NCBI RefSeq assembly: GCF_041435015.1 | Contig: NZ_CP107989.1 | Coordinates: 1,922,001 to 1,986,000 of the forward strand | Direction of reading: 5' to 3' | DNA: 64,000 nt | Source of the DNA: Streptomyces canus | GTDB lineage: Bacteria > Actinomycetota > Actinomycetes > Streptomycetales > Streptomycetaceae | Part shown: piece by piece, positions 1 through 64,000 of the stretch | Layout: each line of letters starts with the position of its first letter | Position numbering within the stretch: the stretch's first letter is position 1 | The notes under the pieces: generated by a model | Databases searched by the model: none | Told to the model about the DNA's origin: nothing | Seen by the model: only the letters and a program-made list of their open reading frames with translations | Translations under genes and position numbers: made by a program

Positions 1-764
1 TCCTGATCGTGGTCGTCGGGTGCGCGTTCTTCTTCAAGGACCCGCCGAAGAACTGGTGGCCCGCGAACATCGACCCGCTCACCCACGGCGGCAGCGAGAA
101 GGGGGCCGGCGCTCTCGCCAAGAACCCTCCGGCGGTACGGCAGTACACGCCGAAGGAGGCCATAAGGACCGGCATGCTTCCCCTCATGTGGGTCGCCCTC
201 GTCATGACCGCGGGGGTGTCGATCTTCGGGATCTCCTTCCAGGTCGACTATGCCAAGGACGTGGGTTTCGGCCCGCTGGTGGCGGCCTCCTCCATGGGTG
301 TCATGGCGGTCATCAACGGCGTCGGGCGCGGGGTGGTGGGCTGGCTGTCCGACAAGTGGGGCCGTAAGTCCACGCTGGTGTTCGTGATCGTCGTGCTGGG
401 TCTCGCCCAGTTCGGAGTGATCTGGGCGGGCGACATCAGGAGCGAGTCGCTGTTCCTGGTCTTCGCGTTCCTCTCCGGATTCGGCGGCGGCGCGTTCTAC
501 CCGCTGTTCGCGGCGCTGACCCCCGACTACTTCGGGGAGAACTTCAACGCCTCCAACTACGGGCTGGTGTACAGCGGCAAGCTGATCAGCGGCCTGTTCG
601 GCGGCGGCCTCGGCTCCATGGTCGTCGCGGCCTGGGGCTACGACGGGGCGTACGCCCTGGCCGGCGCCACCTCGATGGTCGCGGCGGCGATCGCCCTGCT
701 GCTACGCCAGCCGGGACGGCCCCGGGGCGGCACCTCGGCACCGCAGCCGCAAACCGCGGTCTGA
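1..764 (+). CDS. OFA-type MFS transporter, C-terminal part (5' end outside window)
   Basis: This is the last ~254 residues of a major facilitator of the oxalate/formate antiporter (OFA) family; the gene enters from the left edge already in frame, so the true start is not visible. The fragment begins in a membrane segment that runs into a cytoplasmic loop (DPPKNWWP, then a Pro/Lys-rich stretch ending QYTPKEA). It then shows about six membrane segments with the second-half MFS motif GWLSDKWGRKS between two of them. WWP followed by a KEA segment just before helix 7 is typical of OxlT-like proteins. The likely role is exchange or uptake of small carboxylates such as oxalate or formate at the plasma membrane. 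Context supports this: a GntR/FCD regulator and formate dehydrogenase/fdhD sequences follow, and a second, different OFA gene lies at the duplicated locus near 29 kb. Substrate is inferred. Confidence 0.85.
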   Translation, partial: LIVVVGCAFFFKDPPKNWWPANIDPLTHGGSEKGAGALAKNPPAVRQYTPKEAIRTGMLPLMWVALVMTAGVSIFGISFQVDYAKDVGFGPLVAASSMGVMAVINGVGRGVVGWLSDKWGRKSTLVFVIVVLGLAQFGVIWAGDIRSESLFLVFAFLSGFGGGAFYPLFAALTPDYFGENFNASNYGLVYSGKLISGLFGGGLGSMVVAAWGYDGAYALAGATSMVAAAIALLLRQPGRPRGGTSAPQPQTAV

Positions 765-779
765 GCGGGGAAGTTCGGA

Positions 780-833
780 CGGATCAGGCGGCCCTCCGCC
801 TCGGCGCTCGCCGGGGTAGGGCCGCCTGATCCG
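780..833 (+). terminator. Strong hairpin terminator after the OFA transporter
   Basis: A perfect 16-bp inverted repeat (arms 780-795 and 818-833, arm sequence CGGATCAGGCGGCCCT) with a 22-nt loop starts 15 bases after the stop codon. There is no T-run, as is usual for streptomycete terminators. Confidence 0.8.
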
Positions 834-956
834 ATGGTTCGGTGCCCGGTGGCCCGCCCGCGGGGCCCAGAGGTTCAGCGGTCCGGAGGCGGGGAGGAGT
901 CTCTTGCGGGGCTGCTGCCGGTGCTTCGGAGCAGCGGGGGTGCGGCTTTCGGCGGC

Positions 957-1125
957 CCGGCCGCGGTGCCCCGGCTGGTTGCAGGAGACCGTGCGGGTGA
1001 TCATGCGGCTGCCGGGGAGGCGTTTCGCGGGTGCGGCGCAGGTAGCCGTGGGTTTCCAGTTCCCGCAAGGCGGCGAGCGCGGCAGTGACCGCAAGCGAAA
1101 ACCGCTGGCCCGGGTTGAGTTCGCT
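957..1125 (-). pseudogene. Remnant of a helix-turn-helix gene (frameshifted)
   Basis: Read on the minus strand, about 55 residues look like the end of the winged-helix domain found in many actinobacterial HTH proteins: FSLAVTAALAALRELETHGY, then LRRTRE. After a one-base frame change the text continues as GSRMITRTVSCNQPG, which is the expected wing and end of that domain. No start, upstream domain or C-terminal continuation is found, so this is a decayed fragment. It sits in an otherwise empty interval between a terminator and a minisatellite. Family assignment rests on remembered sequence resemblance. Confidence 0.5.
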
Positions 1126-1183
1126 GCCTGGATGCCAGGCGGCCCGGCGGCCAGGCGGCCCGGCTGCCTGGATACCCGGCGCT

Positions 1184-1334
1184 GGACGGTCCGGCGGTCC
1201 GACGGCTTGGCGGTCCGGCGGCTCCGCGGCTTGACGGTCCGACAGCTCTGCGGCTTGAAAGTCCGGCAGCTCTGCGGCCTGACGGTCCGGCGGCTTGGCG
1301 GCCCGGCAGCCCGGCAGCCCGGCAGCCCGGCAGC
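1184..1334. repeat. 24-bp degenerate tandem repeat
   Basis: Five to six head-to-tail copies of a 24-bp unit of the form GRCGGTCCGGCGGCTCTGCG plus GCTT (units at 1209, 1233, 1257, 1281 and 1305, with a 25-bp unit at 1184). The last unit collapses into an 8-bp GGCAGCCC repeat. A CGC triplet run follows at about 1360-1383. No reading frame across it looks like protein. It is a minisatellite-like spacer; with the HTH remnant it accounts for the 630-bp gene-free interval between the OFA gene and the GntR gene. Confidence 0.75.
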
Positions 1335-1397
1335 AGCCTGTCGCCTCGCGGTCGCGGTCGCCGCCGCCGCCGCCGCCGCCGCGGACAGGATCGGACG

Positions 1398-2075
1398 CTA
1401 CTTCTCGCGGTCGTGGTACATCTTCCGCGTGTGTTCGGTGTGTTGGCGCATGACGGCGGTGGCGCGCTGCTCGTCGCGGTCGGCGATCGCGGCGATCAGT
1501 TCACGGTGTTCGATCCAGGACTGACGGCCACGCTGCCGGGCGATCGGCGTGTAATACCAGCGCACCCGACGATCCACCTGCCCCGCCAACTCCGCCAGAA
1601 CCGCGTTACCCGCCAACTCCATGATCGTCGCGTGCAGACGGGCGTTCAACGCCACCGCGGCATCCACATCGTCCGCCGCGACCGCACTCTCACCCTGCGC
1701 ACACAGCTCCTCCAGCACCGCGACACCAGCCTTGCCCGCATTCGCCGCCGCCAGCCGCGCCGCCTCGGCCTCCAACAACGTCCGCACCGTGAGAAGCTGA
1801 TCAGCCTCCTCATCCGTCGGCTCATGCACAAACGCACCCTGCGCAGGCCGCAAGTCCACCCAACCCTCGGTGTTCAACCGCTGCAAAGCCTCACGCACCG
1901 GCTGCCGCGACACCCCCAGATGCCCGGCCAACTCACTCTCCACCAGATGCTGACCCGGCTGCAGAGCACGAGTCGTGATCAGTTCGAGCAACGCCCCATA
2001 GACACGGTCGCGCAGCGGACCGGGACGCTCGAGCCGGGGCACCGTCCCGTACGGCAGTCCTGTCGTCGGCAACAT
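1398..2075 (-). CDS. GntR family regulator, FCD (FadR) subfamily, copy 1
   Basis: A 225-residue transcription factor. Residues ~15-80 form the winged helix-turn-helix (ELAGHLGVSRQPVREALQRL is the recognition part). Residues ~95-215 form the all-alpha FCD ligand-binding domain with the usual metal-site histidines (LHATIMELAGN, EHRELIAAI, QHTEH). The ATG at 2075 follows GGAGGGACCGCG. It is a close paralogue of the regulator at 26,237-26,914; an 87-residue block beginning ALLELITTRA is identical in both. Upstream at 2136-2150 lies a GTCTAC-type half-site matching the operators at 2222 and 29712, which suggests autoregulation and control of the divergent ketopantoate-reductase-like gene and its downstream genes. 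FCD regulators usually respond to small organic acids; the ligand here is unknown, and oxalate, formate or a related acid is an inference from the neighbours. Confidence 0.92.
   Translation of the reverse strand: MLPTTGLPYGTVPRLERPGPLRDRVYGALLELITTRALQPGQHLVESELAGHLGVSRQPVREALQRLNTEGWVDLRPAQGAFVHEPTDEEADQLLTVRTLLEAEAARLAAANAGKAGVAVLEELCAQGESAVAADDVDAAVALNARLHATIMELAGNAVLAELAGQVDRRVRWYYTPIARQRGRQSWIEHRELIAAIADRDEQRATAVMRQHTEHTRKMYHDREK
1479..2040. repeat. Long direct repeat, GntR copy A (partner 26321-26882)
   Basis: This stretch and 26321-26882 run in the same orientation with an offset of 24,842 bases and only scattered differences, many of them silent. It covers most of the two GntR genes. 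The near-identity at silent positions implies recent duplication or gene conversion. Confidence 0.85.
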
Positions 2076-2135
2076 CGCGGTCCCTCCTGCACAGCGTCGT
2101 CGCTGCAGCTGAGAGCCAAGTATGAATTGGTTTTC

Positions 2136-2150
2136 GCCTACAGTCTACGG
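2136..2150. promoter_or_regulatory. Candidate GntR autoregulatory half-sites
   Basis: GCCTACAGTCTACGG lies ~60 bases upstream of the GntR copy 1 start. Its complement contains GTAGACTGTAG, the same half-site (TGTAGAC) as in the palindromes at 2222 and 29712. The copy 2 gene has the equivalent TGTCTACAGTCTACGG at 26971. Confidence 0.55.
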
Positions 2151-2221
2151 CGCACAAGGGCGTAGCAGCAGCTCACCAGGCTTGGTGACGTCATGACCCT
2201 TGCTGAGCACTCTCCCCATCC

Positions 2222-2243
2222 TGTAGACAATATCCAGTCGACA
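2222..2243. promoter_or_regulatory. 22-bp palindromic operator, probable GntR/FCD site
   Basis: TGTAGAC-N8-GTCGACA, a near-perfect inverted repeat (one mismatch per half) ~47 bases upstream of the ketopantoate-reductase-like start. The same 22-bp site with almost the same spacer occurs at 29712-29733 in front of the second formate dehydrogenase remnant. Two independent copies next to the two paralogous GntR loci make it the likely shared operator. Confidence 0.7.
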
Positions 2244-2289
2244 AAGTCGGCAGTTCCTCGGTCACCCTCACCGAACGGAGCTTCCCCCC

Positions 2290-3261
2290 ATGAAAGTCGC
2301 CATCCTCGGCGCCGGAGCCATCGGTGCCTACGTCGGCGCGGCACTCCACCGCGCCGGCGCCGACGTCCATCTCATCGCCCGCGGTCCGCATCTGGCGGCC
2401 ATGCGGCAGCACGGTGTCCAAGTCCTCAGCCCCCGCGGTGACTTCACCGCTCTCACCCATGCCACCGACGACCCGGCCGAGATCGGTCCGGTCGACTACG
2501 TCTTCCTCGGTCTGAAGGCCAACTCGTACGCGGCGTGCGGGCCGCTCATCGAGCCCCTTCTCACCGACAGCACCGCGGTCATCGCGGCCCAGAACGGCAT
2601 CCCCTGGTGGTACTTCCACCGGCACGGCGGCCCGCATGACGGCCACCGCATCGAAAGTGTCGACCCGGGCGGTGCGGTCAGTGCGGTGCTCGCGCCCTCC
2701 CGGGCCATCGGCTGTGTCGTCTACGCGGCGACCGAGCTCGAAGGGCCAGGTGTCGTACGGCACTTGGAAGGCACCCGGTTCTCCATCGGGGAGCCCGACC
2801 GCAGCCTCTCACTCCGGTGCCAGGCCTTCAGCGAGGCCATGCAGGCCGGCGGGCTCAAGTGCCCGGTCGAGCCGAACCTCCGGGACGACATCTGGCTCAA
2901 GCTACTGGGCAACATCTCCTTCAACCCCATCAGCGCGCTGGCCCGTGCCACCATGCGCCAGATGTGCCTGCACGGCGGCACCCGCAAGGTCATCGAGACG
3001 ATGATGGCCGAGACTCTCGCGGTCGCCGAGGCCCTCGGCTGTACCGTCGGTGTCTCCATCGAACGCCGCCTCGCCGGCGCCGAACGGGTCGGCGACCATC
3101 GCACCTCCACGCTCCAGGACCTGGAGCGCGGCAAGCCGCTGGAACTCGACGTCCTCCTCACGGCCGTCATCGAGCTGGCGGAGATCACCGGCGTGGACGT
3201 GCCCACACTCCGCACCGTCCACGCGCTCTCCGACCTCCTCGCGATCCGGTCCGCCGCATGA
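2290..3261 (+). CDS. Ketopantoate reductase-like protein (ApbA/PanE family)
   Basis: A 323-residue NADP-dependent 2-hydroxyacid-type dehydrogenase. The Rossmann motif GAGAIG is at residues 7-12. The C-terminal helical domain carries the family signature IWLKLLGNISFNPISALAR, which includes the catalytic Lys and a substrate-binding Asn, and the later E-R-GKPLE stretch (ERGKPLELD). Canonical PanE reduces 2-dehydropantoate to pantoate in the cytoplasm. Many streptomycete paralogues have other ketoacid substrates, and location beside an OFA transporter, an FCD regulator and formate dehydrogenase remnants suggests that here. The start is the ATG after a GGAG-containing leader. It is preceded by the 22-bp GntR-type operator, so it is probably the main target of the divergent regulator. 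The stop overlaps an ATG (ATGA) that opens the downstream remnant frame. Confidence 0.88.
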   Translation: MKVAILGAGAIGAYVGAALHRAGADVHLIARGPHLAAMRQHGVQVLSPRGDFTALTHATDDPAEIGPVDYVFLGLKANSYAACGPLIEPLLTDSTAVIAAQNGIPWWYFHRHGGPHDGHRIESVDPGGAVSAVLAPSRAIGCVVYAATELEGPGVVRHLEGTRFSIGEPDRSLSLRCQAFSEAMQAGGLKCPVEPNLRDDIWLKLLGNISFNPISALARATMRQMCLHGGTRKVIETMMAETLAVAEALGCTVGVSIERRLAGAERVGDHRTSTLQDLERGKPLELDVLLTAVIELAEITGVDVPTLRTVHALSDLLAIRSAA

Positions 3262-4040
3262 CGGAACTGGGCACCTACGTGATCGGGTCGGGACCTCGGA
3301 TCCGGCCGAACGCCGGATCCGAGGTCCCGATGGCCCATGCGATCGGCCGGGAGATCATCCGGGCGGGCCTGGCCGACCGGGAGTTCATCGATCGTGCGAC
3401 CCAGGGCTTCGAGGAGTACAGACAACTCGTCGAGCCGTGGACGGTGTCGCTCGCGGTGAAGGTGACAGGCGTACCGGCGGCTGTCATCAGGGAGTTGGCA
3501 CAGGCCTACGCACGGGGCGAGCCGTTCCGGGCGTTCGACGGCACCGAGCACGACGAGGACCGCGCGCTGATCAACCTGTCACTGCTCACCGGCCGCGGTC
3601 ACACCGATCGAGAGCGGCGTACACCGTTCCAGCTGGTCCGGCACGCCCCTCCCGTGGACCTCACGGACGAGGAGTATCCGGTCAGGCTCACCAGGGGCCG
3701 CCGTCCGGACACGTACAACACCCGCTTGCAGAGCGGTGGTTCGGCGTCTTCGCTGCGGCGTGCCGAGTGTGTCGAGCTGAGTCCGGAGGACGCCGAGCGC
3801 TACGGCGTGGTCGTCGGCGTGCAGGTGCGGGTGGCGACCCGACGGGGTTCGACAACGGCACCGGTGTGGGTGGATCCGGCGCTGCGGCCGGGTGTGGCGT
3901 TCATGACCGGCCGCCCACCGGATGGTTCGGACGCCGACCAGTGTTCTGCCAGGGCCAGTTGTCCGATCGCGGGGGCTGTGGAGTTCGAGGCTGCCGCGAT
4001 GCGGATCGAGAAGATGCCCGTCGTGGCGATACGGAACTGA
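3258..4040 (+). pseudogene. Formate dehydrogenase alpha subunit, internally deleted remnant (copy 1)
   Basis: The 260-residue open frame is a shortened molybdopterin oxidoreductase. It has a middle piece of the Mop domain (HAIGREIIRAGL, ATQGFEEY, VTGVPAAVIRELAQAYA, ALINLSLLTGR). It then jumps directly to the C-terminal dinucleotide-binding domain (TPFQLVRHAPPVDLTDEEYP, SPEDAERYGV, SCPIAGAVEFEA, RIEKMPV). A full subunit is roughly 700-760 residues. Missing are the N-terminal active-site Cys/Sec region and the several-hundred-residue centre; the retained centre also has small losses (a normal stretch before ALINL reduced to EPFRAFDGTEH). The iron-sulphur subunit that should follow is absent, and fdhD starts 8 bases after the stop. 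Homology starts only after the 3288-3330 hairpin, so the ATGA start is fortuitous. It cannot encode an active enzyme. Confidence 0.75.
3288..3330 (+). terminator. Perfect 19-bp inverted repeat just after the ketopantoate reductase-like gene
   Basis: Arms 3288-3306 and 3312-3330 (TCGGGACCTCGGATCCGGC and its exact complement) with a 5-base loop, starting 26 bases after the stop of the preceding gene. Its position and strength fit a transcription terminator. It lies inside the open frame of the formate dehydrogenase remnant, right where homology begins. Confidence 0.7.
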
Positions 4041-4048
4041 GGCCGAAA

Positions 4049-4854
4049 ATGGGACGAGTCACGGAACGACGCAAGGTGATCCGCATCCGCGACGGGGCCA
4101 TCTCCTCCCGCCCCGACACCCTGGTCACCGAGGAACCGCTGGAGATCCGCCTCAACGGCAAACCCCTCGCCATCACCATGCGCACCCCCGGCGACGACTT
4201 CGCACTCGCCGCCGGCTTCCTCGTCAGCGAAGGCGTCCTCGCCGAGCAGAGCGAACTGCAGAACATCGTCTACTGCGCCGGAGCCACCACCGACGGCTCC
4301 AACACCTACAACGTCGTCGACATCACCACCACCCCCGGCACCCCCATCCCCGACATCACCCTCCAACGCAACGTCTACACCACCTCCTCCTGCGGCCTGT
4401 GCGGCAAAGCCAGCCTCGACGCCGTACGCACCACCACCCGCTGGCCCATCAACGACACACCCCCCCTCCACATCGAAACCGACCTCCTCACCAGCCTCCC
4501 CGACCGGCTCCGCACCGCCCAACACGTCTTCGACCGCACCGGAGGCCTGCACGCCGCCGCCCTCTTCACCGAACACGGCGAACTGATCGACATACGCGAA
4601 GACGTCGGCCGCCACAACGCCGTCGACAAACTCATCGGCCGCGCCCTCCAACACAACAACCTCCCCCTGTCCCGCCTCATCCTCCTGGTCTCCGGCCGCG
4701 CCTCCTTCGAACTCGCACAAAAAGCCGTCATGGCCGGCATCCCCGTCCTCGCCGCCGTCTCCGCACCCTCCTCCCTGGCCGTCGACCTCGCCACCGAAAC
4801 CGGCCTCACCCTCATCGGCTTCCTCCGCGGCCACTCCATGAACGTGTACGCGGG
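4049..4854. repeat. Long direct repeat, fdhD copy A (partner 30348-31153)
   Basis: An 806-bp direct repeat with an offset of 26,299 bases. It begins exactly at the fdhD start codon and ends ~15 codons before the stop. Very few substitutions, even at silent sites. Recombination between the copies would delete or duplicate about 26 kb, including the whole Ebo/sugar block. Confidence 0.9.
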
Positions 4855-4900
4855 CGAGGACCGCATCACCCTGCAGGCCGTCGCGGCCGCCCAGGGCTGA
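4049..4900 (+). CDS. fdhD: Formate dehydrogenase accessory sulfurtransferase FdhD, copy 1
   Basis: A 283-residue FdhD. The family moves sulphur from a cysteine desulfurase to the bis-MGD cofactor of formate dehydrogenase in the cytoplasm. Residues ~20-60 carry the EEPLEIRLNG and RTPGDDFALAAGFL blocks. The conserved CxxC is in SSCGLCGKAS (~113-122), followed by GGLHAAALF, EDVGRHNAVDKLIG and the late GFLRGHSMNVY signature. ATG at 4049 is 8 bases after the stop of the dehydrogenase remnant, and no strong ribosome binding site is visible. From the start codon to 4854 the DNA matches fdhD copy 2 (30348-31153) almost base for base, with only two amino-acid changes in the shared part before the C-termini diverge. 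It is apparently intact although the local dehydrogenase is broken, so it either serves a dehydrogenase elsewhere or is in early decay. Confidence 0.95.
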   Translation: MGRVTERRKVIRIRDGAISSRPDTLVTEEPLEIRLNGKPLAITMRTPGDDFALAAGFLVSEGVLAEQSELQNIVYCAGATTDGSNTYNVVDITTTPGTPIPDITLQRNVYTTSSCGLCGKASLDAVRTTTRWPINDTPPLHIETDLLTSLPDRLRTAQHVFDRTGGLHAAALFTEHGELIDIREDVGRHNAVDKLIGRALQHNNLPLSRLILLVSGRASFELAQKAVMAGIPVLAAVSAPSSLAVDLATETGLTLIGFLRGHSMNVYAGEDRITLQAVAAAQG

Positions 4901-4922
4901 CGGTCCTCCCCGCTGCACGAAC

Positions 4923-4973
4923 GGCGGGACCCCGACCGGCGGGGAGCGCCCCCTGCGCCCTCGGGGTCCCGCC
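4923..4973. terminator. Hairpin between convergent fdhD and TIM-barrel genes
   Basis: Perfect 13-bp inverted repeat GGCGGGACCCCGA (4923-4935) / complement (4961-4973), loop 25 bases. It lies between two converging genes and probably stops transcription from both. Confidence 0.75.
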
Positions 4974-4988
4974 TTCACTCGTGTGCTG

Positions 4989-6026
4989 TCAGCACTTCTC
5001 CCGCAGCGAGTGCAGGTACGCGCTGGAGCGGCGGGCGAACGTGAAGGACTCGGTGGGCTGGTCGTGCTCGGCCTGCCAGTGGTGGGCCAGGCGCTCGCCC
5101 CGCAGCCGGGTCACGGCGGAGATGAACTTCTGGTAGTCGATGTCTCCGTCGCCGACGTCGGTCATGCGGTAGCCATAGGTGTTGGACGGATCGCTCACCC
5201 CGTCCTTGACGTGGAAGAGCGGGTAGCGGTGCGGCTGCCTGAGGACGTAGTTCAGGGGTTCGAACGGGGCGGGGGTGCCGTCGGGCCGGGTGGAGAAGCG
5301 GAACTGTCCCGAATACGCCCAGTAGATGTCCATCTCCAGGAACACCAGGTCGGGGTCGGTCTCCTTGAGCAGCACGTCGTAGAGACGGACCTTGGGGTTG
5401 TCGGTGGCGAAGGAGAACTCCTCGGAATGGTTGTGCTGGTAGAACTTCATGCCGCGTGCCTTCGCCGCGGCTCCGTAGGTGTTGAACTCCTCGGCGGCGC
5501 GCTTCCACGCGTCGACGGTCGAGCCGTAGCGGAACGGTCCCGAGGCGGTGCCGATGTGCTTGAGGCCGAGGGCCTGGGCGTCGTCCAGGACCTTGGTGAG
5601 GTTCTGGGCGAAGGTGTAGGCGTTCGGGTCGTCCGAGTAGTAGCCGACGTGGCTGCCGATCGGGTTCAGGCCGTGGTCGCGTGCCAGCCGCTTGAGCTGG
5701 GCGAGCGTGATGGGTCCGGCGGAGCCCTGGGTGTAGCCGGCGAACTCGACCTCGTCGTAGCCGTACTTCTCCAGTTCGGCGAAGACCGGGGCGAAGCCGA
5801 GCGTGGAGACCTTGTCGCGGAGGCTGTAGAGCTGGATGCCGAGGCGGCCGGGGGGCAGGACGGGGCGGCCGCGGCCGGACGTCTTGTCGGCCGTCTCGGC
5901 GGCGGTCGCCGGGGTCGCCGCGGCGCCCAGCAACGCGGCTGCGGTGGCGCCCGCGGCCACGCCGAGCATGCCTCGTCTGGTGAGGCGGTGGGTGAGTTCG
6001 GGGTCGGGCTGGGAGATGCGGCTCAT
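4989..6026 (-). CDS. Tat-exported sugar phosphate isomerase/epimerase-like TIM barrel
   Basis: A 345-residue protein with an N-terminal twin-arginine signal (LTRRGMLGVAAGATAAALLG, then cleavage near ATA-AE). The rest is an AP endonuclease 2/xylose-isomerase-like TIM barrel (residues ~55-340): LGIQLYSLR, YDEVEFAGY, KFYQHNHSEEF, FLEMDIYWAY, FHVKDG, VGDGDIDYQKF. The His/Glu/Asp residues in these blocks are the usual metal ligands of the fold. The ATG at 6026 follows GGAGTCCCAGGC. It is the last gene on the minus strand of the Ebo block, 101 bases downstream of the EboF-like gene, so it is probably co-transcribed though it may have its own promoter. Export to the cell surface distinguishes it from the two cytoplasmic TIM barrels of the cluster. 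Substrate unknown; an exported inositol- or sugar-derived compound is an inference. Confidence 0.88.
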   Translation of the reverse strand: MSRISQPDPELTHRLTRRGMLGVAAGATAAALLGAAATPATAAETADKTSGRGRPVLPPGRLGIQLYSLRDKVSTLGFAPVFAELEKYGYDEVEFAGYTQGSAGPITLAQLKRLARDHGLNPIGSHVGYYSDDPNAYTFAQNLTKVLDDAQALGLKHIGTASGPFRYGSTVDAWKRAAEEFNTYGAAAKARGMKFYQHNHSEEFSFATDNPKVRLYDVLLKETDPDLVFLEMDIYWAYSGQFRFSTRPDGTPAPFEPLNYVLRQPHRYPLFHVKDGVSDPSNTYGYRMTDVGDGDIDYQKFISAVTRLRGERLAHHWQAEHDQPTESFTFARRSSAYLHSLREKC

Positions 6027-6127
6027 GCCTGGGACTCCTCGGTGTCGGAGGGCGTTGTCAGTGGTGGGTGCTTCACTGGGGACCAGTCGGAAGAGACCGG
6101 TCGTCGGGTGCCGATCTTTCGGGCCGG

Positions 6128-7525
6128 TCAGCCGAGACCGGCGAGGTGGAGCAGGAGTGACTTCACCTCGGTGGCCGCGATGCGGTCGCCGAGGGTGCGG
6201 GGGGTGGAGCAGATGAGGAGCGGACCGTCGTCGTCGCTCTCGGGGAGGCGGCCGTGGCTGCCGCGAATAGGTGACGGGTCGAGGGGCACGACCGCCATGC
6301 GGTAGCGCAGGCCGAGCTTCTTGCGGGCCAGCGCGGTGGCCGCCTTGACCTTGACGTAGGGGTCGAGCGGGTCCATGAAGAGTTCGACCGGGTCGTAGCC
6401 GGGTTTGCGGTGGATCTCGACCAGCTGCGCGAAGTCGGGCGCGCGGTCGTCGTCGAGCCAGTAGTAGTACGTGAACCAGGCGTCCGGCTCCGCCACGGCG
6501 ACGAGTTCGCCGGAGCGCGGATGGTCGAGGTGGTGGGCCTTCTTGCCCTCGTCGTCGAGGAGTTGCTCGATGCCGGGCAGGCCGTCGAGGGCGGCGCGGG
6601 TGGCGTCCAGGTCCTCGGGGCGGCGCACATAGACATGGGCGATCTGGTGGTCGGCGACCGCGAAGGCGCGGGAGGCCATCGGGTCGAGGTACTCCATGCC
6701 GTCCTGTGTGTGCACCTCGAGGAGTCCGGCGCGGCGCAGGGCGCGGTTGATGTGGACGGGGCGGTCCGCGCGGGCGATGCCGTACTCGGAGAGCGCGACG
6801 ACGGTACGGCCTTCCGCGTGGGCGTCGTCCAGGAGCGGGGCCAGCGCCCTGTCCAGGTCGGCGGCGGCTTGCAGGGAGCGTGGGTCGTCGGGGCCGAAGC
6901 GCTGGAGGTCGTAGTCGAGGTGAGGGAGGTAGCAGAGCGTCAGGTCGGGATGGCGGGTGCCCATGATGTGGCGGGTCGCGTCGATGATCCACTGGCTGGA
7001 GACCAGGTCCGCGCCGGGGCCCCAGAAGTGGAAGAGGGGGAAGGTGCCGAGTTTCCGGGTGAGTTCGTCGTGCAGGTCCGGGGGCCGGGTGTAGCAGTCG
7101 GGTTCCTTGCGGCCGTCGGCGTAGTAGACCGGACGGGGGGTGACGGTGAAGTCGGTATCGGCGCCCATGGCGTACCACCAGCAGATGTTGGCGACCGTGT
7201 AGCCGGGGTGGGCGCGGCGGGCGGCGTCCCAGAGCTTGTCGCCGGCGACCAGACCGTTGTGCTGTCGCCACAGGAGTACGTCGCCGAGCTCGCGGAAGTA
7301 CCAGCCGTTGCCGACGATGCCGTGCTCCGACGGGTGGGTGCCGGTGAGGAAGGTGGACTGGGCGGCGCAGGTGACGGCGGGCAGCACAGTGCCGAGCGGG
7401 GCGTGGGATCCGGACTGGGCCAGGGACTTGAGGTGGGGCATGTGGTGGAGGAGACGGGGGGTGAGGCCTACGACGTCGAGGACGAGGAGAGGGGTGGGTC
7501 CCGCCTCGTGGGGCTGGTGGCTCAT
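6128..7525 (-). CDS. eboF: EboF-like alkaline phosphatase/nucleotide pyrophosphatase family hydrolase
   Basis: A 465-residue metal-dependent phosphodiesterase of the alkaline phosphatase superfamily. Two-metal motifs appear in order: LLVLDVVGLTPRLL (residues ~13-26, first metal Asp), STFLTGTHPSEHGIVG (Thr nucleophile), YLPHLDYDLQRFG (Asp/His ligands), LSEYGI, and DHQIAHVYV near residue 305. There is no signal peptide, so it is cytoplasmic. It overlaps the upstream EboE gene by four bases (ATGA), and upstream of that run EboB, EboA and EboC, which is the Ebo gene set; this family member is the one called EboF. Ebo operons are known from cyanobacteria, where they are needed for moving the scytonemin precursor to the periplasm, and from other bacteria. 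The exact reaction is not known; cleavage of a phosphodiester or pyrophosphate in a carrier-linked intermediate is an inference. Confidence 0.85.
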   Translation of the reverse strand: MSHQPHEAGPTPLLVLDVVGLTPRLLHHMPHLKSLAQSGSHAPLGTVLPAVTCAAQSTFLTGTHPSEHGIVGNGWYFRELGDVLLWRQHNGLVAGDKLWDAARRAHPGYTVANICWWYAMGADTDFTVTPRPVYYADGRKEPDCYTRPPDLHDELTRKLGTFPLFHFWGPGADLVSSQWIIDATRHIMGTRHPDLTLCYLPHLDYDLQRFGPDDPRSLQAAADLDRALAPLLDDAHAEGRTVVALSEYGIARADRPVHINRALRRAGLLEVHTQDGMEYLDPMASRAFAVADHQIAHVYVRRPEDLDATRAALDGLPGIEQLLDDEGKKAHHLDHPRSGELVAVAEPDAWFTYYYWLDDDRAPDFAQLVEIHRKPGYDPVELFMDPLDPYVKVKAATALARKKLGLRYRMAVVPLDPSPIRGSHGRLPESDDDGPLLICSTPRTLGDRIAATEVKSLLLHLAGLG

Positions 7526-8691
7526 GGCAGCTCCTTCAGGCCGAGGTCCGTCAGCAGGTCGCGCGCGAGGGTGAGTTCGGCGGCGATGCCGTCGGCGAGC
7601 TGGGTGCGCCCGCGGGGGCGCAGTTCGGGTGGGAGGGCCTGCCAGGTGTAGGTCTCGACCTCCAGGTGGCGGGTGAGCGGGTGTGGGCCGCCGACGAGCC
7701 GGGTCAGGGCGGAGGTGAGTACGGGGAGCGTGGAGGTGAGAGGTGCGGCGGGGGGAGCGTGCAGCGGGACGTGGAAGTGGGCGCGCCAGGGTGCCCCGTC
7801 GGGCAGGGCGTCGCCTGCCAGCGCCTCGCCGAGGTCGTCGGTGCCGCGGAGGCCTGCGGAAGTACCGGTGCGTGTCTGGTGCAGAAAGCGGGGTTCGTCG
7901 AAGGCGGCGAGTGCCTCGCGGACCTCGGGGAGATGGGGGTGTTCGGCGTGCAGGGCGGCTGAGAGCTGGGACTTGACGACGGGGACACGGGCCGCGGTGA
8001 GCGCGTCCAGGGCGGTCTGCGGGTTTTCGAAGGAGGTGGCGAGGTGGCAGGTGTCGACGCAGATGCCGATGCGTTCGTGGGCGATCGCGGTCAGCGGTGC
8101 GATGGCGTCGCCCGTGGTCTCGACGACGCAGCCGGGCTCGGGTTCGAGGCCGATGCGGATGGAGCGGCCGGTCAGCTCCTGGAGGGCGTCGAGGCGTTCG
8201 GCGAGGGTACGCAGGGCGGTGCGGGCCTTGTCGGCGCTCCCGTTGTCGTAGGCGGTGCGCCAGGCGAGCGGCAGGGTGGAGATGCTGCCCTCGGTGACGT
8301 CGTCGGGCAGGAGTCCGGTGAGGACGCGGGCCAGGGCGGTGGTGTGGTCGAGGCGTTCGGGGTCGGTCCAGTCCGGCTTGTAGACGCGGTGCTTTACCTC
8401 TTCGGCGCCGAAGCCCTCGTAGGGGAAGCCGTTGAGAGTGACGACTTCGAGGCCGCGGCGGTCGAGTTCGGTGCGCAGGTCGCGCAGCGCGGAGGGGTCG
8501 CTGACCAGGGCGTGGGCGGCGTCGCGGGCGAGCCACAGGCCGATGCCGAGGCGGTCGCGGCCCAGGCGGCGGCGGACGGGTTCGCAGTGGTCGCGGAGTT
8601 GCGCGAGGACGCCGTCGAGGGTCTCGGCGGGGTGGACGTTGGTGCAGTAGGCGAGGTGGACGGTGGTGCCGTCGGGGTGGCGGAAGCGCAT
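7522..8691 (-). CDS. eboE: EboE-like metabolite traffic TIM-barrel protein
   Basis: A 389-residue xylose-isomerase-like TIM barrel matching the EboE family in length and in the diagnostic N-terminus LAYCTNVHPAETLDGVLAQL. Further conserved pieces are VTLNGFPYEGF (~residue 85), KHRVYKPDWTDPERL, IRIGLEPEPGCVVETT (metal Glu), IGICVDTCHLAT (Asp/His ligands), VVKSQLSAAL and the C-terminal LEVETYTWQALP. No signal peptide. The start ATG lies three bases after the EboB stop; the stop overlaps the EboF start, so translation is coupled. The family is required with the other Ebo proteins for product traffic in cyanobacteria; the chemistry is undetermined. Family recognition is strong because of neighbours on both sides. 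Confidence 0.9.
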   Translation of the reverse strand: MRFRHPDGTTVHLAYCTNVHPAETLDGVLAQLRDHCEPVRRRLGRDRLGIGLWLARDAAHALVSDPSALRDLRTELDRRGLEVVTLNGFPYEGFGAEEVKHRVYKPDWTDPERLDHTTALARVLTGLLPDDVTEGSISTLPLAWRTAYDNGSADKARTALRTLAERLDALQELTGRSIRIGLEPEPGCVVETTGDAIAPLTAIAHERIGICVDTCHLATSFENPQTALDALTAARVPVVKSQLSAALHAEHPHLPEVREALAAFDEPRFLHQTRTGTSAGLRGTDDLGEALAGDALPDGAPWRAHFHVPLHAPPAAPLTSTLPVLTSALTRLVGGPHPLTRHLEVETYTWQALPPELRPRGRTQLADGIAAELTLARDLLTDLGLKELP

Positions 8692-8694
8692 GGC

Positions 8695-9543
8695 TCACGC
8701 CCCGCCGCGGAGGATGGAGTTGCCCTCGTGGGTGGCTTCGGTGGCCGCGATGTCGAGGGTGAGCCGGCCGCTGAGTCCGTAGAAGGCGACGGGGTTGCGC
8801 CACAGGACGCGGTCGACGTCGTCCTCGGTGAAGCCCTCGGCGAGCATGAGGTCCGCGACCTTGCGGGTCTTGAGGGGATCGCTGCGGCCCCAGTCGGCGG
8901 CGGAGTTCACCAGGACCTGTTCGGGGCCGTAGGAGCGCAGGATCGCGATCATCCGCTCCTCGTCCATCTTGGTGTCGGGATAGACGGAGAAGCCGAGCCA
9001 GCAGCCGCTGTCCTTGGCCTCCTTGACGGTGGTCTCGTTGAGGTGGTCGACCAGGACCCGGTCCGGCGCCAGGGCGGACTCGCGGACGACGTCGAGGGTG
9101 CGGCGCAGACCGGCGAGCTTGTCGCGGTGCGGGGTGTGGACCAGCGCGGGCAGCTCGTGGTCGGCGGCGAGCTGGAGCTGGGCGGCGAGGGCGGTGTCCT
9201 CGGCCGGGGTCATCGAGTCGTAGCCGATCTCACCGACGGCGACGACCTGGTCCTTGACGAGATACCGGGGCAGCTCGTCGAGGACGGGGACGCAGCGCGG
9301 GTCGTTGGCCTCCTTGGGGTTCAGGGCGAGGGTGCAGTGGTGGGCGATGCCGTACTGGGCGGCGCGGAAGGGCTCCCAGCCCAGCAGGGAGTCGAAGTAG
9401 TCGAGGAAGGAGGCGGGAGAGGTGCGGGGCTGGCCGAGCCAGAAGGACGGCTCGACGACGGCGCGGACGCCGGCGGTGTGCATGGCCTGGTAGTCGTCGG
9501 TGGTCCGTGACGTCATGTGGATGTGGGGGTCGAAGATGCGCAT
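8695..9543 (-). CDS. eboB: EboB-like TatD family metal-dependent hydrolase
   Basis: A 282-residue TIM-barrel hydrolase. It starts MRIFDPHIHM, where HxH are the first metal ligands. VGEIGYD (~residue 105) gives the bridging Glu, LVHTPHRDK a His, LVDHLNETT the next His, and NSAADWGRSDPLK the Asp that activates water. TatD enzymes are nucleases or amidohydrolases, but this subgroup is the one conserved in Ebo operons. It overlaps the upstream EboA gene by one base (TGATG) and is followed three bases later by EboE. No signal peptide. Substrate unknown; by context it acts on a metabolite, not on DNA (inference). Confidence 0.88.
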   Translation of the reverse strand: MRIFDPHIHMTSRTTDDYQAMHTAGVRAVVEPSFWLGQPRTSPASFLDYFDSLLGWEPFRAAQYGIAHHCTLALNPKEANDPRCVPVLDELPRYLVKDQVVAVGEIGYDSMTPAEDTALAAQLQLAADHELPALVHTPHRDKLAGLRRTLDVVRESALAPDRVLVDHLNETTVKEAKDSGCWLGFSVYPDTKMDEERMIAILRSYGPEQVLVNSAADWGRSDPLKTRKVADLMLAEGFTEDDVDRVLWRNPVAFYGLSGRLTLDIAATEATHEGNSILRGGA

Positions 9544-10277
9544 CAGGACTCCTTGCCGTGGGTGCCTTCCGCGCCGTTCGGGCCGTGGTCGGCGGCCGGC
9601 GCGGGTGGGGTGGCCGTGGGGTCGGTCAGGGTCAGGACGCGGTGCAGGTCCTCGGGCACAGGACGGCCCGCGGCGGTGCGTTCGGCGGCGTAGTCGCCGA
9701 GCATGCGGGCGAGTTCGGCGTCCGCGTGGGCCCGTCGGTCCAGGTCCGCCACCTCTGCGACGGGTACCCCGGTGAACAGGCACTTCAGAACGGCGTGGCG
9801 CCAGTGGTGGGTGTCGAGGTGGCGGGCGGCGTAGGGGCCGACGGCGGCGGCCAGGAGCCGGGTGTCGTTGGTGCGCAGGGCGTCCTCGACGAGCGGGATG
9901 GCTTCGGGGCCGGACACCAGATGGGGCAGGGCGTGCAGGACGGCGCGGCGTTCGGCGGCGGTGCCCTGGGCGTAGACCCGGGTCAGGGCGTCGGTGTCGG
10001 CGCGGGCCGCGTGCAGGATCAGGATGCGGACGGCGTCGGCGTGTTCGGGGCCGCAGCGGCGGCCGGCCTCGGCGAGGCGCAGCTCCCACACGGAGATGGG
10101 GCCGTGGGCGCCGGGGTGGGCGGCGGCTTCGTCGAGGGCCTGGTCGAGCCAGGTGCGGGCGGCTTCGCCGAGGCGTTCGGAGACGTGGCTGTGCAGGTCG
10201 TGCAGCGGGGTTCGGGCGAGGGTGGTGCCCTGGAGGTCCGCCGGGGAGGTTGCCTGGTGGGCATGGGAGTGGGTCAT
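9543..10277 (-). CDS. eboA: EboA domain protein
   Basis: A 244-residue soluble, mostly helical protein without enzyme motifs. The core (~residues 30-205) has the EboA pattern of helical repeats: WLDQALDEA near residue 44, RCGPEHADAVRILIL, AAERRAVLHALPHL, and LLAAAVGPYAARHLD followed by WRHAVLKCLFTGVPVAEVAD. The last of these is the best conserved part of the family. Ends are His- or Pro/Gly-rich and low complexity. The start overlaps the end of the upstream TIM-barrel gene by four bases and the stop overlaps the EboB start, so it is in the middle of a translationally coupled chain. The family has no known biochemical activity; a scaffold or adaptor role is inference. Confidence 0.88.
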   Translation of the reverse strand: MTHSHAHQATSPADLQGTTLARTPLHDLHSHVSERLGEAARTWLDQALDEAAAHPGAHGPISVWELRLAEAGRRCGPEHADAVRILILHAARADTDALTRVYAQGTAAERRAVLHALPHLVSGPEAIPLVEDALRTNDTRLLAAAVGPYAARHLDTHHWRHAVLKCLFTGVPVAEVADLDRRAHADAELARMLGDYAAERTAAGRPVPEDLHRVLTLTDPTATPPAPAADHGPNGAEGTHGKES

Positions 10278-11335
10278 GGGGTGCTTCCTTGTGAGAGCGC
10301 CACTGCCTGATGGAGGAACGGGAGGGAGAGTTCGGCGAAGTGGGGGCCCGCGTGGGAGTGGCGGGGCAGTTCGACGACCGTCAGGCCCTGGTAGCCGGTG
10401 TCGGCCAGGGCGGCCAGGACGGGCGGGAAGTCGATGTCGCCGTCACCGAAGGGGAGGTGCTCGTGGACGCCCCGGCGCATGTCCTCGATCTGGACGTGGC
10501 GCAGCCAGGGGCCCGCGGCGCGCACGCACTCGGCGGGCGACAGGGGTTCGAGGCACTGGCAGTGGCCGATGTCGAGGGTCAGTCCGAGGGCCGGCGGGTC
10601 GCCGAGGGTGGTGCGGAGGTGGTGGAAGTCGGCGAGGGTGGCGAGGAGGTGGCCCGGTTCGGGCTCGATGGCGAGGGGGATGCCGGCGGTGGTGGCGGTG
10701 TCGAGGACGGGGGTGAGGGTCTCGGCCAGCCGTTTCCACGCCGTGTCCGGGTCCGTGCCCGGCGGGGTGACACCGCTGAAGCAGTGCACGGCGTGCGCAC
10801 CGAGGTCGGCGGCGACCTGGACGGCCCGGACCAGCAGGTCGACGCGGCGGGCGCGGTCGTCCGGGTCGGGGTCGAGCAGCGAGGGGCCGTGTTTGCGGCG
10901 TGGGTCGAGCACATAGCGGGCGCCCGTCTCGATGGTGACCGTCAGTCCGAGCGCGTCCAGGCGGTGCGCGAGGCGGCGGGTGCGGGCGGCCAGGTCGGAG
11001 GCGAGGGGGTCCAGGTGCATGTGGTCGAGCGTCAGACCGACGCCGTCGTAGCCGAGGTCGGCGAGCAGGGTGAGGGCGTCGTCGAGACGGAGGTCGGCGA
11101 GACCGTTGGTGCCGTAGCCGAAGCGGAGGGGGGTGGGGCTGGGGGTTGGGGCGGGGCGGGGTGAAGCCAGGGGGGTGGTCATGGTGCCGTCGGGGCCAGG
11201 AGCGGGCCGGGGCGGACCAACTGGGGCAGTCGTGTCGCCGCCGGGGCCGGCGGAGGGCCGAGGCCGAGCAATGGGGCCGGTCATGTCGTCGCGGGGGGCC
11301 GGAATGAGTGGGCGCGGAGCGAGGGGGTCGGTCAT
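10274..11335 (-). CDS. Sugar phosphate isomerase/epimerase (TIM barrel) with repeated Pro-rich N-terminus
   Basis: 353 residues. Residues ~70-345 form a xylose-isomerase-like TIM barrel: LRFGYGTNGLADL, YDGVGLTLDH, VTIETGARYVLDP, IPLAIEPEPGHLL (metal Glu), LGLTLDIGHCQCL (Asp/His), HVQIEDMRRGVHEHLPFG, VVELPRHSH. The first 68 residues are four tandem copies of a 17-residue Pro/Gly-rich unit beginning MTxP or TTxP, encoded by 51-bp repeats. ATG codons open units 1, 2 and 4 (11335, 11284, 11182), so the true start could be any of these; the barrel needs only the last. It overlaps the UbiA gene upstream and EboA downstream by four bases each. This gene is extra compared with the minimal Ebo set and resembles inositol- or xylose-pathway isomerases, fitting a cyclitol or sugar substrate. 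Confidence 0.85.
   Translation of the reverse strand: MTDPLAPRPLIPAPRDDMTGPIARPRPSAGPGGDTTAPVGPPRPAPGPDGTMTTPLASPRPAPTPSPTPLRFGYGTNGLADLRLDDALTLLADLGYDGVGLTLDHMHLDPLASDLAARTRRLAHRLDALGLTVTIETGARYVLDPRRKHGPSLLDPDPDDRARRVDLLVRAVQVAADLGAHAVHCFSGVTPPGTDPDTAWKRLAETLTPVLDTATTAGIPLAIEPEPGHLLATLADFHHLRTTLGDPPALGLTLDIGHCQCLEPLSPAECVRAAGPWLRHVQIEDMRRGVHEHLPFGDGDIDFPPVLAALADTGYQGLTVVELPRHSHAGPHFAELSLPFLHQAVALSQGSTP
11132..11335. repeat. 51-bp in-frame tandem repeat (four units)
   Basis: Four consecutive 51-bp units in the N-terminal coding region of the TIM-barrel gene, each giving a 17-residue P/R/G-rich segment such as MTGPIARPRPSAGPGGD. Unit length is exact; sequence between units is diverged. Confidence 0.7.
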
Positions 11336-12657
11336 GTGACGCTCACCCTCCTCGCGAAGCGTCCTGCCAGGGGGGCGAGGGCGGTGGTGAGCAGGGCCGT
11401 GACGGTCGCGCCCTGCGCGCCCGAGCGGGCGGTGAGGGCGGCCTGGAGGGGGATCGTGGCTCGGATGCCGGCGGTGACGGCTCGTTGGGTGACCGGGGGT
11501 GAGGGGTTGAGGGTGGCGTGGAGGTAAGGGCGGGCGGTAGTGGCCGCGTAGGCGGCGGCGAGGGCGAGGCGCAGGGCCGCGTGTGCGTCGAGGCGGTCGG
11601 GGCTGGGGCTGGGCGGGGGGACGTGATCGCCGGTCTGCCGCGGGGGGTGTGACAGCCGGGACATGGCCGCAGCGGCCAGGTCCGCCAGCCGGGGCGTTCC
11701 GGTGCCGCGTCGTCCACCGGCGATCCGGTCCGTTGGGAGCGAACGCTGTCGGGTCACCGTCCGCGTCAGTGCGGCCGTCGCGGCGAGCGCTGCGAAGGAG
11801 GCCAGGGGTGAGCCGCCCTGGGCCTCACGGCGGGACACGGTGGTGACGGCGAGAGTGTGGACGCCGAGCAGGGCGGCGGACGGCAGGGCCTGTCGGATGC
11901 CGTCCAGGGCGCCGGGAACGGCTGACGTCCCCAAGGCCACCCGAGGCTCGTCGGCGACGGCCGTGGCCCACGCTCGGCACGCACCGACCTTCCGGCCCAC
12001 GCCGTCCACGCCGGCCCTCTCGGGCACCCGGCCCACCACGCCGACCCCCGCCGTCGCCCCCGCGCCGAGCAGCAGGTCCAGCCCTCGTGCCGTCGCCATG
12101 GCGAGCGGTCCTGCCGGGGTGTTCTTCAGGACGAGGTCGTACGCCCAGACCGTGGCCGCGAGCGGGACAGCGACCGTGAGGGCGGGGCGGCCCGCGCAGG
12201 CCGCCAGGGAGAGGCCCGCGCCGGTGAGAGCGCAGGCCGCGCCGAGGGCCGCCGCAGGGCGGATACGACCGGAAGGGAGGGGGCGGTGGGGGCGTTCCAC
12301 AGCGTCCACGTCGCGGTCGGCCCAGTCGTTGAGGGCCATGCCGGCCTCGTAGAGACAGAGGGAGGACGCGATCGCGAGGAGAGTCCGCCCGGTGGGGCGT
12401 GCGGAGACTGCCGCCGCTCCGGCGAAGGCGTCGCCGGGGACGGTGAACAGGGCGGGCAGGCGCAGGAGTTCGGCCCAGGCGCGGTCGCGGTCGGGGTCGC
12501 GGTCGCGGTCGCGGTCGGGGCGACTGGTGTGCGTACGGCTCGGTGGTGCGGTCAGTGCCGAAGGCCCCTTGAGAAGGGGCGTGGTGGGGGTCGCCGTCGT
12601 CCCGCCCGCGCCCTTGGACAGGCGCTCCGATGCCGCGGCTCTGCTCGCCCTCACCAC
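11332..12657 (-). CDS. eboC: EboC-like UbiA family prenyltransferase
   Basis: A 441-residue polytopic membrane protein. The first Asp-rich prenyl-diphosphate motif is NDWADRDVDAVERPHRPLPSG split over residues ~110-131 (NDWADRD, then ERPHRPLPSG). The loop YDLVLKNTP with the following AMATARGLDLLLG occupies the place of the second UbiA motif. Hydrophobic segments flank both. UbiA enzymes attach an isoprenoid to an acceptor in the membrane; EboC is the family member in Ebo operons. The product is longer than typical (~290-330) because of a ~60-residue N-terminal tail with RDRDRDPDRDR from a 6-bp DNA repeat and a C-terminal extension. It starts at GTG 12657, overlapping the stop of the inositol-phosphate-synthase-like gene by seven bases. 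A prenylated cyclitol as product is an attractive inference. Confidence 0.85.
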   Translation of the reverse strand: MVRASRAAASERLSKGAGGTTATPTTPLLKGPSALTAPPSRTHTSRPDRDRDRDPDRDRAWAELLRLPALFTVPGDAFAGAAAVSARPTGRTLLAIASSLCLYEAGMALNDWADRDVDAVERPHRPLPSGRIRPAAALGAACALTGAGLSLAACAGRPALTVAVPLAATVWAYDLVLKNTPAGPLAMATARGLDLLLGAGATAGVGVVGRVPERAGVDGVGRKVGACRAWATAVADEPRVALGTSAVPGALDGIRQALPSAALLGVHTLAVTTVSRREAQGGSPLASFAALAATAALTRTVTRQRSLPTDRIAGGRRGTGTPRLADLAAAAMSRLSHPPRQTGDHVPPPSPSPDRLDAHAALRLALAAAYAATTARPYLHATLNPSPPVTQRAVTAGIRATIPLQAALTARSGAQGATVTALLTTALAPLAGRFARRVSVT

Positions 12658-13859
12658 TGCTCCCCCGAACCATCGGCCGGCTCGCCGACGGGGCCGCCAC
12701 GGTCGACCGAACTTGAGGCGCCGCCGCCATCGCCGCAGTCGCCCGCGCTGCTCAGCCGCTCCGCGAACCCCACCAGCCGCGCGTACTGCTCCCCCAGTCC
12801 CGCGGGCCCTTGCCCCACCGGGTCCTTGAAGTAGAAGCCCAGTTCGCTCAGTGGGCCGGACAGCCCCCTCTCGTGCGCGCGGGCGGCCAGACGGGCCAGG
12901 TCGAGTACGAGAGGTGCGGCAAGGGAGGAGTCGCAGCCCTGCCAGGTGGTCTGAAGGACCATGCGGGTGCCGAGGAAGCCCTCGAAGGCGATGTGGTCCC
13001 AGGCGGTCTTCCAGTCGCCGAGGGCGGGGACGTCGTCGATGTGGACCTCGCCCTCCGGGGTGGTGCCGAGGGTGTCGGCCAGGACGCGCTCCTTACCGGC
13101 GTTCTTCGCCGCGGCGGCCGACGGGTCGGCGAGGGAGGCTCCGTCGCCGCCGCCGAGGAGATTGGTGCCGGACCAGGCCCGGACCGTCAGGGCGCGTTGG
13201 GTGAACATCGGGCCCAGGACGGACCGGAGCAGGGTCTGCCCGGTCTTGCCGTCACGGCCCGCGAACGGCAGGCCCGAGGACTCGGCCTGCCGCGTCAGCG
13301 ACGGGTGGTGCAGTCCGGTCGAGGGCGTGAAGTTCACATACGCGCAGCCCGCGCGCAGGGCCGCCGCCGCGTACAGGGAGCTCGGAGGCAGGGCGTCGCC
13401 GGTGGGCGCGGGCTCGGTGGAGGCCACGTTGACCACTACCGCGCGCGTCAGCCGGCATCGTCCTACGAAGGACCGTATGTCCGCGGCGAAGGCGGCGATC
13501 AGGTCGTCCTCGGACCTCGTGTCGCCGGGGAGGGGGCCGCCCGGCCTGATCTCCCGTTCCGCGGCGGCGAGTTCGGCGCTCACCGCTGTCGGCAGGCCGT
13601 GGGGCAGGACGCCGCCCGCCGCCAGGGTCTCCGCCCGTTTGGGCAGGGGGCAGTCCAGCGTGTCGTGGCCGCCGAAGACCAGGGAGGACAGGGCCGGCAG
13701 GCCGCTTTCGGTGAAGGGTGGTGTCTCGGTGAGCAGGCCCGTCGGCGGGTGCAGGCCCGCGGTCATGGCGGCGCAGCCCGCGACGACCGTCGTGGCGACG
13801 GAACCGCGGGCCCCGATCAGCCAGACGCCGACGCGCGGTACGGAATCGGACGCGGACAT
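12651..13859 (-). CDS. Inositol-3-phosphate synthase-like protein (second type, Ebo-linked)
   Basis: A 402-residue protein of the myo-inositol-1-phosphate synthase family, which converts glucose 6-phosphate to inositol phosphate using bound NAD. Visible landmarks are the dinucleotide loop IGARGSVATT (residues ~12-21), VNVASTEP, NFTPSTG, the catalytic-core Lys in GRDGKTGQTLL (~218), NLLGGGDGASLADP and DHIAFEGFLGTRM. The C-terminal region after residue ~370 is low complexity (GDGGG, SGEQW). The ATG at 13859 follows AAGGAGG. It precedes and overlaps the UbiA/EboC gene, so it opens the Ebo transcript; the 109 bases upstream can hold a promoter. Classical Ebo operons have a dehydroquinate-synthase-like cyclase (EboD), absent here; this enzyme is also an NAD-dependent sugar-phosphate cyclase and may replace it (inference). 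Confidence 0.85.
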   Translation of the reverse strand: MSASDSVPRVGVWLIGARGSVATTVVAGCAAMTAGLHPPTGLLTETPPFTESGLPALSSLVFGGHDTLDCPLPKRAETLAAGGVLPHGLPTAVSAELAAAEREIRPGGPLPGDTRSEDDLIAAFAADIRSFVGRCRLTRAVVVNVASTEPAPTGDALPPSSLYAAAALRAGCAYVNFTPSTGLHHPSLTRQAESSGLPFAGRDGKTGQTLLRSVLGPMFTQRALTVRAWSGTNLLGGGDGASLADPSAAAAKNAGKERVLADTLGTTPEGEVHIDDVPALGDWKTAWDHIAFEGFLGTRMVLQTTWQGCDSSLAAPLVLDLARLAARAHERGLSGPLSELGFYFKDPVGQGPAGLGEQYARLVGFAERLSSAGDCGDGGGASSSVDRGGPVGEPADGSGEQW

Positions 13860-13968
13860 GGCAGCCTCCTTGCCGAGCACATGGGTACGCAGACTCTGCG
13901 ACGAAGGGATGAACGACGACGGGGCGAAGACGGCGGGCGGGAGTCCGGCGTCCCCCGCCCGCCGCCGC

Positions 13969-15312
13969 TCAATCGCCCTTGCCGAGCGGTTCCTTGATCC
14001 GGATGTCGCGGAACGACACCTGGTCGTCGGCTCCGTGGTTCTGGATGCCGACATGCCCGTCACGCAGGCTTCGGGCCGGATCGGTGTTGGTGAAATCGTT
14101 GATCTTCACGCCGTTGAGCCAGACGCGGAGGCGTTCGCCCTCCACGCGGATCTCGTACGTGTTCCACTCCCCCGGCGGGTTCAGCGCACGGTCGCGCTTC
14201 TTCAGGTCGGCGGAGCGGAAGCCGTAGACGGACCCTGTGGTCTTCTCGGGTACGTCGGTGGCGTCGATCTGGATCTCGTAGCCGTTGTCGACGGCGGACC
14301 AGGGGTCGTCCGAGGGCGGGAAGCCCACGAACACGCCCGAGTTGTCGTCACCGGAGGCGCCGGCCATCTTCCAGTCGAGCTTCAGGGAGTAGGACCCGAA
14401 GCTCTGACCGGCGTACCAGAGCATCCCCATACCGCCGGACGAGGTGAGTGTGCCGTCGTCGGACCGGGTGAAGGAGCCCGGACCGGCCTGTTTCCAGTCG
14501 TCCAGTGACGCGGCCGTGCCGTCGAAGAGCGGACGGTAGCCGTTCTCCGGCCGGCAGTCGGCCGGGGCGTCGCCGATCGCATACCGGATGCCGCCCAGCA
14601 CATGGCCGAGGAACGCCGGGTCCGCGTACGACTCCTTCGTGTGGCCGAGGCCGGTGTAGAAGGCACGGCCGCCCTGGTAGTCCTGGCACCAGGCGATCGG
14701 ATGGTCGCCGTTCATCGTGCCGCCGGTGTACGACGACTCGTCGAGTGAGGCGAGGACGTGGGCCCGATCACGGGGATTGGAGCGGTAGTTGTACCACTCG
14801 TCGGTCCGGTTCCATGTCGGAGGCAGCCCAGATGTGGACGGGTGGGCCCGGTCCTCGGCCACCACCGTGGCCGGCTGGATCGCCGGGTGCGACTGGAAGT
14901 AGGCGCCGACGAGGCCACCGTAGAACGCCCAGTCGTACTCGGTGTCGGCGGCCGCGTGGATACCGACGTATCCGCCGCCCTGCCGGATGTAGCCCTCGAA
15001 GGCCCGCTGTTGGGCGGGGTCGAGGACGTCTCCGGTGGTGGAGAGGAACACGACCGCGTCGTACCGGCGCAGGTTTTTCGGGGTGAACGCGTTCGCGTCC
15101 TCGGTGGCGTCGACCGTGAAGCCGCCGGTCTCACCGAGCTGCTTCACCGCCGCGACACCGTCGGGGATGGAGTCGTGCCGGAAGCCGGCCGTCTTGGAGA
15201 AGACCAGCACCCGTTCGGCGTCCGCGGAGTGCGACGCGGCGGGTTCGGACACGCAGCCGAGGAGCAGCGCGGCTCCCACAACCGCCGTCGTCCATCGTCC
15301 AGTTGTGTTCAT
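13969..15312 (-). CDS. Lipoprotein with ThuA domain and 3-keto-disaccharide hydrolase (DUF1080) domain
   Basis: 447 residues. The N-terminus is a lipoprotein signal (TTAVVGAALLLGC, Cys ~20). Residues ~35-250 form a ThuA-like class I amidotransferase-type fold: LVFSKTAGFRHDSI, YDAVVFLSTTGDVLD, GGGYVGIHAAADTEYDW, RGGRAFYTGLGHTKESY-like block (GGRAFYTGLGH). Residues ~265-440 are a concanavalin-like DUF1080 domain: YRPLFDGTAASLDDWK, LKLDWKMA, NGYEIQIDAT, GEWNTYEIRV, DGHVGIQNHG, FRDIRIKE. DUF1080 proteins include hydrolases of 3-keto-glycosides, and ThuA proteins belong to 3-keto-trehalose-type pathways. It lies 13 bases downstream of the glucose/sorbosone-dehydrogenase-like gene and is likely in one transcript with it. 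It acts at the outer face of the membrane on oxidised sugars (inference). Confidence 0.88.
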   Translation of the reverse strand: MNTTGRWTTAVVGAALLLGCVSEPAASHSADAERVLVFSKTAGFRHDSIPDGVAAVKQLGETGGFTVDATEDANAFTPKNLRRYDAVVFLSTTGDVLDPAQQRAFEGYIRQGGGYVGIHAAADTEYDWAFYGGLVGAYFQSHPAIQPATVVAEDRAHPSTSGLPPTWNRTDEWYNYRSNPRDRAHVLASLDESSYTGGTMNGDHPIAWCQDYQGGRAFYTGLGHTKESYADPAFLGHVLGGIRYAIGDAPADCRPENGYRPLFDGTAASLDDWKQAGPGSFTRSDDGTLTSSGGMGMLWYAGQSFGSYSLKLDWKMAGASGDDNSGVFVGFPPSDDPWSAVDNGYEIQIDATDVPEKTTGSVYGFRSADLKKRDRALNPPGEWNTYEIRVEGERLRVWLNGVKINDFTNTDPARSLRDGHVGIQNHGADDQVSFRDIRIKEPLGKGD

Positions 15313-15325
15313 GCGACCCCTCCTC

Positions 15326-17833
15326 TCAGCCGGTCGTGAAGGTGAAGTCGTCCACGTCGAACAGGGCGCCGGTGCCGCTCCCCTTGAAGACCAGGTAGAG
15401 GGTGGTGGTGCCCCTGGGCGCGCGGGACAGGTTGGCGGTGACGTCCTGGAAGGTCTCCCAGCCGCCGGTCACCGGTACGGTCGCCTTGCCGAGCAGGGTG
15501 CCGGTCGCGGATCCCGCGCGGATCTCGAGGGTGCCGCCGGTGCCGCCCGAGGAGACGCGTGCGGTCAGCGACTTGGCGTTGCTCAGGACGTACGGCGTGA
15601 AGGCGATCCAGTCGCCGTTGTTGATGTCGCCGACCGTGTTGCCGCCGTGTGCCGTGTCCTTGGCGATGACCGAGACGCCTGAGCCGGTGCCGAAGTGCTC
15701 GGCCTGGCGGTGCCTGGGCTGCAGGACGCTCTGGTCGTGGGTGGTCAGCGGGGCCTGGCCGCCACCGCCGTTGTCGGTGTACTCGGCGTCCATCACGCCG
15801 AAGATGTTGGCGTCCTCGTCGTGACCGCCGTCGGCGCTGGTCTGGATGGTGCCGGTGCAGCCGTTGGCGGAGGTGACGGGGTGGCCGTGGCTGTCGTGGC
15901 CGAGGACGAAGGTGACCTTGACTTTGGTGCAGTCGATGGACCGGCCGTCCTCGGGGTCACTCACGCGCACCTTGAACGGGATCGCGTCACCGAAGCTGAA
16001 CAGCCGGCCGTCCTGCGGGAGTTCGAGCGTCACCTTGGGCGCGGTGTTCCCGACGACGATCTGCACGCTGGCGCTGCCGGTGCGGCCGCTCGGGTCCTTC
16101 GCGGTCAGGGTCGCGGTGTAGGTGCCGTTCTTCTTGTACTTGTGTGTCGGGTTCGCCGCCGTGGACGTGCCGCCGTCGCCGAAGTCCCAGCTGTACGTGA
16201 GGGCGTCGCCGTCCTGGTCACTGGTGCCCTCGGAGGAGAACCGCACCCTCAGCGGCGCCTGCCCGGATGTACGGTCGGCCGCTGCCTGGGCGACCGGGGA
16301 GTGGCCGTCGGTGGCGTTCTCGATGCGGTACAGGGCGGAGTTCTCGTCGCCGCCGAACCAGGAGACGCCGTAGTCGAGGACGTACAGCGCGCCGTCGGGA
16401 CCGAAGGCCATGTCCATCACCTGGGTGCCGGTCCACGGGATGTCGTTGATCGACTGGACGGTGCCGTTGTCGTCGCTGGTAATGCGCTTGATCCAGCGGC
16501 GGCCGAACTCCCCGGCGAAGAAGTCGCCGTCGTAGGCCTCGGGGAACTTCACGGGTGAGTCGAGCGCGGGGTCGTAGTGGTAGACCGGGCCGCCCATCGG
16601 GGACTCGGAGCCGGTGCCGAACTCGGGTACCGATCCGTTGTCGTAGGGGATCCAGGCGGCCTGCGCCGGGGGAAGGTCGGTGAGGCCGGTGTTGTGCGGG
16701 GAGTTGTTCTTCGGCGCGGCGCAGTCGAAGGAGGCGCCCGAGGTGCCGGTCGCGAAGTCGTAGTCCACGTAGGCGTCGTTGTCGCCCGTGCAGTACGGCC
16801 AGCCGAAGTTGCCCGGGCCGGTCACGCGCGCGAACTCGACCTGGCCGGCGGGGCCTCGGGCCGGGTCGGCGGCGCCGGCGTCGGGGCCGTAGTCACCGAC
16901 GTACACGATCCCCGTCTGCTTGTCGACGCTGAAGCGGAACGGGTTGCGGAAGCCCATGGCGTAGATCTCGGGCCGGGTCCTTTCCGTGCCGGGCGCGAAG
17001 AGGTTGCCGTCGGGGATGGCGTAGGAGCCGTCGGCGTTGACCTTGATGCGCAGGATCTTGCCGCGCAGGTCGTTGGTGTTGCCGGCGGTGCGCTGGGCGT
17101 CGAAGGCCGGGTTGCGGTTCGCGCGTTCGTCGATGGGCGTGAACCCGTCGGACTGGAAGGGGTTGGAGTCGTCGCCCGTCGACAGGTAGAGGTTGCCGGC
17201 CGCGTCGAAGTCGATGTCGCCGCCGACGTGGCAGCAGATGCCGCGGGTGGCGGGGATGTCGATGATCTTCGTCTCGCTGGCGGCGTCGAGGGTGCCGTCG
17301 GTGTTCAGGACGAACCGGGAGAGCCGGTTGACGCCGTCGAAGGGCGCGAAGTCGGCCGCGGTGCCGGTCTCGGGGGCGTCGCCCGCCGGGGTGTTCAACG
17401 GGGGTGCGTAGTAAAGGTAGATGAAGCGGTTGGTGGTGAACTGCGGATCCACGCCGACGCCTTGGAGGCCTTCCTCGTCGTGGGAGTAGACGTCGAGCTT
17501 GCCGGCCAGCCGGGTGGTACCGGCCGCGTCGGTGATGCGGAGCTCGCCGTCACGGGAGGTGTGCAGGACCGAGCGGTCCGGGAGCACGGCGAGCGACATG
17601 GGCTCGCCGACCTCCGGCTCACCCTTGGCGAGGGTGACCTGCTGGAAGTCCTCGGCGGCGGCCTGAGCGGCTCCCTGCTCGGCGACGGATGCGCCTGCCT
17701 GGGGAGCGGCGAGGGTGAGGGAGGCGCCGGCCAGCAGGAAGCCGGTGAGCAGTGCCGCCGCTCTGCGCCAGGGGGCGCGTCGTCTGTGGGTCTCGTTTCT
17801 GTCGGTAGGGATGGTGCGGTCTTTCCCGTGCAC
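15326..17833 (-). CDS. Secreted glucose/sorbosone dehydrogenase-like (PQQ-type) enzyme with PKD domain
   Basis: 835 residues. A signal peptide (RRAAALLTGFLLAGASLTLA) is followed by a six-bladed beta-propeller of the GSDH family (residues ~55-475) with EEGLQGVGVDP, GICCHVGGDIDFD, DLRGKILRIK, GFRNPFRFSVD, GNFGWPYCTG and DMAFGPDGALYVLDYG. A PKD domain comes next (YSWDFGDGGTS, NGTYTATLTAKD; ~500-585), then a short beta domain with VKVTFVLGHDSHGH, and a C-terminal CBM-like domain ending DVDDFTFTTG. The GTG at 17833 is preceded by GGAGGCATCCG. Family members oxidise sugars with PQQ or are sugar-binding without it; no PQQ genes are in the window. It sits between the TIM-barrel isomerase and ThuA-DUF1080 genes, so extracellular oxidation of a glycoside is the likely step. 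Confidence 0.87.
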   Translation of the reverse strand: MHGKDRTIPTDRNETHRRRAPWRRAAALLTGFLLAGASLTLAAPQAGASVAEQGAAQAAAEDFQQVTLAKGEPEVGEPMSLAVLPDRSVLHTSRDGELRITDAAGTTRLAGKLDVYSHDEEGLQGVGVDPQFTTNRFIYLYYAPPLNTPAGDAPETGTAADFAPFDGVNRLSRFVLNTDGTLDAASETKIIDIPATRGICCHVGGDIDFDAAGNLYLSTGDDSNPFQSDGFTPIDERANRNPAFDAQRTAGNTNDLRGKILRIKVNADGSYAIPDGNLFAPGTERTRPEIYAMGFRNPFRFSVDKQTGIVYVGDYGPDAGAADPARGPAGQVEFARVTGPGNFGWPYCTGDNDAYVDYDFATGTSGASFDCAAPKNNSPHNTGLTDLPPAQAAWIPYDNGSVPEFGTGSESPMGGPVYHYDPALDSPVKFPEAYDGDFFAGEFGRRWIKRITSDDNGTVQSINDIPWTGTQVMDMAFGPDGALYVLDYGVSWFGGDENSALYRIENATDGHSPVAQAAADRTSGQAPLRVRFSSEGTSDQDGDALTYSWDFGDGGTSTAANPTHKYKKNGTYTATLTAKDPSGRTGSASVQIVVGNTAPKVTLELPQDGRLFSFGDAIPFKVRVSDPEDGRSIDCTKVKVTFVLGHDSHGHPVTSANGCTGTIQTSADGGHDEDANIFGVMDAEYTDNGGGGQAPLTTHDQSVLQPRHRQAEHFGTGSGVSVIAKDTAHGGNTVGDINNGDWIAFTPYVLSNAKSLTARVSSGGTGGTLEIRAGSATGTLLGKATVPVTGGWETFQDVTANLSRAPRGTTTLYLVFKGSGTGALFDVDDFTFTTG

Positions 17834-17916
17834 GGATGCCTCCGGAGTGGGGCCGGTTGTACGGGCGGGTGCGGTACGCCGGGATGCGCCGTCATCCCGG
17901 AACTGACCAGTGCGGC

Positions 17917-18921
17917 TTACTCGTTGCCGCCGAACGCCGCGTCGAACGAGGCCGACGGCGGCTCGAAGTCGTACGCCTTGAGTCGGTTCAGTGCCTCCGG
18001 TGCGCCCTGGAGCCGGTCCATGCCGGCGTCCTCCCACTCGACCGAGATGGGGCCCTGGTAGTCGATGGAGCGCAGCATGCGGAAGACGTCCTCCCAGGGG
18101 ACGTCGCCGTGCCCGGCGGAGACGAAGTCCCAGCCGCGGCGCGGGTCGCCCCAGGGAAGGTGGGAGCCGAGGCGGCCGTTGCGGCCGTCCAGGCGTTTGC
18201 GGGCTTCCTTGCAGTCGACGTGGTAGATCCGGTCGCGGAAGTCCCACAGGAAGTTGACCGGGTCGAGGTCCTGCCACACGAAGTGGGAGGGGTCGAAGTT
18301 GAGGCCGAAGGCCGCCCGCCCGCCGACTGCCTCCACCGCGCGCTGTGTTGTCCAGTAGTCGTAGGCGATCTCGCTCGGGTGGACCTCGTGGGCGAACCGC
18401 ACGCCCTCCGCGTCGAAGACGTCGAGGATCGGGTTCCAGCGCTCGGCGAAGTCCTCGTAGCCGCGGTCGATCATCGACTCGGGGGCGGGCGGGAACATGG
18501 CGACCAGGTGCCAGATGGCGGAGCCGGTGAAGCCGATGACGGTGTCGACGCCGAAGGCGCGTGCGGCGCGCGCGGTGTCCTTCATACGGTTCGCGGCCCG
18601 CTGCCGGACCCCTTCAGGGTCGCCGTCGGCCCACACCTCGCCCGGCAGGATGGCCTGATGGCGTTCGTCGATGATGGCGTCGCAGACGGCCTGGCCGACC
18701 AGGTGGTTGGAGATCGCCCAGCACTTGAGGCCGTACTTGTCGAGCAGCGCGTGCCGGGAGTCCAGATACGACGGGTCCGCGAGCGCCTTGTCGACTTCGA
18801 AGTGGTCTCCCCAGCAGGCGAGTTCGAGTCCGTCGTAGCCGAAGTCGCGGGCGAGGCGGCAGACCTCTTCGAGGGGGAGGTCGGCCCACTGGCCGGTGAA
18901 GAGCGTGAACTGACGCGGCAT
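17917..18921 (-). CDS. Sugar phosphate isomerase/epimerase (TIM barrel)
   Basis: A 334-residue cytoplasmic TIM barrel: [77 protein letters not shown] (metal Glu/His), [13 protein letters not shown] (Asp/His), [31 protein letters not shown]. This subgroup is regularly paired with Gfo/Idh/MocA oxidoreductases in sugar, inositol and 3-keto-glycoside catabolic loci. The ATG follows GAGGAGG. It is 14 bases downstream of the oxidoreductase gene on the same strand, implying one operon. Substrate unknown. Confidence 0.88.
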
Positions 18922-18935
18922 CTTTGGCAGCCTCC

Positions 18936-20138
18936 TCAGACGGCTATCGGGGTGTAGACGGAGTTCTTCTCGGCGCTCTCCTCCACGGCCGCGAGCACCC
19001 GCTGGACCTGGAGCCCGTCGGCGAAGGAGGGTTCGGGGCGGCGGCCCTCGGCGATCGCGTGGACGAGGTCGCGGGCCTGGTGGACGAAGGTGTGCTCGTA
19101 GCCGAGGCCGTGGCCGGGCGGCCACCAGGCGTCCAGGTAGGGGTGGTCGGGCTCAGTGACGAGGATGCGGCGGAAACCGGCGTGCGCCGCGGGTTCCGTG
19201 CCGTCGTGGTAGGAGAGTTCGTTGAGGCGTTCCAGGTCGAAGGCCAACGAACCGCGCTCGCCGTTGAGTTCGATGCGCAGGGAGTTCTTGCGGCCGGTGG
19301 CGTACCGGGTGGCCTCGAAGGAAGCGAGGGCGCCGGAGGTGAAGCGGCCGGTGAACAGGGCCGCGTCGTCCACGGTGACCTGACCGGTGCCGGTCCCGGA
19401 GACGGCGGACAGGCCTTTGACGGCGCCGCCGGTCAGCGGGCGCTCCCGTACGAAGGTCTCGGTCAACGCGGAGACTCCGGCCAGTTGCTCTCCCGCCAGG
19501 TACTGGGCGAGGTCGACGATGTGCGCGCCCAGGTCGCCGAGCGAGCCCGATCCCGCCTGCTCCCGGCGCAGCCGCCAGGTCAGGGGGAACTCGGGGTCCA
19601 CGAGCCAGTCCTGAAGGTAGGTCACCCGCAGGTGCCGGAGCGTGCCGAGCCGTCCATCGGCCACCATCCGGCGGGCCAGCGCGGTGGCGGGCACCCGGCG
19701 ATAGTTGAAGCCGACCATCGCGAACTGACCCCGGTCGAAGGCCTCTTCGGCGGCCCGGGTCATCACCAGGGCCTCCTCGACGGTGTTGGCGAGCGGCTTC
19801 TCGCACAGCACGTGCTTGCCCGCGGCGAGCGCGGCGACGGCGATCTCGGCGTGGCTGTCGCCGGGGGTGCAGATGTCGACGAGATCGACGTCGTCCCGCT
19901 CGATCAGGGCCCGCCAGTCGGTCTCGGCGGCCGCCCAGCCGTGCCGGTCGGCTGCCCGGCGCACGGCGTCCGCGTCCCGTCCGCAGATCGCGGCGAGCAC
20001 CGGGCGGCGGGGCAGGTCGAAGACGCGTCCGACGGTCCGCCAGCCCTGGGAGTGGGCGGCGCCCATGAAGGCGTAGCCGACCATGCCGACCCGGAGCGGC
20101 GGCACCTCGGCCTCCTCTGACTGCTGCGGCTGTGCCAT
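18936..20138 (-). CDS. Gfo/Idh/MocA family oxidoreductase
   Basis: A 400-residue NAD(P)-dependent dehydrogenase. The Rossmann domain (residues ~14-140) has [15 protein letters not shown], the [11 protein letters not shown] strand end and the hallmark [17 protein letters not shown] (EKP). The C-terminal substrate domain has [31 protein letters not shown] (catalytic Asp/His, GDLGxH) and GYEHTFVHQ. Such enzymes oxidise or epimerise sugars and cyclitols. The ATG at 20138 follows AGGAGGACATCGCGC. It is downstream of the ABC importer and overlaps neither neighbour; gap to the substrate-binding protein gene is 158 bases. Likely acts on the imported sugar. Confidence 0.9.
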
Positions 20139-20296
20139 GCGCGATGTCCTCCTCGTCGTCGTGGCGCGGTGGGGGGTGCAGCCCGGTCCGTCGACGAACC
20201 GGGCTCCTGGGACCAGCCGTTCGGACCGGCCGGGCCGGGGCGCACCGCTGCTCGCGGCCGGCCCGGTCGGTAAGTCGGGCCCCGGCTCGGGACGCC

Positions 20297-21349
20297 TCAC
20301 TTGAAGCCGGTGGACATGTACTGGTCGACGTTGGTCTTGTCGACGACGGCCGAGTAGAGGGTGAGCGAGGCCGGGATCTCGAACTCGGAGAGGCCGCTGA
20401 TGCCCTTGGACTGGCCGAGGGCGCGGGCGAGGTCGATCGCGGAGGCGGCCATGGTCGGCGGGTAGAGGACGGTCGCCTTGAGGACGCCGTTGTCCTGCTT
20501 GATGGCCTGGAAGGCGGACAGGGCGCCCGCGCCGCCGACCATCAGGAAGTCGTCGCGGCCGGCCTGGTCGATGGCGCGCAGTGCGCCCACGCCCTGGTCG
20601 TCGTCGTGGTTCCACAGCGCGTCGAAGCTCGACTGAGCCTGGAGGAGCTGGGCCATCTTGGCCTGGCCGGACTCCACCGTGAACTCGGCGGCCTGGCGGG
20701 CCACCTTCCTGACGTTGGGGTAGTTTTTCAGGGCGTCGTCGAAGCCCTTGGTGCGCTGCTTGGTGAGTTCGAGGTTGTCGAGTCCGGCCAGTTCGATGAC
20801 CTTGGCGTTCGACTTTCCCTTGAGCTTCCCGCCGATGTAGTGGCCGGCGTTGAGGCCCATGCCGTAGTTGTCGCCGCCTATCCAACAGCGGTACGCCTGC
20901 GGGGTGTTGAAGATGCGGTCGAGGTTGACGACCGGGATCCCGGCGCGCATCGCCTTGAGGCCGACCTGGGTGAGGGCCTTGCCGTCGGCGGGCAGCACCA
21001 CCAGGACGTCGACCTTCTTGTTGATCAGGGTCTCGATCTGGCCGATCTGCTGGGCGGTGTCGTTGGAGCCCTCGGTGATCTCCAGGGTGACGTCGGAGTA
21101 CTTCTTCGCCCGGTTCTTGGCGTTGTCGTTGATGGCGTTGAGCCAGCCGTGGTCGGCCTGCGGTCCGGCGAAGCCGATGGTGACCGGCTTGCCGGACGAC
21201 TCGGCGGCGGCCGGCTGGTCGTTCGCGGCCGGTTCGTCGTCGCTGGAGTCGTTGCTGGTGCAACCCGTGAGGAGGGCACCGGCCCCGACGGCGGCGGTCC
21301 CGAAGAGCAGCCCTCTGCGACTGGTGAAGCGGCTCGTGTGCTGTGGCAT
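20297..21349 (-). CDS. Ribose-type ABC transporter substrate-binding lipoprotein
   Basis: A 350-residue periplasmic-binding-protein type I domain protein. The N-terminus combines twin arginines and a lipobox: TSRRGLLFGTAAVGAGALLT then GC (Cys 30), so it is a Tat-exported lipoprotein. After a Ser/Asp/Ala linker the fold runs from VTIGFAGPQADHGWLNAIND through IETLINKKVDVLVVLPADG, IPVVNLDR, NAKVIELAGLDN and FDALWNHDDDQGVGALRAID to FMVGG-like strands. It captures a sugar or cyclitol at the cell surface and delivers it to the permease encoded 17 bases upstream of its start. It belongs to the RbsB/XylF/IbpA group; the ligand cannot be named from sequence alone. Confidence 0.92.
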   Translation of the reverse strand: MPQHTSRFTSRRGLLFGTAAVGAGALLTGCTSNDSSDDEPAANDQPAAAESSGKPVTIGFAGPQADHGWLNAINDNAKNRAKKYSDVTLEITEGSNDTAQQIGQIETLINKKVDVLVVLPADGKALTQVGLKAMRAGIPVVNLDRIFNTPQAYRCWIGGDNYGMGLNAGHYIGGKLKGKSNAKVIELAGLDNLELTKQRTKGFDDALKNYPNVRKVARQAAEFTVESGQAKMAQLLQAQSSFDALWNHDDDQGVGALRAIDQAGRDDFLMVGGAGALSAFQAIKQDNGVLKATVLYPPTMAASAIDLARALGQSKGISGLSEFEIPASLTLYSAVVDKTNVDQYMSTGFK

Positions 21350-21366
21350 GGCGGTGAACCCTTTCC

Positions 21367-22386
21367 TCAGGTCGTGCTTGCGGTACGGCGCTGGACCAGC
21401 ACGGCGGCGACGATGATCGCGCCCTTGGCGATCTGCTGGACGTCGCTCTGCAGGTTGTTCAGGGCGAAGATGTTGGTGATCGTGGTGAAGATCAGGACGC
21501 CGAGCACGGAGCCGGTGATGGTGCCGCGGCCCCCGCTGAGCAGGGTGCCGCCGATGATCGCGGCGGCGATGGCGTCGAGCTCGTAGAGGTTGCCGTTGGT
21601 GTTCTGGCCGGAGCCGGACAGGATGATCAGCAGGAAGGCGGCGATGCCGCAGCACAGTCCGGACAGCAGGTAGAGGTAGAGGCGCTGACGGCGGACGTCG
21701 ATGCCGGCGAGCCGGGCGGCCTCGGCGTTGCCGCCGACGGCGACCGTGCGGCGGCCGAAGGTGGTGCGGTTCAGCACCAGCCAGCCGATGATCGTCACGA
21801 CCGCGAAGACGAGGACCAGCGGAGGGATGCCGAGGACATACGCGTCGCGTTCCCCGAGGTCCAGCACGCTGTTGATCGAGACGATCTGCGTCCTGCCGTC
21901 GGTGATCTGCAGGGCGAGTCCGCGGGCCGAGGCGAGCATGGCGAGCGTGGCGATGAACGGGACCATCCCGCCGTACGCGATGAGCAGTCCGTTGACCAGG
22001 CCGCAGCCGACTCCGACGATCACCGCGGTGAAGAGGATGCCCGCGAAGCCGTACTCCTGGGTGGCGACGGTGGTGGCCCACACCGAGGCGAGGGCGACGA
22101 TCGCGCCGACGGACAGGTCGATGCCGCCCGAGGTGATGACGAAGGTCATGCCGACGGTGACGACACCGATCACCGAGGCCTGGGTGAGGACGAGTTGGAG
22201 GTTGCGGGTGTCGAGGAACTCGTCGGGCTTGGTGATGCCGCCGATGAGGATCAGTACGGCGAGCACACCGAGGAGGGAGAGGGTGCGGACGTCGGCGCGG
22301 GCGAACACCCCTCGCCACGCGAACGATTCGCTCGCCGGAGGCACTTTGTCGGCGCTTCCCCTGGGCGGGGACACATGTTGCGTCAT
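21367..22386 (-). CDS. Ribose-type ABC transporter permease
   Basis: A 339-residue integral membrane protein of the BPD_transp_2 (RbsC) family with about ten hydrophobic segments. Family blocks visible are VTVGMTFVITSGGIDLSVGA (residues ~75-95), ARLAGIDVRRQRLYLYLLSG (cytoplasmic coupling loop), LYELDAIAAAIIGGTLLSGG (~265-285) and RGTITGSVLG. Its start overlaps the stop of the ATP-binding gene by four bases (ATGA) and the binding-protein gene follows 17 bases after its stop, giving a complete importer. Confidence 0.93.
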   Translation of the reverse strand: MTQHVSPPRGSADKVPPASESFAWRGVFARADVRTLSLLGVLAVLILIGGITKPDEFLDTRNLQLVLTQASVIGVVTVGMTFVITSGGIDLSVGAIVALASVWATTVATQEYGFAGILFTAVIVGVGCGLVNGLLIAYGGMVPFIATLAMLASARGLALQITDGRTQIVSINSVLDLGERDAYVLGIPPLVLVFAVVTIIGWLVLNRTTFGRRTVAVGGNAEAARLAGIDVRRQRLYLYLLSGLCCGIAAFLLIILSGSGQNTNGNLYELDAIAAAIIGGTLLSGGRGTITGSVLGVLIFTTITNIFALNNLQSDVQQIAKGAIIVAAVLVQRRTASTT

Positions 22387-23903
22387 GACGCCGGGCTTCC
22401 TTCCATGACGAGGTCGAGTACACGGTGTTCGTCGAGCTCACGGGCGGGTGCCGTGTGCACGACACGGCCCTCGCGGAGCACCAGGACGCGGTCGGCGAGG
22501 CCGAGCACCTCGGGGACCTCGCTGGAGACCAGCAGCACGGCCAGGCCTTCGTCGGCCAGTCGGCGGACGACCGCGTACAGCTCGGCGCGGGCGCCTACGT
22601 CGACGCCCCGGGTGGGTTCGTCGAGCAGCAGGACCCGGCAGCCGCGCAGCAGCCAGCGGGCCAGGACCGCTTTTTGCTGGTTGCCGCCGGACAGGGTACG
22701 GATCGGCACGGAGGGGTTGTCGGGGCGCAGCGACAGTTCGCGGGTCGCCGCCCGGGCGGCCCCGAGTTCGGCGCCCCGGTCGATCCAACCGGCCCGGGAG
22801 AAGCGGGACATGGAGGAGACGGAAACGTTGCGGGTGACCGACTCCAGCATCAGCAGGGCCTGCGCCTTGCGCTCCTCGGGGGCCAGTCCGATCCCGGCGC
22901 GGACGGCGGCTCGGACACTGCCCGGCTTCAACGCCTTGCCGTCCACGACGACGTGACCGGTGGTGGGCTTCCGGGCGCCGTAGACCGTCTCCAGGATCTC
23001 GGAGCGTCCCGAGCCGACGAGCCCGGCGAGGCCGACGATCTCTCCGGGGTGGACCGCGAGGTCGAGGGGTTCGAACTCGCCCTGCCGACTGAGCCCTTGG
23101 ACTTCGAGGAGCGGCCTCTCGCCCTTCGCGGGAGCCGTCGGCCGGTCCGGGAAGACGTACTCGACGTTGCGGCCCGTCATCAGCGCGACGACCTCTCGCG
23201 TCGGCGTCGACTTGGCGGGCAGTCCGACGGCGACGGCCCGGCCGTCCTTGAGGACGGTCACCCGGTCCCCGATCCGCCGGATCTCCTCCAGGCGGTGGGA
23301 GATGTAGACGACGGCGACGCCCTCGGCGGTGAGGTCGCCGACGATCCGGAAGAGGTTGTCGACCTCGTCCGGGTCGAGGGCGGCGGACGGTTCGTCCATC
23401 ACGATCAGCCGTACGTCGTGGGAGAGGGCTCGCGCCATGGACACGATCTGCTGCTGGGCCGCCGACAACTCCCCGACCAGGCGCGCCGGATCGATCTCCG
23501 GGTGCCCGAGTCGCCGTAGCAGTGCGGCTGTCGACTGACGAGCCGCCTTGCCCCGTACGACGAACCCCGCGGCCGTGGGTTCGTGGCCGAGGTGGACGTT
23601 CTCGGCCACGGACAGGTGTTCCACCAGGTCGAGTTCCTGGTAGATGGTGGCGATGCCGAGGCGCATGGCGGCGATCGGCGAGCGGAGCGTGACCTCCTCG
23701 CCGCGCCAGCGCAGGCGGCCGGTGTCGGGCTGGTGGGCACCGGCCAGGACCTTGATGAGCGTGGACTTCCCGGCCCCGTTCTGACCGAGCAGACAGTGCA
23801 CTTCGCCGGCCTGGACATCGAGGTCCACGCCGTCGAGGGCCCGGACTCCGGGGAACGACTTGGTGATGCCGGACATGCTGAGCAGCGGTGGTTCTGGTGC
23901 CAT
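22383..23903 (-). CDS. Ribose-type ABC transporter ATP-binding protein (two NBDs)
   Basis: 506 residues with two fused nucleotide-binding domains, the RbsA/XylG layout. The first domain has Walker A GQNGAGKST (~40), signature LSAAQQQIVSMARAL and Walker B VMDEPSAALDPDE. The second has the usual degenerate Walker A GLVGSGRSE, the strong signature LSGGNQQKAVLARWL and LLLDEPTRGVDVGARAE. The ATG at 23903 is preceded by AAGGGGACCTC; an upstream in-frame start would add 24 residues without homology. It opens the importer operon, 115 bases downstream of the ROK regulator gene, which is likely to control it. Confidence 0.93.
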   Translation of the reverse strand: MAPEPPLLSMSGITKSFPGVRALDGVDLDVQAGEVHCLLGQNGAGKSTLIKVLAGAHQPDTGRLRWRGEEVTLRSPIAAMRLGIATIYQELDLVEHLSVAENVHLGHEPTAAGFVVRGKAARQSTAALLRRLGHPEIDPARLVGELSAAQQQIVSMARALSHDVRLIVMDEPSAALDPDEVDNLFRIVGDLTAEGVAVVYISHRLEEIRRIGDRVTVLKDGRAVAVGLPAKSTPTREVVALMTGRNVEYVFPDRPTAPAKGERPLLEVQGLSRQGEFEPLDLAVHPGEIVGLAGLVGSGRSEILETVYGARKPTTGHVVVDGKALKPGSVRAAVRAGIGLAPEERKAQALLMLESVTRNVSVSSMSRFSRAGWIDRGAELGAARAATRELSLRPDNPSVPIRTLSGGNQQKAVLARWLLRGCRVLLLDEPTRGVDVGARAELYAVVRRLADEGLAVLLVSSEVPEVLGLADRVLVLREGRVVHTAPARELDEHRVLDLVMEGSPAS

Positions 23904-24018
23904 GAGGTCCCCTTGGCGGGCGTGCGGGCCGGTTTCAGGGCAGGGCGAAGCAGGAGCGCTGTGCTGGAGGGGCATGTCAGAGGGTGCCGTGGCGGACAGT
24001 GCCGTACCGAGAAGTGGC

Positions 24019-25200
24019 TTACGCGGGTGAGAACAAGTGGTCGCTGATGAGCCGGGCCGCGCCGATGACTCCGGCGGTGGGGCCCAACTCCCCCAGAACG
24101 ATGGGCAGGTTGCCGGTCGCCAGCGGCAGCGACTGGCGGTAGACCTGGGTGCGGATCGCGGCGAGCAGGGTGTGACCGAGGCCGGTCACCCCGCCGCCGA
24201 TCACCACCAGGCCCGGGTTGAAGAAGCTGACCAGCCCGGCGATGACCTGGCCGGTCCGGTTGCCGCCCTCGCGGATCAGGTCGAGGGCGGTGGCGTCACC
24301 GGCGGCAGCGGCGGCAGCGACGTCGACCGCCGTCACACCGCCGTTCGCCGTGAGGCGTGCGGCGAGCTCCTCGGAGCGCCCCTGCTCGACCGCCTCCACG
24401 GCGTCCCGGGCCAGGGCCGCGCCGCTGAAGTGGGCTTCCAGGCAGCCCCGGTTGCCGCAGGCGCACGGGCGGCCGTCGGGCACGGCCTGGATGTGCCCGA
24501 TGTCGCCCGCGCTGCCCGTCACCCCGCGGTGGACCTCACCGCCGGCGACGATGCCGCAGCCGATGCCGGTGCCGATCTTCACGCAGAGGAAGTCGCCCAC
24601 GGAGCGTGCAACGCCCGCGTGCATCTCCCCCATCGCCATCAGGTTCACGTCGTTGTCGACCATGACCGGACAGCCGAGTTCCTGGCTGAGCGCCTCCCGC
24701 ACGGGGAAGCCGTCCCAGCCCGGCATGATCGGCGGAGCCACCGGTACGCCCTCGGGGAAGCGGACCGGTCCCGGGACGCCTATGCCGGCGCCGTCGAAAC
24801 CCTCCGCGAGCCCCGAGGCCCCCAACTTCGCGGCCATGGACAGGACTTGCTCGAAGACCGCGACCGGGCCCTCGCGGACGTCCATGGGCTGGTTGAGATG
24901 TCCCAGGATCTCCAGCTCGGCGTTGGTGACGGCGACGTCGACCGAGGTCGCGCCGATGTCCACGCCGAGGAAACGCAGGTTGGGGGCGAGCCGGATGTTG
25001 TGGGAGCGGCGGCCGCCGCGGGAGGCGGCGAGTCCGTCGGCCACGATCAGGCCCGTCTCCAGCAGACGGTCCACCTCCACGGCCAGCTTGGACCGTGACA
25101 GGTCGACCTGATCGCCCAGTTGCGCACGGGAGTTGGGTCCTCCGTCGCGCAACAGCTTGAGCAGCCGGGCCTGATGCGCGTTCGCGGGTCGTGCCGTCAT
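24019..25200 (-). CDS. ROK family transcriptional regulator
   Basis: About 393 residues. An N-terminal MarR-like winged helix (residues ~8-65: HQARLLKLLRDGGPNSRAQL, LSRSKLAVEVDRLL, GRRSHNI) is followed by a ROK sugar-kinase-like domain. That domain has the phosphate loop LGVDIGATSVDVAV, GIGVPGPV, VDNDVNLMAMGE, KIGTGIGCGIV and the zinc site GHI..CACGNRGCLEA. It probably represses the adjacent sugar ABC operon until the sugar or its phosphate binds. The ATG at 25200 lies 12 bases after GGAGGGG; a GTG at 25209 is an alternative start. It is divergent from the NmrA-like gene, with a 197-base shared promoter region. Confidence 0.9.
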   Translation of the reverse strand: MTARPANAHQARLLKLLRDGGPNSRAQLGDQVDLSRSKLAVEVDRLLETGLIVADGLAASRGGRRSHNIRLAPNLRFLGVDIGATSVDVAVTNAELEILGHLNQPMDVREGPVAVFEQVLSMAAKLGASGLAEGFDGAGIGVPGPVRFPEGVPVAPPIMPGWDGFPVREALSQELGCPVMVDNDVNLMAMGEMHAGVARSVGDFLCVKIGTGIGCGIVAGGEVHRGVTGSAGDIGHIQAVPDGRPCACGNRGCLEAHFSGAALARDAVEAVEQGRSEELAARLTANGGVTAVDVAAAAAAGDATALDLIREGGNRTGQVIAGLVSFFNPGLVVIGGGVTGLGHTLLAAIRTQVYRQSLPLATGNLPIVLGELGPTAGVIGAARLISDHLFSPA

Positions 25201-25397
25201 GCGTCTCACGAGCCCCTCCCCGCCTCATTCGGCCCCAGTTGCCGTGCTTTCGAGGGGAACGTAGCAGCGGCTGCCGAACCTGGGAAGAAGCTGTGCACAG
25301 ATTGATACCGACTTTCTCCACTCGCAGGACAAAGACCTGTCGCACTCTGGTGTCCCGGCGCCCGGCCCCGCAGGATGGGCGCAACGGAGGGGAGCAC

Positions 25398-26231
25398 ATG
25401 TTTCTGGTGACGGGTGCGACGGGGAACGTGGGGGCCGAACTCGTGCGTGCGCTGGCGGAGTCCGGCGAGCGGGTGCGGGCGGTCAGCCGGTCCGGGCGGA
25501 GCGAGGGGTTACCGGCGGGTGTGGAGGCCGTGGCGGGGGATCTGAACCGGCCCGAGACCGTACGGGCCGCGCTGGACGGCGTACAAGGGCTGTTCTTGAT
25601 GCCCGGGTACGGCGGCCAGCGGCAGATTCTGGCGGACGCGAGGGCCGCGGGCGTGCGTCGCGTGGTCCTGCTCTCCGGCCTGTCGGCGGGTACCGGTGAC
25701 CGGGGGAACGCGGTCGCCGGCTATCTGCTGGACGCGGAGGACGCCGTACGCGATTCGGGCCTCGCATGGACCTTCGTCCGCCCGACGAGCTTCATGACCA
25801 ACGCGCTCCGGCTCGCGGACCAGATCCGCGAGGGCGACACGGTCCGGGTGCCCTTCCCGGACGCACGGACCACCGACATCGACCCGTACGACATCGCGCA
25901 GGTCGCTCTGAGAGCCCTGCTGTCCGACGAGTTCGCGGGCCGCGTTCTCGAAGTCACCGGTCCCGAGGCGCTGTTGCCCGCCGACCGGATCCGGATCCTC
26001 GGCGAGACGCTGGGCCGGGACCTGCGTGCGGTGGGACTGGAGCACGAGGAGGCCCGCGCGGAGATGGAGGCGGCCGGCGTGCCGAAGCCGTATGTCGACG
26101 CGTTCTTCGGCTTCTTCGTCGACGGCACCCTGGACGAGTCGGTGGTCCTGCCCACGGTGGAGCAGGTCACCGGACGGGCGCCGCGCACGTTCGCCCGCTG
26201 GGCCCGAGACCACACGGACGCGTTCCGGTGA
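25398..26231 (+). CDS. NmrA/atypical SDR family NAD(P)H-binding protein
   Basis: A 277-residue Rossmann protein: FLVTGATGNVGAELVRALAE at the N-terminus (GxxGxxG), RAVSRSG for cofactor phosphate, GDLNRPETVRAAL, VLLSGLSAGT, FVRPTSFMTN, TTDIDPYDIAQVAL. This is the quinone oxidoreductase-2/NmrA-like group, which includes NAD(P)H-dependent reductases and redox-sensing proteins. The start follows GGAGGGGAGCAC. It converges on the GntR copy 2 gene with only five bases between the stops. The specific substrate is not apparent. Confidence 0.85.
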   Translation: MFLVTGATGNVGAELVRALAESGERVRAVSRSGRSEGLPAGVEAVAGDLNRPETVRAALDGVQGLFLMPGYGGQRQILADARAAGVRRVVLLSGLSAGTGDRGNAVAGYLLDAEDAVRDSGLAWTFVRPTSFMTNALRLADQIREGDTVRVPFPDARTTDIDPYDIAQVALRALLSDEFAGRVLEVTGPEALLPADRIRILGETLGRDLRAVGLEHEEARAEMEAAGVPKPYVDAFFGFFVDGTLDESVVLPTVEQVTGRAPRTFARWARDHTDAFR

Positions 26232-26236
26232 CGTGA

Positions 26237-26914
26237 CTACGAGCGTCGCCGTGCGTGGTACGACGTCCGCGTGTGCTCGGTGTGCTCCCGCATCAGTTCG
26301 GTGGCCCGCCCCTGGTCCCGGTCGGCGATCGCGGCGATCAGTTCACGGTGCTCGATCCAGGACTGACGGCCACGCTGCCGGGCGATCGGCGTGTAATACC
26401 AGCGCACCCGACGATCCACCTGCCCCGCCAACTCCGCCAGGACCGCATTGCCCGCCAACTCCATGATCGTGGCGTGCAGTCGGGCGTTCAGGGCCACCGC
26501 GGCATCCACGTCGTCCGCGGCGACCGCCCTCTCACCCTGCTCACACAGCTCCTCCAGCACCGCGATACCGGCACTGCCCGCATTCGCCGCCGCCAACCGC
26601 GCCGCCTCGGCCTCCAACAACGTCCGCACCGTAAGAAGCTGATCAGCCTCCTCATCCGTCGGCTCATGCACAAACGCACCCTGCGCAGGCCGCAGATCCA
26701 CCCAACCCTCGGTGTTCAACCGCTGCAAAGCCTCACGCACCGGCTGCCGCGACACCCCCAGATGCCCGGCCAACTCACTCTCCACCAGATGCTGACCCGG
26801 CTGCAGAGCACGAGTCGTGATCAGCTCGAGCAGCGCCTCGTACACGCGATCACGCAGCGGACCGGGACGTTCGAGCTTCGGCACGGCTCCCTGCGGCAGA
26901 CCTGTCGACAACAT
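26237..26914 (-). CDS. GntR family regulator, FCD subfamily, copy 2
   Basis: A 225-residue paralogue of the regulator at 1398-2075, with the same wHTH and FCD domains; differences cluster in the first 30 residues and the last 20 (EHTEHTRTSYHARRRS). The start is set at the ATG at 26914 by alignment with copy 1 and by the GAGGAGGGGGACCGCG leader; an upstream in-frame GTG is not supported. Its own promoter region carries TGTCTACAGTCTACGG at 26971-26986. The likely targets are itself and, through the 22-bp palindrome at 29712, the OFA/formate dehydrogenase locus. With near-identical DNA-binding helices the two paralogues almost certainly recognise the same sites (inference). Confidence 0.92.
   Translation of the reverse strand: MLSTGLPQGAVPKLERPGPLRDRVYEALLELITTRALQPGQHLVESELAGHLGVSRQPVREALQRLNTEGWVDLRPAQGAFVHEPTDEEADQLLTVRTLLEAEAARLAAANAGSAGIAVLEELCEQGERAVAADDVDAAVALNARLHATIMELAGNAVLAELAGQVDRRVRWYYTPIARQRGRQSWIEHRELIAAIADRDQGRATELMREHTEHTRTSYHARRRS
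26321..26882. repeat. Long direct repeat, GntR copy B (partner 1479-2040)
   Basis: Same orientation as 1479-2040 and highly similar throughout, including silent positions; see the partner entry. Confidence 0.85.
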
Positions 26915-26970
26915 CGCGGTCCCCCTCCTCGGCGGGCGGACACCCCCGGACACCCCTACCAGTTGCCTTT

Positions 26971-26986
26971 TGTCTACAGTCTACGG
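26971..26986. promoter_or_regulatory. Candidate GntR autoregulatory half-sites, copy 2
   Basis: TGTCTACAGTCTACGG contains two GTCTAC half-sites in direct repeat, ~57 bases upstream of the GntR copy 2 start. The complement reads GTAGACTGTAGACA, matching the left half of the 22-bp operators. Confidence 0.55.
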
Positions 26987-27035
26987 CGCACAGGGGCCAG
27001 GTAAACGGCGAGTCGACCTCGTCACATCCCGCACC

Positions 27036-27974
27036 TCATGGGCAGCGGACGACCTGCCCGGCGTACGACAGGTTCCCGCCGAACCCGAAGAGCAGCACCG
27101 GGTCGCCGGTCGAGATCGCGCCCTGCTCGACCAGTTTGGAGAACGCGAGCGGAATGCTGGCCGCCGAGGTGTTCCCGGACTCCGTGACATCCCGGGCCAC
27201 CACGGCGTTGACCGCGCCGATCTTCTCCGCGAGTGGCTCGATGATCCGCAGGTTCGCTTGGTGCAGCACGACCGCCGCGAGGTCCTCGGGGGTGAGCCCC
27301 GCGCGCTCGCAGGCCTGCCGGGCCAGCGCCGGAAGCTTGGTGGTCGCCCAGCGGTAGACGCTCTGCCCTTCCTGCGCGAACCGCGCCGGCTCGCCCTCGA
27401 TCCGCACGGCGTGCCCCATCTCGGGCACCGATCCCCACAGCACGGGAGAGATGCCGGGCACGTCGGCCCCCTCGACGACCGCCGCACCGGCCCCGTCGCC
27501 GACGAGCACACAGGTGGTGCGGTCGCTCCAGTCGGTCACCGCCGACATCTTGTCGGCACCGATCACCAGCGCCCGGGTCGCCGCACCGGCCCGGACGGTG
27601 TGGTCCGCGGTGGCCAGCGCGTGGGTGAAGCCGGCGCACACCACGTTGACGTCCATGGCGGCCGGCGAGGGGATGCCGAGCCGGGCCGCGACCCGGGCGG
27701 CCATGTTCGGGGACCGGTCGACGGCGGTCGAGGTGGCGACCAGGACCAGGTCGATGTCGGCGGGGGCGAGCCCGGCCGAGGCCAGCGCCTTGGCGGCGGC
27801 GTGCGAGGCGAGCTCGTCGACCGGCTCGTCGGGACCGGCGATGCGTCGGGTCCTGATCCCCACCCGGGACCTGATCCACTCGTCGCTGGTGTCGACCAGG
27901 CTCGCCAGATCCTCGTTGGTGAGTACCTTGGCGGGCTGGTAGTGGCCGACTGCGGCGATCCGCGAGCCGTTCAT
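27036..27974 (-). CDS. 3-oxoacyl-ACP synthase III (FabH-like)
   Basis: A 312-residue KAS III thiolase-fold enzyme. The catalytic Cys is in MDVNVVCAGFTHAL (~110), His in VVLHQANLRI (~240) and Asn in ESGNTSAASIP (~270), so the triad is complete. N-terminal DTSDEWIRSRVGIRTRRI is the FabH signature for priming with acyl-CoA. KAS III condenses a short acyl-CoA with malonyl-ACP in the cytoplasm; a stand-alone copy outside a fatty acid cluster usually has a secondary or modified role. Neighbours (GntR regulator downstream, OFA transporter upstream) give no pathway. A single terminator-like inverted repeat separates it from the transporter unit, so it has its own promoter in the ~145-base gap. Confidence 0.92.
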   Translation of the reverse strand: MNGSRIAAVGHYQPAKVLTNEDLASLVDTSDEWIRSRVGIRTRRIAGPDEPVDELASHAAAKALASAGLAPADIDLVLVATSTAVDRSPNMAARVAARLGIPSPAAMDVNVVCAGFTHALATADHTVRAGAATRALVIGADKMSAVTDWSDRTTCVLVGDGAGAAVVEGADVPGISPVLWGSVPEMGHAVRIEGEPARFAQEGQSVYRWATTKLPALARQACERAGLTPEDLAAVVLHQANLRIIEPLAEKIGAVNAVVARDVTESGNTSAASIPLAFSKLVEQGAISTGDPVLLFGFGGNLSYAGQVVRCP

Positions 27975-28059
27975 GGAGGGTCCCCTCGTTGCCTTGGGTT
28001 GGGATCCTCCAGTCTGATCAGTGACTCACGGGTACGAGGGCACGTAAGGCCACAGGAAA

Positions 28060-28103
28060 CGGGCGCCCGAGTTGTCGGCTTCCCTCACACCCTCGGACGC
28101 CCG
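28060..28103. terminator. Imperfect hairpin downstream of the OFA transporter unit
   Basis: CGGGCGCCCGAG (28060-28071) pairs with CTCGGACGCCCG (28092-28103) with one mismatch, 17 bases after the stop of the 45-residue gene. Likely terminator. Confidence 0.5.
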
Positions 28104-28119
28104 AACACCTTCCGAACAA

Positions 28120-28257
28120 TCACCCGGTGAACAGCTGCGTCGCCTTCTGCACGAGTTCGTAGAGCCCGTAGGCGAGCGGCGCGCCGACCCACACCCAGGC
28201 GAGGGCGATCAGCGGGCGCCGGTCAGGCGGACTCTGGCTGCTGTCGGACTGCGGCAT
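28120..28257 (-). CDS. Small membrane partner of the OFA MFS transporter (45 aa)
   Basis: A 45-residue gene translated as a hydrophilic N-terminus (MPQSDSSQSPPDRRPL), one hydrophobic segment (IALAWVWVGAPLAYGLYELV) and a short tail (QKATQLFTG). It starts 35 bases inside the end of the OFA transporter gene in another frame, so it is translated by coupling. I recognise the pattern of a tiny single-span protein immediately downstream of actinobacterial OFA transporters, annotated as an MFS transporter small subunit. Biochemical function is not established; a role in transporter assembly or regulation is inference. Confidence 0.85.
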   Translation of the reverse strand: MPQSDSSQSPPDRRPLIALAWVWVGAPLAYGLYELVQKATQLFTG

Positions 28258-29557
28258 CGGCGGCCTCCCTCGGTGCGGGAATGTGGTGGCGGGCACTGAC
28301 GGGGCGGACCAGCTCGTTGGCGACGAAGCCGACGACGAGCAGCCCGATCATGATCACGAACGACAGGGTGTAGAGGGCGGATCCGCTCTTGCCCGCGTCC
28401 TCCTGCCGGTCGGCGATCCAGTTCACGATCAGCGGTCCGAGGACGCCGGCCGTGGACCAGGCGGTGAGCAGCCGGCCGTGGATGGCACCGACCTGGTAGG
28501 CGCCGAAGAGGTCCTTCAGATAGGCGGGGATCGTCGCGAAGCCGCCGCCGTAGAAGGAGAGGATCACCAGCGCGCACAGGATGAACAGCGGCTTCGAGGA
28601 ATCACCGAACAGGGCGATGAGCCCGTACATCACGGCGCCCACGCCCAGGTAGACGCGGTAGATGTTCTTCCGTCCGATCAGGTCGGACGTCGACGACCAG
28701 CCGATCCGGCCGGCCATGTTGGCCGCCGACAGCAGCGCGACGAAGCCGGCCGCCGCCGACACCGAGACCGGGGTCGACGTCTCCTTGAAGAAGTCCGTGA
28801 TCATCGGCGCGGCCTTCTCCAGGATGCCGATGCCCGCGGTCACGTTCATGCAGAGCACGACCCACAGACACCAGAACTGGGGCGTGCGCACGGCGTTGCG
28901 CGCCGAGACCTGCGGCCCTTCGAAGGCGCTGGGCGCGCTCTCCACCGGCTTCTCGCTGCGCGGCACGCGCACCAGGAGGACCCCGAGGAGCATGAAGACG
29001 GCGTACGACAGCCCGTGCACGAGGAACGCCAGTGCGATCCCGGAACTGTCGGAGCCGAAGGACTCCAGCATCTGCGCCGACCAGGGCGAGGCGATGAGCG
29101 CGCCGCCGCCGAAGCCCATGATGGCGATGCCGGTGGCCATGCCGGGCCGGTCCGGGAACCACTTGATCAGGGTGGAGACCGGGGAGATGTAGCCGATGCC
29201 GAGGCCTATGCCGCCGACGAAGCCGTAGCCGAGGACGATCAGCCAGTACTGCTCGGTGGCCGCGCCCAGCGCGGAGAGCAGGAACCCGGACGAGAAGCAG
29301 ATCAGCGCCACAGTCATCGCCCAGCGCGGCCCGTTGCGCTCCACGAGCGTGCCGCCGAACGCGGCGGACAGGCCGAGCATCACGATGCCGAGCTGGAAGG
29401 GCAGTGCGCTCTGTGTGCCGCTGAGACCGAGCGCGGACTCGAGCGGCGGCTTGAACACGGACCAGGCGTAGGCCTGGCCGATGGAGAGATGGACCGAGAG
29501 AGCGGCCGGGGGGACGAGCCAGCGGCTCCAACCCGGGGGCGCGACAGGGGGACTCAT
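28223..29557 (-). CDS. OFA family MFS transporter (oxalate/formate-type)
   Basis: A 444-residue transporter with 12 predicted membrane segments. N-terminal half: HLSIGQAYAWSVFKPPLESA (helix 1, OFA hallmark), GGTLVERNGPRWAM (first cytoplasmic loop), GGIGLGIGYISPVSTLIKWF then PDRPGMATGIAIMGFGGGAL. C-terminal half: TPQFWCLWVVLCMNVTAGIG, GRIGWSSTSDLIGRKN (motif A repeat), PAYLKDLFGAYQVGAIHGRL. The family exchanges or imports small mono/dicarboxylates. The ATG at 29557 is chosen because homology starts there; upstream in-frame codons run back across the operator region. The gene diverges from the formate dehydrogenase remnant; the 22-bp GntR-type palindrome at 29712 lies between. It overlaps the 45-residue gene at its end. 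Confidence 0.92.
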   Translation of the reverse strand: MSPPVAPPGWSRWLVPPAALSVHLSIGQAYAWSVFKPPLESALGLSGTQSALPFQLGIVMLGLSAAFGGTLVERNGPRWAMTVALICFSSGFLLSALGAATEQYWLIVLGYGFVGGIGLGIGYISPVSTLIKWFPDRPGMATGIAIMGFGGGALIASPWSAQMLESFGSDSSGIALAFLVHGLSYAVFMLLGVLLVRVPRSEKPVESAPSAFEGPQVSARNAVRTPQFWCLWVVLCMNVTAGIGILEKAAPMITDFFKETSTPVSVSAAAGFVALLSAANMAGRIGWSSTSDLIGRKNIYRVYLGVGAVMYGLIALFGDSSKPLFILCALVILSFYGGGFATIPAYLKDLFGAYQVGAIHGRLLTAWSTAGVLGPLIVNWIADRQEDAGKSGSALYTLSFVIMIGLLVVGFVANELVRPVSARHHIPAPREAADAAVRQQPESA

Positions 29558-29711
29558 GATCCCGGACGGTAGGAACAAACAAGCTGGTTGAAAAGGCGGC
29601 GCGTCGACCGTATGCGATGAGCGGTATCCCGGACGCGACGAACGGTCGAACCGGCCGGTTTCCCGGGCGGGTTGGGTCGCTCCTGCACCTTTGCGCGACC
29701 TACAGCCATAC

Positions 29712-29733
29712 TGTAGACAATATTCCGTCGACA
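29712..29733. promoter_or_regulatory. 22-bp palindromic operator, probable GntR/FCD site
   Basis: TGTAGAC-AATATTCC-GTCGACA in the divergent region between the OFA transporter and the formate dehydrogenase remnant, ~20 bases before the remnant's ATG. It differs from the site at 2222 only in the spacer. Confidence 0.7.
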
Positions 29734-29752
29734 TCGAACGGGAGCTGCGCCC

Positions 29753-30340
29753 ATGACGACCCCGACGGCCTGCCCCGGCTCACCCACCCCCTGGTCAGGG
29801 ACACACCCAACGGTCCATTGCGGCAGGCGGGTTGGGAGGAGGCGCGCTGGACCGCGCGGCTCACGGCCTGGGAAGGAACCGTGGCGCCTTCGGCATGTTC
29901 TCCTCCGCCCGCGCGACCAACGAGACGCACTACCTGGCGCAGAAGTTCGCGCGGGTCGTCATGGGCACCGACAACATCGACTTGCTGGACGGGGCGCGTC
30001 ACGCCGCGAGCGTGGCGGGCCTCGCCGCGGCCTTCGGGTCGACGTGCCGCTCGCCGACTCGGCCTGCGTGTTCTGCGGGAACTGCATCGACGTATGCCCG
30101 ACGGGGGCCCTGTCGTTCAGGTCGGAGTTCGACAGGCGAGCGGCAGGTACCTGGGACGAGGCGTCACAGACCCGCGCGGAAACGGTGTGCGCGCACTGCG
30201 GAGTGGGCTGTGACCTCACGCTCCACGTGCAGGACAATGAGGTCGTGAAGGTCACCACCCCGCACGAGCGGACGGTGACCCAGAGCAGCCTCTGCAGCAA
30301 GGGCCGTTTTGGCTACCAGCACGTACAGAACCGGGACTGA
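29753..30340 (+). pseudogene. Fused remnants of formate dehydrogenase alpha and its iron-sulphur subunit (copy 2)
   Basis: Three reading frames are needed to read the homology. First comes LPRLTHPLVRD and GPLRQAGWEEA (start of the molybdopterin subunit). A second frame then gives ALDRAAHGL, AFGMFSSARATNETHYLAQK and ASVAGLAAAFGS. Within it the catalytic site is lost: the expected Cys/Sec before H-x-x-SVAGL is replaced by Arg in LLDGARHAASVAGL. After a deletion at ~30,043 a third frame gives the end of the separate FeS subunit: ACVFCGNCIDVCPTGAL (4Fe-4S cluster ligands), VCAHCGVGCDLTLHV, LCSKGRFGYQHVQNRD and stop. So about 650 residues of alpha and ~200 of the FeS subunit are missing. fdhD copy 2 begins 7 bases after the stop. 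Gene order alpha-FeS-fdhD is what I recall for intact streptomycete loci. Confidence 0.75.
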
Positions 30341-30347
30341 GACACAT

Positions 30348-31153
30348 ATGGGACGAGTCACGGAACGACGCAAGGTGATCCGCATCCGCGACGGGGCCAT
30401 CTCCTCCCGCCCCGACACCCTGGTCACCGAGGAACCGCTGGAGATCCGCCTCAACGGCAAACCCCTCGCCATCACCATGCGCACCCCCGGCGACGACTTC
30501 GCACTCGCCGCCGGCTTCCTCGTCAGCGAAGGCGTCCTCGCCGAGCAGAGCGAACTGCAGAACATCGTCTACTGCGCCGGAGCCACCACCGACGGCTCCA
30601 ACACCTACAACGTCGTCGACATCACCACCACCCCCGGCACCCCCATCCCCGACATCACCCTCCAACGCAACGTCTACACCACCTCCTCCTGCGGCCTGTG
30701 CGGCAAAGCCAGCCTCGACGCCGTACGCACCACCACCCGCTGGCCCATCAACGACACACCCCCCCTCCACATCGAAACCGACCTCCTCACCAGCCTCCCC
30801 GACCGGCTCCGCGCCGCCCAACACGTCTTCGACCGCACCGGAGGCCTGCACGCCGCCGCCCTCTTCACCGAACACGGCGAACTGATCGACATACGCGAAG
30901 ACGTCGGCCGCCACAACGCCGTCGACAAACTCATCGGCCGCGCCCTCCAACACAACCACCTCCCCCTGTCCCGCCTCATCCTCCTGGTCTCCGGCCGCGC
31001 CTCCTTCGAACTCGCACAAAAAGCCGTCATGGCCGGCATCCCCGTCCTCGCAGCCGTCTCCGCACCCTCCTCCCTGGCCGTCGACCTCGCCACCGAAACC
31101 GGCCTCACCCTCATCGGCTTCCTCCGCGGCCACTCCATGAACGTGTACGCGGG
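30348..31153. repeat. Long direct repeat, fdhD copy B (partner 4049-4854)
   Basis: 806-bp direct repeat with 4049-4854; the match starts exactly at the start codon and ends inside the penultimate coding block. Confidence 0.9.
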
Positions 31154-31196
31154 GGAACACCGCCTCGCCCTGCAGTCGACGACCGCCCAGACCTGA
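30348..31196 (+). CDS. fdhD: Formate dehydrogenase accessory sulfurtransferase FdhD, copy 2
   Basis: A 282-residue FdhD, identical to copy 1 over the first ~266 residues except two substitutions (R-A-AQHVFD for R-T-AQHVFD, and QHNH for QHNN); the last 15 residues differ. SSCGLCGKAS and RGHSMNVY signatures are intact. ATG at 30348 is immediately after a CATATG-containing junction and seven bases past the remnant stop. As with copy 1, the dehydrogenase next to it cannot be functional, so the retained, sequence-homogenised fdhD pair is the notable feature. One of them may serve a formate dehydrogenase or another molybdoenzyme elsewhere in the genome. Confidence 0.95.
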   Translation: MGRVTERRKVIRIRDGAISSRPDTLVTEEPLEIRLNGKPLAITMRTPGDDFALAAGFLVSEGVLAEQSELQNIVYCAGATTDGSNTYNVVDITTTPGTPIPDITLQRNVYTTSSCGLCGKASLDAVRTTTRWPINDTPPLHIETDLLTSLPDRLRAAQHVFDRTGGLHAAALFTEHGELIDIREDVGRHNAVDKLIGRALQHNHLPLSRLILLVSGRASFELAQKAVMAGIPVLAAVSAPSSLAVDLATETGLTLIGFLRGHSMNVYAGEHRLALQSTTAQT

Positions 31197-31203
31197 CCGG
31201 CCC

Positions 31204-31223
31204 GCGTCCCAGGTCAGGGACGC
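31204..31223. terminator. Hairpin after fdhD copy 2
   Basis: GCGTCCC-AGGTCA-GGGACGC, a 7-bp stem with a 6-base loop, 7 bases after the fdhD stop and upstream of the converging isochorismatase-like gene. Confidence 0.6.
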
Positions 31224-31276
31224 CTACGCGACGACCTGTTCGCGTCCGTCGCCGAGAACCGTTCCGGTCCGAGCGT

Positions 31277-31804
31277 TCAACCCGCCACGAAGCGCACCTG
31301 GTCCACCGTCGCCACCGTTCCCAGGCGCGGGAAGTCGAGCCGTGCCGAGGCCTCGTGCTCGGTGGCGGTGAAGGCGGCCATGGCGTCCTCCACGAAGACG
31401 AGGTCGTAGCCGAGGTCGAGGGCGGCGCGGGCGGTGGACTCGACGCCGAGGTTGGTGGCGATCCCGCCGAACGCCAGTGTGGTGACGCCGAGTTCGCGAA
31501 GGCGAGCGTCCAGGTCCGTGCCCTGGAAGGCGCCGATGGTCCGCTTCACGATCTCGATGTCGCCGTGCCGGGCGAGGCCGGGCACCAGCCCGCTGCCGGG
31601 TGGCTGGTCGGGAACTCCGGGCCGCTCGACGCGCACGAGCACGACGGGCGCGCCGGCGGTACGGAAGGCGGTCGCCAACTTCTCGGCGGCGGCGAGGACT
31701 TCGGTGCCTTTGCGGGGTTCCAGGGGCAGCGCGACGATCCGGTCCATCAGATCGACGAGTACGAGGGCGCTGCGCGCGGGATCGAGCGCGAGGGGTCCGG
31801 TCAT
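31277..31804 (-). CDS. Isochorismatase-family hydrolase lacking the catalytic cysteine
   Basis: A 175-residue alpha/beta hydrolase of the isochorismatase superfamily. The catalytic Asp is in SALVLVDLMDRI (~18) and the Lys in IEIVKRTIGAF (~85). The position that carries the nucleophilic Cys in nicotinamidase-like members is Gly in the loop GGIATNLGVESTARAA, as in true isochorismatases (EntB/PhzD type). That points to vinyl-ether hydrolysis or another Cys-independent reaction. The start ATG has no visible ribosome binding site; instead an 18-base palindrome abuts it. It lies 19 bases downstream of the MarR gene on the same strand, so it is either read through from MarR or made from its own leaderless transcript. 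Confidence 0.85.
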   Translation of the reverse strand: MTGPLALDPARSALVLVDLMDRIVALPLEPRKGTEVLAAAEKLATAFRTAGAPVVLVRVERPGVPDQPPGSGLVPGLARHGDIEIVKRTIGAFQGTDLDARLRELGVTTLAFGGIATNLGVESTARAALDLGYDLVFVEDAMAAFTATEHEASARLDFPRLGTVATVDQVRFVAG

Positions 31805-31822
31805 GACGGAACGTTATCCGTC
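31805..31822. promoter_or_regulatory. Palindrome abutting the isochorismatase-like start
   Basis: GACGGA-ACGTTA-TCCGTC is a perfect 6-bp inverted repeat with a 6-base centre directly next to the ATG. It could be an operator or affect translation. Confidence 0.4.
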
Positions 31823-31823
31823 A

Positions 31824-32261
31824 TCAGCCCTGTGTACCGGAGATCCGGATCAACAGGCTCATGAACTGGGCGCGTTCGGCCGCCGAGAGGGGGGCCAGCA
31901 GCTCGTCGTTGGCCTCCCGGGCCGCCTTCTCGCAGCGCTTCAGCAGCCATGCTCCCTCGTCCGTGAGAGACACCGCGTTCTTGCGGCGGTCGGTGGGGTC
32001 CGGTGCGCGCAGGACGAGACCCGCGGACTGGAGGTCGTTCAGGATGCCGACCAGGTCCTTCGGGTCGAGCCGCACCCCGCGGCCGAGGTCGGCCTGGGCG
32101 ACGGGGGCGAGGTCACGGACGGCGGAGAGCACCACGTGGTGCCACATCTTCATGCCTTCGGCAGCCAGCGCCTCGGCCACCAGAGCCCGGCCGCGGGCGG
32201 CGGCGCGGCCGAGGAGCCAGCTGGGGAGGGAACGGATCGCGGGCAGGGGTGCTTCGGCCAT
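31824..32261 (-). CDS. MarR family transcriptional regulator
   Basis: A 145-residue MarR protein: dimerisation helices at both ends and a winged helix at residues ~55-110 (LAPVAQADLGRGVRL, DLVGILNDLQSAGLV, RAPDPTDRRKNAVSLTDEG, the last being the wing with the conserved DxR). It is divergent from the quinone-oxidoreductase-like gene; the 89-base gap holds a large nested palindrome, the expected operator. It probably represses both directions and responds to a phenolic or electrophilic compound (family behaviour; ligand unknown). Confidence 0.92.
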   Translation of the reverse strand: MAEAPLPAIRSLPSWLLGRAAARGRALVAEALAAEGMKMWHHVVLSAVRDLAPVAQADLGRGVRLDPKDLVGILNDLQSAGLVLRAPDPTDRRKNAVSLTDEGAWLLKRCEKAAREANDELLAPLSAAERAQFMSLLIRISGTQG

Positions 32262-32279
32262 GCGGCCAGCCTAGCCACT

Positions 32280-32332
32280 ATTCATTGGACTTCCCAACGA
32301 TTGCCGACCTATCGTTGGGATCACCAATGAAT
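32280..32332. promoter_or_regulatory. Nested palindromic operator between MarR and oxidoreductase genes
   Basis: Two perfect 9-bp inverted repeats share one centre at 32306: ATTCATTGG (32280-32288)/complement (32324-32332) outside, and CCCAACGAT (32293-32301)/complement (32311-32319) inside. Each half also reads as an interrupted TTGG-N4-CCAA palindrome, so two regulator dimers could bind side by side. The right half lies ~19 bases before the oxidoreductase start. Confidence 0.75.
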
Positions 32333-32350
32333 TAGCGGGAGGTCCGGTCG

Positions 32351-33268
32351 ATGCGTCGTGTCCGTTACGAGTCCATGGGTGGCCCGCTGTCCCTGGAGGA
32401 GGCACCCGTCCCCGAGCCGGGCCCCGGCGAGCTCCTCGTGCGCTGCGAGGCGGTGGGCGTCACCCTCCCGGTCGTCCGCAAGGTCACCGAGGCCGCGCAG
32501 CCGGTGCCGCTCGGGGGCGAGCTCGCCGGTGCGGTGGTGGCCGTCGGCGCCGGGGTCACCCGCTTCCGCCCCGGCGAACGCGTCACGGGCCTGTGCTTCG
32601 GCCACGGTTACGCCGACTTCGCGCTGCTCCACGAGGCCATGGCCTCCCCGATCCCCGACGGCGCCTCGGCGACCGACGCGGTCGCGCTGGTCCGCAGCGG
32701 GCTGGTCGCGCTCGGCGCCCTGGAGGCGGCGCACCCCGAGCCGGGAGAGACGGCGCTGATCACGGCGGCGGCCAGCGGCGTCGGCCACCTCGCCGTGCAG
32801 CTCGCGCGGGCCCGCGGCGCCTCCCGTGTCGTGGGCGCCGTGTCCGACCCGGCCAAGACGGATTTCGTGCGCTCACTCGGCGCCGACGCCACCGCCCTGT
32901 ACACGGACGGCAGTTGGGGCGATCCCGTCGACTACGCCCTCGACGCGGTCGGCGGCGAGCTGCTCACCCCGGCGCTCGCCGCCCTGGCCCCGGGCGGGCG
33001 ACTGGTGGCGTACAGCTCGGGCGGCGGGACGATCCAGGCGTACGACCTCCTCGTCGGCGCGAAGTCCGTGACGGGCTTCCAGATGGCACGCATCGCCCGT
33101 GAGCGGCCGGAGTTGTACGAGCGGTGGCGGCGGGAGCTGTGGCGGATGTTCCTGGACCGCGACCTCCGGCCCGTCGTGCACGGGGAGTTCGCCCTGGAGG
33201 ACGCGGCGAAGGCGCATGAGGTGATCGAGGCGCGGCGCAACCTCGGAAAAGTCGTACTCCATCCGTGA
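32351..33268 (+). CDS. Zinc-less quinone oxidoreductase-like MDR family protein
   Basis: A 305-residue medium-chain dehydrogenase/reductase. The GroES-like N-domain (PVPEPGPGELLVRCEAVGV; GGELAGAVVAVGAGVTRFRP) lacks the zinc ligands, as in quinone oxidoreductases. The Rossmann part has ETALITAAASGVGHLAVQLA (AASGVG), and YALDAVGGELL, LAPGGRLVAYSS follow. It reduces quinones or other electrophiles with NADPH in the cytoplasm. Regulation by the divergent MarR gene through the nested palindrome is likely. The stop overlaps the longest possible start of the sialidase frame, but that gene has its own later start. Confidence 0.9.
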   Translation: MRRVRYESMGGPLSLEEAPVPEPGPGELLVRCEAVGVTLPVVRKVTEAAQPVPLGGELAGAVVAVGAGVTRFRPGERVTGLCFGHGYADFALLHEAMASPIPDGASATDAVALVRSGLVALGALEAAHPEPGETALITAAASGVGHLAVQLARARGASRVVGAVSDPAKTDFVRSLGADATALYTDGSWGDPVDYALDAVGGELLTPALAALAPGGRLVAYSSGGGTIQAYDLLVGAKSVTGFQMARIARERPELYERWRRELWRMFLDRDLRPVVHGEFALEDAAKAHEVIEARRNLGKVVLHP

Positions 33269-33372
33269 CAGGACACGCGCACGGTTCTTGTGAGGCGCGG
33301 GGTGCGGAACTACCGTCCGTGACCCGAAGGTCATATGTCCGGATGTACGACAACGAAAGGGCAGGATCGCCC

Positions 33373-35235
33373 GTGCCGTCGAGTCGCGCAGGCCCGAGAT
33401 CCTTTCTGACCGCCGTGTCCACCACCGCCGCGCTGCTCGCCCTGCCGAGCCCCGCTGAGGCCCAACCTCCTTCCGCCGCACCGGGGTTCGAGCAGCAGAT
33501 CCTCTTCAGGGCGGATCGGGACCCCGGTTACGCCTGCTTCCGCATCCCGGCGATCGTCCGCACCACCGGCGGCACCCTTCTCGCGTTCGCCGAGGGCCGG
33601 GTCCTCGACTGCGGGGACGCCGGCGACATCGACATCGTCCTCAAGCGCTCCACGGACGGCGGCCGCACCTGGGGTCCGCTCCAGGTGGTCAGCGAGGGCG
33701 CGGGCGACACCCACGGCAACCCGGCCCCGGTCGTGGACCGCGGGACGGGCCGGGTCCTGCTGGCCGAGACGTACAACACGGGCCGTACGGACAGCGGGAA
33801 TTGCCGGGTGCCCTGCGACCGCGTCCCGCACCTCCAGTACAGCGACGACGACGGCCTCACCTGGTCCGCGTCCCGCGACCTGCGCGAGGAGATCCTGCCC
33901 CCGCGGTGGAACTCCTGGTACGCCACGGGCCCCGTGCACGGCATCCGGCTCAGCCACGGACCCCACGCCGGGCGGCTGGTGTTCGGGGTCAACGCCGAGA
34001 CGTGGGACGGCAGTCGGGTCACCGCCGGTCACGCGGCGCTCGTCGTGAGCGACGACGGCGGCGAGCACTGGAGGATCGGCGCCACCGACTCCTGGCCGGT
34101 CGCCGCCGACGGCACCTTCCGGCAGAAGCCCTCCGAGGTGACGCTCACCGAGCGCACCGACGGCTCCGTCCTCGTCAGCGGCCGCGAACAGGACGGCAGC
34201 GACCTCGGCCACCGCACCCAGGCCGTCAGCCTCGACGGCGGTGACAGCTTCGGCTCGCCGTTCCGGGCCCTCCCCGACCTGTACGCACCGCAGGTGCAGT
34301 GCGCCACCCTCGACCTCGGCGAGCGCATCCTGCTGTCCTGCCCGGGGGACCCCGACCGCCGCCGCACGATGATGATCCGCTCCTCCTACGACGGCGGCCG
34401 CACCTGGGACACCCTCGACCGCGGCACGGTCGTCACCACGGACTGGTCCGGCTACTCCGACCTGGTACAGGTCGACGAGGACACGGTGGGCCTGCTGTAC
34501 GAGGGCGGGGCGGTCGACGCGCGCGACGAGATCCGCTTCGTCCGCTTCTCCGAGGACCGGCTGACCCCGCGCCGCGGCCCCGACCCGACCACCCCCGACC
34601 TCGCTCCCCTCGCCCCGCGCGCGGCGGTGCTCGGCGGCGCCCGCGTGACGGCCGGGGTCATCGGCGGAGCCCTGGAGTTCGACGGCACCGACGACGCCGT
34701 ACGCCTGCCCTATCGCGAGGAACTCCCGCTCGGTACGAAGGACTTCACCGCCTCCCTGTGGTTCCGGTACACGGCCAGGACCGGTGAGCAGCCGCTGCTG
34801 TGGATGGGCGGTGTCGGCACGGGGCAGCCACAGGTCTGGCTGCGTGGCGAGCCCGCGAGCGGCCGGGTGCGCGGGCTGATCACCGTGCGGGCGGGCGCGC
34901 GGACCGTACGGACGGCGTGGGTGAGCACGAACGGCGCGTACAACGACGGGCGATGGCATCATCTGACCCTGCGCCGGGGCGGTGGCCGGCTCACGCTCTT
35001 CGTCGACGGTTCGGCGACCGCTGCTCCGGACGTGTCCGGCTCGGTCAGCCGCAACTCGCCGTTCGGCGTGTACATCGGGCAGCGCGTGGACGGCCGGGCG
35101 CACTTCACCGGCGCGATCGACGACGTCCGGGTCCGGGACCGGGCCCTGACCGACGAGGAGATCACCGGCTCGGACGCCGCCGCGGGGGACACCGTCCTGT
35201 GGCTGCCCATGGACCGGGTGAGCGACAGCCGCTAA
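33373..35235 (+). CDS. Secreted exo-alpha-sialidase with LamG domain
   Basis: About 620 residues. Signal peptide from the GTG at 33373 (FLTAVSTTAALLALPSPAEA). The six-bladed sialidase propeller has the FRIPAIV motif with the first catalytic Arg, the acid/base region CGDAGDIDIVLKRS, and five Asp boxes (STDGGRTW, SDDDGLTW, SDDGGEHW, SLDGGDSF, SYDGGRTW). A C-terminal LamG/concanavalin domain (~residues 430-620) has ALEFDGTDDAVRLP, FTASLWFRY, NDGRWHHLTL, DDVRVRDRALTDEEI. It releases terminal sialic acids from host or environmental glycans outside the cell. An in-frame ATG at 33343 would add ten residues; GTG is preferred because GGGCAGGA precedes it. The next gene starts 11 bases after the stop. 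Confidence 0.87.
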   Translation: MPSSRAGPRSFLTAVSTTAALLALPSPAEAQPPSAAPGFEQQILFRADRDPGYACFRIPAIVRTTGGTLLAFAEGRVLDCGDAGDIDIVLKRSTDGGRTWGPLQVVSEGAGDTHGNPAPVVDRGTGRVLLAETYNTGRTDSGNCRVPCDRVPHLQYSDDDGLTWSASRDLREEILPPRWNSWYATGPVHGIRLSHGPHAGRLVFGVNAETWDGSRVTAGHAALVVSDDGGEHWRIGATDSWPVAADGTFRQKPSEVTLTERTDGSVLVSGREQDGSDLGHRTQAVSLDGGDSFGSPFRALPDLYAPQVQCATLDLGERILLSCPGDPDRRRTMMIRSSYDGGRTWDTLDRGTVVTTDWSGYSDLVQVDEDTVGLLYEGGAVDARDEIRFVRFSEDRLTPRRGPDPTTPDLAPLAPRAAVLGGARVTAGVIGGALEFDGTDDAVRLPYREELPLGTKDFTASLWFRYTARTGEQPLLWMGGVGTGQPQVWLRGEPASGRVRGLITVRAGARTVRTAWVSTNGAYNDGRWHHLTLRRGGGRLTLFVDGSATAAPDVSGSVSRNSPFGVYIGQRVDGRAHFTGAIDDVRVRDRALTDEEITGSDAAAGDTVLWLPMDRVSDSR

Positions 35236-35246
35236 CGTCGCGAACC

Positions 35247-36473
35247 GTGCCCGAGGCCCCACGAGCACGACAGCGAACGGGCATCGGCGTCGGTCTGCTG
35301 CTGGCGCTGGTGCTCGGAGCCGTGCTGATCACCGCTCTTCCGGACGGAGACGGGCGGGACACCGGCGACTGCACACCGCGCACCGTCGGCTCCTGGTCGG
35401 CGGACGACCGGCTCACCGCCGAGTTCGCCCGCTACGGCGACGACGCCGGCCGCGGCGACGACTGGACCGGCGGCGACGGCACCCACTCGGTACGGCTGCC
35501 CGACGGCCGGCTGCTGTGGCTGTTCTCCGACACCTACCTCGGCCAGGTGTACGGCCCGCCGAACCCGTTCGGCGAGTCGCACGCCTGGCGCGACACCACC
35601 GCTCCCCTGGTGCGCAACTCGGCGGTGCTGATGCGCGGCGGCCGTCTGGAGACCACCCTCCCCGCGCCCCTGTTCCCGGACCCCGGCCCGAACCAGTGGC
35701 GCTGGCCGGTCGCGGCCCGCGTCGAACCCCGCTCCCCGGGCTCGGACGAACAGGTCGTCCGGGTCCTGCTGTGGGTGCGCACCTCCGGCCAGTACCCCTG
35801 GATCTACGGCGTCCCGACCGCCACCGAGGTCGCCACGCTCTCGCTGCCCGACCTGCGCGTCGAGTCGATCACGAAGGTTCGCGACGAGCAGCGGGTCAAG
35901 GACCCGTCCCGGCGGGTGCTGTTCGGCACGACGCTGGTCGAGGACGGCGAATGGACATACGTCTTCGGGGGTGACGACGGCCAGGCCGCGTCCCGTTCCG
36001 CGTCGTCGGCGTATGTGGCCCGGGTGCCGGAGGGCGGTCTCGCGGAGCCGGGCGCCTGGGAGTACTGGGACGGCTCGGCGTGGACGACCGGCGCCCGCCC
36101 GCGCCCGGTGCTCGGGGACGGACGGCGCACCGGCGTGGGCAGCGCCTTCTCCGTCGTACGGCAGGACGGGACGTACGTGCTGTTCACGATGGCGGCGGGG
36201 ACCAAGGGGCTCGCCGCCGTGACCTCGTACTGGGCGTGCTCCCCCACCGGACCGTGGCACGGTCCGGAGAAGGACTTCGCCCCACCCCTGCCCTCGGGTC
36301 AGGTCGCCGCCTACAACCCGCAGGCGCACCTCGAACTCAGCGGCAGGGGGCGGCTGGTGCTCAGCTACGACGTCAACTGGCTGGAGACGGCGGCCGCTTC
36401 GGCGCAACTCAACCGGAACGTGTCGCTGTACCGACCGAGGTTCGTGACGCTGCGGCTGACTCCGACGCGCTGA
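35247..36473 (+). CDS. Secreted or membrane-anchored propeller-like protein (DUF4185/DUF5005-like)
   Basis: 408 residues from GTG 35247. One N-terminal hydrophobic segment (GIGVGLLLALVLGAVLITAL) acts as an uncleaved anchor or signal. The rest is beta-rich, with a WLFSDTYLGQVY motif at ~95, PLVRNSAVLMRGG, YVFGGDD, TYVLFTMAAGT and YNPQAHLEL. This set recalls the DUF4185/DUF5005 group of five-bladed propellers related to glycosidases; the exact domain name needs a profile search. It follows the sialidase by 11 bases, so a role on extracellular glycans is likely. Its 3' end overlaps the convergent SBF-like transporter gene by 65 bases. Confidence 0.7.
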   Translation: MPEAPRARQRTGIGVGLLLALVLGAVLITALPDGDGRDTGDCTPRTVGSWSADDRLTAEFARYGDDAGRGDDWTGGDGTHSVRLPDGRLLWLFSDTYLGQVYGPPNPFGESHAWRDTTAPLVRNSAVLMRGGRLETTLPAPLFPDPGPNQWRWPVAARVEPRSPGSDEQVVRVLLWVRTSGQYPWIYGVPTATEVATLSLPDLRVESITKVRDEQRVKDPSRRVLFGTTLVEDGEWTYVFGGDDGQAASRSASSAYVARVPEGGLAEPGAWEYWDGSAWTTGARPRPVLGDGRRTGVGSAFSVVRQDGTYVLFTMAAGTKGLAAVTSYWACSPTGPWHGPEKDFAPPLPSGQVAAYNPQAHLELSGRGRLVLSYDVNWLETAAASAQLNRNVSLYRPRFVTLRLTPTR

Positions 36474-37458
36474 CCTCCGCGGTCTCCTCCGGGACGGGGT
36501 CGTGCGAGCGACGCTTGGCGATCACCGCGCAGACCATCAGCTGCATCTGGTGGAAGAGCATCAGCGGCAGCACGGCGAGGGAGGCGTGCGCGCCGAACAG
36601 GACGCTGGCCATGGGGAGTCCGGAGGCGAGGGACTTCTTGGAGCCCGCGAACTGGATGGCGATGCGGTCCTCGCGGCCGAAGCGGAGCGCCTTGGAGCCG
36701 TACCAGGTCAGGGCGAGCATCAGGGCGAGCAGGACGCCTTCGACGATCAGCAGCCCGCCGAGCCTGAGCGGGCTCACCTGGTGCCAGATGCCCTGGACCA
36801 TGCCCTCGCTGAACGCGGTGTAGACGACCAGCAGGATCGATCCGCGGTCCACGAGGCCGAGGACCTTCTTGTGCCGGGTGACGAACCCACCGATCCAGCG
36901 GCGCGTCACTTGCCCCGCCACGAACGGCACGAGCAGCTGGAGCACGATCTCCAGGAGTGAGTCGGCCGAGAACCCCCCGCTGCTGCCCAGCAGGGCGGCC
37001 GCGAGGAGCGGCGTGACGACGATGCCCACCAGCGAGGAGAAGGAGCCGGCGCAGATCGCGGCGGGCACGTTTCCACGGGCCATCGAGGTGAAGGCGATCG
37101 AGGACTGGATGGTGGAGGGGACCAGGGTGAGGAAGAGCAGGCCCTGGTAGAGCGGGTCGGTCAGGAAGACCGGGACGAGCCCGCGGGCGGCCAGGCCCAG
37201 CAGCGGGAAGATCACGAACGTACAGGCGAGCACCGTGACGTGCAGCCGCCAGTGCTTGAGCCCGTTCAGGGCCTCACGCGTGGAGAGGCGGGCGCCGTAG
37301 AGGAAGAAGAGGAAGGCGATCGCCGCCGTGGAGGCTCCGGAGGCCACGTCCGCGGAGGTCCCGCGTGCCGGTACGAGGGCCGCGAGGCCCACCGTGCCGA
37401 GCAACAGCAGGATGTACGGGTCGACCGGCATCCAGGCCGGCCACTTCAGGCGCTTCAC
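36409..37458 (-). CDS. SBF-like (bile acid:sodium symporter superfamily) transporter
   Basis: A 349-residue membrane protein with about ten hydrophobic segments: DPYILLLLGTVGLAALVPA, AAIAFLFFLYGARLS, LFLTLVPSTIQSSIAFTSMA, ICAGSFSSLVGIVVTPLL, FAGSKKSLASGLPMASVLFG. The TxxxSS and GSKKSLASG pieces are characteristic of the SBF-like branch (bacterial YfeH type). Hydrophilic C-terminal tail. It is divergent from a LysR gene 161 bases away, which probably regulates it. Substrate unknown; organic anions are typical for the superfamily. Confidence 0.9.
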   Translation of the reverse strand: MKRLKWPAWMPVDPYILLLLGTVGLAALVPARGTSADVASGASTAAIAFLFFLYGARLSTREALNGLKHWRLHVTVLACTFVIFPLLGLAARGLVPVFLTDPLYQGLLFLTLVPSTIQSSIAFTSMARGNVPAAICAGSFSSLVGIVVTPLLAAALLGSSGGFSADSLLEIVLQLLVPFVAGQVTRRWIGGFVTRHKKVLGLVDRGSILLVVYTAFSEGMVQGIWHQVSPLRLGGLLIVEGVLLALMLALTWYGSKALRFGREDRIAIQFAGSKKSLASGLPMASVLFGAHASLAVLPLMLFHQMQLMVCAVIAKRRSHDPVPEETAEVSASESAAASRTSVGTATRSG

Positions 37459-37595
37459 GGTGCTCCACTTACTGGTGCTCGACGGCGGTACATGGACACG
37501 TGGCCATGACGGGTGCCCCTCAGGACGGGGGATCCCCCTCCATCGTCCCCTTTCATCTCTTGATCAGGAATCCGGCATACCACTCTGACTGTCAT

Positions 37596-37614
37596 CACGT
37601 TCCGCGATAACGTG
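37596..37614. promoter_or_regulatory. Candidate LysR operator
   Basis: CACGTT-N7-AACGTG, an inverted repeat 5 bases before the LysR start in the divergent LysR/transporter region, consistent with autoregulation. Confidence 0.5.
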
Positions 37615-37619
37615 GCGCC

Positions 37620-38483
37620 ATGTACGACCCGTCGCAGCTGCGTACGTTCCTGGCGGTGGCGCAGACCCTGAGCTTCACGCAGGCCGCCCGGCGGCTGGGG
37701 CTGCGCCAGTCGACCGTGAGCCAGCATGTACGGCGGCTCGAGGACGCCGCCGGGCGGCAGCTGTTCACCCGGGACACCCACTCCGTGGAGCTGACGGAGG
37801 ACGGCGAGGCGATGCTGGGGTTCGCGCGCCGGATCCTGGAGGTGCACGACCAGGCCACGGCGTTCTTCACCGGCACGCGCCTGCGGGGGCGGCTGCGGTT
37901 CGGGGCGTCGGAGGACTTCGTGCTGACGCGGCTGCCGGAGATCCTCGAGGGCTTCCGGTACGACCATCCCGAGGTGGATCTGGAGCTGACGGTCGAGCTG
38001 TCGGGCACGCTGCACGAGCAGCTGGCCGCCGGGAAGCTGGACCTCGTGCTGGCCAAGCGGCGGCCGGAGGATCCCCGGGGAGAGCTGGTGTGGCACGACC
38101 GGCTGGTGTGGATCGGGGCGGAACGGCTGCGCCTGGACGCGGACCGGCCGGTTCCGCTGATCGTGTATCCGCCGCCGGGGATCACTCGGACACTGGCCTT
38201 GGAGGCGCTGGAGCGGCAGGGCCGCGAGTGGCGGATCGTGTGCACCAGCGGGAGTCTGAACGGGCTGATCGCGGCGGCGCGGGCCGGGTTGGGTGTGATG
38301 GCGCACTCCCGGGGGCTGGTCCCGCCGGGGCTGGCGCGGATGCCCGACCGCTTCGCACTTCCCGAGCTCGGGCGGGTGGACTTCGTCCTGGTGCACGGTC
38401 GTCGACGAACGGCCGCTCAGGGGGCGGCGGACGCGCTTGCCGCCGCGATTCTGGCAGGTGGGGACCGGTTGCACCGGCAGTGA
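37620..38483 (+). CDS. LysR family transcriptional regulator
   Basis: 287 residues. The winged helix at ~1-60 has FLAVAQTLSFTQAARRLGLR, QSTVSQHVRRLEDAAGRQLF, and a substrate-binding domain (~90-285) starts LRFGASEDFVLTRLPEIL. Later pieces are LDLVLAKRR, YPPPGITR and SGSLNGLIAAARAGLGVMA. Divergent orientation to the SBF-like transporter is the classic LysR target layout. An ATG start follows the CACGTT/AACGTG palindrome directly. Inducer unknown. Confidence 0.92.
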   Translation: MYDPSQLRTFLAVAQTLSFTQAARRLGLRQSTVSQHVRRLEDAAGRQLFTRDTHSVELTEDGEAMLGFARRILEVHDQATAFFTGTRLRGRLRFGASEDFVLTRLPEILEGFRYDHPEVDLELTVELSGTLHEQLAAGKLDLVLAKRRPEDPRGELVWHDRLVWIGAERLRLDADRPVPLIVYPPPGITRTLALEALERQGREWRIVCTSGSLNGLIAAARAGLGVMAHSRGLVPPGLARMPDRFALPELGRVDFVLVHGRRRTAAQGAADALAAAILAGGDRLHRQ

Positions 38484-38816
38484 CGGGCCGTATCGGCGTC
38501 GGCCGAACAGAGTGACATATTCCGGGTCGGCGGCGCTGAGAGAAGAGAAGACGGCATGCCGTGAATAACCGTTTCACCAAGGCCGCGAGCCGTAGTCGGC
38601 TCGTACAGATTCGGTGGAGATTACGGCTGAGAACCTTACTCAACCGTCAGTTTTCTGTCCGACCCTTCCCCATGTGAGCGTATTTTCCCGTACTGACCAG
38701 GCCATCCGTGAGCACCGCTCGGCTTCGGCCCCTCTCCCGCCGGATGCCTGGGTGGGGTAGCTTTCACGGCGCTGTGCGGAGCGTCACTGAGCGCCAGGGA
38801 GAGCGGGGAGCGGGGT
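38484..38816. other. 333-bp intergenic region upstream of the acyl-CoA synthetase
   Basis: No gene is supported. It contains a small hairpin GAGCCG-TAGT-CGGCTC at 38587-38602, AT-richer DNA around 38630-38690 and GTGGGGTAGCTTTC near 38750-38765 that could hold a -10 element. The latter part is probably the promoter and 5' UTR of the next gene. Confidence 0.5.
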
Positions 38817-40643
38817 TTGCGCGAGTTCACCAACCCTCCGTTGGCGTTGGCACCCCCGGTGGGCGGACTGGCCGACGTCGTCTTCGAGCATGCCCAGAAC
38901 GACCCGCTCCACCTCGCCCTCGGCCGCAAGGACGAGAACGGACAGTGGCGGGACGTGACGTCCGCGGAGTTCCGCGACGAGGTCATGGCCCTCGCCAAGG
39001 GATTGCTTGCCCAGGGCATCCGCTTCGGCGATCGGGTCGCGATCATGTCCCGCACCCGCTACGAGTGGACCCTGTTCGACTTCGCGCTGTGGACGATCGG
39101 CGCGCAGGTGGTGCCGGTGTACCCGACCTCCTCCGCCGAGCAGTGCTTTTGGGCGCTGTACGACTCCGAGTGCACGGCCGCGATCGTGGAGCACGAGGAC
39201 CACGCGATGACGATCGCCACCGTCATCGACCGGCTGCCGCACCTGCACCGGCTGTGGCAGCTGGACTCCGGCGCGGTGCACGAGCTGTACGACGCGGGCG
39301 CGGCCATCGAGGACGAGGTGGTGCACCGCCACCGGCAGGCCGTGACCCCCGACTCGGTCGCGACGATCATCTACACCTCGGGCACCACCGGCCGGCCCAA
39401 GGGCTGTGTGATCAGCCACGGCAACTTCATGTACGAGTCGGACACCATGATCGAGCGCTGGGAGCCGGTGTTCCACTCCAAGAAGGGCGACGAGGCGGCG
39501 ACCCTGCTGTTCCTGCCGCTCGCGCACGTCTTCGGGCGGATGGTGCAGGTGGCCGCGTTCCGTGGCCGGGTCCGCTTCGGCCACCAGCCGCAGATGAACG
39601 CGGCCGCCCTCCTGCCCGACCTCGCCGCGTTCAAGCCGACGTTCTTCCTCGGGGTGCCGTACATCTTCGAGAAGGTCTTCAACGCCTCCCGCCGCAAGGC
39701 CGAGAAGGAGGGCAAGGCCGGTCCGTTCGAGAAGGCCGTCGATGTGGCGGTGAAGTACGCGGACGCCATGGAGGCCAAGGCCTGGGGGATCGGGCCCGGT
39801 CCGTCGGCGGGGCTGCGGATGCAGCACCAGCTCTTCGACAAGCTCGTCTACTCCAAGATGCGGGCGGCCATGGGCGGCCGCATCAAGCAGGCCATGACCG
39901 GCGGTTCGGCCATGGACCGCAGGCTGGGACTGTTCTTCGCCGGTGCCGGCGTGCACATCTACGAGGGCTACGGCCTCACCGAGACGACGGCGGCGGCGAC
40001 CGCCAACCCGCCCGAGCGCACCCGCTACGGCACGGTCGGCCAGCCCATCCCCGGCATGACCGTGCACATCGCGGACGACGGCGAGATCTGGCTGTACGGC
40101 GCCAACGTCTTCCAGGGTTACCTCAACAACGAGAAGGCCACCGACGAGACCCTGCACGACGGCTGGCTCGCCACCGGAGACCTCGGCTCCCTCGACGAGG
40201 ACGGCTATCTCACCATCACCGGCCGCAAGAAGGAGATCCTCGTCACCTCCGGCGGCAAGAGCGTCTCCCCCGGGGTGCTGGAGGAGCGGGTGCGCGACCA
40301 TCCGCTGGTCTCCCAGTGCATCGTCGTGGGCAACGACCGCCCCTACATCGCCGCCCTGGTCACCCTCGACCAGGAGGCCGTCGAACACTGGCTGGCGATG
40401 CGCGACAAGCCGCGGATGTCCCCGGCCCAGCTGGTGCGGGACGCCGACCTGGAGACCGAGGTGCGGCGGGCCGTGGTCGCCGCCAACACCCTGGTCTCCC
40501 AGGCCGAGTCGATCCGCACCTTCCGTATCCTCGCCCAGCCCTTCACCGAGGAGCACGGGCTGCTGACCCCGTCCCTGAAGCTCAAGCGCAAGGCGATCGA
40601 GACGGCGTACGCGGACGAGGTCGAGGCGCTGTACCGGGCCTGA
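38817..40643 (+). CDS. Long-chain fatty acid-CoA ligase (AMP-forming)
   Basis: A 608-residue adenylate-forming enzyme. P-loop IIYTSGTTGRPKGCVISHGN (~182-201), IYEGYGLTETTAAAT (A5), GDLGSLDEDGYLTITGRKKE (A7/A8 with hinge) and the C-terminal Lys in LTPSLKLKRKAIE are all present. It activates fatty acids to acyl-CoA in the cytoplasm, feeding beta-oxidation or lipid synthesis. The TTG at 38817 is chosen because the product then starts MREFTNPP, usual for streptomycete homologues, and GGGAGCGGGG precedes it. It converges on the sugar dehydrogenase gene (7-base gap) and has no clear functional link to neighbours. Confidence 0.92.
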   Translation: MREFTNPPLALAPPVGGLADVVFEHAQNDPLHLALGRKDENGQWRDVTSAEFRDEVMALAKGLLAQGIRFGDRVAIMSRTRYEWTLFDFALWTIGAQVVPVYPTSSAEQCFWALYDSECTAAIVEHEDHAMTIATVIDRLPHLHRLWQLDSGAVHELYDAGAAIEDEVVHRHRQAVTPDSVATIIYTSGTTGRPKGCVISHGNFMYESDTMIERWEPVFHSKKGDEAATLLFLPLAHVFGRMVQVAAFRGRVRFGHQPQMNAAALLPDLAAFKPTFFLGVPYIFEKVFNASRRKAEKEGKAGPFEKAVDVAVKYADAMEAKAWGIGPGPSAGLRMQHQLFDKLVYSKMRAAMGGRIKQAMTGGSAMDRRLGLFFAGAGVHIYEGYGLTETTAAATANPPERTRYGTVGQPIPGMTVHIADDGEIWLYGANVFQGYLNNEKATDETLHDGWLATGDLGSLDEDGYLTITGRKKEILVTSGGKSVSPGVLEERVRDHPLVSQCIVVGNDRPYIAALVTLDQEAVEHWLAMRDKPRMSPAQLVRDADLETEVRRAVVAANTLVSQAESIRTFRILAQPFTEEHGLLTPSLKLKRKAIETAYADEVEALYRA

Positions 40644-40650
40644 CGGCCTG

Positions 40651-42681
40651 TCAGCTGATCGTCACGCGAAAGATCTTGTCCGATCCGTCCGCCGCTCCTC
40701 CGTTGTTGTCGCAGTTGGTGGTCGACAGCCACAGCTGGTCGGCGCCCGGCACCTTGGTGACCGTGCGCAGCCGGCCGTAGGTGCCCACGTAGTACGCGGT
40801 CGGCGTGCCGACGCTCTCGTTGTCGCCGTTGATGGGGATCCGCCACAGCCGCTCACCGCGCAGGGAGGCCATGTAGACGACGTTGCGCACGATCGCGATG
40901 CCGCTCGGCGAGGCCTCCGACACGTTCCAGGTGGCTTTCGGGTTGGTCATCCCCGCGGTGGAGCAGGTGCCCTCGCAGACCGGCCAGCCGTAGTTGGCGC
41001 CGGGCTTGATCAGGTTCAGTTCGTCCTTGGAGCTGTTGCCGAACTCCGCCTCCCACAGACGGCCGTTGCGGTCGAAGGCGAGGCCCTGCGGGTTGCGGTG
41101 GCCGAGGCTGTAGACGTAGGTGCCGAACGGGTTGCCGGGGGCCGGCGCGCCGTCGGTGGTCATGCGCAGGATCTTGCCGTTGAGGGAGCTCTTGTCCTGC
41201 GCCAGGTCGGGCGTCTGGGCCTCGCCGGTGGAGACGTACAGGTAGCCGTCGGGGCCGAAGGCGAGGCGTCCGCCGTTGTGGTAGCGGTTCTTCTTGATGC
41301 CCTGCAGGAGGACCTTGTACGCGCTCAGCGTGGTCCCGTCGTACGTCATGCGGACCACGCGGTTGCCCTCGGACGCGGTGTGCATGAAGTAGACGTAGTG
41401 GTTCGTCTCCCATTTCGGGTCGACGGCGACGCCGAGCAGTCCACCCTCGCCGTTGGTGGTGACGGCGTTCGGGACGGTCCCGACCTGCGTCTTCGTGCCG
41501 TCCTTGGTGACCTTCCAGACCCGGAAGTCGTCCCGCTCGGTGACCAGCGCGCTCTTGCCGTCGGGCATCCAGTGGACGCCCCAGGGGATCGTCCAGCCCG
41601 AGGAGAGGGCGGAGACCGAGGACGGGACGCCGCCGTCGGTGGCGCAGGCCTTGGTGGTGAAGGTGACCGTGTTGCTCGGCTGGGAGACGTTGCCGGCCGC
41701 GTCGCGGGCGACGACGTTCAGGCTGTACGGGCTGTTGCAGGCCAGCCCGGTCAGGGTGGTCGAGGTGCCGGTGGCGACGGACTTGTAGACGGTGGTGTCA
41801 CTGCGCACGTCGTAGCCGGCGACCGCCCGGTCGTCGGTGGAGGCGCCCCAGCTCAGTGCGGCGCTGTTCGCCGTGACGTCCGCCGCGGACAGGGTGCCGG
41901 GTCTCGTCGGCGGGTTGGTGTCGGAGCTGGGCTTGGTGGTGCAGTCGACGACGGGGCTCGCCGGGGACGTGTTGCCGGCCGCGTCACGGGCGATGACGGT
42001 GAGGTTGTAAGGGGTGCCGGGGGTGAGGCCGGTGAGCGTCTTGCTGGTCGAACCGCCGGGCGCCTCACCGATCTTGTTGCCGTGCTCGTAGAGGTCGTAC
42101 GCCGTCACGCCCACGTTGTCGGTGGAGGCGCCCCAGGCCAGTGTGAGCCCGTCCTCACCGATGTCGGAGCAACTGGGCTGCCCGGGACGGCTCGGGGCCT
42201 GGGAGTCGGTGGCCGCGTCAACGCCGATGCGGTCGAGGTTGGGGCCTCCGGCGGCGCTGGTGGCGGTCGCGCGGATCTTGCCGGAGCCCGCGGTGAGCGG
42301 GACGTCGACGGTCCTGGTGGCCCAGGTGTTCCAGTCGGCGGTGGCCGGGAAGGAGACGGCCGACGCCACGACCGTGCCGTTCACGGAGATGTCCATGGGC
42401 CGGTCGGTCGCGGTCCCGTTGGCGTAGCGGAAGGTGACGGCCATGGAGCCCGCGGAGGCGGCACTGACGGTGAACTCCACAGAGGAGCCCTTGACGTTGG
42501 TGTAGTCGACGAAGCCGGTGCCCGTGTAGCCGGTGTGGTTGGTGGCCACCGTGCCCTGCACGACGGTCGCGTCCTCCGCCTGGTAGTCGGTGGCCGCGAG
42601 CGCGGTGGCCTGGCTCAGGCCGGCGAGGGGCAGCGCGAGGGCCGCGGCGAGGCCGTAGGGCAGAACTCTCTTGATTTTCAC
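40651..42681 (-). CDS. Secreted CBM6-like/FN3/glucose-sorbosone dehydrogenase-like protein
   Basis: 676 residues. Signal peptide (VLPYGLAAALALPLAGLSQA). Residues ~35-160 form a CBM6/35-like domain (YQAEDATVV, NTWATRTVDVPL, GGPNLDRIGVD). Two fibronectin III domains (~170-255 and ~265-350) contain LAWGASTDNVGVTAYDLYEH and the partner block LSWGASTDDRAVAGYDV. A GSDH-type beta-propeller follows (~365-676): IPWGVHWMPDGKSALVTERD, GGLLGVAVDPKW, YHNGGRLAFGPDGYLYVSTG, LNGKILRMTTDG, GHRNPQGLAFD, ANYGWPVCEG. GTG start at 42681 with AAGGGAA ahead. It is the last gene of the polysaccharide operon, 11 bases after the GH27-GH18-like gene. It probably oxidises released sugars at the cell surface, cofactor PQQ unproven. 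Confidence 0.85.
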   Translation of the reverse strand: MKIKRVLPYGLAAALALPLAGLSQATALAATDYQAEDATVVQGTVATNHTGYTGTGFVDYTNVKGSSVEFTVSAASAGSMAVTFRYANGTATDRPMDISVNGTVVASAVSFPATADWNTWATRTVDVPLTAGSGKIRATATSAAGGPNLDRIGVDAATDSQAPSRPGQPSCSDIGEDGLTLAWGASTDNVGVTAYDLYEHGNKIGEAPGGSTSKTLTGLTPGTPYNLTVIARDAAGNTSPASPVVDCTTKPSSDTNPPTRPGTLSAADVTANSAALSWGASTDDRAVAGYDVRSDTTVYKSVATGTSTTLTGLACNSPYSLNVVARDAAGNVSQPSNTVTFTTKACATDGGVPSSVSALSSGWTIPWGVHWMPDGKSALVTERDDFRVWKVTKDGTKTQVGTVPNAVTTNGEGGLLGVAVDPKWETNHYVYFMHTASEGNRVVRMTYDGTTLSAYKVLLQGIKKNRYHNGGRLAFGPDGYLYVSTGEAQTPDLAQDKSSLNGKILRMTTDGAPAPGNPFGTYVYSLGHRNPQGLAFDRNGRLWEAEFGNSSKDELNLIKPGANYGWPVCEGTCSTAGMTNPKATWNVSEASPSGIAIVRNVVYMASLRGERLWRIPINGDNESVGTPTAYYVGTYGRLRTVTKVPGADQLWLSTTNCDNNGGAADGSDKIFRVTIS

Positions 42682-42692
42682 GGATGTTCCCT

Positions 42693-44960
42693 TCAGCCCG
42701 TGTACTGGGTGAAAACCTTGAGGTAGTCGTACGGCTGCTGCGTCACACCGCTGCAGGAGTCGCCGTCGGTGCCCGAGCCGCAGGGGCGGTCGCGGTTGAC
42801 GGACCAGTAGGTGAGGCGCCCGATGTGGTGCTGCTGGGCGTAGGCGAGCATGGTCTTGAAGTCGGCGACGCGGACGCGTTCGCCGGAGTCGTCGGTTTTG
42901 CCGTTCATCGAGGACAGCCCGATGTGGGCGTACGCGGTGGCGTCGCTGTAGCCGTACGCCGACTTGACCCGTGCCTTGAGGCCCTCCATGGCCTGCGTGG
43001 TCAGGGTGCCCATGTTCGTGGTGCCGCCGCCGAAGTCGAACGGCATGATGCACCACACGTCGTTCGCCAAACCGGAGTTCGCGGCCCGCTTGATCATGTC
43101 GACGCCGGTGGAGTCGGGACCGCTGGTGGTGGTGCCGAAGGTGATGACCGTCTTCAGGCCGGGGTTGTTGGCCTTCACCGTCTTCAGGGCGTCGACCACG
43201 CGCTGCCGCACCGTCGCGTTCGACCACTCGGTGTTCTCGATGTCGATGTCGAGGGCCTTCAGCCGGTACGCGTCGATCACCTTCTGGTACGCGCCCGCCA
43301 GCGCCGAGGCGCTGGAGCACTTCTCACCGAGCTTGTTCCCGCTCCAGCCGCCGACGGAGACCATGACGTCACCGCCGGCGGATTTGATCGCGTCGATCCT
43401 CGACTGGTCGGTGCCGCCGGTGAGCGGGCGCGTGCCGTCCCACTTCGGGTTGCAGCCGCCGTCGGAGAGGATGAACGCGAGCGTGAACCACTTGACGCCG
43501 GTCGCCGACATCACCGACGTGGGGTTCGGCGGGTTGCCCCAGCCGAGGTACTCGTAGGGGGCGACGGCCATGCCGGGCGAAGCTGCGGCGGCCTTGAGGG
43601 AGTTGACCGGCTTCACGCGGATCAGCCGGGTCTCGCCGGGCCGCAGGGTCGCGCTGTAGGAGTCGGCGATCACGCCTTTGTGGGAGCCGGACCACAGATC
43701 GGTGACGTCACCGGAACCGGTGAAGCCCACCTGCGACCAGTCCACGGAGACCGCCGCGTTGCCGGACGTGCCGGTGTTGAACAGGGCCACGACGTACTGG
43801 CCGTCGCTCTCCTTCTTGCTCCAGACCTGCTTGACCCCGCTGTTCACGATCCGCTTGGCGGCGACGCCGTCCTGGTCGACCGCTATGAGGCGGTCGTTGG
43901 TCAGCATCGCCTTGTCGACCGGGTCGAGGTCGGTCAGGTCGGTGCCGAGCAGCAGCGGTGACGCGGCCATGGCCCAGAGGGTGAAGTGGGACCGGCGCTG
44001 GTCGGCGGTGAGGCCCACCCGGTCGCCGTTGCCGATCTCCAGGGAGTCGAGGTCGTTCCAACCGCCCGGGCCGGCGTGCGGCTGCCAGGAGGCCGCGGTG
44101 TTGAAGCGGGAGGAGACGTGCGACCAGTCGGTGAGCGGATAGCCGCTGCCGTTGGAGCCGGGGCCGCAGTAGCACTCCACGTCGCCCTGAGTGCGCCAGC
44201 TGTTCGCCAGTTTCTTCCAGGTGGTGGCATCCGCGATCGGAAGGTTGTTGGACAGCGCGAAGTTGATGGGCCGTCCGGAGGCACGCAGCGCCTTGTCCCA
44301 GGCCTGGACGTCGGGGATGTCCTGGCTGCCCACCCCGTCGATCTTCAGGTAGTCGACTCCCCAGGAGGCGAACTGCTTGGCCCAGGAGTTCACGAACTCC
44401 TGGGCGCCCGGCTTCCCGTAGTCGATGTAGTACATGTTCTTGCAGTTGTAGTTCTTCTCCGTCCTCGAGGTGTCCGCGATGTCCTTCGCGTGGTACGAGG
44501 TCCCCTCGATCGGCGTGTTCTTGGTGACGGCGTTCTTGGCGATGCCGGGCGTCACGTAGAAGCCGAACTTCAGGCCCTTGGAGTGGACGTAGTCGGCCAG
44601 CGCCTTGATGCCGGACGGGAACTTGGCGGTGTCGACGGCCCAGCGGCCGTAGGAGTCGACGACGAAGCCGTTGTCGTCGCACTTCTGCCAGAAGTCGTCG
44701 AGGTTGATGTAGATGAATCCGTGGTTCTTCAGGCCGCTGGAGACGAGCGCGTCGGCCTGGGCCTTGAGCTTCGCCTCGGTCGGCGAGCGGCGGACGAAGC
44801 TCCAACTGCTCCAGCCCATCGCGGGCCGGACCGACTGGCCGTTGTCGGAGGCGGCCGCCGGGCGGGCGGCGGCCAGCAGCGGGATCGCCGAGGCGATCAG
44901 CAGCCCGACCAGGGCCACGATCAGTGATCTGACGCGGGTGACACGGGTGATGCCTGTCAT
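42693..44960 (-). CDS. Fused GH27 alpha-galactosidase and GH18-like (chitinase-type) protein
   Basis: 755 residues, signal peptide (IVALVGLLIASAIPLLAAA). Residues ~45-430 are GH27: RPAMGWSSWSFV, HGFIYINLDDFWQ, KFGFYVTPG, VDYLKIDG (nucleophile Asp), HAGPGGWNDLDSLEIGNG (acid/base Asp), SPLLLGTDL. The GH27 C-terminal beta domain ends near LRPGETRLIRVKP. Residues ~455-755 are a TIM barrel of GH18 type: YLGWGNPPNP, VMVSVGGWSG (SxGG motif), LDIDIENTEW (catalytic Glu; the first Asp of DxxDxDxE is Lys), DVWCIMPFDFG, GLSSMNG, LTYWSVNRDRPC. A GH27-GH18 fusion is uncommon. It overlaps the upstream fusion gene by four bases and is exported. Confidence 0.88.
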   Translation of the reverse strand: MTGITRVTRVRSLIVALVGLLIASAIPLLAAARPAAASDNGQSVRPAMGWSSWSFVRRSPTEAKLKAQADALVSSGLKNHGFIYINLDDFWQKCDDNGFVVDSYGRWAVDTAKFPSGIKALADYVHSKGLKFGFYVTPGIAKNAVTKNTPIEGTSYHAKDIADTSRTEKNYNCKNMYYIDYGKPGAQEFVNSWAKQFASWGVDYLKIDGVGSQDIPDVQAWDKALRASGRPINFALSNNLPIADATTWKKLANSWRTQGDVECYCGPGSNGSGYPLTDWSHVSSRFNTAASWQPHAGPGGWNDLDSLEIGNGDRVGLTADQRRSHFTLWAMAASPLLLGTDLTDLDPVDKAMLTNDRLIAVDQDGVAAKRIVNSGVKQVWSKKESDGQYVVALFNTGTSGNAAVSVDWSQVGFTGSGDVTDLWSGSHKGVIADSYSATLRPGETRLIRVKPVNSLKAAAASPGMAVAPYEYLGWGNPPNPTSVMSATGVKWFTLAFILSDGGCNPKWDGTRPLTGGTDQSRIDAIKSAGGDVMVSVGGWSGNKLGEKCSSASALAGAYQKVIDAYRLKALDIDIENTEWSNATVRQRVVDALKTVKANNPGLKTVITFGTTTSGPDSTGVDMIKRAANSGLANDVWCIMPFDFGGGTTNMGTLTTQAMEGLKARVKSAYGYSDATAYAHIGLSSMNGKTDDSGERVRVADFKTMLAYAQQHHIGRLTYWSVNRDRPCGSGTDGDSCSGVTQQPYDYLKVFTQYTG

Positions 44961-47900
44961 GACTGTCCCCTCTTCGCGGGAGTCGCGTACGAGGTGCCGA
45001 TCCACGCCTCGTCGATCCGCAGCCGCTGGTAGCGGGTCGTGTCGGTGGAGGCGGCCCAGGTGGAGCCGACTTCGAGGCGGACGTAGCGGGCGTTGACCGC
45101 GGTCAGGTCGATGCCCTGGACGCCGCGGCGGCTCGGCAGCTGACCGGTCTTCACCGGGCTGCCCCAGGTCGAGCCGTCGGCGCTCAGGTACACCTTGTAG
45201 TCCTTGATCCGCGCCGACTGCTCGGTGTCCGAGCGGGCGTAGGCGACGGAGTCCTCGCGCTGGTTGAGCCCGAGGTACTGGACCCTCTTCGAGCTGCCGA
45301 GGTCGAAGGTGAGGCTCACCGGAAGGGATTTGTCGTTGTCCCAGTAGGTGCGGTAGTCACCGTCACCGGCGGCCGAGCCCGCGTGACCGCTCGCCGAGGC
45401 GCTCGCGCTCACCTTGACGCCGGTGAGGATGCCTTGGCGGCCGGCCGTGGTGACCTTGAACACCGTGTCGTACGGGTCCCAGGCACCGAGGCCGGTGAGA
45501 GTGAGTACGCCGCCCGACTGCGACCACGAAACCGCCGCGCCCGTGCGGAGGTTGGTGACCGACGCGACACGGTAGCCGTTGTCGCGGATGCGCAGGGTGC
45601 TGGTGCTGGGCGGGGTCAGGACGTGGATGTACTGGCGGTCGGGGTCGGTCTTGCTGATCGTGGTCACGCCGTGGGCGCCGTCGTTCCAGAATCCCGGCTT
45701 GAGTCCGCCGTACAGGTAGCCGCCGCCCTCCGTGCCGTGCAGGGACTCCCAGATGGGGTCGAGGTAGGAGTTCGCGAAGTTGTTGAAGTCGGCCTGGTTG
45801 GCCGGGAACTTACCGTTGACCTGGGCGGTCTCGGCCATCAGCGCCTTCACGGACGATCCGGTGTTGGTGACGAGGCGGCCGAGGGTGAGCATCTTGTCGA
45901 CCGACGGGTCGGTGCCGCCGTACCACCAGGCGCCGGTGGAGGGCAGCTTGAAGTCGGCCTCCGTGAGGCGGGGTTGGGCCGTGTAGACCGCCTGCGGGTA
46001 GTCGTACCCGGGCGTCATCCCCGTCTTCTGCTCGTTGCTGATCATGTCCATGATCGGCGTGTCTTCGTTGTTGTTGCTGAGCGTGTAGTTCGGACGCTTC
46101 TCGTAGATCTGCCGGTAGAGGTCGTGGCTCTCCCAGTAGGCGTTGTCGTTGTCGATCCAGAAGCCGCCGAGGTCGGGATAGCGGTTCATGACCTCGAAGA
46201 AGTTGTCGTAACTGAACTGTCCGAAGCCGTCGTTGGTGGTCAGGTCGACGTTCTTGCCCTTGTAGGCGGAGTAGCCGGCCGAGTCGAGCCACTCATGGCC
46301 GCCCTCGTCGTGCCACTGGGGGTCGTTGGTCATGTAGAGGATGACCTTCAGCCCCCTGGCCTTCGCGGCGGTGACCAGTTCACCCAGGAAGTCGCGTTGG
46401 GTGGAGCAGGAGCCCGGGATCTTCGACGGCCAGGCGCGGGCGTAACCGAGGCGGCTGTGGAAGGAGGCGAGGACGAGGTACTGCGTGTGCAGCTTCTGGG
46501 CCTCCTTCACCCAGTAGTCGGCGTTCCAGCCTCCGTTCGTGACGTCGTCCTCCCAGGCGGTGCAGCTGGTGTGGGCGGGCGCGGTGCGCAGACCCCAGTG
46601 CAGGAACAGTCCGCCCACCGAGGCGCGGAGGAAGTCCTGGCGGGGGTTGTCCAGATCCAGCGGCTCGGCCGCCCTACCGCAGTCCTGGCCTCCCGAGACC
46701 CGCAGGGCGCCGCCGGACGTGTTGTGGCTGTCCGTCAGGCAGCTGCCCGTCACGTCCTGGAAGCCCACGTCGAACGGGGAGCCGCCGCCGTTCTGCGCGG
46801 TGAACCGGGTGAGCCGGATGCCCTCTGCCGCGTTGGCGAGGATCGCCGGGCGGCCGTCGTCCGCGGCGAACTTCACCGAACTGTCGGTGAAGCGGATGTC
46901 GTCGGCGTTGTGGAGGTACCAGCCGTAGGCCGGCCGGGTGCCGATGGCCTTGGGGTTGTAGTCGTTCGGGTCATTGCCCGGCACACCGGTGGACATGGTG
47001 CCGTTGCCGCCCGGGACCGTGATGTCGACGTGGTTGAAGGTCACGCCCTTGATGCGGTGGCCGGTCTCGCCCCACAGGGTCGGACTGAAGGACGGGCTGC
47101 TGCCGGCGGCCGTGATGGTGTCGTACGTGATGTCGCTGATCGAGCCGACACCGGGGCTGTTGCCGCACCGCTTTCGCGTGCCGATCTTCTGCATGATCGG
47201 CGAGTGGACGTTCGTCATCGTGATGTCGCGGTAGTGGACGTCGGAGATCTTCGCGCCGTCCATGGACACCATGCCGAGGCCGGACTTGTCGGCACCGTCG
47301 ATACGGATGTTCTCGAACCGGTAGTCCGAGAAGTCGCCGCACGTTTCCGAGCCGAACATGAGGGCGTTGCAGCAACGGGCGGACAGGAAGCTGTCGTTGA
47401 CGCGGACGTGGCCGTTGGGGAGCTTGGCGCCGAGGGCGTAGTCGCTCTTGAAGACCAGGGCGTCGTCGTTGGCCCTGATGTTGGCGTTCGTCACCGTGAC
47501 GTTCGTCGTGGAGATGATGTTCCAGCCGTCGCGGTCGCTCGCGGTGTCGATGGTCAGGTGGTCCGACGTCACGTTCTTGCAGCCGTTGATGAGCGCCGCG
47601 AAGTGGCCGCCGCGGCGGAGGGTGAGGCCGTCGCCGATCGTGAGTCCGTCGCACCGGGTCAGGGAGATGATCTTGTCGGCCTCTCCGGACTTCGGGTTGC
47701 CGGTGATCAGGTTGCCCATGCCGTCGATGACTCCCTGGCCGACGAAGCCGATGTCGGTCAGCCTGTCGCCGTGGATCATCGCGTCGCGGAAGTGGCTGTG
47801 CCCGTAGTCCTGGTAGTCGTCGTAGGGGTTGGACTCGGCCTTGTCGTAGGTGTCGGCGCTGGAGCCCTGGAGGGTGGCGCCCTTGTCGAGCCGGAGCGTC

Positions 47901-48193
47901 ACATGGCTCTTCATGTGGACGGTGTTCCTCGCCTTGTAGTCACCGGGCGGGAAGCGGACGACTCCGCCGCCCGCCGCCGAACTCGCCGCGGTGATCGCCT
48001 TGTTGACGGCGGGGGTGTCGTTGGCGGAGCCGTCCCCCTTGGCGCCGTAGTCGCGTACGTCGAAGACGGTGGCGGCTCGGGGTGGCGCCTGCGGGGTGGC
48101 CGGGGCCGCCGGGTGGCTGAGTCCGAGGACGACGGCGACGACGAAGAGGACGATCGCCGCCGCTCGGGAGCGTGGGGCTGTGGGGGGTTTCAA
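44957..48193 (-). CDS. Multidomain glycosidase: GH28 pectinase + GH29-like + F5/8 type C domain
   Basis: 1,078 residues, signal peptide (AAAIVLFVVAVVLGLSHPAA). Residues ~45-520 are a right-handed beta-helix of the GH28 type: VRDYGAKGDGSANDTPAVNK, RDGWNIISTTNVTVTNANIR, ANDDALVFKSDYA (Asp pair), CCNALMFGSETCGD, KSGLGMVSMDGAKI. Residues ~550-930 are an alpha-L-fucosidase-like (GH29-type) domain: GLFLHWGLRTAPAHTS, NADYWVKEAQKLHTQYLVLA, KVILYMTNDPQWH, LGGFWIDNDNAYWES (nucleophile-type Asp), PTYTLSNNN-like strand (YTLSNNNED). Residues ~945-1070 are a discoidin F5/8C sugar-binding domain: GDGDYRTYWDND, RVQYLGLNQRED, VKTGQLPSR, ARYVRLEVGSTW. The three-domain combination suggests attack on fucosylated or rhamnose-rich pectic side chains (inference). 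Confidence 0.83.
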   Translation of the reverse strand: MKPPTAPRSRAAAIVLFVVAVVLGLSHPAAPATPQAPPRAATVFDVRDYGAKGDGSANDTPAVNKAITAASSAAGGGVVRFPPGDYKARNTVHMKSHVTLRLDKGATLQGSSADTYDKAESNPYDDYQDYGHSHFRDAMIHGDRLTDIGFVGQGVIDGMGNLITGNPKSGEADKIISLTRCDGLTIGDGLTLRRGGHFAALINGCKNVTSDHLTIDTASDRDGWNIISTTNVTVTNANIRANDDALVFKSDYALGAKLPNGHVRVNDSFLSARCCNALMFGSETCGDFSDYRFENIRIDGADKSGLGMVSMDGAKISDVHYRDITMTNVHSPIMQKIGTRKRCGNSPGVGSISDITYDTITAAGSSPSFSPTLWGETGHRIKGVTFNHVDITVPGGNGTMSTGVPGNDPNDYNPKAIGTRPAYGWYLHNADDIRFTDSSVKFAADDGRPAILANAAEGIRLTRFTAQNGGGSPFDVGFQDVTGSCLTDSHNTSGGALRVSGGQDCGRAAEPLDLDNPRQDFLRASVGGLFLHWGLRTAPAHTSCTAWEDDVTNGGWNADYWVKEAQKLHTQYLVLASFHSRLGYARAWPSKIPGSCSTQRDFLGELVTAAKARGLKVILYMTNDPQWHDEGGHEWLDSAGYSAYKGKNVDLTTNDGFGQFSYDNFFEVMNRYPDLGGFWIDNDNAYWESHDLYRQIYEKRPNYTLSNNNEDTPIMDMISNEQKTGMTPGYDYPQAVYTAQPRLTEADFKLPSTGAWWYGGTDPSVDKMLTLGRLVTNTGSSVKALMAETAQVNGKFPANQADFNNFANSYLDPIWESLHGTEGGGYLYGGLKPGFWNDGAHGVTTISKTDPDRQYIHVLTPPSTSTLRIRDNGYRVASVTNLRTGAAVSWSQSGGVLTLTGLGAWDPYDTVFKVTTAGRQGILTGVKVSASASASGHAGSAAGDGDYRTYWDNDKSLPVSLTFDLGSSKRVQYLGLNQREDSVAYARSDTEQSARIKDYKVYLSADGSTWGSPVKTGQLPSRRGVQGIDLTAVNARYVRLEVGSTWAASTDTTRYQRLRIDEAWIGTSYATPAKRGQS

Positions 48194-48205
48194 GGTGACG
48201 GCTCC

Positions 48206-48997
48206 TCAGACCAGTTGGTAGCCGCGGAGGTTGCTGAGCAGCAGATAGGTGTTCTGGAGGGAGCCGGAGGTGTCGCCGAGGGAGCGGTAGATGCCCCACT
48301 TCGGGCGGACCCGGTCGGCCAGGAAGGTGTCGACGCCGGTCTTCGACGCGTCGATGACGGTCGAGCCACCGGACTTGAGGATCCAGCGGACCGAACCCGC
48401 CGAGCCGTCGCCGACCTTGATCTGGAAGTCGACGTCGGTCCACTTGTCGTGCAGCGGGTCCAGGTCGGTGCGGCCGACGAGGATGTCGTCGATGGCGAGT
48501 TTCAGCTCGATGGTCTGCTTGCCGTTCACCCGGCGCAGGGACTGCACGACGATCGGCGAGGTGCCGCTGCCGGGCTGCTTCATCTGCATGATGTGGGTGA
48601 AGGTGGTGGTCGCCTTCAGGGAGCTCGGGATGTACATCGAGTAGGTGACCCGCCAGGTCTGTCCCTTCGTCCACTTCAGATAGTTGCTTCCGCTGCCGTT
48701 GCGCAGCCCTGTGACCTCCTGGCGCTGGCGGTCGGTCGAGGTGTCGCGGTCGACGGTGTGCATGTCGAAGCGCCAGTTGTTGCCGGTGGCGTAGATGTGC
48801 GGCTGCCCGGCGGAGTGCGAGTCGGCGCGGTCGTCCTCGATCGTCTCGAAGGCGCCGAGGCCGTCGCCGCTCGCGGAGGGGGCCCACTTCTGCTGCCAGG
48901 AGGCGGCGTGGGCGGTGGTCGCCGTCGGCAGACCGACCGCGGCCGCCGTGGCACCGCCGAGCGCGGCGCCCAGCAACGACCTTCTGGATGTGTTCAT
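48206..48997 (-). CDS. Tat-exported polysaccharide lyase-like jelly-roll protein
   Basis: A 263-residue protein with a twin-arginine signal (TSRRSLLGAALGGATAAAVG; cleavage near AHA-AS). The mature part is beta-rich: YATGNNWRFDMHTVDRD, GLRNGSGSNYLKWTKGQTWR, YSMYIPSSLKA, FTHIMQMKQPGSG, IELKLAIDD, WTDVDFQIKVGDG, RPKWGIYRSLGD. This resembles the heparin lyase I-like polysaccharide lyase fold (PF14099 type), where His/Tyr/Lys residues such as those in HIMQMKQ lie in the groove; the family call is tentative. It is encoded between the GH105-type and GH28-fusion genes, so it probably cuts a uronic-acid polysaccharide in the same pathway. Confidence 0.7.
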   Translation of the reverse strand: MNTSRRSLLGAALGGATAAAVGLPTATTAHAASWQQKWAPSASGDGLGAFETIEDDRADSHSAGQPHIYATGNNWRFDMHTVDRDTSTDRQRQEVTGLRNGSGSNYLKWTKGQTWRVTYSMYIPSSLKATTTFTHIMQMKQPGSGTSPIVVQSLRRVNGKQTIELKLAIDDILVGRTDLDPLHDKWTDVDFQIKVGDGSAGSVRWILKSGGSTVIDASKTGVDTFLADRVRPKWGIYRSLGDTSGSLQNTYLLLSNLRGYQLV

Positions 48998-49001
48998 GAC
49001 A

Positions 49002-50180
49002 CTAATCACCTCGCAGCTGTTCGTTCATGATCAGGAAGGCGCCCAGGCCGTGGAAGTCGTTGGTGGCCCGGTCGCGAGCGATGTAGTACGCGTAGTCGCC
49101 GACGTTGGTACCGATGGAGATGTCGGCGAGGTTCGTGCGCCCGTCGGAGCCGACCGAGAGCTTGGCGAGCACGCCCTGGTAGCCGCGGTGTGCGACGGCC
49201 TTGAAATGCTGGTCCAGGTATCCCTGCCGGGCGCCGCGCGAGAGGGCGTAGGTGAACATGCTGGAGCAGGACGTCTCGGTCCAGTTGTCGCCGCGGGCGC
49301 CCTTGTCGATCACCTGGAACCAGCGGCCGGTCGCCGGGTCCTGGTACTTCTCCAGTCCGGCCGCCAGCTTGCGGAAGACGCCGAGCAGCTGGGCCCGGCG
49401 CGGGTGATGCTGCGGAATGCCGTCCAGCACGCCGACGATCGCCATGGAGTACCAGCCGACCGCACGGCACCAGTGCTCGGGGGCGAGCCCGGTGCGCGGG
49501 TCGGCCCAGCCGGCGCTCTTCGACTCGTCATAGGCGTGCTCGAGCAGTCCGTTCGCGACCTGGAGGTGGCTTCCGTAGACGGCGAGCTGTTTCGCAGCCT
49601 CGTCGTCGGTGTACGAGCTGTCGCCGAACTCCTCTCCGTACTCGACGAGGAACGGGTTCACCATGTAGACGCCGTCCGCCCAGAGTTGGTGGGCGCGGCT
49701 CGCGGTGTCGGCGTGCCAGAAGCCACCGTCGCTCGTGCGGGGATAAGTGGCCAGGCGGTCGACGATCTTCTTCGCCGCCTTGCGGTAGCGGTCCTGGCCC
49801 GTCTCGTGGTGCAGGATCACCAGGAGCCGGCCGGCCTGCATGCTGTCCAGGCTGTTGAAGGACTGGCTCATCGAGCCGTCGCTCTTCACGAAGCGGTCGA
49901 CGTAGTCCTTGATGTAGGTCAGGTAGCGGGTGTCATGGGTGCGCTCGTACGCGAGGTACTGGCCGTAGAGGTACAGGCCGACCGGGTAGGACCAGCCACC
50001 GATGCTGCTCGGTGTGAAGCGGGCCATGGTCGACTCGACCATCGCCACGGACCAGTCCCGGTCCGGGGACGGGCCGGTCGGGGAGCCGGCGGCCGGGGGT
50101 GCGGCGGCCGGCACTGTGACCAGGGTCGCGGCGGCGAGCGCAAGGGTCGTCAGAGCCGTGCGAAGACGACGGCGTCTCAT
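49002..50180 (-). CDS. GH88/GH105-type unsaturated glucuronyl/rhamnogalacturonyl hydrolase
   Basis: 392 residues with signal peptide (TALTTLALAAATLVTVPAAA). The (alpha/alpha)6 barrel carries GH105/GH88 marks: GWSYPVGLYLYGQYLAYERT, SFNSLDSMQAGRLL (Asp), GGFWHADTASRAHQLWADGV, YMVNPFLVEYGEEF, PEHWCRAVGWYSMAIVGVLD (WCR..GW), DNWTETSCSSMFTYALSRGA, GTNVGDYAYYIARD. These enzymes remove the 4,5-unsaturated uronic acid left by polysaccharide lyases, which fits the lyase-like gene encoded right after it. ATG at 50180 follows AGGGAGGAAC. First gene of the minus-strand operon 50,180-40,651. Confidence 0.88.
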   Translation of the reverse strand: MRRRRLRTALTTLALAAATLVTVPAAAPPAAGSPTGPSPDRDWSVAMVESTMARFTPSSIGGWSYPVGLYLYGQYLAYERTHDTRYLTYIKDYVDRFVKSDGSMSQSFNSLDSMQAGRLLVILHHETGQDRYRKAAKKIVDRLATYPRTSDGGFWHADTASRAHQLWADGVYMVNPFLVEYGEEFGDSSYTDDEAAKQLAVYGSHLQVANGLLEHAYDESKSAGWADPRTGLAPEHWCRAVGWYSMAIVGVLDGIPQHHPRRAQLLGVFRKLAAGLEKYQDPATGRWFQVIDKGARGDNWTETSCSSMFTYALSRGARQGYLDQHFKAVAHRGYQGVLAKLSVGSDGRTNLADISIGTNVGDYAYYIARDRATNDFHGLGAFLIMNEQLRGD

Positions 50181-50239
50181 GTTCCTCCCTCTCCGTGAGC
50201 CAGGAGACACGGGAAACATCGGATGAAAGCCAGAGTGGA

Positions 50240-50261
50240 TTCACATCTGTGAACTGAGTTC
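50240..50261. promoter_or_regulatory. Palindromic operator candidates upstream of the polysaccharide operon
   Basis: TTCACATCTGTGAA (50240-50253) is a perfect 6-2-6 palindrome, overlapping GAACTGAGTTC (50251-50261), also palindromic. They lie ~60-80 bases upstream of the GH105-type start in the divergent region with the aldo/keto reductase gene and could bind a GntR- or LacI-type regulator. Confidence 0.5.
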
Positions 50262-50478
50262 AGGATTCCGCCCGTTGGCGCGATCCAGAGTCGCGGTAGG
50301 ACCGTCGGCGGTCAATGGTCTGTACCGAAGAGGTCGGATGCATTTCCGGCCAATTTCAGCCACCGCCCACTGACTGGCGGGTCTGTTCGGACGGATTCCG
50401 CGGTCAGGAATGCATCACGGCTCGTGATCGTTGACGATAGGAGTGCCATCTGACGACAACCGTAAGGATCAAGAGCTC

Positions 50479-51315
50479 GTGAGCAGCAAGGTCCCCCCGA
50501 TCATCCTCAACAACGGTGTCGAGATGCCCAAGCTGGGTTTCGGCGTCTGGCAGGTGCCGGACGACGAGGCCGAGCGCGCGGTCGCCACGGCGCTCGAGGC
50601 CGGGTACCGCAGCATCGACACAGCGGCGATCTACGGCAATGAAGTGGGCACCGGAAAGGCGATCGCCTCCTCCGGAGTGGCCCGCGAGGACATCTTCGTC
50701 ACCACCAAGCTCTGGAACAGCGACCAGGGCTACGACTCGACCCTGCGCGCTTTCGACACCTCGCTGGAGAAGCTCGGCCTGGACTACGTGGACCTGTACC
50801 TCATCCACTGGCCCACACCCTCCCGTGACCTGTACGTCGACAGCTACAAGGCGTTCGAGAAGCTGCATGCCGACGGCCGGATCCGAGCCATCGGCGTCTC
50901 CAACTTCGAACCCGACCACCTGGAGCGGCTGATCGCCGAGACGTCCGTCGTCCCGGCCGTCGACCAGATCGAGCTGCACCCGCACCTTCAGCAGCACGCG
51001 GCCCGTGAGTACCACGCGGAGCAGGGCATCGCCACCGAGGCCTGGTCGCCGCTCGGCTCCGGCAAGGGTCTCCTGGAGGTCCCGGCCATCGTGGCCATCG
51101 CCCGCAAGCACGGCCGCACTCCGGCCCAGGTCGTGCTGCGCTGGCACCTCCAGCTCGGCAATGTCGTGATCCCGAAGTCCGTGACCCCGTCCCGGATCAA
51201 GGAGAACATCGAGGTGTTCGACTTCAGCCTGGACGCCGAGGACCTGGCGGCGATCAGCGCGCTCAACGAGGACCGGCGTCTCGGCCCGGACCCGTCGACG
51301 TTCAACGCCGCCTGA
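50479..51315 (+). CDS. Aldo/keto reductase
   Basis: 278 residues, TIM-barrel AKR of the 2,5-diketo-gluconate reductase type: LNNGVEMPKLGFGVWQV, GYRSIDTAAIYGNEVGTGKA (catalytic Asp and Tyr), VTTKLWNS (Lys), YLIHWPTP (His), and the NADPH-binding IPKSVTPSRIKENIEVFDF. All four catalytic residues present. Reduces carbonyl compounds in the cytoplasm. GTG start at 50479 gives the usual VSSKVPPI N-terminus after AAGGATC; an upstream TTG is less likely. Divergent from the polysaccharide operon; a metabolic link is possible but not shown. Confidence 0.93.
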   Translation: MSSKVPPIILNNGVEMPKLGFGVWQVPDDEAERAVATALEAGYRSIDTAAIYGNEVGTGKAIASSGVAREDIFVTTKLWNSDQGYDSTLRAFDTSLEKLGLDYVDLYLIHWPTPSRDLYVDSYKAFEKLHADGRIRAIGVSNFEPDHLERLIAETSVVPAVDQIELHPHLQQHAAREYHAEQGIATEAWSPLGSGKGLLEVPAIVAIARKHGRTPAQVVLRWHLQLGNVVIPKSVTPSRIKENIEVFDFSLDAEDLAAISALNEDRRLGPDPSTFNAA

Positions 51316-51408
51316 CGACACACCGGTTCGGCCGACGGTGCGGTCCCCGTCGTAGGGACCCCACCGCCGGCCGTCGTGTGTCCGGCGTCAGCGGGTACGC
51401 TCCGCGCG

Positions 51409-52113
51409 TCAGACGGGCTGCCCGATCGGCCGTACGACGACGGTGTTGATGTCGACGCCCTCCGGCTGCCGTACGGCCCACACCACCGAGTCGGCGATCT
51501 GGTCCGCGGTGAGCAGGTGCCCGGGCGGGAGACTGCCGTAGCTGTCCCAGAACGGCGTCTCCACACGGCCGGGGGCCACCAGGGTGACACCGACACCGAA
51601 CTCGGTGACCTCACGGCGGGCGTTCTCGGCGAGCCCGGTCACCGCCCACTTCGTCGCCCCGTAGATGTTGCCGGGGCCGTGGACGAACCCGGCGACGCTG
51701 CCGATCAGCACGATCCGGCCGCGGGTCTCCTTGAGCGCGTCGATCGAGGCGCGGATGAGGAGGGCGGGGCCGAGCACGTTGGTCAGCACCATCTCGGTCC
51801 AGCCGGCGGGGTCACCCCCGGCGACGGTGTCATGGGTGGCGAAACCCGCGTTGGCGACGACCGTGTCCAGTCGGCCGAACTCCTTGAGCGTGCCGTCCAC
51901 CGCGGCCCTGATGTCGCCGTATTCGGCGGCGTTGCCGACGAACGTCAACAGGCCGTCCGGATTGCCGAGTTCCTCGGCGAAGGCACGCAGGCGCAGCTCG
52001 CCGCGCCCGGTGACGGCCACCCGGTGCCCGGCGTCGAGCAGTTGCCGTGCGACCGCGGCGCCGATACCGCTGCCGCCGCCGGTGATGAGCGCGACCGGTG
52101 AATCGTCGGACAT
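51409..52113 (-). CDS. Short-chain dehydrogenase/reductase
   Basis: A 234-residue classical SDR: ALITGGGSGIGAAVARQLLD (GxxxGxG), VVANAGFATHD (NAG), IVLIGSVAGF (Ser) and YGATKWAVTGL (YxxxK). The cofactor loop TGRGE with Arg suggests NADP. Cytoplasmic oxidoreductase of unknown substrate. It converges on the aldo/keto reductase and is preceded by the WD40 remnant with no operon overlap. Confidence 0.92.
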   Translation of the reverse strand: MSDDSPVALITGGGSGIGAAVARQLLDAGHRVAVTGRGELRLRAFAEELGNPDGLLTFVGNAAEYGDIRAAVDGTLKEFGRLDTVVANAGFATHDTVAGGDPAGWTEMVLTNVLGPALLIRASIDALKETRGRIVLIGSVAGFVHGPGNIYGATKWAVTGLAENARREVTEFGVGVTLVAPGRVETPFWDSYGSLPPGHLLTADQIADSVVWAVRQPEGVDINTVVVRPIGQPV

Positions 52114-52182
52114 GGCTTCCCCCTGTGTTCCCCTGCGAACTCGTGGACGGCGGGGAGTACATCAGTTGAAGCGTTCTCGAAG

Positions 52183-53288
52183 TCAAGTACCGCAGGTTCG
52201 GCGGTAGTCGGCCGACGGGAAGTAGCGCCGCCACTCCCTCTCGGTGAGACCGGTCGACACCCGGTCGCACACCCTCCGCGCGGCCCGCTCCGGGCCGAGG
52301 GGAGGGCCCGGTCACTCAGATGAGGTGTGGCGATGTGCAACTCGCCGCCGTCCCTTGTGAATCCGAGGGCGAGCACCGAGGAGTCCCCCACGGGCAGGGA
52401 CGCTGCGGGCAGAGCGGGCGTGGCCGTCTCCCAGACGTTCACCACTCCGTCGGGGTCGCTCGCGGCCACCAGGACGCCGTCGGCGGAGAAGCCGAGCGCC
52501 GGATCATGGCGGTTGGAGCCGCCGCTCCTCAGGACGGCCAGCCTGCGCCAGCTGTGCGCGTCCCACAGGGTGAGGCGGCCCCGGACGTCGGCGGCGGCGA
52601 GGTACCGGCCGTCGGGACTGAAGGCGCCCTCGGTGAGATAGTCCTCGCCCTCCACTCCCCTGATCCCCTTGAGCCGCTTGCCCGTCGAGACGCTGACGAG
52701 CATGCCCTCCGAGGTCAGCGCGGTGCGGCCGGTCGGGTCCGCGGTGACGGTGTCCCGCCGGCCGACCGCCGGGGCCCTCCTCGCCCGCACCGGCCGGCCC
52801 CGGCTGTCGAACGCGGCGGTCCGAGCCGCCCGGTCCCGCCAGGCGCTGCCGGTCAGTCCCTGGAGCGAGGGGGTGTGCACCGAACTGGTCCGGCCCTGTT
52901 CCCGGTAGCGCAGGACGCCCGCGTCGAGGTCAAGACGCAGGTCGCCCACCGCCGACGAGTCGACGGCAAAGGTGAGCAGCGGCTCGCGCGCGCTGTCGTC
53001 CGCGGGGTCGGGCAGGCCCGGGCGCCACAGGGCGAGGGCACCCAGGGTCCAGGTCAGGGCGTAGTCACCGGCGAACTCCACGCGGTATCCGCCACCGGCC
53101 AGGGGCAGCCGGGGCCGTTCCCGTCCGGCGCGGAAGTCCCAGGTGACGACACCTCCGGTGGTGACGCTCGCCACGGCCCGGCTGTCGGCGGTGAAGGTGA
53201 GCTCGTCGCCCCGGCACACGACCCGTGCGGTCGCGGCGGGCACCGTGGTGGCGACGGGGCGCGGCTCGCCGGCACGTCGGGGGAGCAC
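52183..53288 (-). pseudogene. WD40 repeat protein, 5'-truncated and frameshifted
   Basis: About 330 residues of the C-terminal propeller of a large actinobacterial WD40 protein: DYLTEGAFSPDGRYLAAADV, RGRLTLWDAHSW, PALGFSADGVLVAASDPDG, VVNVWE, LALGFTRDGGELHIATPH. In-frame stops lie directly upstream of 53288, so there is no N-terminal half. Near 52310 the frame breaks: after HIATPHLSDRALP the homologous ending LGPERAARRVCDRV, EREWRRYFPSADYRRTC reads in another frame and stops at 52183, consistent with loss of one C in a C-run. It starts 15 bases after the methyltransferase stop, suggesting a deletion joined it there. Confidence 0.7.
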
Positions 53289-53303
53289 TGATCACCGAGT
53301 ACC

Positions 53304-54191
53304 TCAACCGGTCCGCACCGCGGTGTGCACCGTGTGCACCGCCAGCACGAACACATCCGCCCGCCGATGCACACTCGCCGCGTCCTCAGGATCGAGCAGC
53401 CGGTCGAGCGTGTCACGGTCGTCCGCATCCAGCCGCTCGGCAAAACCTTCCCGCAGCCGCCCCAGCGACGCGGCGATGTACGCACGGGCCCGATCGGTCG
53501 TCGGCGCCGGAAGATCCAGCATGAAGCTGCGCGTACCGGTGTGCCGCAGCCCGGCGGAGGCCATCAGCGCGGGCCAGTCCTCGACCTCGGCGACGGAGTC
53601 GGTCAACTCCGTCCGCATCTGCGCGAACCGCTCCTCCTCCAGCGCGTCGAGCCGCGCCTGGAGCCCCGGCCGCCCGATCCCGATGTCCCGGGGCAGGAAG
53701 CGTGCGGGCAGCCCGCCCTCCATCAGCGCCAGCGTGCCGCCCCGCGCCAGGCGTGCGGCGAACGCGGCGATCCCGGCGCGTTGGTCCCCGAGGTGGTGCA
53801 GGCTCCGACTGGCCCAGATGAGGTCGGCGGGGTAATCCAAGTCGTCGAGGATCGCGGGCAGTTCACCGGCGAGGGTCCCGAAGCGGTCGGCGACACCGAG
53901 CCGCGCGGCTCGGGCCCCGGCCCGCTCAAGCAGCGGTTCGGCCCCGTCGACGGCGACCACTCGGGCCCCCGGAAACGCCTCGGCGAGCAGACAGGACAGC
54001 ACCCCTGGCCCACTGCCCGCGTCCACGATCAGCCCCGGCTCGGTCTGCTTGTGCCCGAGCCAGGCCAGCGCCCGCTCGTACAGCGGCGTGAACAGTTCCG
54101 CCTGGGTTTCCAGGTGCGCGGCCATCCTGGACCAGTCGATGTCGGTGTGGTCGTGGCGATGGTGACCGTGGGTCTCGTGATCGTGCGCCAT
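53304..54191 (-). CDS. Class I SAM-dependent methyltransferase
   Basis: 295 residues: LIVDAGSGPGVLSCLLAEAF (motif I), VVAVDGAEPLLERA (acidic end of beta 2), GELPAILDDLDYPADLIWAS (motif after beta 3/4) and HHLGDQRAGIAAFAARLARG (post-I to beta 5). The N-terminus is strikingly His/Asp-rich (MAHDHETHGHHRHDHTDID), possibly metal-binding. Start ATG 54191 follows GAGGAGAGG. The substrate is unknown. It is divergent from the PhyH-type dioxygenase gene. Confidence 0.9.
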   Translation of the reverse strand: MAHDHETHGHHRHDHTDIDWSRMAAHLETQAELFTPLYERALAWLGHKQTEPGLIVDAGSGPGVLSCLLAEAFPGARVVAVDGAEPLLERAGARAARLGVADRFGTLAGELPAILDDLDYPADLIWASRSLHHLGDQRAGIAAFAARLARGGTLALMEGGLPARFLPRDIGIGRPGLQARLDALEEERFAQMRTELTDSVAEVEDWPALMASAGLRHTGTRSFMLDLPAPTTDRARAYIAASLGRLREGFAERLDADDRDTLDRLLDPEDAASVHRRADVFVLAVHTVHTAVRTG

Positions 54192-54339
54192 GCTGCCAGC
54201 CTCTCCTCGGGATGCGGCCAGCGTGCTCCGACGCACCGCGAAGACGCCAGCGATGTTGCCACGACAGCAAAAAACACGGCAAAGCGGACGCGAAGAAACG
54301 GGGATGCGTCCACCCCGGCCGATCCCCCACGATGACTCC

Positions 54340-55116
54340 ATGGACGATGAACTGGTGGAGCGTTTCCTCGAAGACGGATTCGTGAGGATCGAGGGCGCCT
54401 TCCCGCCACGCGTCGCCCAGCACTGCGCGTCGCTGCTGTGGCGGGAGACGGGCTACGACCCCGAGGACCCGGCCTCCTGGAAGGATCCGGTGGTCTGGGT
54501 GCCCGGAATGGCACAGGGCCCGTTCGCGGCGGCCGCCAACTCTCCGGTGCTGCACGAGGCGTTCGACCTGCTGGTGGGCGAGAACCGCTGGCAGCCCCGC
54601 TACTCACTGGGCACGTTCCCTTTGCGGTTTCCGCACGCGGAGGAACCGGACGACGCGGGCTGGCACATCGAGGGCAGCTACCTCCCCGAGGACGCGCCCG
54701 CCGGCATGTACCACACCAACCTGCGCTCCAGGGACCGCGCCCTGCTGATGCTGTTCCTGTTCAGCGAGGTCACCGAGACCGACGCCCCGACCCGTATCAG
54801 AATCGGCTCCCATCTCGACGTACCGCCGGTCCTGGAGCCGTACGGCGAACAGGGCGCCTCCTTCCTGGAGTTGGGCCCGAAGGTGGACAAGGCCTCGGCA
54901 CACCGCCCGCTCGCCCACGCCACCGGCAGCCCCGGGGACGTCTACCTCTGCCACCCCTTCCTGGTCCACGCGGCCCAGCCCCACCACGGCACCAGCCCGC
55001 GTTTCATGGCCCAGCCGCCCCTGCTCCCGGCGGTGCCGTACGAGTTGAGCAGAACCGACGGCGACTATTCAGCGGTGGAGTTCGCAATCCGTCGGGGCCT
55101 GGCCCAAGAGAACTGA
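54340..55116 (+). CDS. Phytanoyl-CoA dioxygenase (PhyH) family protein
   Basis: 258 residues. N-terminal MDDELVERFLEDGFVRIEGA is the family opening. The Fe(II) site is in GWHIEGSYL (His-x-Glu, where most members have His-x-Asp), and the distal His is in YLCHPFLVHAAQPH. A later Arg (TSPRFMAQPP) would bind 2-oxoglutarate. The family hydroxylates varied small molecules. An upstream in-frame ATG at 54304 would add 12 residues; neither start has a strong ribosome binding site. Substrate unknown. Confidence 0.85.
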   Translation: MDDELVERFLEDGFVRIEGAFPPRVAQHCASLLWRETGYDPEDPASWKDPVVWVPGMAQGPFAAAANSPVLHEAFDLLVGENRWQPRYSLGTFPLRFPHAEEPDDAGWHIEGSYLPEDAPAGMYHTNLRSRDRALLMLFLFSEVTETDAPTRIRIGSHLDVPPVLEPYGEQGASFLELGPKVDKASAHRPLAHATGSPGDVYLCHPFLVHAAQPHHGTSPRFMAQPPLLPAVPYELSRTDGDYSAVEFAIRRGLAQEN

Positions 55117-55137
55117 CCAGACCCCGGGCGGCGTGAT

Positions 55138-55191
55138 TCTTTCAGGGGCGCGGGGAACCGCGCGACCAGCCGCAACGGACCCGCAGCCGAC
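55138..55191. repeat. Streptomyces-type intergenic repeat, copy 1
   Basis: A 54-bp element starting TCTTTCAGGGGCGCGGGGAA and ending CCGCAGCCGAC, in the gap between the convergent PhyH-type and GH6 genes. An inverted copy with few changes lies at 61650-61703. I recall this sequence as common between streptomycete genes. Confidence 0.75.
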
Positions 55192-55214
55192 ATCGCACAG
55201 CACCCCGCATTTCC

Positions 55215-56930
55215 TCAGAGCGCCGGATACGCGTTCTGCATCAACTGCTGGAACTGCGCCGAGAACCAGTGCCCCGACAGCGGAGCGTTCGGCAGCGCAC
55301 CGGACATGTTGTTGTTGTTCCGCGGGTTGCCGGTGTACGTCGGGTCGCACATCCGGTCGAAGCCCTTGCCCTCGTCGTTGGCGATCGCCGAGCTGGACCC
55401 GTCCGACTCACCCGGAGGCTTGATCCACACGTAGGCGTCGATCCCGGCGGCCGGGCTGGCCTTCGGGCGCTCACCGAGACCGGCACCCGACTGGTTGCAC
55501 CAGTTGCCGACATGGATACGCCGGTCGAGCTTGCCGCCGTTGACGTAGGTGTCCACGTCCGTCATGGCACCGGGGCCGGTGGGCCGGGCGGAGCCGCCCC
55601 AGCCGTTGCGGCTGGTGTCGATCAGCATGCCGACGCCCGCGGGGAAGCCCTGGTTCACGGCCTCCTGCCGGAACGCCTGGGCGTAGGAGAGCTCGTCGAC
55701 GTACCGGTTCCAGTCCACCCACTTGGACTCGCGCACGGACTTGCCGTTCACGGAGTCGTTGATGGTGAAGTTCTGCTCCTTCAGCGCGCTGTAGTTGGCG
55801 GTGTTGGTGATGAAACCCTGCACGTCGTTGACCGTGGCGCCCTCGGCGGTGGCCGCCTGCTTGATCGTCTGGACGGTCGCGGAGAAGTTGTCGTCCCAGC
55901 CGAGCCAGCCGTGATGCCCGGCGTCCACGTAGTTGTAGACGTTGGGGGCGTCACCGAGCTTGTTGAGCGCGTAGCCGACGCCCTTGACGTAGTTGCCGTT
56001 GGCCTTCATCGTGTCGCAGTTCGCGGTGGCCGTGGCTCGCGGCGTGACGTTGGTGACGAGGTTCGGCAGCGAGTCGAGCTCGACCGTGTTGACGATCCGC
56101 AGCGAGGCGTACTTGGGGTCGGCGAGGATCGCCGCGATCGGGTCGATGTACTGCGTCTTGTACTTGTCGATCTCCGTCGGGCCCAGTTCGCCGTTGGAGG
56201 CGAGGGCCGAGCAGTCGCGTCCGGGCAGGTCGTAGATGACCAGCTGGACGACGAGCTCTCCCGAGCCCTTCTGCTTCAGCGCCTCGTCGAGATGGGCGCG
56301 CAGGCCCATCTTGCCGCCGGTGCCGTTGATCGCGGCGATCCGGTCCAGCCACACGCCGGTGGGCTGGTTGGCGACGCGGCTGCCACCCGGCTCGGCGGCG
56401 GCGTTGGCGGACCACTCGGGGTTCACGTACACCTTGGAGCCGGCGTACGGGTTGTCGACCCGGGTGCCGGGGGTGCCGGGGTCGGTCGGGCCCGGGTCGG
56501 TGGGGCCGCCGCCGTCGACGTTGCAGGTCACACCGTCGAGGGTGAAGGTGGCCGGGACGGCGTTGGTGCCGCTGTAGCTGCCCTGGAAGCCGAAGCTGAC
56601 CGAACCGCCGGTGGCGAGCGTGCCGTTGTAGGACTCGTTCGCCGCGGTGACGGCCGTCCCGCTCTGGCTGATCTTGGCGTTCCAGCCGCTGGTGACCTTC
56701 TGGTTTCCGGCGTACGCCCACTTCAGCGACCAACTCGACTTGGCCGTGGTGTTGTTGGTGACGGTGACGGCGGCGGTGAAGCCGGTGTCCCACTGGTTCT
56801 GCACCTTGTAGTCCACGGTGCAGGGGACGGCCGCGATGCCTGCGTCCCCGGGGGCCACGGCTAGCGCGGTCCCGGAGGCCCCGGCGACGAGCGCCAGGGC
56901 AGCGAGGAGCGCTGTTCTCGTACGACTCAT
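55215..56930 (-). CDS. Secreted GH6 cellulase/cellobiohydrolase with N-terminal CBM2
   Basis: 571 residues. Signal peptide (TALLAALALVAGASGTALA). CBM2 at ~35-137: CTVDYKVQNQWDTGFTAAVT, AKSSWSLKWAYAG, GWNAKISQSG, NESYNGTLATGGSVSFGFQG. A PTDPG linker follows, then the GH6 barrel (~160-571): VVQLVIYDLPGRDCSALASN, RIVNTVELDSLPNLVTN (acidic substrate loop), YVDAGHHGWLGWDDN, GVGMLIDTSRNGWGG, YVWIKPPGESDG. It degrades cellulose to cellobiose outside the cell. It is 48 bases downstream of the GH5 gene on the same strand and has no CebR box of its own, so it is probably co-transcribed with GH5. Confidence 0.93.
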   Translation of the reverse strand: MSRTRTALLAALALVAGASGTALAVAPGDAGIAAVPCTVDYKVQNQWDTGFTAAVTVTNNTTAKSSWSLKWAYAGNQKVTSGWNAKISQSGTAVTAANESYNGTLATGGSVSFGFQGSYSGTNAVPATFTLDGVTCNVDGGGPTDPGPTDPGTPGTRVDNPYAGSKVYVNPEWSANAAAEPGGSRVANQPTGVWLDRIAAINGTGGKMGLRAHLDEALKQKGSGELVVQLVIYDLPGRDCSALASNGELGPTEIDKYKTQYIDPIAAILADPKYASLRIVNTVELDSLPNLVTNVTPRATATANCDTMKANGNYVKGVGYALNKLGDAPNVYNYVDAGHHGWLGWDDNFSATVQTIKQAATAEGATVNDVQGFITNTANYSALKEQNFTINDSVNGKSVRESKWVDWNRYVDELSYAQAFRQEAVNQGFPAGVGMLIDTSRNGWGGSARPTGPGAMTDVDTYVNGGKLDRRIHVGNWCNQSGAGLGERPKASPAAGIDAYVWIKPPGESDGSSSAIANDEGKGFDRMCDPTYTGNPRNNNNMSGALPNAPLSGHWFSAQFQQLMQNAYPAL

Positions 56931-56978
56931 GAGTGCGGGTTTCCTTCTCGTTCGCGGATGGTGTCCGTTGGGCGGGTG

Positions 56979-58445
56979 CTATCCGTTCAGGGCGCGCAGA
57001 TGGTCACGCAGCCCGGTGCCGAACGCTGTGGGTGTGCCGTCGTAGCTGCTGATCAGGGACGGACCGGAGGAGCAGTCCCAGGTGTTCCAGGTCCAGCCGA
57101 GATACGACAGACCGCGGTCGTCGAACCACTTCATGACCTGGTCGATGAAGCCGTGCGCGCAGGTGTTCTCGCCGATCTCCCCTGCCACGAGGGGGACTTG
57201 GGCGGCCACCGGAGCGAGCGTGGAGTTCCAGCAGCTCTCGTTGGCGCAGGTGTTGAAGTTGTACACGTGCCAGGCGGCGGCGAGATTGCCCGCCGGGTCG
57301 GCCGGTTTGTACGTCAGCCACTGGCTGAGGTCGTTGGAGTAGGCGATCCCCCCGGCCAGGATCAGGTTGGTCGCGCCGGTGCCCCGGACGCTGTCGACGA
57401 GATCCTGCATACCGGCGACCTCGTACCCGATGCCCGGGCAGCTGCCGCCGTCCCGCCAGCACTGCCACGCCTGGGTGGTCGTGGAGGTGGCGCGGTCCGG
57501 GTAGGGCTCGTTGAACAGGTCGAAGACGACGGTGCGGTCGTTCTTGAAGGTGTTGGCCACCGAGGCCCAGAAGGAGGGCGTGTACCGCATGTCGGGCATC
57601 GGTTTCTGGCAGCTTGCGTGCACGTCGGAGCAGCCGGCGGAGTTGCCGGTGTACTGCCCGTAGGTCCAGTGCAGTTCGACCACGGGTGTCATGCCGTGCG
57701 CCTTGACCTTGGCGACCAGGTCCTTGACGGCGTTGATGTAGTTCGTCCCGGCGTAGGCCGGGTCGATGGTGGACAGGCCCAGCCAGCACTCCTCGTTGAG
57801 AGGGATGCGGACCGTGTTCGCCTTCCAGTCGGCGATCGCCTTCACGGAGGCGTCGTCGACCGGGCCGTCGAAGATGCCGCGGCCCTGGACGCACATGAAC
57901 TCGCCGCCGGACCGGTTCACTCCGAGCAGACGGCGGGTCGCGCCGCCGGCGTCCACGAGCTTGTTGCCCGACACGTGGAGGACGGGGGGCCCGTCTTCCG
58001 CGGGACCCGTCGGCGCCGGCGTGGGCTCGACGGCTGTGTTGCAGCTGGTGCCGTTGAGCTTGAACGAGGTCGGAACGGCGTTGCTCCCCGACCAGGACGC
58101 GATGAATCCGGCGCTGACGCTCGCTCCGGTGGCCAGGGAGCCGTTGTAGCTCTCACTGGCCGCGGTGACCGTCGTACCGGACTGGGACCATTTCGCGTTC
58201 CAGCCCTGGGTGAGCTCCTGACCGCCGGCGAAGTCGAAGGCGAGGCTCCAACTACTCATGGCGGCCGTGTTGTTGGTGATTCTCACGGCACCCTGGAAGC
58301 CACTGTCCCACTGGCTGGTGACGGAGTACTCCACCGAGCAGGCAGGGGCGGCGCCGGACGCCGTGACCACCGGCACCGTCACGGACCCGAGGAGGGCGGC
58401 CGCGCCGGCAACGGCTGCAAGTACTGAACGCGGGGGGTGTCGCAT
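56979..58445 (-). CDS. Secreted GH5 endoglucanase with N-terminal CBM2
   Basis: 488 residues, signal peptide (SVLAAVAGAAALLGSVTVPV). CBM2 at ~33-135: CSVEYSVTSQWDSGFQGAV, MSSWSLAFDFAGGQ, ASESYNGSLATGASVSAGF. GH5 barrel (~150-488): RRLLGVNRSGGEFMC, ANTVRIPLNEECWLG, MTPVVELHWTYGQY, TVVFDLFNEPYPD (acid/base Glu), AAWHVYNFNTC, VPLVAGEIGENTC (nucleophile Glu) and LGWTWNTWDC. ATG at 58445 follows AAGGAGTCGCTC. An imperfect CebR box is at 58493-58506, so it should be derepressed by cello-oligosaccharides. Confidence 0.93.
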   Translation of the reverse strand: MRHPPRSVLAAVAGAAALLGSVTVPVVTASGAAPACSVEYSVTSQWDSGFQGAVRITNNTAAMSSWSLAFDFAGGQELTQGWNAKWSQSGTTVTAASESYNGSLATGASVSAGFIASWSGSNAVPTSFKLNGTSCNTAVEPTPAPTGPAEDGPPVLHVSGNKLVDAGGATRRLLGVNRSGGEFMCVQGRGIFDGPVDDASVKAIADWKANTVRIPLNEECWLGLSTIDPAYAGTNYINAVKDLVAKVKAHGMTPVVELHWTYGQYTGNSAGCSDVHASCQKPMPDMRYTPSFWASVANTFKNDRTVVFDLFNEPYPDRATSTTTQAWQCWRDGGSCPGIGYEVAGMQDLVDSVRGTGATNLILAGGIAYSNDLSQWLTYKPADPAGNLAAAWHVYNFNTCANESCWNSTLAPVAAQVPLVAGEIGENTCAHGFIDQVMKWFDDRGLSYLGWTWNTWDCSSGPSLISSYDGTPTAFGTGLRDHLRALNG

Positions 58446-58492
58446 GAGCGACTCCTTGCAGATCAGCGCGCCGTTACGGACGCGTCGACTGA

Positions 58493-58506
58493 TGGAATCG
58501 CTCCCA
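58493..58506. promoter_or_regulatory. CebR box (imperfect) of the GH5 gene
   Basis: TGGAATCGCTCCCA differs in two positions from the consensus TGGGAGCGCTCCCA that CebR binds in Streptomyces; 48 bases upstream of the GH5 start. Confidence 0.75.
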
Positions 58507-58636
58507 CTGGTGTCAAGGAAGGTAGCGCCAAGTGACGGCAAAGAACAGAGGGGTCACTTGACTTTCCCTCAGTCCCGTTCGTCGAATCTTTTCGACTCTT
58601 CAAGAGCCTTGACCCCTTGAATGGTCGTCTCCACTA

Positions 58637-58650
58637 TGGGAGCGCTCCCA
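58637..58650. promoter_or_regulatory. CebR box (perfect) of the GH48 gene
   Basis: TGGGAGCGCTCCCA, a perfect 14-bp palindrome equal to the CebR consensus, 47 bases upstream of the GH48 start. CebR releases the site when cellobiose or cellotriose binds (known for Streptomyces). Confidence 0.92.
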
Positions 58651-58697
58651 CTGGTTCAAGCCTTGACTTCTCCGAGCCGCACAAGGAGGAACCAGCA

Positions 58698-61613
58698 ATG
58701 CCCCCCACCAGGAGACGCCGGGCCGTCCGGCGATTGTGGACCGCTGTCGTGGCGGCCATGGCACTGCCGTTCGCGATGCTGAGTGCGGCTTCAACTCCCG
58801 CACAAGCAGCAGCAGTTCAGTGCAGCGTCGACTACAAGACCAATGACTGGGGTTCCGGTTTCACCGCGGATCTGACGATCACCAACCGCGGCACGGACGC
58901 CATCAACGGCTGGACCCTGACCTACGGCTACACGGGCAACCAGAAGCTGAGCAACGGGTGGAACGGGACCTGGTCCCAGTCCGGCCAGACGGTCACGGTC
59001 AACAGCGCCACGTACAACGCGAACATCGCCGCGGGCGCCGCCGTCACCACCGGCGCGCAGTTCAGCTACAGCGGCAGCAACGCGGCGCCGACGAACTTCG
59101 CGATCAACGGCACCTCGTGCACCGGCGCCCACCAGCCGCCGATCACCGTGCTGACCAGCCCGGCCGCGGGCGCGGTCTACACCCAGGGCAACGCGGTCCC
59201 GCTCGCCGCGACGGCCGCCGCCGCGGACAACGCGACCATCAGCAAGGTGGAGTTCTACGACAACACCACGCTGCTCGGCACCGACACGACGTCGCCGTAC
59301 TCGCTCTCGGTCTCAAGCTTGACCGTGGGCAGTCATTCGCTGCTCGCGAAGGCGTACGACAGCCTGGGCGCGTCCGGGGAGTCGACACCGGTCGGCATCA
59401 CGGTCGCCTCGGGTCCGGCGGTCGTCGCCTCGGCCACCCAACTCGCCGTCCAGCAGGGCAAGACGGGCACGTACACCGTGAAGCTGTCGACGCAGCCCTC
59501 GGCCAACGTGACCGTGGCGACCGCCCGCACCGGCGGCAACACGGGTCTCTCGGTGACCGGCGGGGCCTCGCTCACCTTCACCCCGTCGAACTGGAACACC
59601 GCGCAGACGGTGACCATCACCGGCAACGCCTCCGGCACCGGCGCGGCGACCTTCGAGTCGACGGCGACCGGCCACGCCAAGGCCTCGGTGACGGTCACCC
59701 AGATAGCGGCGACGGGCACCTACAACGCCCGCTTCCTGGATCTGTACGGCAAGATCACCAATCCGGCGAACGGCTACTTCTCCCCCGAGGGCATCCCCTA
59801 CCACTCGGTCGAGACGCTGATCGTCGAGGCGCCGGACTACGGCCACGAGACCACCTCGGAGGCGTACAGCTACCTCCTGTGGCTCCAGGCCATGTACGGC
59901 AAGGTGACCGGCGACTGGTCCAAGTTCAACGGCGCCTGGGACATCATGGAGAAGTACATGATCCCCACCCACGCCGACCAGCCCACCAACTCCTTCTACA
60001 ACGCCTCCAAGCCGGCCACCTACGCGCCCGAGCTGGACACGCCGAACGAGTACCCGGCGAAGCTGGACTCCTCGGTTTCGGTGGGTTCGGACCCGCTCGC
60101 CGGTGAGCTGAAGTCGGCGTACGGCACGGACGACATCTACGGCATGCACTGGCTCCAGGATGTCGACAACACCTACGGCTACGGCAACTCGCCCGGCAAG
60201 TGCGAGGCGGGACCGACGGACACCGGACCGTCGTACATCAACACCTTCCAGCGCGGCGCGCAGGAGTCGGTGTGGGAGACGGTGCCGCAGCCGACCTGCG
60301 ACCAGTTCAAGTACGGCGGCAAGAACGGGTACTTGGACCTCTTCACCGGTGACTCCTCCTACTCCAAGCAGTGGAAGTTCACCAACGCCCCGGACGCCGA
60401 CGCGCGCGCCGTGCAGGCCGCGTACTGGGCCGACAAGTGGGCGAAGGAGCAGGGCAAGGGCTCCGACGTCTCCGCGACCGTGGGCAAGGCCGCGAAGATG
60501 GGCGACTATCTGCGCTACGCCATGTACGACAAGTACTTCAAGAAGATCGGCAACTGTGTCGGCCCGTCCACCTGCGCGGCCGGCACCGGCAAGGACGCCT
60601 CGATGTACCTGCTGTCCTGGTACTACGCCTGGGGCGGCGCCACCGACACCTCGGCGGGCTGGGCCTGGCGCATCGGATCCAGTCACGCGCACGGCGGCTA
60701 CCAGAACCTCATGGCCGCGTACGCGCTGAGCTCCTACGCCGACATGAAGCCCAAGTCGGCGACGGGCGCGGCGGACTGGAACACCTCGCTGGGCCGGCAG
60801 CTGGAGTTCTACCGCTGGTTGCAGTCCGACGAGGGTGCCATCGCGGGCGGTGCGACCAACAGTTGGGCGGGACGTTACGCGACTCCCCCGGCCGGGAAGT
60901 CGACGTTCTACGGCATGTACTACGACGAGCAGCCGGTCTACCACGACCCGCCCTCCAACCAGTGGTTCGGCTTCCAGGCCTGGTCCATGGAGCGGGTCGC
61001 CGAGTACTACCAGCAGACGGGGAACGCGCAGGCCAAGGCGGTCCTCGACAAGTGGGTCAAGTGGGCGCTGTCCAAGACCACGATCAACCCCGACGGCACC
61101 TACCAGATCCCCTCCACCCTCCAGTGGTCGGGCCAGCCCGACACCTGGAACGCGTCAAGTCCCGGCGCCAACAGCGGACTTCACGTCACCGTCGCCGACT
61201 ACACCAACGACGTCGGCGTGGCCGCCGCGTACGCCAAGACCCTGAGCTACTACGCCGCCAAGTCCGGTGACACGGCGGCGAAGACGACGGCCAAGGCGCT
61301 CCTGGACGGCATGTGGACCAACTACCAGGACAGCCTGGGCATCGCGGTCCCGGAGAACCGGGCGGACTACAACCGGTTCGACGACTCGGTGTACGTCCCG
61401 AGCGGCTGGACCGGGACCATGCCGAACGGTGACGCGATCAACTCCTCGTCGACTTTCGAGTCCATCCGGTCCTTCTACAAGAACGACCCGGCCTGGTCGA
61501 AGATCCAGGCGTATCTCGCGGGCGGCGCGGTGCCGTCGTTCACCTATCACCGGTTCTGGGCCCAGGCGGACATCGCCCTGGCCATGGGGTCGTACGCGGA
61601 GCTTCTCGAATAA
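58698..61613 (+). CDS. Secreted GH48 reducing-end cellobiohydrolase with CBM2 and Ig-like domains
   Basis: 971 residues. Signal peptide ([20 protein letters not shown]). CBM2 at ~40-142: [58 protein letters not shown]. An Ig-like domain follows (~147-235: [32 protein letters not shown]). A second beta-sandwich (~238-335) has [22 protein letters not shown]48 catalytic domain (~340-971): [40 protein letters not shown] (acid Glu), [35 protein letters not shown]. Processive enzyme working with GH6. ATG at 58698 follows AAGGAGGA; controlled by the perfect CebR box. Confidence 0.94.
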
Positions 61614-61649
61614 CCAGCCCCCGCCGGGCGCTCCGCGGGTTGGACCGTT

Positions 61650-61703
61650 GTCGACTGCGGGTCCGTTGTGGCTGGTCGCGCAGTTCCCCGCGCCCCTGAA
61701 AGG
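61650..61703. repeat. Streptomyces-type intergenic repeat, copy 2 (inverted)
   Basis: Inverted copy of the 55138-55191 element (begins GTCGACTGCGGGTCCGTTGT). Its right edge forms part of the hairpin at 61690-61708. The two copies bracket GH6, GH5 and GH48. Confidence 0.75.
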
Positions 61704-61708
61704 GGCGC
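61690..61708 (+). terminator. Terminator hairpin after GH48
   Basis: GCGCCCC-TGAAA-GGGGCGC, 7-bp perfect stem and 5-base loop, 76 bases after the GH48 stop and inside the intergenic repeat. Confidence 0.65.
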
Positions 61709-61840
61709 ACCAGGCACCGTTCCCTCCCCGGAGCCGCTCGAAGGCTCCGCGTATAAGGCTCCGCCACCGGACGGCGGGGCCGCAACGGCCGGGCGGCCCC
61801 CTCCCGCACTGGGGGTCGCCCGGCACCTCTCGCACCGCAA

Positions 61841-61854
61841 GGAAAGCGCTTACC
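61841..61854. promoter_or_regulatory. LacI-type palindrome upstream of GH74
   Basis: GGAAAGCGCTTACC contains the AAGCGCTT core typical of LacI-family operators, 33 bases before the GH74 start. It differs from the CebR box, so another sugar regulator may act here, or it is a diverged site. Confidence 0.5.
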
Positions 61855-61886
61855 CCCCACGCCCCCTTTCCGGAAAGGACCCTCCC

Positions 61887-64000
61887 GTGCGAAGAACCCG
61901 CATCCTCACGGCCGCGCTCGCGCTCGCGGCCGGGCTGCTCGCCGGCACGCCACCCGCACTGGCGGCCGACAGCACCGCGAAGGTCTCGCTCGCCGCCGAC
62001 ACGTATACCTGGAAGAACGCCCGGATCGACGGCGGCGGTTTCGTGCCCGGCATCGTCTTCAACCGCAAGGAGAAGAACCTGGCGTACGCCCGCACGGACA
62101 TCGGCGGGGCCTATCGCTGGCAGGAGTCGACGAAGACGTGGACGCCGCTGCTGGACTCGGTCGGCTGGGACGACTGGGGGCACACCGGCGTGGTCAGCCT
62201 GGCTTCCGACACCGTGGATCCGAACAAGGTGTACGCGGCCGTCGGGACGTACACCAACAGCTGGGACCCGAAGAACGGCGCGGTCATGCGCTCCTCGAAC
62301 CGGGGCGCGAGCTGGCAGAAGACCGACCTGCCCTTCAAGCTCGGCGGCAACATGCCGGGGCGGGGCATGGGCGAGCGGCTGGCGGTGGACCCGAACAAGA
62401 ACAGCGTGCTGTATCTCGGGGCGCCGAGCGGCAAGGGGCTGTGGCGGTCGACGGACTCCGGGGTCAGCTGGTCGCAGGTGGCGAACTTCCCCAACGTCGG
62501 CAACTACCAGCAGGACCCGAGCGACACCAGCGGCTACGCCAGCGACAACCAGGGCATCGTCTGGGTGACCTTCGACGAGTCGACGGGCACGTCCGGCAAC
62601 GCCACCCGGGCGATCTACGTCGGCGTCGCGGACCTCCAGAACTCGGTGTACCGGTCGACGGACGCGGGCGCGACCTGGACGCGGCTCGCCGGCCAGCCGA
62701 CGGGCTACCTGGCCCACAAGGGTGTCCTGGACGCGGCGGGCGGCTATCTGTATCTCTCCTACAGCGACAAGGGCGGGCCGTACGACGGCGGCAAGGGCCA
62801 GGTGTGGCGGTACGCGACGGCGACCGGCACCTGGACGAACATCAGCCCGGTCGCGGAGGCCGACACCTACTACGGCTTCAGCGGACTGACGGTGGACCGG
62901 CAGAAGCCCGGCACGGTCATGGCCACTGCCTACAGCTCCTGGTGGCCGGACACCCAGATCTTCCGCTCCACGGACAGCGGGGCGACGTGGACGCGGGCGT
63001 GGGACTACACGTCGTACCCCAACCGCGCGAACCGCTACACCATGGATGTCTCCTCCTCCCCGTGGCTCACCTGGGGCGCGAATCCGTCGCCGCCCGAACA
63101 GGCGCCGAAACTCGGGTGGATGACCGAGTCGCTGGAGATCGACCCGTTCAACTCGAACCGCATGATGTACGGGACGGGGGCGACGCTCTACGGCACGGAG
63201 AACCTCACGAACTGGGACTCCGGCGGGCAGTTCACGATCAAGCCGATGGTCCAGGGCCTGGAGGAGACGGCGGTCAACGACCTGGCGTCGCCGCCCTCCG
63301 GCGCCCCGCTGCTGAGCGCGCTCGGTGATGTCGGCGGCTTCCGGCACACGGACCTCACCAAGGTGCCGTCGATGATGTTCACGTCCCCGAACTTCACCAC
63401 GACCACGAGTCTGGACTTCGCGGAGACGAACGCGAACACGGTGGTACGGGTCGGCAATCTGGACTCGGGTCCGCACATCGCGTTCTCGACGGACAACGGG
63501 GCCAACTGGTTCGCCGGGACCGACCCTTCGGGAGTCAGCGGTGGCGGGACGGTGGCCGCCGCGTCGGACGGCAGCCGGTTCGTGTGGAGCCCGGACGGCA
63601 CGGGCGTGTACAACACGACGGGCTTCGGTTCGTCCTGGTCGGCGTCGAGCGGCATCCCGGCCGGGGCGATCGTGGAGTCGGACCGGGTGGACGCGAAGAC
63701 CTTCTACGGCTTCAAGTCCGGGAAGTTCTACGTCAGTACGGACGGCGGGGCGACGTTCACGGCGTCCGCGGCCACCGGACTGCCGAGCGGTGACAGCGTG
63801 CGCTTCAAGGCACTGCCCGGCGTGAAGGGTGACGTCTGGCTCGCGGGCGGGGCCACCGACGGGGCGTACGGCCTGTGGCACTCCACGGACGGCGGCGCGA
63901 GCTGGACGAAGCTCTCGAACGTCGACCAGGCCGACGCGATCGGGTTCGGGAAGGCGGCCACGGGGGCGTCGTACCAGACGCTCTACACCAGCGCGAAGAT
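61887..64000 (+). CDS. Secreted GH74 xyloglucanase (3' end outside window)
   Basis: At least 704 residues; the frame stays open to the right edge. GTG start at 61887 after GGAAAGGAC. Signal peptide (RILTAALALAAGLLAGTPPA). Two seven-bladed propellers of the GH74 type: WKNARIDGGGFVPGIVFN, AYARTDIGGAYRW (catalytic-type Asp), WGHTGVVSLASDTVDPNKVY, repeated Asp-box-like turns (RSSNRGASW, RSTDSGVSW, RSTDAGATW, RSTDSGATW, HSTDGGASW), GMGERLAVDPNKNSVLYLG, and GLEETAVNDLASPP. It hydrolyses xyloglucan backbones outside the cell. A C-terminal CBM2 is expected beyond the window but not seen. Adjacent to the CebR-controlled cellulases. Confidence 0.93.
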   Translation, partial: MRRTRILTAALALAAGLLAGTPPALAADSTAKVSLAADTYTWKNARIDGGGFVPGIVFNRKEKNLAYARTDIGGAYRWQESTKTWTPLLDSVGWDDWGHTGVVSLASDTVDPNKVYAAVGTYTNSWDPKNGAVMRSSNRGASWQKTDLPFKLGGNMPGRGMGERLAVDPNKNSVLYLGAPSGKGLWRSTDSGVSWSQVANFPNVGNYQQDPSDTSGYASDNQGIVWVTFDESTGTSGNATRAIYVGVADLQNSVYRSTDAGATWTRLAGQPTGYLAHKGVLDAAGGYLYLSYSDKGGPYDGGKGQVWRYATATGTWTNISPVAEADTYYGFSGLTVDRQKPGTVMATAYSSWWPDTQIFRSTDSGATWTRAWDYTSYPNRANRYTMDVSSSPWLTWGANPSPPEQAPKLGWMTESLEIDPFNSNRMMYGTGATLYGTENLTNWDSGGQFTIKPMVQGLEETAVNDLASPPSGAPLLSALGDVGGFRHTDLTKVPSMMFTSPNFTTTTSLDFAETNANTVVRVGNLDSGPHIAFSTDNGANWFAGTDPSGVSGGGTVAAASDGSRFVWSPDGTGVYNTTGFGSSWSASSGIPAGAIVESDRVDAKTFYGFKSGKFYVSTDGGATFTASAATGLPSGDSVRFKALPGVKGDVWLAGGATDGAYGLWHSTDGGASWTKLSNVDQADAIGFGKAATGASYQTLYTSAK

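Follow-up and report, generated by a model that had tools for sequence, protein, structure and literature searches.

An actinobacterial form of the ebo gene cluster with an inositol-phosphate-synthase-like cyclase in the place of EboD

Gene organisation of the locus

The window (the whole stretch of 64,000 nucleotides of Streptomyces canus that was analysed) carries an operon of the ebo system, which is widespread but still little understood, in an actinobacterial form. Seven tightly coupled genes run on the minus strand from 13859 to 6128. They are listed below in transcript order, followed by the gene downstream and those upstream.

12651..13859, minus strand: IPSl, an archaeal-type myo-inositol-phosphate-synthase-like cyclase in EboD's place (PF07994, PF01658)
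11332..12657, minus strand: SCO3242-family UbiA prenyltransferase in the EboC position (NF045897, 370 bits, cut-off 260; PF01040)
10274..11335, minus strand: TIM2, a xylose-isomerase-like TIM barrel belonging to the core of the actinobacterial type (PF01261, 155 bits)
9543..10277, minus strand: EboA, a predicted all-helical HEAT/ARM-like solenoid (NF035938, 167 bits, cut-off 50)
8695..9543, minus strand: EboB, a TatD-like metallo-hydrolase (PF01026)
7522..8691, minus strand: EboE, a TIM barrel 'metabolite traffic protein' (NF035939, 429 bits, cut-off 250)
6128..7525, minus strand: EboF, type I phosphodiesterase/alkaline-phosphatase-like, conserved among relatives (PF01663, 241 bits)
4989..6026, minus strand: Tat-signal TIM barrel, accessory, found in Streptomyces type-1 loci (PF01261; N-terminal TRRGMLG and hydrophobic stretch)
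13969..15312, minus strand: ThuA and 3-keto-disaccharide hydrolase domains; upstream, with linkage in type-1 Streptomyces and L048 (PF06283, PF06439)
15326..17815, minus strand: glucose/sorbosone dehydrogenase (GSDH) with PKD and CBM6, upstream neighbour (PF07995, PF18911, PF03422)
17917..25200, minus strand: sugar-type neighbourhood with a TIM barrel, GFO/IDH/MocA oxidoreductase, sugar binding protein, permease, ABC ATPase and ROK regulator

The six junctions from IPSl to EboF measure -7, -4, -4, -1, +3 and -4 bp, which makes translational coupling likely. A gap of 101 bp separates EboF from the exported TIM barrel, and one of 109 bp the ThuA-type gene from IPSl; these two are therefore tied less tightly to the operon.

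All eight genes named in the first-pass annotation are there, in the order that it gave, and profile scores confirm the IPS-like, EboA domain, EboB, EboE and EboF families. EboA and EboE, on whose assignment it had made its proposal depend, both match their models, EboA passing the domain model but not the EboA_family model (67 bits against a cut-off of 320). The gene in the EboC place falls under the cut-off of the NCBI EboC equivalog (113 bits against 250) and instead matches a separate equivalog, 'SCO3242 family prenyltransferase'. The EboC model is narrow, since the EboC of L046, a locus of the EboD type, is also under its cut-off (98 bits). Homologues of EboB and EboF, clustered in the window operon, both occur at L046, whose EboB shares 40-44% identity with the 11 further actinobacterial EboB in an alignment that took in 12 of 21 loci. 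The AlphaFold model of EboA (pLDDT 89.8) matches generic solenoids only. In 17 of the 20 fetched loci TIM2 is placed between EboC and EboA; it has conserved E/D/Q/E residues that, we presume, resemble a metal site.

The exported TIM barrel had been taken as a core part of the system. It follows EboF in all seven type-1 loci, the window included (type 1 is our term for Streptomyces loci with ThuA and GSDH genes upstream), being only 35-36% identical in two of them, and was not seen there in the remaining 14 of the 21 loci, among which L047 ends inside EboF. It is part of a Streptomyces sub-type, not of the core.

Exclusive occurrence of IPSl and EboD

The ebo cluster eboA-F is described from Nostoc punctiforme, Bacteroidota and eustigmatophyte plastids in PMC5133447 and PMC6282210. 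Like that cluster, the window has EboA, EboB, EboE, EboF and a UbiA enzyme together with a sugar-phosphate cyclase. Unlike it, the cyclase has the MIPS (myo-inositol-phosphate synthase) fold and not the dehydroquinate-synthase (DHQ-synthase) fold of EboD, the UbiA enzyme comes from the SCO3242 sister family, TIM2 is added, and the order is IPSl-C-TIM2-A-B-E-F. EboD was found neither at the locus, in a profile search of its genes, nor in the genome, where the best match scored 135 bits. The operon is therefore an ebo variant, not a canonical ebo operon.

Among 396 genomes of the same phylum, EboE is over its cut-off in 18. In 17 of these IPSl lies about 4.3-5.2 kb from EboE; the remaining one has EboD instead. 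None of the 396 has IPSl without EboE. The 20 fetched actinobacterial loci, with genes called by a simple GC-frame caller, come from 14 of the 19 genomes in which EboE was matched and from four genomes chosen by SCO3242; the remaining five of the 19 are the window's own, G004, G008, G018 and G467, with a split EboE that stays below the cut-off in the last. For other phyla, the best 80 of 586 EboB loci were taken in order of their similarity to an EboD-type EboB: 55 have EboD and none has IPSl, and because of this ranking IPSl-type loci outside the phylum may have escaped notice. Of the 25 loci without EboD in these best 80 of 586, nine are stretches of full length, which means that EboD does not always stand next to EboB. 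The first-pass annotation had asked how often EboD and the synthase-like gene occur together; no locus has both (0/20 actinobacterial, and 0/80, the best 80 of 586, in other phyla).

A strong SCO3242 match occurs in 126 of the 197 genomes of the order, 125 of them also with IPSl. The exceptions without IPSl at the locus are L044 and L061 among the fetched loci and 13 of 141 SCO3242 places. G135 has SCO3242 but no IPSl anywhere, and in G088 IPSl occurs with no strong match to SCO3242.

Locus and surveys thus agree with the earlier proposal that another family of NAD-dependent sugar-phosphate cyclase stands in for the missing EboD. The surveys show a consistent one-for-one replacement and no single-genome coincidence. 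It is best read as a non-homologous cyclase swap, exclusive in the sampled genomes, and EboD was probably replaced by one event.

The cyclase and the prenyltransferase

IPSl has the domains NAD_binding_5 and Inos-1-P_synth in a MIPS fold, is 37% identical to the A. fulgidus enzyme (1u1i) and 30% to BT1526 (7nwr), and has a proven MIPS as its nearest fold. In fold, NAD domain and all catalytic-type residues examined it is like these archaeal/bacterial-type enzymes. K274, K278, K306, K367, D225, D261, D332 and N255 of A. fulgidus MIPS, which we take to be catalytic (K278, K367 and N255 are named as mutants), correspond to K252, K256, K284, K345, D203, D239, D310 and N233 of IPSl, numbered by a hand count from the alignment. 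These residues are invariant in 16/16 IPSl aligned (of 18 available: the window and 15 of the 17 in fetched loci, L049 and L060 being left out). IPSl very probably has cyclase activity.

IPSl is an extra paralogue, since the genome holds a separate true mycothiol Ino1 (735 bits). It differs from the archaeal/bacterial-type enzymes in being encoded in an ebo operon, in its invariant G231 and G237, and in its separate long branch. The MIPS tree groups IPSl as a single clade with a support of just 0.66. At eight positions near-fixed in IPSl, no residue is shared with 17 other MIPS, the genome's own Ino1 included. G231 is serine in 16 of these 17; G237 is asparagine in 17/17 and aligns with D259 of A. 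fulgidus. The yeast residue at the place of G237 presumably touches the substrate. Two of the eight, T285 and W306, are common to the proven A. fulgidus enzyme.

The SCO3242-family protein is a UbiA member (62.1 bits against PF01040, over the gathering score of 34.2). The first Asp motif, NDxxDxxxD, is kept, with N110, D111, D114 and D118 invariant in 15/15 sequences aligned, which come from 15 of the 21 loci. At what we take to be the place of the second Asp-rich motif, reading by eye shows no such motif but a T-x-x-S-R-x-E-type sequence, and none is seen in the L046 EboC either. In its ebo setting and its first Asp motif the enzyme resembles the UbiA-297/EboC prenyltransferases of PMC9235831. 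Those enzymes come from Maribacter, Zobellia and Algoriphagus, with ebo genes listed with EboD, and were assayed on aromatic acceptors; these EboC relatives, the only assayed ones found, farnesylate quinolines, not cyclitols.

Possible product and function

We consider it fairly probable that this is an actinobacterial ebo system with a swapped cyclase, and that it makes a prenyl-cyclitol. The explanation builds on computed observations: gene content, exclusive replacement in the sampled genomes, the MIPS fold with catalytic-type residues, and UbiA membership. IPSl would take a hexose phosphate, either glucose 6-phosphate or a compound close to it, and cyclise it to a six-carbon cyclitol phosphate. 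This might be adjusted by TIM2, possibly with EboE and EboB, and EboF could remove or split the phosphate ester. The SCO3242/EboC enzyme would then join a prenyl chain to the cyclitol in the membrane, with EboA as a helical scaffold. The prenyl-cyclitol may be a membrane-bound product or a carrier connected with metabolite export. The actinobacterial type would have exchanged the DHQ-synthase-fold EboD for the MIPS-fold, NAD-dependent IPSl and added one xylose-isomerase-like enzyme, TIM2.

A prenylated cyclitol had been proposed in the first-pass annotation. That a UbiA enzyme is paired with a cyclase speaks for it, as does the polyprenyl synthase gene directly adjoining 3 of the 20 fetched loci. 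The chemistry is what we infer; prenylation of the cyclitol is slightly favoured over its absence. An export or carrier role is less likely than not, the link with export coming from one cyanobacterial system (PMC6282210).

The published isoprenoid-cyclitol hypothesis had rested on similarities of EboD and EboC. A non-homologous replacement of EboD, seen in 17/18 of the sampled genomes of the phylum with EboE, points independently to a need of the system for a cyclitol, and the swap is best read as independent support for that hypothesis. The question of the ebo product thereby moves to the genetically tractable Streptomyces, with a first enzyme for which the assay is well understood, and a problem dating from 2016 would become directly testable there. 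We would extend this only speculatively to all ebo systems: a dependence on a prenyl-linked cyclitol as a novel class of bacterial membrane lipid or carrier, with head groups from two unrelated cyclases (EboD-fold from seven-carbon and MIPS-fold from six-carbon sugars), the actinobacterial IPSl making a non-inositol or re-tuned cyclitol.

Compatible with the favoured explanation, and quite possible though short of an even chance, is that IPSl uses a new substrate (another hexose or heptose phosphate) and forms a non-inositol cyclitol mimicking the EboD product. The eight near-fixed positions, G231 and G237 among them, point this way; the unchanged catalytic-type residues and the sharing of T285 and W306 with A. 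fulgidus do not. Ari2 (6k96; activity as named in the entry), a five-membered-cyclitol-phosphate synthase, is an earlier case of an altered product with this fold. IPSl is, like Ari2, a MIPS superfamily paralogue; the special product is Ari2's. That IPSl is an ordinary extra myo-inositol-phosphate synthase, serving inositol pools or a sugar/inositol catabolic regulon and placed with ebo genes for regulatory convenience, seems improbable. The kept catalytic-type residues, the proven MIPS as nearest fold and the NCBI name of IPSl relatives (inositol-3-phosphate synthase) are what this would predict, as is the adjoining of sugar ABC transporter, MocA oxidoreductase, ROK, GSDH and ThuA genes, most of which linkage recurs, rearranged, in L048 (homologues of the ABC, permease, binding protein, MocA and TIM3 genes). 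Against it, the genome already has a true Ino1, IPSl is never without EboE in 396 genomes and stands in EboD's place, its near-fixed differences lie beside catalytic residues, and the whole sugar neighbourhood appears, within the stretch fetched, in only L048 of 10 loci outside the window's genus.

The operon could also make a prenylated cyclitol natural product, a small metabolite secreted or in the membrane, unrelated to transport of another compound. Some of the Streptomyces loci that are not of type 1 have biosynthetic genes nearby (NRPS modules at L061 and L054, a P450 at L044), PMC3610822 lists SCO3242 and SCO3243 together with genes of the CDA cluster, and an isoprenoid-cyclitol compound was proposed in PMC5133447. 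We regard this as rather unlikely: the core is found across several families of actinobacteria and, in the version with EboD, across several phyla, a wider spread than is usual for a specialised product, and N. punctiforme mutants are tied to export of a scytonemin precursor in PMC6282210.

Some observations run against the prenyl-cyclitol explanation: the IPSl-less loci, G088 and G135, the EboC-like proteins, in which no second Asp-rich motif is seen, the quinoline acceptors of the assayed EboC relatives, and the clade support already given. The operon also borders a sugar-uptake and oxidation cluster (its permease named from position and relatives alone), which could mean a catabolic role. 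The GSDH gene is linked in L048, L051 and L053 as well, and the single GSDH homologue of G246 (at E 1e-30) is sited at its ebo locus.

The operon and its surroundings

The first-pass annotation described a coupled chain of ebo-type genes that includes a myo-inositol-phosphate-synthase-like cyclase (IPSl), and this is borne out by the family matches and by the spacing of the genes. The seven genes of the run 13859-6128 (minus strand) are separated by junctions of -7, -4, -4, -1, +3 and -4 bp.

Features of the operon
Minus strand, within 13859-6128: IPSl (PF07994, PF01658)
Minus strand, within 13859-6128: SCO3242-family UbiA prenyltransferase, in the EboC position (NF045897, 370 bits)
Minus strand, within 13859-6128: TIM2, a xylose-isomerase-like TIM barrel (PF01261)
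Minus strand, within 13859-6128: EboA (NF035938)
Minus strand, within 13859-6128: EboB (PF01026)
Minus strand, within 13859-6128: EboE (NF035939)
Minus strand, within 13859-6128: EboF (PF01663)
Minus strand, 4989-6026: Tat-signal TIM barrel, 101 bp after the seven-gene run

Upstream on the same strand lie genes for a ThuA/3-keto-disaccharide hydrolase, a glucose/sorbosone dehydrogenase (GSDH)-PKD-CBM6 protein, a further TIM barrel, MocA, a sugar ABC system and a ROK regulator. Single genes of the operon had already been named by NCBI. PMC5133447 mentions, as data not shown, a fusion of EboA with a xylose-isomerase-like domain in actinobacteria, probably the counterpart of TIM2-EboA. The structure predicted for EboA is a helical solenoid of the HEAT/ARM type, which agrees with the scaffold proposal made in PMC6282210.

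Two fdhD copies (4049-4876 and 30348-31175, plus strand; 99.0% identical over 828 bp) lie in the same orientation, 26 kb apart, one on each side of the ebo/sugar region. This region is also flanked by two GntR-FCD regulator regions (1405-2088 and 26246-26926, minus strand; 91% identical). The two pairs suggest that the surroundings of the cluster have undergone a segmental duplication or recombination.

Replacement of EboD by IPSl

PMC5133447, the source of the ebo name, proposed an isoprenoid-cyclitol product from EboC and EboD, the usual cyclase with a DHQ-synthase fold, and remarked on some genomes without eboD; the word 'inositol' appears nowhere in its main text. One set of 396 Actinomycetota genomes was searched twice, with the EboE and with the IPSl profile. 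EboE was above the cut-off in 18 genomes (a nineteenth, G467, gave a split match below it). IPSl scored 558-618 bits in 17, with a sharp gap to the next match at 328 bits. All 17 are EboE genomes, the listed starts being approximately 4.3-5.2 kb apart. The one remaining, G566 (locus L046), has a DHQ-synthase-like EboD, and no IPSl was found there with the profile. Among 20 fetched actinobacterial loci, EboD was matched in L046 only, IPSl occurs in 17 and the full order IPSl-C-TIM2-A-B-E-F in 16. EboD was identified in none of the 14 IPSl-type genomes searched: their best matches (110-136 bits, with no match in G506, compared with 425 bits for the EboD of Larkinella) look like ordinary DHQ synthases. 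EboD is replaced by IPSl, not merely lost, and a consistent replacement across Actinobacteria is almost certain.

In Streptomycetales, SCO3242 was over the cut-off in 123 of 197 genomes, with a strong match, among those listed, in 126; IPSl was found at E 1e-100 in 127 and both in 125. The exceptions are G135 (SCO3242 only) and G088 (IPSl only); G089, a fragmented assembly, has IPSl and a partial SCO3242. Most IPSl matches (128 of 138) lie less than 6 kb from a listed SCO3242 gene, and one of the other ten, in G040, reaches just 342 bits and is probably another myo-inositol-phosphate synthase (MIPS). Conversely, 13 of 141 SCO3242 places, including L044 and L061 (G006, G185), have no IPSl nearby, 12 of them in genomes with IPSl elsewhere.

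A further MIPS group in the phylum scores 316-342 bits with the IPSl profile (G040:C1:104527, G271, G248 and similar places). In seven of eight cases there is no EboE over the cut-off in the genome or the gene is away from the IPSl place.

In other phyla, the best 80 of 586 EboB stretches confirmed in a genome_contigs scan (Verrucomicrobiota, Bacteroidota, Planctomycetota and proteobacteria) include EboD in 55 and IPSl in none. Of the 25 without EboD, nine are full-length and the remaining 16 fall short of 20 kb, so EboD and EboB are not neighbours in every genome. No IPSl-type protein turned up when 49 of the genomes behind the 80 stretches were searched in full.

A midpoint-rooted FastTree phylogeny of concatenated EboB, EboE and EboF (69 loci) separates 19 loci of the IPSl kind from 50 others (split support 0.79). 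The EboD-type actinobacterium groups among the 50, and L044 and L061 are nested inside the IPSl side. A single replacement followed by loss in extra copies would be the simplest account, although midpoint rooting leaves direction and root unproven. What emerges is a genuine and general variant of the ebo system, with a non-homologous cyclase. Such a replacement, as a rule, was not found in the published literature searched.

Putative prenylation and the possible product

NDxxDxxxD is kept in alignments of both the UbiA enzyme and the L046 EboC; a second Asp-rich motif was seen in neither. L048, L043 and L053 each have a polyprenyl synthase gene as a direct neighbour, arranged differently in every case; at L048 it shares 4 bp with eboF. 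With one to 12 such genes per genome in the 12 searched, three of 20 loci looks like more than chance by informal comparison.

IPSl is very probably an active cyclase. A prenylated cyclitol is a slightly favoured product, and a role for it in export is a more doubtful proposal. PMC9235831 reports that EboC relatives farnesylate quinolines, and PMC6282210 that scytonemin is lost on ebo deletion, with precursor export proposed.

In L046, a gene of the FMN-dependent dehydrogenase family (13121-14161) has a 4-bp overlap with the end of EboF. This family includes type 2 IPP isomerase, and such an enzyme would fit an isoprenoid pathway.

Accessory genes and variant loci

GSDH and ThuA precede IPSl in seven Streptomyces loci, for which we define a type 1 by this trait. 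Both recur, rearranged, at L048, and GSDH also at L051 and L053. At E 1e-30 the single GSDH homologue of G246 is located at the ebo locus, those of G456 and G292 sit away from it, and G020 and G343 have none. The recurrence may reflect a link with sugar oxidation or old synteny.

Two Streptomyces loci outside type 1 lie near NRPS genes: L061, an extra copy, near condensation/AMP-binding modules and a BTAD regulator, and L054, the sole ebo locus found in its genome, near part of an NRPS and a 4'-phosphopantetheinyl transferase. In L044, which lacks IPSl, a P450 gene (6476-7663) comes right after EboF with a 4-bp overlap, and a protein matching amine oxidases slightly below the Pfam cut-off (13911-15245) is encoded upstream of the prenyltransferase.
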